A stretch of 18,565 nucleotides of DNA. Source: Fidelibacterota bacterium (GTDB lineage: Bacteria; Marinisomatota; Marinisomatia; SCGC-AAA003-L08; GCA-002719095). The stretch covers positions 1 to 18,565 of the forward strand of contig PAHI01000011.1 of assembly GCA_002705575.1 (NCBI GenBank). Direction: 5' to 3'. Position 1 is the first letter of the stretch, and each line of letters opens with the position of its first letter. The position numbers were made by a program, and so were the translations under genes. This document shows positions 1 to 18,565 of the stretch, in pieces. The notes beneath the pieces are model-generated. The model was not told the origin of the DNA. It worked only from the letters and a program-made list of their open reading frames with translations, and ran no database searches.

Positions 1-535
1 ATTATTCTTTAGTTGTGATGAAGATAATCCTGTAACTCAAAATGTATATGGGTGTACAGATAATACTGCCTGCAACTTTAACCCTGATGCAAATATTTAT
101 GTTCCTAATAGCTGTATTTATGGTCAGCCTAATATATGTAATGAATGCGGTGATAATTACAACTGTTTACTTGGCGAATGGAATTATGAAAGTCAGACTG
201 ACGAATATATTAATAATCTTATTGAAGGTGAAGATTGTCTGGTTCAACTCTTAGATTATGTGATTTTTGAAGAAATTAATATTTATTCTAATGGAAAATT
301 AAATTGGTCACTTTATAATTGGTGTGATGAACTATGGGATTGGAACTTTAATAATGAAACAAGTATTTTAGGCATTACCTGTAATACTGAACCAAATTCT
401 ACTTTTGAATTTGAAATTGAATTTAATTATACTAATAATATACTTACTTTGATTAGCTCAATGTCTCAAACAGATGAAGTTGGCAATTCTGTATGTACAG
501 GAATATCAAGAACAAATTATTCAAAAGCCGAATAA
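1..535 (+). CDS. Secreted lipoprotein, 5'-truncated by window edge
   Basis: The reading frame is open from base 2 and begins inside a lipoprotein signal peptide (LFFSC, then DEDNPV). Bases 1-90 match 2543-2632, the start of a complete gene whose leader reads [15 protein letters not shown], with one difference, so only about 10 codons should be missing. After the lipid-anchored Cys comes the motif [18 protein letters not shown], a Cys/Asn-rich element common in FCB secreted proteins, then an acidic, aromatic-rich region with no domain I recognise. The protein ends in KAE, and its TAA (533-535) overlaps the next ATG as TAATG. The first internal Met in frame (base 260) is not the real start. Function is unknown; it is probably anchored in the outer membrane or on the cell surface. 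Confidence 0.8.
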
Positions 536-567
536 TGAATAAACTCTTACCCATCAATATATTCGGC
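527..567 (+). repeat. B-type junction repeat 1 (palindrome-ended)
   Basis: GCCGAATA (527-534) and TATTCGGC (560-567) form a perfect 8-bp inverted repeat around the core ATGAATAAACTCTTACCCAT. The left arm encodes the last two codons and stop of the upstream gene, and the core opens a mini-ORF. Two other 41-nt copies lie at 2058-2098 and 5701-5741. Confidence 0.85.
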
Positions 568-612
568 AGAAAATTTTGTAAATTCCAATGCAAACAAGGG
601 AGAGAGTTATGA
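535..612 (+). CDS. Mini-ORF of junction repeat 1 (25 codons)
   Basis: ATG at 535 overlaps the upstream TAA (TAATG) and opens a 25-codon frame beginning [14 protein letters not shown]. Its TGA (610-612) overlaps the ATG of the next gene at 609. It could act as a coupling leader that hands ribosomes from one gene to the next, or it could be a chance frame inside a recombination site. The shared N-terminus with the mini-ORFs at 2066 and 5709, and the overlap at both ends, are what support it. No protein function is visible. Confidence 0.3.
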   Translation: MNKLLPINIFGRKFCKFQCKQGREL

Positions 613-1193
613 AGAAGATTATTTTAATGTGTTTATTTGGCTTGATGTTCTCAGATACTATTTATTATTTAGTGAATGATGAGATTAAAGAAATAAATAA
701 TGTTATAATATTATATCAAAATGAATCGAGAATATTTTATAAAGATATTAATGGTAAGAGAGATATAAGAACTCAAAATGTTGTTAGTATTTTGGGCAAA
801 AATGATGAAGAAATCTTTGAGTTTAAATCGAATAATAAAAAAAATATTAACACTATCAATAATGATAAAAATCTATCTGCTCACACTAAAAAAGACGATA
901 CGTATTATAATTGCTATGTTTTTGCTCAAAACAACTATGCATCAGATGCTGGCGTCTATGGTTTTGGAACTGGTTTATTTCTTGGTCTGATAGGTACTGG
1001 TTTAGGGTATGCTCTTATTAGTAACTCTTATGTTGAAACACCTTATTATTTAATATCTGAATTATCATTGACAGATGCAGTAATTTGTGAGAAAGGTTAT
1101 AGAAAGTTTGTAGTTGAAGATAAAAGAAATCGTTTTTTATCAGGTGGAATTGTAGGAAGTGTTATTGCAGCACTTATAATAACATCTAATTAA
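609..1193 (+). CDS. Secreted glycine-zipper protein, unknown function
   Basis: A 194-residue product with an N-terminal hydrophobic segment (MKKIILMCLFGLMFS) fitting a signal peptide. The middle is charged and Asn/Lys-rich. It is followed by two Gly-rich hydrophobic stretches, GFGTGLFLGLIGTGLGYAL (about residues 117-135) and GGIVGSVIAALI near the C-terminus, which could be glycine-zipper membrane segments. I chose ATG 609 rather than the upstream in-frame ATG at 588 because AGGGAGAGAG at 597-606 is a good ribosome binding site for it and because the signal peptide then lies at the N-terminus. The gene uses its own start rather than the array's shared leader. I do not recognise the family; a small periplasmic or outer-membrane protein is likely. 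Confidence 0.75.
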   Translation: MKKIILMCLFGLMFSDTIYYLVNDEIKEINNVIILYQNESRIFYKDINGKRDIRTQNVVSILGKNDEEIFEFKSNNKKNINTINNDKNLSAHTKKDDTYYNCYVFAQNNYASDAGVYGFGTGLFLGLIGTGLGYALISNSYVETPYYLISELSLTDAVICEKGYRKFVVEDKRNRFLSGGIVGSVIAALIITSN

Positions 1194-1242
1194 ATAATGA
1201 ATAAACTCTTTCCCATATTGGCTTTATTATTCTTTAGTTGTG
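1194..1242 (+). repeat. A-type junction repeat 1 (start plus signal-peptide leader)
   Basis: AATAATG followed by the shared core ATGAATAAACTCTTTCCCAT, then ATTGGCTTTATTATTC, encoding [15 protein letters not shown]. The GCCG left arm is absent here; the upstream gene's own TAA at 1191-1193 lies three bases before the ATG. Confidence 0.85.
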
Positions 1243-2066
1243 GTGAAAATAGCCCTTTTACATCAGAAAATGTCTATGGTTGTAATGATAGTAGTGCTTG
1301 TAATTATAGCCCTAATGTAACTTTTAATATTCAAAGCAGTTGTTTAGAACTTGATGCATGCGGACATTGTGGTGGAGATAATTCAGCTTGCTTGGATGGA
1401 TGTGGTGTGCCTAATGGAAACAACTCATCATGCACTGATTGTAGTGGTATAATTAATGGCTCTGATTTTGATTGTGGTGGCGCTTGCGATGAAAATGTTG
1501 AATTATGGGGTCAATGTTATAATATTGAGACTACAACAGAATTAAGTTTATTTGATTATCAATACACGGGTGAGATACCTCCTGAAATAGGAAATCTTAC
1601 CAATTTAGAGGAGTTAAATTTAGGTAGAAACTACCTTACAGGAGAGATACCATCAAGCATAGGAAACCTCACGAATTTAGAATCTTTATATTTATATTAT
1701 AATCAACTCACAGGTGAAATACCAGTTGAAATAGGAAATCTTACAAATCTGACTGCATTATATTTAAGTAGCAATCAACTCACAGGACAAATTCCATCAA
1801 GCATAGGAAACTTAACGAATTTAAATGAATTAGGCTTACATGAAAATCAACTCACAGGTGAAATACCAGTTGAAATAGGAAATTTTACAAATTTAGTTCA
1901 TTTAAGTTTAAATAATAATCAACTTACAGGTGAGATTCCTGAAGAAATATGTAATGTTTCAGATGATTATCCAAGTGTAGGGAACAATAAGCTTTGTCCT
2001 CCATACCCAAGCTGTATAACTCAACAAGAAATAGATTCACAAGACACCTCAAATTGCGCCGAATAA
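1197..2066 (+). CDS. Leucine-rich-repeat lipoprotein (6 repeats)
   Basis: A 289-residue lipoprotein. The signal peptide ends in the lipobox LFFSC (Cys15). Next come an ACNYSP-type Cys/Asn motif (about 26-49) and Cys-rich CGHCGGDNSAC, GCGVPNGNNSSC and DCSGIINGSDFDCGGAC segments (54-97). Six LRRs of exactly 24 residues follow from about 120 to 252, with consensus LTGEIPSSIGNLTNLxxLxLxxNQ. A conserved cap, GNNKLCPPYPSCI, and a tail ending NCAE finish the protein. The LRRs are of the plant type (LTGxIP), and such repeats normally bind proteins or glycans. The upstream stop is three bases away and there is no Shine-Dalgarno, so coupled translation is likely. A binding or adhesion role outside the inner membrane is inferred; the ligand is unknown. 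Confidence 0.88.
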   Translation: MNKLFPILALLFFSCGENSPFTSENVYGCNDSSACNYSPNVTFNIQSSCLELDACGHCGGDNSACLDGCGVPNGNNSSCTDCSGIINGSDFDCGGACDENVELWGQCYNIETTTELSLFDYQYTGEIPPEIGNLTNLEELNLGRNYLTGEIPSSIGNLTNLESLYLYYNQLTGEIPVEIGNLTNLTALYLSSNQLTGQIPSSIGNLTNLNELGLHENQLTGEIPVEIGNFTNLVHLSLNNNQLTGEIPEEICNVSDDYPSVGNNKLCPPYPSCITQQEIDSQDTSNCAE

Positions 2067-2098
2067 TGAATAAACTCTTTCGCATTAATATATTCGGC
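2058..2098 (+). repeat. B-type junction repeat 2 (palindrome-ended)
   Basis: GCCGAATA (2058-2065) and TATTCGGC (2091-2098) flank the core (CGC in place of CCC). It has the same 41-nt layout as the copy at 527 and is followed by TGGAGAATTAGTAA, closely matching the sequence after the copy at 5701. Confidence 0.85.
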
Positions 2099-2119
2099 TG
2101 GAGAATTAGTAATATTTAG
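2066..2119 (+). CDS. Mini-ORF of junction repeat 2 (17 codons)
   Basis: ATG at 2066 overlaps the stop of the LRR gene (TAATG). The frame reads MNKLFRINIFGWRISNI and stops with TAG at 2117-2119, two bases before the ATG of the J-domain gene. It resembles the mini-ORF at 5709 (MNKLFPINIFGWKISKF). It is a possible translational-coupling leader; whether a peptide is made is unknown. Confidence 0.3.
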   Translation: MNKLFRINIFGWRISNI

Positions 2120-2121
2120 CT

Positions 2122-2514
2122 ATGAATAATATTACATGTCATAATTGTGGTGAATTAAATTCAGACAAAAGAGTATTATGTTTTTTATGTAATTCTGGAT
2201 TATGGAGTAAAAAGGCAAAAGAAAAAAAACATCAGAAAAGCGGTTATAATAAATACAATAAAAAGGAAAATAATGCTAACAATCAAATGAAAAATAATAT
2301 TTTTGATTCAGATAAACATTATAGAGAAATTTTAGAATTAAAAGGTGAAATAACAAAAATAAAAATCAAAAAACAATACAGGACAATGATGATGAAATAT
2401 CACCCAGATAAAGTAAATAGTATGGGAAGAAAAATAAAAAAAGTTGCCGAAGAAGAGTCAAAAGAAATAATAAAAGCATATAATTATTTTAAAAACAAAT
2501 ATAGCATAAATTAA
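2122..2514 (+). CDS. Zinc-ribbon J-domain (DnaJ-like) protein
   Basis: A 130-residue cytoplasmic-type protein without a signal peptide. Residues 6-23 carry two CxxC pairs (CHNC and CFLC), a zinc ribbon. A Lys/Asn-rich linker follows, and from about residue 64 a J domain with the diagnostic HPD tripeptide (His94-Pro95-Asp96) in MKYHPDKV and a basic C-terminal helix. J domains stimulate the ATPase of DnaK/Hsp70; the ribbon may recruit a client or nucleic acid. It lacks the G/F region and the CxxCxGxG zinc repeats of true DnaJ, so it is a J-domain accessory protein, not the housekeeping chaperone. Its place among lipoprotein genes is odd. Its TAA (2512-2514) overlaps the next gene's ATG (TAATG). 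Confidence 0.85.
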
Positions 2515-2576
2515 TGAATAAACTCTTTCCCATATTGGCTTTATTATTCTTTAGTTGTGATGAAGATAATCCTGTA
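2512..2576 (+). repeat. A-type junction repeat 2 (start plus signal-peptide leader)
   Basis: TAATG plus the shared core, the signal peptide and the CDEDNPV segment. No GCCGAA arm precedes it. From 2543 it continues for 90 bases almost identical to bases 1-90 of the window (one mismatch, C to T). Confidence 0.85.
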
Positions 2577-3158
2577 ACTCAAAATGTATATGGGTGTACA
2601 GATAATACTGCCTGCAACTTTAATCCTGATGCTACAATTTTCGATAATTCTTGCTTCTATGCAGAAGATTGGGAAGATGAATGTGGTGTATGTGATTTAG
2701 ATACTACTAACGACTGTGTCCAAGATGATTGTGGTGTTTGGGGTGGTGATAATTCTGAATGTGAAGCATTCAGCTCAATATTGTTAACTGATGAAGAGGG
2801 GAATGTTTTAGGCTATGAAGGAGATGAAGGATATCATACAAATTGCTTTGAAGACCGTTCACCATTTTGGCTGGATTTTGGTAATAATATAAGTGCTCCT
2901 TTCCCTAATCCATTTAGTTCAGGAATTTCTATAGATATAGCTATTGAAACTGATGCGTTTGTGCATATTAAGATTATAGATGAAGAATACAATGATATCA
3001 AAATTATACATAATAACTATATGACTGCAGGAACACATGCTTTAACATGGGATGGTTTAAATGAATTGGGGAATCAAATTCCAGCTGGATTCTATAGGTT
3101 CATTATTACCTATGAGGATGATGAGTGTTATGTGAACATTAAAAAGCAAGCCGAATAA
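2514..3158 (+). CDS. Lipoprotein with C-terminal FlgD-like Ig domain
   Basis: A 214-residue protein with signal peptide and lipobox LFFSC (Cys15), then an acidic CDEDNP stretch. Residues 25-47 hold the [16 protein letters not shown] motif and residues 57-83 hold Cys-rich ECGVCD and [12 protein letters not shown] segments. From about 128 to 205 lies a FlgD-type Ig-like fold: FPNPF, then alternating strands, [24 protein letters not shown]. In FCB bacteria this fold commonly forms the C-terminal module of exported proteins, where it may act in sorting or attachment. Having both a lipid anchor and this tail is somewhat redundant. It ends in QAE with TAATG overlap to the next gene. The exact role is unknown. 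Confidence 0.82.
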
Positions 3159-3196
3159 TGAATAAACTCTTTCCCATAGTATTGGCTTTATTATTA
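3150..3196 (+). repeat. A-type junction repeat 3 (AGTATTGGC variant)
   Basis: GCCGAATA, the shared core, then AGTATTGGCTTTATTATTA. It encodes [13 protein letters not shown] but diverges before the lipobox, so the next protein gets the leader without a lipid-anchor Cys. GCCGAATA can pair with TATTGGC if one G is bulged. Confidence 0.8.
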
Positions 3197-3718
3197 AATA
3201 ATTTATATTCCAATAAAACAACCTTTAATGATTTGATTGGAATATCATATGCAAAAATATCTGATTCAGAAATTTTTTCATTAGGATTCCAAAACAGACT
3301 TCAAAATGAAAATATATTTGGACTTGGGTTTATCCATTACACTACATATGGTCGCATATACGACAATGAAACAAAAATATGGCTTCCTCATTTTGGATAC
3401 GATATTAATCTTCTTAAATCAAAAACCATAACATCATCTATTTCAATAGGTGCTTCTATTTTAAATAAAGACTTTATTTTTATAAATGGAAGAAAAACAT
3501 CAATTATTCACAATAGTTTATTCTCAAGTATTAATTTTAATTTTAAGTTTAAGAACGATTTTGGATTTGGAATACAATTAGGGCTATATGAAGGCTGTAA
3601 ATACACAACATGCCTAAGTTGTTTAGAAATAGAAAAATCAAACTGCAAATACATATTAATGCCAGGATTTTCTATTAACCTTTACGATTTTATCACTAAA
3701 ATCTATAAGGAAAATTAA
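3158..3718 (+). CDS. Putative small outer-membrane beta-barrel protein
   Basis: A 186-residue protein using the array leader ([18 protein letters not shown]), which here lacks a lipobox Cys and should be an ordinary signal peptide. The rest has many alternating hydrophobic, Gly and aromatic strands (FGLGFIHYTTYGRIY, SSISIGASILNKDF, NFKFKNDFGFGIQLGLY, PGFSINLYDF), suggesting an 8-strand-type barrel. Four Cys cluster near residues 147-163. No homologous family is recognised. ATG 3158 overlaps the preceding stop (TAATG), giving the choice of start. Shared leader but unrelated body: a clear case of one leader joined to different coding sequence. Confidence 0.72.
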   Translation: MNKLFPIVLALLLNNLYSNKTTFNDLIGISYAKISDSEIFSLGFQNRLQNENIFGLGFIHYTTYGRIYDNETKIWLPHFGYDINLLKSKTITSSISIGASILNKDFIFINGRKTSIIHNSLFSSINFNFKFKNDFGFGIQLGLYEGCKYTTCLSCLEIEKSNCKYILMPGFSINLYDFITKIYKEN

Positions 3719-3719
3719 A

Positions 3720-3800
3720 TTGACAAAGTATAAAGTAATTACAGTCAGTCAAACAAATAGATTAAAAGGATTAGAAGGCACCTTAAATTGCGCCGAATAA
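3720..3800 (+). pseudogene. Chimeric remnant: unknown start fused to LRR-gene tail
   Basis: Between two array genes lies a 26-codon open frame from TTG at 3720, reading TKYKVITVSQTNRLKGLEG and then TLNCAE-stop. Its last 25-30 bases (CACCTTAAATTGCGCCGAA) match the 3' ends of the LRR genes at 2045-2063 and 4435-4453, in the same frame. The front half does not match anything in the window. It looks like the scar of a deletion or recombination that joined a foreign 5' fragment to the tail of a lost LRR gene. It may be untranslated. Confidence 0.5.
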
Positions 3801-3846
3801 TGAATAAACTCTTTCCCATATTGGCTTTATTATTCTTTAGTTGTGA
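3792..3846 (+). repeat. A-type junction repeat 4
   Basis: GCCGAATA, the shared core, ATTGGCTTTATTATTC and TTTAGTTGTGA: a full leader encoding [16 protein letters not shown]. It is preceded by the LRR-gene tail sequence even though the upstream gene is not an LRR gene. Confidence 0.85.
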
Positions 3847-4456
3847 TTCAAATCCTGTTACTACATTATGTGATGAAAGTAATGAGGTTGAGTTATGGGG
3901 GCAATGTTATAATATTGAGACTACTACAGAAATAAATTTAGATAGCAATCAACTTTCAGGACAGATACCTTATGAAATAGGAAATCTTACAAATTTAATT
4001 AGGATATATTTATATGATAATCAGCTTACAGGTGAGATACCATCAAGCATAGGAAGCTTAACGAATTTAACTCTTTTAGAATTAGGAGAAAATCAACTTA
4101 CAGGCGAGATACCATCAAGCATAGGAAACTTAATAAATTTAACTGGATTAGGCTTATTTAATAATCAGCTCACAGGTGAGATTCCTGAAGAAATTGGGAA
4201 TTTGACAAATTTAATTAAGATATATTTAAATGCCAATCAACTCACAGGTGAGATACCTTCAAGTATAGGAAGCCTCACGAATTTAGAATCTTTATATTTT
4301 TCAAGTAATCAACTTACAGGTGAGATTCCTGCAGAAATATGTAATCAAGGTGATAGTACTCCAAGCTTAGGTAACAACAAACTCTGTCCACCTTATCCAT
4401 CTTGTATATCTCAAGATGATATAGATTCTCAAGAGACTTCAAATTGCGCCGAATAA
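3800..4456 (+). CDS. Leucine-rich-repeat lipoprotein (6 repeats, short)
   Basis: A 218-residue lipoprotein: signal peptide with lipobox LFFSC (Cys15), a short linker with VELWGQCYNIETTTE, then six 24-residue plant-type LRRs from about 44 to 187, the cap GNNKLCPPYPSCI and the tail ETSNCAE. It lacks the Cys/Asn-rich N-terminal modules of the other two LRR proteins, so it is the minimal member. I start at ATG 3800, where the shared leader begins; an in-frame TTG at 3788 would add four residues and is not credible. The stop TAA (4454-4456) overlaps the next ATG. It is probably a surface-binding protein. Confidence 0.87.
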   Translation: MNKLFPILALLFFSCDSNPVTTLCDESNEVELWGQCYNIETTTEINLDSNQLSGQIPYEIGNLTNLIRIYLYDNQLTGEIPSSIGSLTNLTLLELGENQLTGEIPSSIGNLINLTGLGLFNNQLTGEIPEEIGNLTNLIKIYLNANQLTGEIPSSIGSLTNLESLYFSSNQLTGEIPAEICNQGDSTPSLGNNKLCPPYPSCISQDDIDSQETSNCAE

Positions 4457-4521
4457 TGAATAAACTCTTTCCCATAGTATTGGCTTTATTATTCTTTAGT
4501 TGTGATGAAGATAATCCTGTA
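4448..4521 (+). repeat. A-type junction repeat 5
   Basis: GCCGAATA, the shared core, AGTATTGGCTTTATTATTC, then TTTAGTTGTGATGAAGA and TAATCCTGTA. It encodes [22 protein letters not shown], combining the AGTATTGGC form of the 3150 copy with the CDEDNPV end of the 2512 copy. Confidence 0.85.
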
Positions 4522-5706
4522 GCATCTGACACCACTGCGCCAATTGTAACAATAACATACCCAGTCAATAACGCAACTTTATCTGCTCAAACCACTGTTT
4601 TAGTGAATGTCGTTGATGACAGCGATATTACTTCTGTTGTTTTCTTGGTTAATGGCACTGAAACCTTTACAGATACTGAAGCACCTTTTGAATATAGTTG
4701 GGATGTATGCGCAATAAGCAGTGAAACTCCCATTATGGATTCTTTTGGAGATATGCTCACTGGGTCAGCAGCAACTATTCTTGTCAACGCTATAGATTCA
4801 AATAATAATATAGGTGTATCTCAATTAATTACATATAATGTTGGAGGAGAATATGATGAGTGTAGTGTTTGTGGAGGGGATAATTCAACTTGCACAGATG
4901 AGTGTGGTGTAGTCAATGGAGACAACTCTACTTGTACTGATTGCAGTGGCGTGGTTAATGGCTCTGATATTGATTGTGGTGGTGCTTGTGATGAAAATGT
5001 TGAATTATGGGGTCAATGTTATAATATTGAGACTACAACAGAATTAAGTTTATTTAATTATCAATACACGGGTGAGATACCTTCAAGCATAGGAAACCTT
5101 ACCAATTTAACTTATTTAAATTTAGGTTTAAATGAACTTACGGGAGAGATACCTTCAAGCATAGGAAACCTCACGAATTTAACTTATTTGAGATTATCTT
5201 CTAATGAACTCACAGGAGAGATTCCACCTGAGATAGGAAACCTAACGAATTTACATGAATTAAGCTTAACAGAAAATCAACTCACAGGAGAGATTCCACT
5301 TGAGATAGGAAACCTCACGAATTTACATGAATTACATTTACACAATAATCAACTTTCAGGTGAGATACCTGCTGAAATTGGAAATCTTACAAATTTAACT
5401 TATTTAATTTTATATTCTAATGAACTCACAGGACAGATTCCACCTGAGATAGGAAACCTCACGAATTTAGTAGATTTAAATTTGTATAATAATGAATTCT
5501 CAGGTGAAATTCCTTCAAGCATAGTAAACTTAACAAACTTGACTCATTTGTATTTATCTAACAATCAACTAATAGGTGAGATACCGTCTGAAATATGTCA
5601 AGTTGATAGTACTCCAAGTGTAGGTAACAACAACTTCTGTCCTCCATACCCAAGTTGTATATCTCAATATAATATAGATACACAAGACACTTCAAATTGC
5701 CCTTAA
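4456..5706 (+). CDS. Ig-like plus leucine-rich-repeat lipoprotein (8 repeats)
   Basis: A 416-residue lipoprotein, the largest of the array. Lipobox LFFSC (Cys16) is followed by DEDNPV. Then comes a bacterial Ig-like domain (about 22-135) opening TTAPIVTITYPVNNATL and containing SVVFLVNGTETF and ILVNAIDSNNNIG. Cys-rich ECSVCGGDNSTC, ECGVVNGDNSTC and GSDIDCGGAC segments follow (about 138-180). Eight 24-residue plant-type LRRs run from about 200 to 390, then the cap GNNNFCPPYPSC and a tail ending SNCP instead of NCAE. The start is ATG 4456, overlapping the previous stop. Bases 4957-5082 match 1455-1580 of another LRR gene with 4 differences in 126, indicating recent duplication or conversion. 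It is the last full gene of the array. Confidence 0.88.
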   Translation: MNKLFPIVLALLFFSCDEDNPVASDTTAPIVTITYPVNNATLSAQTTVLVNVVDDSDITSVVFLVNGTETFTDTEAPFEYSWDVCAISSETPIMDSFGDMLTGSAATILVNAIDSNNNIGVSQLITYNVGGEYDECSVCGGDNSTCTDECGVVNGDNSTCTDCSGVVNGSDIDCGGACDENVELWGQCYNIETTTELSLFNYQYTGEIPSSIGNLTNLTYLNLGLNELTGEIPSSIGNLTNLTYLRLSSNELTGEIPPEIGNLTNLHELSLTENQLTGEIPLEIGNLTNLHELHLHNNQLSGEIPAEIGNLTNLTYLILYSNELTGQIPPEIGNLTNLVDLNLYNNEFSGEIPSSIVNLTNLTHLYLSNNQLIGEIPSEICQVDSTPSVGNNNFCPPYPSCISQYNIDTQDTSNCP

Positions 5707-5741
5707 TAATGAATAAACTCTTTCCCATTAATATATTCGGC
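5701..5741 (+). repeat. B-type junction repeat 3 (array end)
   Basis: The core ATGAATAAACTCTTTCCCAT is followed by TAATA and the right arm TATTCGGC (5734-5741). The left arm has decayed to CCTTAATA, so the inverted repeat is lost. It is the last copy and marks the downstream end of the array. Confidence 0.8.
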
Positions 5742-5762
5742 TGGAAAATTAGTAAGTTTTAA
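5709..5762 (+). CDS. Mini-ORF of junction repeat 3 (17 codons)
   Basis: Reads MNKLFPINIFGWKISKF then TAA, near-identical to the mini-ORF at 2066. It starts three bases after the stop of the last LRR gene. No gene follows on this strand, so it cannot couple to anything here; it may simply be the unoccupied form of the junction element. Confidence 0.25.
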   Translation: MNKLFPINIFGWKISKF

Positions 5763-5929
5763 TAACAGAAAGAGAGGAGAGTAAGCCCTTTTTCAAGCCT
5801 TATCCAATAATTAATCAATATTTAAAGTAATTATAAGATAGTAATCAATATATCGCACTTAATGTCGTAGTTATTTTGAAAATCGTAGTTAATTATTCGG
5901 TGCAAATTGTTGAATATACAAAATATGGT
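5763..5929. other. Intergenic gap between array and crt operon (convergent)
   Basis: 167 bases with no gene. A purine stretch (AGAAAGAGAGGAGAG) follows the last repeat, and a 9-base direct repeat TCGTAGTTA occurs at 5865-5873 and 5883-5891. I see no convincing hairpin terminator for either of the converging transcripts. Confidence 0.5.
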
Positions 5930-6778
5930 TTAAGTAACGTTTTTTTTAAGATTTGTTGATACAACTAAAAAAGATTTTAAAAGTAAATATAGTTTTTTAA
6001 TCCTTAGTACGCTCGTTCTTTTGGTGAGTAATTGTACAGAATTTGCTTTTTCTATCTTTTTTAATAGTTCAAGATAAATAAGATAAGAAGTATAAACACC
6101 AATTTGAGCTCCTTTATTAAGTTTTTTAATTCCTGGCAGAGCATTTTTAAAATCTTTTTTAATATCGAGTATTATTTCTTCTTTTTTTGAATTTATCGAT
6201 TTTTTGTTGGCCTCCATATTAAAATATCTTCTATTTAAAATTTCAGTGTCATAATGGAGGTCTCTTAAGAAGTTAACTTTTTGAAAGGCAGCTCCTAAGC
6301 TAATTGAGCTATGTTTAAGCTTTTCGTATTCTTTATTATTTCCATTAACGAATATTTTTAAACACATGAGACCAACAACTTCTGCAGATCCATAAATGTA
6401 TTTATTAAATAATTTTTTGTTGTAGGTTTTATTATTGAGATCAAGTCGCATGCTATCAATAAAAGATTTAACTAAATCATAATCAATTTTATATTTATGA
6501 TATACTTTTTGAAAGGAATTTATTATTGGGTTGAGACTTATTCTAGTTTTTATCGATTTATTAAATTCATTTTCAAATTCATCTAGAAGTTCACTTTTAT
6601 TATATTTGTGAAAAGAATCTACAATCTCATCAGCTAATCTTACAAACCCGTACACTGAATAAATCGCTCTTCTATTTTTTTTAGACAATAAGAAAGTGCT
6701 TAAATAAAATGAGGTACTATATTCATACATAACATGAGTAGAAACTTTTTCAGATAGTCTGTCATAGATTTTTTTCAT
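5930..6778 (-). CDS. crtB: Phytoene synthase
   Basis: A 282-residue squalene/phytoene synthase that condenses two geranylgeranyl diphosphates to 15-cis-phytoene, the first committed carotenoid step. Both Mg2+-diphosphate-binding aspartate motifs are present: Asp50-x3-Asp54 in FVRLADEIVD and Asp173-x3-Asp177 in NFLRDLHYD. YIYGSAEVVGLM (about 127-138) and LGAAFQ (161-166) also fit the family. The length is close to the usual 280-310. It is the last gene of a four-gene operon and its start overlaps the end of crtI by 17 bases, so translation is probably coupled. The substrate-making GGPP synthase is not in this window. Confidence 0.95.
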   Translation of the reverse strand: MKKIYDRLSEKVSTHVMYEYSTSFYLSTFLLSKKNRRAIYSVYGFVRLADEIVDSFHKYNKSELLDEFENEFNKSIKTRISLNPIINSFQKVYHKYKIDYDLVKSFIDSMRLDLNNKTYNKKLFNKYIYGSAEVVGLMCLKIFVNGNNKEYEKLKHSSISLGAAFQKVNFLRDLHYDTEILNRRYFNMEANKKSINSKKEEIILDIKKDFKNALPGIKKLNKGAQIGVYTSYLIYLELLKKIEKANSVQLLTKRTSVLRIKKLYLLLKSFLVVSTNLKKNVT

Positions 6779-8243
6779 ATTTTTTCTCTAAGATTTTTGA
6801 AATTATTTTACCAGATATAATTGAAGGTGGTACTCCAGGGCCTGGTACAGTAAAATGTCCGCAATATGATAAGTTCTTTATCTTCTTGTCTTCAATTTTA
6901 GGTTTGAATGTAGCAGTCTGGAGTAATGTATTTGCTAAACCGTATGCGTTTCCTTTATATGCATTGTAGTCTGTAATGAAGTCTTTTCTTGTATAGTTGA
7001 TTTTTTCAATAATGTTTGATTTTATGTTTTTTTGTTCATGTTTTTCTAATTTTTTAATTACATAATCAAAATAATATTTTATTATTTCATTTGTTGGTTC
7101 AGTTATTGTTGAGATAGGTAAAAGAATAAATAAATTTTCAGAATTCTTGTTTGGCACAACACTTTTATCAGTTTTACTTGGACAGCATACATAGAAAAGA
7201 GGTTTTTTTGGAAATTTCTTTTTTTTGTAGATATCATTTAGATGATTGTCAAAATCTTCATCAAAAAATAAATTATGGTGCTTTAAAAAATCTATTTTTT
7301 TTGATAATCCAACGTAAAATATAATTGCTGAGGGTGCTAATTTTCTAGATGACCAATATTTTTTTGAATAAGACTGGTGTTTTTTAGAAAGAATATTTAG
7401 CTGTGTGAATGGATATTCGCAGTTTGATATAACATGATCTAAATCATAAAACTCTTTATTATCATACAAAACTTTTTTAATACTATTGTTCTGAATATCA
7501 AATCCTGTAACATTTTTATTAAACTCGAAATTTACTCCTAATTTTGTAGCTATTTTCATCATTCCGTTTACGATTTCATACATGCCACCCATGGGGTACC
7601 ATGTACCACCTTTGATGTCCGCAAAATTCATCATACTATAAATTCCTGGAGTATTATTTGGAGTACCTCCAAGAAAAATGGATGGAAATTCTAATATTTT
7701 AATCAAATCTTCATTATTAAAGTATTTTCTGATATGCTTTCTAAGAGATATGAAAATATTAAGTTTGTGTATATTTTTAATAATAGTAGGACTCAAGAGT
7801 TCTGTAAAGGATTGTCCGTTTAAATTTAGAAAATTATCAATCGAGAGCGTATATTTCTTTTCTGCTAGATTTATGTATTTAATTAGAGCTTTAGATGAAT
7901 TAGGTTCTATTTTATCAAAAAGTAAACATAGATCATCAAAGTTTGCAGGAATATTGTAGGTATTGTTTTTTGTTATAAATTGATATGATGGGTCTATTCT
8001 TACAAGATTGTAGAAATCACAAGTGTTTTTGTTGAAATCTTTAAAAAATGCGTCAAATATATCAGGCATCCAATACCAAGAAGGTCCTTTATCAAAAGTA
8101 AATCCTCCAGATCTAAATTGAGATAATCGACCTCCAGGAGTAATATTCTTATCAATCACTGTGACTTTAAAACCAGCTTTTGATAAATAGCATGCTGCAG
8201 ATATTCCTGAAACACCCGCTCCTATTATAGTTATTTTTTTCAT
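6762..8243 (-). CDS. crtI: Phytoene desaturase (CrtI type)
   Basis: A 493-residue FAD-dependent desaturase that turns phytoene into lycopene through successive desaturations. The N-terminal Rossmann motif GAGVSG (residues 8-13) with VIDKNITPGGRLSQF and GFTFDKGPSWYWMP is typical of bacterial CrtI, as is the C-terminal YCGHFTVPGPGVPPSI segment that completes FAD binding and membrane association. Length is usual for the family. Its ATG overlaps the stop of blh by four bases (8240-8243). Neighbouring crtB supplies its substrate and crtY uses its product. A ketolase-like CrtO or saturase reading is less likely given the lycopene-cyclase/Blh context. Confidence 0.95.
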   Translation of the reverse strand: MKKITIIGAGVSGISAACYLSKAGFKVTVIDKNITPGGRLSQFRSGGFTFDKGPSWYWMPDIFDAFFKDFNKNTCDFYNLVRIDPSYQFITKNNTYNIPANFDDLCLLFDKIEPNSSKALIKYINLAEKKYTLSIDNFLNLNGQSFTELLSPTIIKNIHKLNIFISLRKHIRKYFNNEDLIKILEFPSIFLGGTPNNTPGIYSMMNFADIKGGTWYPMGGMYEIVNGMMKIATKLGVNFEFNKNVTGFDIQNNSIKKVLYDNKEFYDLDHVISNCEYPFTQLNILSKKHQSYSKKYWSSRKLAPSAIIFYVGLSKKIDFLKHHNLFFDEDFDNHLNDIYKKKKFPKKPLFYVCCPSKTDKSVVPNKNSENLFILLPISTITEPTNEIIKYYFDYVIKKLEKHEQKNIKSNIIEKINYTRKDFITDYNAYKGNAYGLANTLLQTATFKPKIEDKKIKNLSYCGHFTVPGPGVPPSIISGKIISKILEKKYEKNL

Positions 8244-9160
8244 ATTATTCTCTGCTTTTGCGATACTTTATTAAACACGATTTCAGTTACTATATGAGGA
8301 AATGTTAGGGATGCTAGTCCAATAAAAATTGAGGTGCTTAGAGCAGAAAAAGTATTTAAAAAGTTAGTTGAAAAAATAAAAGAAAATAAAAAAAGCATAA
8401 AAGTTATTATTGAAATAAAAATCACTTTTTTACGTTGCATAAAAACAAGTTTGCTGCGATTAAATATAGGTTTTGAAATGTTTCTTAGAGAGTGAAGAAA
8501 ACAAAAGTATAAAGTAAAAGCTAGAATAGGTTCAAGTGTGTAATTTATTATTACAAGTAAAATCATATCAGTATTGAAAATTATTCTATTTAAGTAGTTA
8601 CGGATGTATATAAATGATAAAGTAATATTAGCAGTTAATAAAATAGCAAAAATGATATAATTTGAATTAAGAAACGTTAAATATTCAGTGTTATTCATGA
8701 AATTTAATATTTTTAAAATAGAAACAGTTTCATAAAAGTTCAGGATAAGTGGAAGGGTAATAATAAGTGCCCCTCTAGTTATAGATATCAATAAATTAGG
8801 GTACACGTTGAAATATGAATAATCATCAGCGCCAAAGTGGTGTATGGAAATAAATAAAAATAATGATAATGTAAAAACTGGCATTAAAAGCCAAAAAGTA
8901 ACAACAGAAACTAAAATCAAAATGTAGATACTAATAAAATTGAAGAATTTTAGATTAAAATAATTAGATATTTTATCAACTTTATTAATATCGAAAGCAC
9001 CATGGTAAATGCCAATTGTAGATACTAAAAAAAATGAAAGATAGGTTGCTAAATTTTGATTATTTGATAGAGGAAGTATTTGGTCAAGCATTATAAAAGT
9101 TATGCAGGCAAATCCAAATACGTAGGAAATCTTTTTATTAAATAATTTATAGTTATTCAT
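8240..9160 (-). CDS. blh: Beta-carotene 15,15'-dioxygenase (Brp/Blh family)
   Basis: A 306-residue multi-span membrane protein of the Brp/Blh family, which cleaves beta-carotene symmetrically into two retinals, the chromophore of the neighbouring rhodopsin. Conserved His-bearing motifs are visible: IYHGAFDI (His53), SIHHFGADDY (His107/108), FLHSL (His223) and TFPHIVTE (His289); in this family histidines bind the catalytic iron. About eight or nine hydrophobic segments are seen. It overlaps crtY upstream (9157-9160) and crtI downstream by four bases each, so all four genes should be one transcript. Its presence indicates that carotenoid made here is used for retinal. Confidence 0.93.
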   Translation of the reverse strand: MNNYKLFNKKISYVFGFACITFIMLDQILPLSNNQNLATYLSFFLVSTIGIYHGAFDINKVDKISNYFNLKFFNFISIYILILVSVVTFWLLMPVFTLSLFLFISIHHFGADDYSYFNVYPNLLISITRGALIITLPLILNFYETVSILKILNFMNNTEYLTFLNSNYIIFAILLTANITLSFIYIRNYLNRIIFNTDMILLVIINYTLEPILAFTLYFCFLHSLRNISKPIFNRSKLVFMQRKKVIFISIITFMLFLFSFIFSTNFLNTFSALSTSIFIGLASLTFPHIVTEIVFNKVSQKQRII

Positions 9161-10227
9161 ATTAATAGAGCTTTTAAAAAATATCTTTTAGGTAAGTTTT
9201 TAATTACTTTGAAATCATTTACTAGATTGCTTTTGTTTGATAAGAATTTTAAAGCAGAAGAAGTGTTTTTTGAAAAAAGTGAAGTGAAAATTTCAGGCAT
9301 TTTACTTGGGTAATTTTCTATAACTTTAAATAAAATATCGTCGTAAAAAGAATATTTTTTATGTAGCTTAAATTCAGGGAAAGATAAAATATCAGCAATA
9401 TTTTTTGTAATAAATTTAGAGTGACTCTGTATATTAGAAAAAGTGTACCCCGTGCTTTTTCGAGTTAGATTGGCGGCAGACCCTATTAGTATTTCATTGG
9501 AATTCTTTTTATGGTTAAAATGACTTAGCGGTAAGGAACCTATCTCTTCATAGCAAACATTATATTTGTAAATATTTAGTTTATTGTTTAGGTATGTTTC
9601 TATTTCATTTAAATACTCATTTTTTTTATGCGATTTATTTTTGGATATCCATGTTGTTTCAATTAAAGCTTTTTTTGAACTATATGGCAATATGTAGAAA
9701 AAATGAACACCATGTTTTGGATGGCTGAAATCCATTAGACAGAACTGTTTTGGTTCAAAGTAGTCATTTTCAATTTCAATTTCAACGCCATAGAAATGCT
9801 GATAAAAAATACTTTTTTTATTTTTTTTAGGTATGCTATTAAAAACAATTCCAGATTTAAGATCAATTTTATCTGAATATTCAGTAAAAAATATATTTGG
9901 ATTGATTTTTAAGCTTGATAAGATTTTTTCATAAAATAAATTGCTGTTAATAGATTGATATGGATACTTTGAGCAATTTACTCTAACCTTTTTATTATCG
10001 CATTTTAAGTAAAAATCATTCCATGATTTGACAACACAATCATTAAAAAGGTGATTTTCAAAATTCCAAAAGGACCATGTTTTATCTCTAGAGTAGGATT
10101 TTCTCTTTTCTACAATACATAAAGTTTTGTTAGATAATTTTTTTGATAAATTAAGATGATAAGCTAGAGAGAGTCCAGCGCAACCACCACCTAATATCAC
10201 ATAGTCGTATTTTTTATTTTTTAACAT
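9157..10227 (-). CDS. crtY: Lycopene beta-cyclase (CrtY type)
   Basis: A 356-residue flavoprotein cyclase converting lycopene to beta-carotene. It has the dinucleotide-binding GGGCAG (residues 13-18), the family motif RDKTWSFW (47-54), LMDFSHP and the C-terminal GSAANLTRKSTGYTF. It is slightly shorter than the usual 380-390 residues, mostly at the C-terminus. First gene of the operon; its ATG (10225-10227) lies about 30 bases downstream of the direct-repeat operator at 10257-10271. It diverges from the proteorhodopsin gene. Confidence 0.93.
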   Translation of the reverse strand: MLKNKKYDYVILGGGCAGLSLAYHLNLSKKLSNKTLCIVEKRKSYSRDKTWSFWNFENHLFNDCVVKSWNDFYLKCDNKKVRVNCSKYPYQSINSNLFYEKILSSLKINPNIFFTEYSDKIDLKSGIVFNSIPKKNKKSIFYQHFYGVEIEIENDYFEPKQFCLMDFSHPKHGVHFFYILPYSSKKALIETTWISKNKSHKKNEYLNEIETYLNNKLNIYKYNVCYEEIGSLPLSHFNHKKNSNEILIGSAANLTRKSTGYTFSNIQSHSKFITKNIADILSFPEFKLHKKYSFYDDILFKVIENYPSKMPEIFTSLFSKNTSSALKFLSNKSNLVNDFKVIKNLPKRYFLKALLI

Positions 10228-10242
10228 TTTATCATATTATTA

Positions 10243-10271
10243 ACAATAAAAGATAATGCACGGTTTGCACG
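10243..10271 (-). promoter_or_regulatory. crtY-operon promoter with CGTGCA direct repeat
   Basis: On the minus strand CGTGCA (10271-10266), AAC, CGTGCA (10262-10257): two half-sites with 9-bp period. Seventeen bases after the first half-site is TATTGT (10248-10243), a plausible -10 box, putting the first half-site in the -35 position. The layout is the same as at the rhodopsin promoter, which supports it as a shared operator. Confidence 0.6.
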
Positions 10272-10375
10272 TATTAAATTATAATAAGCTATCTAATTAT
10301 CCAATAATTAAAAATTTTCTTAATAATTTAATTTTTTATTTGGTTTATAATTTTTTTGTATATAATATAACTTAC
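10272..10375. other. Divergent intergenic core, AT-rich
   Basis: About 100 bases between the two operator copies. It is almost pure A/T with short self-complementary runs (AATAATTAAAAATTTTCTTAATAATT). An open frame from 10256 runs through it into the rhodopsin gene but lacks coding character. It probably serves as promoter spacer only. Confidence 0.5.
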
Positions 10376-10404
10376 CGTGCAAAACGTGCAAATTGTATTA
10401 TAAT
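10376..10404 (+). promoter_or_regulatory. Proteorhodopsin promoter with CGTGCA direct repeat
   Basis: CGTGCA (10376-10381), AAA, CGTGCA (10385-10390), then TATAAT at 10399-10404, exactly 17 bases after the first half-site. The first half-site replaces a canonical -35, as expected for a site where a regulator controls RNA polymerase access. Seven bases after the -10 comes AGGAG (10411-10415), the ribosome binding site. Confidence 0.65.
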
Positions 10405-10423
10405 TAAATTAGGAGATATAACA

Positions 10424-11083
10424 ATGGTAGATTTAGGTAATTTCACAGTTTTCTCTTTTTGGCTTGCTACAGCTATGATGCTTGCTTCCACTGTGTTCTT
10501 TTTTGTTGAAAGGGGAGATGTTAGTATAAAATGGAAAACTTCATTAACAGTTGCTGGTTTAGTTACTGGTGTAGCTTTCTGGCACTATCTTACTATGAGT
10601 AAATTAGCGGCGGATGGTGTATCGCCAGTTGCGTACAGATATGTAGATTGGTTTATAACAGTCCCGTTGCAAATAGTTGAATTTTATCTAATATTAGCAG
10701 CAGTTACTTTAGTTAGCTCTAAAGTATTTTGGAAACTTTTAATAGCCAGTTTAGTTATGTTAATTGGCGGGTATGTAGGCGAAACATGTGGGGCCGATTA
10801 TCAGTTGAGCGGATTTATTGTAGGAATGTTTGGTTGGATTGGTGTTTTATATTTGATTTTTATCGGAGACGCAGCAAAAGCTAATGCAGGCAGTAAGAAT
10901 GAAGCTTCGCAGTTCGCCTTCAAAGTGATGCGTTTGATAGTATTGTTCGGTTGGGCAATATATCCAATTGGATATTGGTTGCCGGATGCTACACTGAATG
11001 TGGTTTACAACCTAGCAGATCTAGTTAATAAAACTGCTTTTGGCCTGATGATCTGGGTAGCTGCAAAAATGGACACTAAATAG
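10424..11083 (+). CDS. Proteorhodopsin, blue-tuned light-driven proton pump
   Basis: A 219-residue seven-helix microbial rhodopsin. Helix C carries RYVDWFITVPLQIVEFYL with Asp75 (proton acceptor), Thr79 and Glu86 (proton donor): the DTE set of outward H+ pumps. Gln83 occupies the spectral-tuning site (105 in the SAR86 protein), where Gln gives blue and Leu green absorption. His54 (AFWHY) matches the conserved His75 partner of the acceptor. Lys203 in LADLVNKTAFGL binds retinal. I start at ATG 10424 because AGGAG lies nine bases upstream and the frame before it is non-coding. There is no cleavable signal peptide. Retinal comes from the divergent crt/blh operon, which has the same operator. It pumps protons across the inner membrane in light. 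Confidence 0.96.
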   Translation: MVDLGNFTVFSFWLATAMMLASTVFFFVERGDVSIKWKTSLTVAGLVTGVAFWHYLTMSKLAADGVSPVAYRYVDWFITVPLQIVEFYLILAAVTLVSSKVFWKLLIASLVMLIGGYVGETCGADYQLSGFIVGMFGWIGVLYLIFIGDAAKANAGSKNEASQFAFKVMRLIVLFGWAIYPIGYWLPDATLNVVYNLADLVNKTAFGLMIWVAAKMDTK

Positions 11084-11098
11084 TATTTTGCGAAAAAC

Positions 11099-11131
11099 GA
11101 GCCTCTTTATTTTTTCATTAATAAGAGGCTC
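11099..11131. terminator. Hairpin downstream of proteorhodopsin
   Basis: GAGCCTCTT (11099-11107) pairs perfectly with AAGAGGCTC (11123-11131), extendable by two A-T pairs past one bulge. It lies 16 bases after the rhodopsin stop. The downstream side is T-rich but not a clean T-run, and an A-run lies on the upstream side. Confidence 0.6.
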
Positions 11132-11156
11132 ATCCTCCTTATTTCAGCTATCGTTT

Positions 11157-11231
11157 AATCAATAATTAATATTCCCTTACTTGCCCCCTCATTATGAGGG
11201 GGTTCTCTCTCAATATTGATTGAATTTTTTT
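11157..11231 (+). terminator. Nested hairpins followed by T7 run
   Basis: Outer arms AATCAATA (11157-11164) and TATTGATT (11214-11221) enclose a strong inner hairpin CCCCCTCA-TTA-TGAGGGGG (11184-11202), the most GC-rich spot in this AT-rich stretch. A seven-T run (11225-11231) follows. It may be a second terminator isolating the rhodopsin transcript or a small structured RNA; it lies within the 222-base gap 11084-11305, which otherwise shows no gene. Confidence 0.45.
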
Positions 11232-11305
11232 AATCATACTAAAATTAGACACTCGAATAGAAAGGTTCGTTTTGGATTTATCACTTAAAATATTTAGTTT
11301 CAGAT

Positions 11306-11704
11306 GTGAAAAATGTACTCTTAATCAGTTTATTGATATTCTTCCCTTTTGGTAATCAAGTATTTGGACAAAATATTGAGTGTGTTAAAATAGGACAATC
11401 TATTTTTTCTGTTTGGAATCATTCTGAAAATATAAACTATAATCAAAAAATCAAAGTAGGTCAGATTATTTTAGATAAACCTACTAATTCAAATTATGAT
11501 TCAGGATGTATAGGTCGATGCGGAGAAGGATGTGGAAAAGATGGGTCAGGATATTATACATTAGATTGTTTAAATCATGACATGTGTACATTTTATGACT
11601 CTAAATTTGGATGGATCTTTGATCGTGATTGTGGAGATGAATTAGTGAATGCAATTGATGATTTTTTGTTTGGTAAAGAATGTTATATAAAGTCTCAAGA
11701 TTAG
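11306..11704 (+). CDS. Secreted phospholipase-A2-like protein
   Basis: A 132-residue protein from a GTG start, with signal peptide MKNVLLISLLIFFPFGNQVFG. Cys-rich GCIGRCGEGCG (67-77) resembles the Gly/Cys calcium loop of secreted phospholipase A2, and LDCLNHDMCTFY (87-97) contains the CxxHDxC active-site helix with the His91-Asp92 pair; a further CGDEL lies at 109-113. sPLA2 enzymes hydrolyse the sn-2 acyl ester of phospholipids. The domain is short, so activity is not assured. Nearby ATG codons are out of frame or stop at once, so GTG is chosen. The next gene follows after 17 bases, making co-transcription likely. Confidence 0.65.
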   Translation: MKNVLLISLLIFFPFGNQVFGQNIECVKIGQSIFSVWNHSENINYNQKIKVGQIILDKPTNSNYDSGCIGRCGEGCGKDGSGYYTLDCLNHDMCTFYDSKFGWIFDRDCGDELVNAIDDFLFGKECYIKSQD

Positions 11705-11721
11705 TATTTAGGAGCTAAATT

Positions 11722-13620
11722 ATGACAATAGATCAAATGGCCATATTTTTTATTATAATGCTAACCTTTCTTTTATTTTTAATTGGTAAGTGGCGTTATG
11801 ATATTGTTGCGATTATTGCTTTATGTACTTTATTTATAACTGATTTAATTTTAGGAGGAGATACTTCTGCCTTAATCGTAAATCCTTCAAATATTTTTTC
11901 CGGTTTTAGTCATCCAGCTGTAATCACTGTTGCGGCAGTTTTAATAATTAGTCGAGCTCTATATAATTCAGGATTAGTTGATTTAATTTCCAGAAAAATA
12001 GCTCCCTTATCAAAAAGTCAGTTAGGGCATATCACGAGTTTGAGTGGGGTGGTTTCTTTTTGTTCTGGGATAATGAATAATGTAGGTGCATTAGCATTAA
12101 TGTTGCCTGTTGCATTAAAGACCTCAGCTAAGCAAAAACGATCACCTAGTATTATTTTAATGCCTCTTGCTTTTGCTAGTATTTTAGGAGGAATGATAAC
12201 TATGATTGGGACACCTCCTAATATAATTATAGCTAATTTTCGTCAAACACATCAAGCAAACTTAAAGTTTGAGGCACTTAATAATAGCAATTCTAAAGCA
12301 GCTCTTTATTTAGAAAGTAAAAATATTAGTATAGATTATTTTGAGCCTACTCCATTTGGGATGTTTGATTTTACTCCTGTTGGGGTTTTGGTTGCAATAA
12401 TTGGAGTAATTTTTATTGCTTTAATTGGTTGGAGGTTTATTCCTAGGGAATCATATAAAAAGCCAGGTAGTGCATCTTTATTTTCAATTGATGAATATAT
12501 AACTGAGATTCGTATTCCTGAAGGATGTCAGTTTGTTGGCTTAAAAATCAAAGAAATAGAAAGTTTAACAGATGATAGAATGTCTATTTTTGGTGCTATA
12601 GATAGCAAAAATAATATTAAGTCAATTAGAAGTGATGAGATTATTCAAAAAGGAGATAGTTTTCTTATTAAATCAGATCCTGTGGATTTAAAAAGTATGA
12701 TGAATGAATATACTATTAGATTTACGAAAGATATGAGGCAGCGTATTGATAGATTAAAAAATGAGAATACGATTTTTAAAGAAGTGTTGATTACTCCAGG
12801 TTCTAAGTTAGAAAATAGAGATCGTACATATTTAAGAAGAAGAACTTCAAATTCTCTAGTGCTTATGGCTGTTGCTAGACAGAATAAGCCAATTCGTAAA
12901 AGCTTAGGTAAAATTAAATTTAGAGTTGGAGATGTATTACTTTTACAAGGAGATTCTGATAATCTTAATGATAATATCACTAATCTTAATTTACTACCTC
13001 TTGAGAATAGAGAAATAGAAGTTGGAGTTTTTTCAAAAGTAGGTTTGTCTGTTTTTATTTTTTTCGGGGCTATTTTATTAAGTATTTTTGGAATTGTGCC
13101 AACTACCTTAGCATTTGTTATGGCTGTACTATTGTATTGTTTTACAGGGATTTTACCAGTTAGAGAACTGTATCAAGAAATTGATTGGCCAATAATTGTT
13201 TTATTAGCTGCAATGATTCCTGTGAGTAATGCCCTTGAGACAACTGGAAGTTCTCAATTATTAGCAACATTTTTAGTTGGAGCTACAGAAGGCTACCCCG
13301 TTTGGTTAATTCTAGGTCTTATTATGGTTGTAACAATGTGTTTATCAGATATAGTTAATAATGCTGCAACTGCACTTATAATGGCTCCTATTTCAGCTGG
13401 AATAGCTATGTCGATAGGAGTTAATATAGACCCGTTTCTGATGGCTGTTGCAGTTGGAGCTTCTTGTGCTTTTTTAACACCTATAGGTCATCAATGTAAT
13501 GCGATAGTTTTAGGTCCTGGAGGATATCGTTTTTCTGATTATTGGAGAATGGGTTTACCTTTAGAAATTATCATAGTTTTATTAGGAACACCTTTAATTC
13601 TTTATTTTTGGCCCTTATAA
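11722..13620 (+). CDS. SLC13/DASS-type anion transporter with RCK_C domains
   Basis: A 632-residue membrane transporter. Two homologous hydrophobic halves are seen: helices with SGLVDLI, NNVGALALMLPVALK and MIGTPPNIII in the first, and DIVNNAATALIMAPI plus FLTPIGHQCNAIVLGPGG in the second. These are the paired N-x-A/P-rich hairpins of the ion-transporter superfamily containing CitT, ArsB and YfbS. Between the halves (about 250-430) lie two soluble TrkA-C (RCK_C) domains, marked by repeated GD.L.....L.. segments (KGDSFLIKSDPVDL, VGDVLLLQGDSDNL). This matches the SLC13 permease/TrkA-C group, whose substrates are anions such as sulfate or dicarboxylates; substrate cannot be told here. AGGAG at 11710-11714 is the ribosome binding site. 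Confidence 0.88.
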   Translation: MTIDQMAIFFIIMLTFLLFLIGKWRYDIVAIIALCTLFITDLILGGDTSALIVNPSNIFSGFSHPAVITVAAVLIISRALYNSGLVDLISRKIAPLSKSQLGHITSLSGVVSFCSGIMNNVGALALMLPVALKTSAKQKRSPSIILMPLAFASILGGMITMIGTPPNIIIANFRQTHQANLKFEALNNSNSKAALYLESKNISIDYFEPTPFGMFDFTPVGVLVAIIGVIFIALIGWRFIPRESYKKPGSASLFSIDEYITEIRIPEGCQFVGLKIKEIESLTDDRMSIFGAIDSKNNIKSIRSDEIIQKGDSFLIKSDPVDLKSMMNEYTIRFTKDMRQRIDRLKNENTIFKEVLITPGSKLENRDRTYLRRRTSNSLVLMAVARQNKPIRKSLGKIKFRVGDVLLLQGDSDNLNDNITNLNLLPLENREIEVGVFSKVGLSVFIFFGAILLSIFGIVPTTLAFVMAVLLYCFTGILPVRELYQEIDWPIIVLLAAMIPVSNALETTGSSQLLATFLVGATEGYPVWLILGLIMVVTMCLSDIVNNAATALIMAPISAGIAMSIGVNIDPFLMAVAVGASCAFLTPIGHQCNAIVLGPGGYRFSDYWRMGLPLEIIIVLLGTPLILYFWPL

Positions 13621-13633
13621 TTTGATGCTATTT

Positions 13634-13646
13634 TAGAGCGTCTCTA
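13634..13646 (+). terminator. Weak hairpin after transporter gene
   Basis: TAGAG-CGT-CTCTA (five pairs) followed by TATTTTATTTATT. It is a marginal intrinsic terminator between the transporter and the next gene. Confidence 0.25.
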
Positions 13647-13689
13647 TATTTTATTTATTGTAAATTTCAATGCAAAAAAGGATATAATT

Positions 13690-14112
13690 GTGAAAAATAT
13701 TATCTTAATAAGTCTAGTGACCTTGTTTATTAATTCAAGTTTGGTTGCATCTAATAATGATTTATGGCCTATGTTAAAAATTTCTTATGATATGAACTTG
13801 GGATTAACATTTAGCGTTGGTCTTTCAATACTAAACTATGAACGTAGTACAGGTAAAGGGATATATGTTTTAGCATCAAAAGGTAGAAAAGGTAGTAATA
13901 TTTCTTTTGGAGCCTTAGGTGCTGCAGGTGGATTTTATGGCACTTATGGATTAAATCGTATGAAAGTTAATAAGGATAATAATATAAGTTTTTGGGGTTT
14001 AGAAATGTCTACAAATTTTTTGCTTCATTATAAAATAGGTTTAATGAATAAAAATAAACTACTTAAAATATCTGATTATAAGTTTAATTTAGCAGCAGGT
14101 CTTGGCATATGA
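13690..14112 (+). CDS. Small exported protein, possible outer-membrane barrel
   Basis: A 140-residue protein with GTG start and a good AAGGA site at 13678-13682. The N-terminus MKNIILISLVTLFINSSLVAS is a signal peptide. The mature part shows alternating Gly and hydrophobic strands (LGLTFSVGLSILNYE, ISFGALGAAGGFYGTYG, ISFWGLEMSTNFLLHYKIG), typical of outer-membrane strands. It ends abruptly in NLAAGLGI in what looks like mid-strand, so it may be a truncated barrel. Its stop overlaps the next ATG as ATGA, which suggests an operon. Family not recognised. Confidence 0.65.
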   Translation: MKNIILISLVTLFINSSLVASNNDLWPMLKISYDMNLGLTFSVGLSILNYERSTGKGIYVLASKGRKGSNISFGALGAAGGFYGTYGLNRMKVNKDNNISFWGLEMSTNFLLHYKIGLMNKNKLLKISDYKFNLAAGLGI

Positions 14113-14621
14113 TAACAAATAAGCTCTTTGCTATAGTATTTATATGTTGTTTTGGTTCATTTATTTTAGCTGCAGCAGATTGGAAGGATAATCTTTTTAC
14201 TGAAAGGAGTGTTTCTTTTGGACTTATGAGTGAAAGGCTGGGAACTGATTTTTGGAATTTTTCATGGACTGCTTATAAAAAAAACAATAATGATGTTTTT
14301 ATTAGTATTGGTCCATCGATTTTTATTCCAACAAATGTAGGAATGGGATGGAAGCATTATTTTAAAGCGCGTGGTAAAAAAAATAAAGTTGTACTATTTT
14401 CATGCTTATCTATGTTTGAGAGGTCTGCAAATAAAATGAGTAATTCTACTGGTGATGCGATTAGAGAAGATAGTTGTGTCGGATTATCTGGAGGAATATC
14501 TTACTTTTTATCTAAGTGTAAAAAAAGAAATGTGTACTTAAATGTAGGAGTATTTGCTAGTTATGACTTCAGAAATGATTATTTTGTCCTACCTGTTGTT
14601 AATATAGAGTTTAAAAGATGA
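14109..14621 (+). CDS. Exported protein of unknown function, possible barrel
   Basis: A 170-residue protein whose N-terminus MITNKLFAIVFICCFGSFILAAA is a signal peptide. Strand-like segments follow (VSFGLMSERLG, VFISIGPSIFIPTNVGMGW, VGLSGGISYFL, VYLNVGVFASYDF, VLPVVNIEF), and the C-terminal residues FKR are preceded by an aromatic/hydrophobic strand. It may complement the short upstream barrel-like protein: the two genes overlap by ATGA. The NKLF start faintly resembles the array leader at 1-5762, but the DNA match is weak. Its stop again overlaps the next gene by four bases. Confidence 0.65.
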   Translation: MITNKLFAIVFICCFGSFILAAADWKDNLFTERSVSFGLMSERLGTDFWNFSWTAYKKNNNDVFISIGPSIFIPTNVGMGWKHYFKARGKKNKVVLFSCLSMFERSANKMSNSTGDAIREDSCVGLSGGISYFLSKCKKRNVYLNVGVFASYDFRNDYFVLPVVNIEFKR

Positions 14622-15649
14622 AAAAACTGTTTGTCATTGTGTTTGTTCTATTAATGGGAGACGTTTCTTATTCTCAATGTCAAGGTGATGTTAATCAAGA
14701 TAATGATCTTAATGTGTCTGATATCATTATTGTAGTAAATCACATATTGGGTTTTGATACACTCGCTGAAGATTTGCAATTAGTTGCAGATTATAACTCT
14801 AATTTAAGTATTGATGTATCTGATGTGATTTTGATTGTTAATGATATTTTAAATGAGAATTTATGTAGTTCTGAACTATTAGATATTATTACATGGAATA
14901 TAGAGAATTTCCCTAAATCAGAATTAACAATTGATTATGTAAGCTCTATAATTAATAGTTTTAATGATATTGATATTATAGCATTACAAGAGATTCAGAG
15001 TACGATAGCTTTCAATCAATTAATTAGTTCTCTTGAAGATGGTTGGGTTGGTTATAGGCATGAAGACAGTAATTATGGAGAACTTTCATATCTTATTAAT
15101 ACAGAAAAAATCACATTTAATGCTCCATATTCGATACTTAATCAAGAGGAGTATTATTTTGCATATAGACCACCTTATGTGTTAGAATTTACCTATAAAA
15201 ATAAACAGTTTGTGTTAATTAATATCCACTATAAATGTTGTGATAACACCAGTCAAGATTCGTATAGAAGAGAGCAAGCATCAATTTTACTTGATGAGTA
15301 CATTGTTGATAACTTTAATACTAAAAATGTTATAGTTGCAGGTGATTTTAATGATGAATTGATTGATGATGACAATGTTTTTGATATATTTTTAAATGAT
15401 TCACAAAATTATTTATTTGCTGATCTTGAAGTAGCCCTTCAATCTGATTGGTGGCAATATTGGTCTTATCCAACATGGCCTAGTCATATAGATCATATTT
15501 TGATTACTAATGAACTTTTTGATGAATATCAAAAACCAGCCTCATATTGTAGTACATTTTTAATAGATTCTAATTTTTCAAATTGGTGGGAATATGATCA
15601 GTATATTTCAGATCATAGACCTGTAAGAATTTCACTATTTATTGATTAA
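14618..15649 (+). CDS. Secreted EEP-fold nuclease/phosphatase with N-terminal dockerin-like domain
   Basis: A 343-residue secreted protein. A signal peptide (MKKLFVIVFVLLMGDVSYS) is followed by a dockerin-like pair of Ca2+ loops at 23-45 (GDVNQDNDLNVSDIIIVVNH) and 57-79 (ADYNSNLSIDVSDVILIVND). From about 88 to the end is an endonuclease/exonuclease/phosphatase domain: TWNIENF (Asn94), LQEIQ (Glu125), INIHY (His204), AGDFND (Asp243, Asn245), SHIDHI (Asp292, His293) and SDHRPV (Asp332, His333), all the catalytic and metal positions. Such enzymes cut phosphodiesters in DNA, RNA or lipids. The dockerin lies N-terminal rather than C-terminal. A role in extracellular DNA or phosphorus scavenging is inferred; the substrate is not shown. 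Confidence 0.88.
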   Translation: MKKLFVIVFVLLMGDVSYSQCQGDVNQDNDLNVSDIIIVVNHILGFDTLAEDLQLVADYNSNLSIDVSDVILIVNDILNENLCSSELLDIITWNIENFPKSELTIDYVSSIINSFNDIDIIALQEIQSTIAFNQLISSLEDGWVGYRHEDSNYGELSYLINTEKITFNAPYSILNQEEYYFAYRPPYVLEFTYKNKQFVLINIHYKCCDNTSQDSYRREQASILLDEYIVDNFNTKNVIVAGDFNDELIDDDNVFDIFLNDSQNYLFADLEVALQSDWWQYWSYPTWPSHIDHILITNELFDEYQKPASYCSTFLIDSNFSNWWEYDQYISDHRPVRISLFID

Positions 15650-15711
15650 AATAAGTGATTATTATAATAAATAAATTGATTTAATATGTAAATTTAGCAT
15701 TAATTTTATTT

Positions 15712-16281
15712 ATGAAATCTTTTACAGCAAAAAATAGAATCTTGATATCCAGGCTTTTTGCACTTCTTGTGTTTGTTTATATTTTTGTTTCAGATTTAGG
15801 AACTATTGAAGATGAATTTTTTCATATTCCATTATCTTTATTTGGATTTATTTTAGTTCTTATAGGCTCTATTGGACGTTTATGGTGTGCTCTTTATATA
15901 GAAGGTAATAAGACTAAAAAATTAAGAATTCAAGGACCTTACTCTATATCTAGAAATCCATTATATTTCTTTAGTTTTATTATGTTGTCTGGATACATGT
16001 TAGGAATTCAAAACATTGTATTGCCTTTTATATTATGTCTGTTTTTTGTGGTTGTGTATTATCAAACTATTAAAAATGAAGAAATAAATCTTACTAAAAT
16101 TCATGGAAAAAAATATATTGATTATTGCAATAAGGTTCCTATGATTTTCCCAAGATTCAAAAATTATAATTCTAAAGTTGAAAATGAGACAATTGAAGTA
16201 AAAATAAAAAATATACAAAATGTGTTAATTGAAACTGCAGGGTTTATTTTGATGTATTTTTTGGTTTTTCTATTTGTTTGA
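15712..16281 (+). CDS. Membrane methyltransferase, ICMT/PEMT family
   Basis: A 189-residue integral membrane protein with four or five helices (about 11-28, 40-62, 84-117, 170-189). The family signature is clear: GPYSISRNPLYFF (75-87), where the Arg-Asn-Pro belongs to the S-adenosylmethionine site, and EE..L...HGKKY..Y...VP (123-143). Relatives include isoprenylcysteine carboxyl methyltransferase, phospholipid N-methyltransferases and NnrU-like proteins. Substrate in bacteria is usually unknown; a lipid or quinone-type acceptor is plausible. The C-terminal extension (150-189) with a last helix is unusual. It has no strong ribosome binding site; the next gene begins just past its stop. Confidence 0.82.
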   Translation: MKSFTAKNRILISRLFALLVFVYIFVSDLGTIEDEFFHIPLSLFGFILVLIGSIGRLWCALYIEGNKTKKLRIQGPYSISRNPLYFFSFIMLSGYMLGIQNIVLPFILCLFFVVVYYQTIKNEEINLTKIHGKKYIDYCNKVPMIFPRFKNYNSKVENETIEVKIKNIQNVLIETAGFILMYFLVFLFV

Positions 16282-16316
16282 TAATGATTAATACTTTAAA
16301 AAAAGAGAGTTTTTTT

Positions 16317-17915
16317 ATGTTTTTAAATAAAATATTTGTTGGTTTAATTTTTAATTTTGTTTCTATGCTATTATCGCAAAACCCTATAGATAATTATTTG
16401 CTAGGAACTAATACTTTAAAAGTGATTGGTAGTTATGAAGATGGTGTAGATAATCCTCGTGATCTAGATTTTCATCCAACAATGGGTAATCAATTATGGG
16501 TATTAAATGAAGGTGAAGCTTCCTATACTAGCAATACTCAAAATATATTTAACGTATGTGTGCCTGAAAACTCAAATTTAACCTTTACTATTTATGATTC
16601 TTCTGGAAATGGTATTTGCTGTGAAAATGGTGAGGGTTCATATGAGCTAATTGGATGTGAGACTGTTTTTGTAAATGGTGGAGAGTTTGGTGAAAGTGAA
16701 AGTTCAAATTTTAATGTAGGTCTCGCGTGTAATGACATGTGTTCTTATGGCCAAGTTGATCTTGGTATAGTTATTAATACAGATAATAGAGGTAAAGAAA
16801 CGTTTTGGGCTCTCACTGATACTGATTCTGGCTTTGAGTATGCAAAACGTTTAGCTCCTGGAGGAAGTACTGTTATATACTTTGATGCAGGAGAAGATAA
16901 TCAATCGTACGAGTATAGAAAAGATTCTTATTCAAGACATTTTATGCACACAGCTAGTTCATTAGCTTTTGATGATGAGGGCTTTTTTGCGAATACAAAT
17001 GATTGTAAAGATGCTAATGATAATCCTAATGGGTTTTTTACAGGACCAACATTATGGAGTGCAGATCTTTCTACTTATGCAACAATTAATCAGAATGGTC
17101 CTCTTTTAGGTAGTCATTTAGATATGCTTCACCAGAGTCCATACGCAATGGGAATAGAATATGCAGGTTTAGGAAATATATATTGGGTATATGATGGATA
17201 TCATTCATCGATTGTTAGGTATGATTTTGCTATTCCTCATGAATATGGAGGGCATGATCATTCTGATGGAAGAATTTGGAGATATGATGAAATTGATATT
17301 CAAAGAGAAGAGGGTGTATCAAGCCATATGGTGCTAGATGATATTTCTGGATTTTTATATATTGCAGATACAGGTAATCAGAGAATTTTAAAATTTAATA
17401 CAAATTCAGGTATTTATGATTCTGATCTCACCCCTTACGGAGAACCACTAGCAGAATATTTTTTGATGAAAGAAGCTGAATGGGAAGTTTATATTAATGA
17501 AGGTCTTGATAAACCTTCAGGTATTGATTTGTATGAAAATCGTTTAGTAATCAGTGATTATGGTACAGGTGATATTATTATTTACGATATTTCAACAACT
17601 CCTCCAAATGAGTTGACTCGTATTAATACTGGTGGGCAAAGTAATGTTATGGGCCTTAAAATCGGTTCAGATAATAAAATATGGTATGTTGACTATTTTG
17701 CTGATCAAGTTGTAAGAATAGATTATGAAGCACCTTTTGGAGATATTAATCAGGATGGAATTATAAATGTAGCTGATGCGATATTTATTGTAAGTTTTAT
17801 TTTACAAACCATGAATTATAATGATGCTCAATTTAGGTCTGCTGATATAAATAGTGATGGATTTCTTAATATTAGCGATATTGTATTATTAGTAGCTTTA
17901 ATTTTAGAGAATTAA
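16317..17915 (+). CDS. Secreted beta-propeller protein with C-terminal dockerin
   Basis: About 532 residues. I choose ATG 16317 because AAAGAGAG lies just upstream and the signal peptide MFLNKIFVGLIFNFVSMLLSQ then begins the protein; an in-frame ATG at 16284 would add 11 residues. NHL-type propeller blades are visible: NPRDLDFHP..GNQLWVLNEG, LYIADTGNQRILKF, KPSGIDLYENRLVISDYGTGDIIIYD and MGLKIGSDNKIWYVDY. A Cys-rich insert (FTIYDSSGNGICCENGEGSY) sits after the first blade. The last ~57 residues are a dockerin pair (GDINQDGIINVADAIFIV and ADINSDGFLNISDIVLLV). It is probably an extracellular binding or enzyme scaffold; no catalytic residues can be assigned. Confidence 0.82.
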   Translation: MFLNKIFVGLIFNFVSMLLSQNPIDNYLLGTNTLKVIGSYEDGVDNPRDLDFHPTMGNQLWVLNEGEASYTSNTQNIFNVCVPENSNLTFTIYDSSGNGICCENGEGSYELIGCETVFVNGGEFGESESSNFNVGLACNDMCSYGQVDLGIVINTDNRGKETFWALTDTDSGFEYAKRLAPGGSTVIYFDAGEDNQSYEYRKDSYSRHFMHTASSLAFDDEGFFANTNDCKDANDNPNGFFTGPTLWSADLSTYATINQNGPLLGSHLDMLHQSPYAMGIEYAGLGNIYWVYDGYHSSIVRYDFAIPHEYGGHDHSDGRIWRYDEIDIQREEGVSSHMVLDDISGFLYIADTGNQRILKFNTNSGIYDSDLTPYGEPLAEYFLMKEAEWEVYINEGLDKPSGIDLYENRLVISDYGTGDIIIYDISTTPPNELTRINTGGQSNVMGLKIGSDNKIWYVDYFADQVVRIDYEAPFGDINQDGIINVADAIFIVSFILQTMNYNDAQFRSADINSDGFLNISDIVLLVALILEN

Positions 17916-17939
17916 AAAAACATCAATCTTATTAAGATT
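17914..17939 (-). terminator. Terminator of the lipocalin gene
   Basis: On the minus strand AATCTT-AAT-AAGATT (17939-17925) is followed four bases later by a run of seven T (17920-17914). The hairpin overlaps the lipocalin stop codon. It lies between two converging genes and may serve mainly the minus strand. Confidence 0.45.
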
Positions 17940-18435
17940 ATTCTTGAATAATTCTAGAGAAACTATTTCTATCATAATTAAATTTTTGCTCAAGCTCTAT
18001 CATAATGTTTTGATATAAATTCTCAGCAAGATTTTTATTTCTACTCATTATCCATCCCAATGAAGTGTTTTTATATCCTATAACCATGTACTTGTAGTCT
18101 TTATCTAAAATAATTACTTTGTAGGGCGCCCTAAAAAAAGGTATAAAAGGTTTAGTTAATCTAATTTTCCATGTGCTGTTATTTTTTTTATCGATAACCT
18201 TGGCTTTTTGTTTTAAATGAATTGTTTTTCCATTTTTTTCACCATAGTATGATATATTAATCTTCCCATTTTTATTAAGTGAGTAAATGTCATAAGAATT
18301 TTTATGGCCTTTTTCAATAAAGTTCGGGATATTAGCAATTACATACCATTTGCCCATAAATTTATCTAAATCCAAATTTTGAACAGTTTGCATTGACAAA
18401 CAAAAGGTAATGATTAAAAATATTGTGTACTTCAT
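17938..18435 (-). CDS. blc: Lipocalin (Blc family)
   Basis: A 165-residue secreted lipocalin. After a signal peptide (MKYTIFLIITFCLSMQTVQ) comes LDKFMGKWYVIANIPNFIEKG with the lipocalin GxWY motif (residues 28-31), then repeated beta strands, and YMVIGYKNTSLGWIMSRN, the second conserved block of bacterial Blc proteins. Blc binds fatty acids or lysophospholipids at the outer membrane. Unlike E. coli Blc there is no clear lipobox, so it may be periplasmic. The convergent neighbour ends 22 bases away. Upstream, about 115 bases away, lies a copy of the rhodopsin/crt operator, though in the orientation serving a gene beyond the window. Confidence 0.85.
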   Translation of the reverse strand: MKYTIFLIITFCLSMQTVQNLDLDKFMGKWYVIANIPNFIEKGHKNSYDIYSLNKNGKINISYYGEKNGKTIHLKQKAKVIDKKNNSTWKIRLTKPFIPFFRAPYKVIILDKDYKYMVIGYKNTSLGWIMSRNKNLAENLYQNIMIELEQKFNYDRNSFSRIIQE

Positions 18436-18550
18436 TTTAAAATATAAAATTTTTTTATAAATAATATAAAAGTTTTAAGTAAAAAAAGGTTTAGTATAAA
18501 TAATATCATTATTTTTATTGCACTATATGTAAAATATATACTATATTAAA
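18436..18550. other. Intergenic region upstream of lipocalin
   Basis: 115 bases, nearly all A/T, holding the presumed lipocalin promoter on the minus strand. I cannot single out one -35/-10 pair; no Shine-Dalgarno precedes the lipocalin ATG. Confidence 0.4.
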
Positions 18551-18565
18551 CGTGCAAAACGTGCA
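18551..18565 (+). promoter_or_regulatory. Third CGTGCA direct-repeat operator at window edge
   Basis: CGTGCA (18551-18556), AAA, CGTGCA (18560-18565): the same 15-mer as at 10376-10390. The + orientation predicts a -10 box from about base 18574 and a + strand gene outside the window, divergent from the lipocalin. Confidence 0.6.

Follow-up and report, generated by a model that had tools for sequence, protein, structure and literature searches.

An array of co-directional genes at the beginning of the window, our term for the whole 18,565-nt stretch of DNA analyzed here, has probably grown by ordinary copying and recombination between neighbors rather than through a new integron-like machine, as judged from its sequence. 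Within this array, the front ends of genes are identical, a copied front stands on an unrelated body, the flanks of the repeated junction associate independently, and genes overlap. We propose that these small, mostly overlapping lipoprotein and other genes would expand and diversify by ectopic homologous recombination, gene conversion, and duplication. The copied part would be chiefly the gene front, meaning the start codon with the signal peptide and in many cases the first extracellular module, plus a matching short back end, while the bodies between the copied ends would be LRR copies or unrelated sequences. In this model, TAATGAATAA would act as a stop-start adaptor that closes the preceding gene in two frames and opens the next, and each joined gene would thereby keep its start, its export signal, and its place in the operon. 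The recombination would presumably be of the RecA type, the genes may share a single transcript with translational coupling, and their products may lie at the cell surface. Which part was replaced at a given gene, the body or the front end, we likewise infer.

The repeated junction and its genes

The junction core is the 20-mer ATGAATAAACTCTTTCCCAT. Searching with a tolerance of three mismatches recovered eight copies in the window, all on the + strand and each with zero or one mismatch (0.01 matches expected from shuffled sequences; Table 1). The initial annotation had described such a junction, repeated in one orientation, and this was borne out; its eight sites were right, although its coordinates lay 2 to 8 nt too far left. 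All eight junctions carry TAATGAATAA, with stops in two frames and a start in the third. Five of the eight cores (535, 2066, 3158, 3800, and 4456) are preceded by GCCGAATA, a sequence with no other + strand occurrence in the window. The complement of GCCGAATA, TATTCGGC, is limited on that strand to the three B forms of the junction, and all four combinations of left and right core flanks occur. At five of the eight copies, the upstream gene's stop shares 1 nt with the core ATG. At 1197 and 5709 the upstream gene ends 3 and 2 nt before that ATG, and at 3800 only a stub frame overlaps it, gene 6 having stopped 81 nt earlier.

Table 1. Coordinates of array features in the window.
Feature	Position	Strand	Details
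Core copies	535, 1197, 2066, 2514, 3158, 3800, 4456, 5709	+	20-mer search
Gene 1, lipoprotein, 5' cut by window edge	2..535	+	YGCTD module; unknown body; ends KAE-stop
B-form junction	527..567	+	GCCGAATA, core (1 mismatch), TATTCGGC; perfect 8-bp inverted repeat
Mini-ORF, 25 aa, from core	535..612	+	Predicted frame; stop overlaps next gene's start (ATGA)
Gene 2, own start	609..1193	+	No Pfam match
Gene 3	1197..2066	+	Shared signal peptide, spacer module, LRR body, tail NCAE-stop
B-form junction with inverted repeat	2058..2098	+	Core 1 mismatch; mini-ORF 2066-2119 (17 aa)
Gene 4, J-domain protein, own start	2122..2514	+	Pfam DnaJ, E 9e-10
Gene 5	2514..3158	+	Shared signal peptide, YGCTD module, FlgD Ig-like body, tail KQAE-stop
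Gene 6	3158..3718	+	First 13 leader codons only; body without relatives
Short frame (TTG start), LRR-gene tail stub	3720..3800	+	Ends TLNCAE-stop; between gene 6 and next junction
Gene 7	3800..4456	+	Shared signal peptide, LRR body, tail NCAE-stop; longer frame with upstream TTG possible
Gene 8	4456..5706	+	Signal peptide with extra Val codon, Big_7, spacer, LRR, tail NCP-stop
Last B-form junction, array end	5701..5762	+	Mini-ORF 5709-5762 (17 aa)

The core is spelled with rare codons (CTC, 3.8% of Leu codons, and CCC, 5.2% of Pro codons, in a reference of 12 other window genes). For one independent MNKLFPI, the chance of this spelling is p of about 4e-4, and the shared rare-codon spelling indicates that the junction copies are related by descent rather than of independent origin. 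The tail GCCGAA, said by the initial annotation to be common to several genes, was confirmed: three of the four LRR-type tails of the array end in NCAE-stop, and gene 8 has NCP-stop. The latter also ends the LRR proteins P0003, P0022, and P0023 outside the array, and a fourth outside LRR protein, P0019, ends in NTCD. A probable role of the GCCGAA tail as a component of the junction, not of the gene, is supported.

Five genes had been credited with a signal peptide from the junction. Five in-frame starts are indeed present, four with the full MNKLFPI(V)LALLFFSC, but the gene at 3158 has 13 codons of it only. The visible 177 aa of gene 1, for which no Pfam match was found, are identical to residues 11-187 of P0006; that protein has a junction-type leader, making the cut-off gene 1 a sixth leader-bearing gene. 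The claim that the bodies are unrelated holds in that they are of several kinds and fall in different Pfam families, but those at 1197, 3800, and 4456 are LRR paralogues. The 5' region of gene 2 matches that of the 13690 gene (53 nt at 81%, E 2e-7), and the YGCTD module of gene 5 is almost identical to that in gene 1. Gene 8 is also listed as a longer frame with an upstream TTG. Gene 6 is bounded by a leader stub on one side and an LRR tail stub on the other, and a search with its protein matched only itself (1 of 131 candidates). Its single-sequence model is strand-rich, but at a pLDDT of 37.6 it is not interpretable; the models of genes 6 and 1, both with a mean pLDDT <38, were left out of fold searches. 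In the stub that follows gene 6, 21 of the last 22 nt match the gene 3 tail, 9 of these being junction. A DUF4177-like protein beginning with this 26-aa frame (3720) was also considered but had no Pfam support.

The B forms (535, 2066, and 5709) open mini-ORFs of 25, 17, and 17 codons with no signal peptide. Only two of them have the perfect GCCGAATA...TATTCGGC inverted repeat; folded as DNA, 527..567 reaches −6.1 kcal/mol (z −4.7) and 2058..2098 a z of −2.3. The left arm of the junction at 5701..5762 is CCTTAATA, and no inverted repeat is formed there. Six of the eight junctions fold no better than shuffles as + strand DNA, and the four of the eight that were folded on the − strand too gave like results. 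Folded as RNA, the A-form junction at 3792 had a z of −2.25. Rfam returned no match at gathering scores, and a terminator role for the B hairpin was rejected, the sole terminator-like site found being away from the junctions.

Front ends and breakpoints

When the 3-nt insert of gene 8 is set aside, all 45 nt agree among the four complete A leaders, while DNA identity among the LRR bodies (genes 3, 7, and 8) is 74 to 81%. Inner modules are near-identical too: the spacer modules agree at 42 to 45 of 45 nt among the LRR paralogues (genes 3 and 8, 45/45), and identical leaders are therefore not enough to prove front-end copying among them. Genes 1 and 5 make a strong sequence-based case for it. 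Their fronts are identical at 81 of 81 visible nt over unrelated bodies, in a comparison that starts with the window, 29 nt into gene 5, and the likeness drops to 8/20 by nt 101-120. P0009, the gene 1 homologue on another contig, has only 59% protein identity to P0006. Given that distance, the identical fronts on unrelated bodies are best supported as recent copies. Segments of paralogues are thus more alike than those of the orthologue in this one case, with the orthology of P0009 presumed.

Copying does not stop at the junction but takes in the first protein module as well. On the right, similarity ends at different points in different pairs, 14 to 58 nt after the ATG in ungapped comparisons (values of 17 arise from the 3-nt insert in genes 8 and 6), while the left edge at GCCGAATA is sharp for the unrelated genes 1 and 5. 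Because the copied stretch exceeds the junction and ends variably on the right, site-specific cassette exchange fits less well than homologous recombination or gene conversion within a tandem array. Tandem paralogue arrays under gene conversion show homogenized segments, variable breakpoints, and direct repeats, all of which recur here, with breakpoints not confined to one site on the right. Unlike in such arrays, the homogenized front here also stands on unrelated bodies, and inner modules are homogenized among paralogues only. The proposal that bodies are exchanged while start and export signal are kept is partly supported by the identical fronts on unrelated bodies, but its site-specific mechanism is unsupported.

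Integrons and other explanations

Integron cassette arrays carry attC sites with RYYYAAC/GTTRRRY boxes and an IntI-type tyrosine recombinase at their 5' end. The array resembles them in having about one gene per unit, a single direction, and a repeated junction, two copies of which can fold as a hairpin. It differs in that the junction is conserved in sequence rather than structure and contains a start codon and a signal peptide, in that attC boxes are at chance level, and in that no integrase is seen in the window. We found two matches to the boxes, where 100 shuffles gave 1.39 on average, and none at a junction; both are one place, 4883, counted on both strands. An attC array was accordingly rejected. 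No integrase or recombinase family was detected among the 21 distinct window genes scanned (the four carotenoid genes and 15712 were checked against NCBIfam only), and the upstream end of the array lies outside it. The initial annotation had likewise seen neither an attC core nor an integrase. Its label of an integron-like arrangement is not supported, given the missing attC at junctions, the variable right edges, the copying past the junction, and a recombinase not seen among the genes scanned.

A site-specific cassette system, in which the core or the GCCGAATA/TATTCGGC hairpin is the target of a recombinase whose gene lies beyond the window, would have analogues in Xer1 on mycoplasma vpma arrays and IntI on attC. 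The sharp left edge in genes 1 and 5, the two perfect inverted repeats (with arms at junctions only and the fold scores given above), the four flank combinations, and an upstream end, the expected place of an integrase, beyond the window all speak for it. We consider it quite improbable, given that the repeat is in just two of the eight junctions and the other six fold like shuffled DNA, that the attC boxes, right edges, and scanned genes are as described, and that every copy points one way. The sharp left edge tells against recombination between neighbors, which also leaves the two B-form inverted repeats unexplained. Array order comes from a single strain, and no gain or loss of a gene is seen.

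Plain vertical paralogy would make the array an old tandem family, its signal peptide under selection and its bodies diverged or rarely replaced, with no continuing exchange. The junction leader is seen as protein in eight proteins of other contigs, with more sequence variation, and in P0009 the leader, body, and AE tail are inherited together, an observation that also speaks against frequent exchange there. Conserved leaders under selection may partly look alike. Vertical paralogy is nonetheless unlikely, as nucleotide identity covers third codon positions and rare codons, the fronts of genes 1 and 5 are far closer than gene 1 and P0009, and bodies fall in different Pfam families. There is also a small chance that the junction is a general capture adaptor, plugging arbitrary bodies into a surface-display operon with no attC and perhaps no dedicated recombinase; its A form would be a stop-start with an export leader and its B form a reinitiating mini-ORF. 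This reading draws on the tails of the leader-bearing proteins of other contigs, seven of eight of which end in AE, NE, or IN (classes picked after the tails were seen), as the junction gives or could give, against 1 of 13 other matches. Assembly artefact is highly improbable. The window may be a metagenome contig, its joins fall in exact repeats, and repeats of 45 nt or more could let an assembler join unrelated genes at the leader; yet gene 6 with its leader stub is on three contigs, genes 5 and 8 are on two each, gene 1 with its leader is also on an 8,387-nt contig, and the leader-bearing relative P0004 is on a 1.67-Mb contig (independence presumed).

Relatives, comparisons, and implications

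Outside the window, the C-terminal bodies of P0004 and P0016 are related, yet only one of the two proteins has the junction leader. P0002, on another contig, joins a gene-8-like front and Big_7 to a gene-5-like module and a FlgD-type end. A genome scan with a degenerate 20-mer gave eight loci in varied bacteria, with one match each and no lipoprotein leader frame, which we take as chance. Viral contigs had no match to the 20-mer; a degenerate leader gave three near-identical matches there whose frame closes within about 14 codons, again attributed to chance. Phage records did not match window 500-1300, nor plasmid records window 2000-3300. The window phytoene desaturase found matches in 190 of the 196 genomes searched, with a best identity of 45%, so there is no near relative among those 196. 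Literature searches returned nothing on SAR406 with lipoprotein and leucine-rich repeat or on tandem lipoprotein genes with gene conversion, and only other subjects, judged by title, on Marinimicrobia with integron or tandem lipoprotein.

In the vpma system, the tyrosine recombinase Xer1 is linked to the locus, a 72-nt site has been proposed ahead of the start codon, inversions occur, and the promoter is unique (PMC2268961). Mycoplasma vpma/vsp loci resemble the array in their clustered lipoprotein genes with conserved fronts and signal peptides but different coding sequences (PMC2268961). They differ from it in that here all eight copies in the window part of the locus are on the + strand, the start codon opens the shared core, that part shows no recombinase, and genes mostly overlap. 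A conserved signal-peptide front over different bodies is thus found here as well.

The array is a clear case of DNA-level copying of fronts that puts one start and export signal before unrelated bodies. By this route a protein can acquire an export signal and an operon position simultaneously. If strains show junction-bounded gain and loss, the array would be a cassette platform without integron machinery.

The repeated core and the genes around it

The first 5.8 kb of the window hold an array of eight genes, all read in the same direction. Motifs in the encoded proteins suggest a marine bacterial host, probably of the Fidelibacterota (Marinimicrobia) type. The initial annotation had described a co-directional element at eight junctions, and this was borne out. 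ATGAATAAACTCTTTCCCAT occurs eight times with at most one mismatch, on the + strand only, against 0.01 matches in shuffled sequence with three mismatches permitted. All eight copies contain TAATGAATAA, which stops two reading frames and starts the third; the second frame reads ...NE*. Because the core is spelled with CTC and CCC, both rare codons in 12 other genes of the window (p ~4e-4 per copy), its copies are hardly independent.

Core copies and other features of the window
Position	Feature	Upstream reading frame	Downstream reading frame
535	Core, B form	Stop overlaps core ATG by 1 nt	Mini-ORF, 25 codons; stop overlaps ATG of following gene
527-567	Inverted repeat of B form
1197	Core, A form	Stops 3 nt short of core ATG	Complete leader
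2066	Core, B form	Stop overlaps core ATG by 1 nt	Mini-ORF, 17 codons; stops 2 nt ahead of following ATG
2058-2098	Inverted repeat of B form
2514	Core, A form	Stop overlaps core ATG by 1 nt	Complete leader
3158	Core	Stop overlaps core ATG by 1 nt	Leader abandoned after 13 codons
3720..3800 (+)	Stub frame, LRR-gene tail remnant
3800	Core, A form	Only the stub frame terminates here	Complete leader
4456	Core, A form	Stop overlaps core ATG by 1 nt	Complete leader
5709	Core, B form	Stops 2 nt short of core ATG	Mini-ORF, 17 codons; no + strand gene close downstream
576-628	5' region of gene 2, shared with 13658-13709
13658-13709	5' region of gene at 13690
14112-14140	Leader-like stretch in gene at 14109
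5930-11083	Phytoene synthase-like, phytoene desaturase, Brp/Blh-type carotene dioxygenase and lycopene cyclase-like genes (-); adjoining rhodopsin gene (+)
11306-11704	132-aa protein, apparent signal peptide, DCLNHDMC motif
14618-15649	Endonuclease/exonuclease/phosphatase-family protein, sub-threshold dockerin match
16278-17915	Another protein with a dockerin match

In the A form, the core extends into MNKLFPI(V)LALLFFSC, a signal peptide in which a lipobox is recognizable by eye. The claim that five genes receive this peptide holds for four, but the gene at 3158 departs from it early. Gene 1, truncated by the window edge, has the same leader, as seen in its complete protein (P0006, a protein-search match). 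In two of the three B forms, a perfect 8-bp inverted repeat, GCCGAATA...TATTCGGC, encloses the mini-ORF start; its arms are confined to junctions within 18.5 kb. As DNA, these two fold better than shuffles (z -4.7 and -2.3), unlike the third B form and the five A forms. RNA folding of three A forms gave z -2.25 (junction 3792), -1.1 and -0.7. The left arm of the third B form is unrelated to that of the other two. Quasi-palindrome correction could have produced the left arm of the inverted repeat.

The gene bodies had been called unrelated. They are of several kinds, but genes 3, 7 and 8 are LRR paralogues, with 74 to 81% identity between their bodies. Gene 4 has a J domain and gene 5 a FlgD Ig-like domain, while in gene 8 a Big_7 domain accompanies the LRR body. 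A Pfam search gave no significant match for genes 1, 2 or 6. Gene 6, the sole relative of itself found by protein search, is flanked by a leader stub on one side and the LRR tail stub on the other. The latter matches the gene 3 tail at 21 of its final 22 nt, 9 of which are the junction itself. Elsewhere, the carotenoid and rhodopsin genes form a retinal and rhodopsin set. The motif of the 132-aa protein is reminiscent of phospholipase A2; Pfam and NCBIfam gave no match for this protein at E 0.01.

Shared front and back ends

Front ends have been copied. The four complete leaders are identical at 45/45 nt, leaving aside a 3-nt insert in gene 8, which exceeds the 74 to 81% seen between the LRR bodies. 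Homogenization among the LRR paralogues reaches beyond the leader, since their inner 45-nt spacer module is also near-identical (genes 3 and 8 identical, gene 7 differing at 3 nt). Genes 1 and 5 make the stronger case: with unrelated bodies, they are identical at 81/81 nt counted from the window edge, after which successive 20-nt blocks match at 14/20, 8/20 and 3/20. By contrast, gene 1 shares only 59% protein identity with its presumed orthologue P0009, although the two align along the whole of gene 1. Outside the core family, gene 2 and the gene at 13690 offer a further instance: they share 53 nt (81%, E 2e-7) that cover the ribosome-binding region and the first few codons in each; we found no similarity between their proteins. 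The alignment scores 54; none of seven other gene starts exceeded 28, and just under 2,000 random stretches reached 29 at most. The A leader also bears a weaker resemblance (29 nt, 83%, E 0.06) to a stretch in the gene at 14109 (MITNKLFAIVF...), possibly an older copy.

GCCGAA ahead of the stop seems to be part of the junction, because the LRR tails of genes 3 and 7 and of the stub frame end in NCAE*, whereas gene 8 and three proteins from other contigs (P0003 and the closely similar P0022 and P0023) end in NCP*. P0019, likewise an LRR protein, has an NTCD end. Among other-contig proteins, AE, NE or IN ends occur in 7/8 with the leader versus 1/13 without (Fisher p 5e-4, with tail classes picked post hoc); adding the window's own proteins gives 9/12 versus 1/13. 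P0004 and P0016 are related in their C-terminal bodies but differ at both ends, one having this leader and NE, the other another leader and ND. An NE* end is predicted to signal the next junction.

Reshuffling of the array

Left flanks (with or without GCCGAATA) and right flanks (A or B) occur in all four combinations, and there has therefore been reshuffling around the core, whatever its agent. The proposal that the junction is a recombination or homology site is supported in part: similarity between genes 1 and 5 has an abrupt left boundary at GCCGAATA, as expected from a site, but right boundaries range, depending on the pair, from 14 to 58 nt beyond the ATG, and identity between genes 1 and 5 reaches ~110 nt beyond the start codon. 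As previously suggested, the junctions did not match attC, and on that test the array is not an integron. Among described systems the array comes closest to the mycoplasma vpma and vsp loci, whose coding sequences differ behind conserved 5' untranslated and signal peptide regions; a recombinase is linked to them (Xer1 in vpma), and a 72-nt site has been proposed ahead of each start codon (PMC2268961). Our array also has conserved signal peptide regions over differing coding sequences, but differs in gene orientation and in the location of the shared stretch, and no recombinase was seen among the 21 distinct window genes scanned. A genome scan for the core gave eight single matches, all unrelated, and a literature search, weak because its terms were narrow and its scope open-access only, found no account of such an array.

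Homologous recombination or gene conversion within the tandem array most likely shaped it. Translation coupling has been reported for overlaps of 4 and 1 nt (PMC10666635, PMC6728339), and the overlaps here suggest that termination-reinitiation may couple translation of the array genes. Judging from their signal peptides, the products would be surface lipoproteins.
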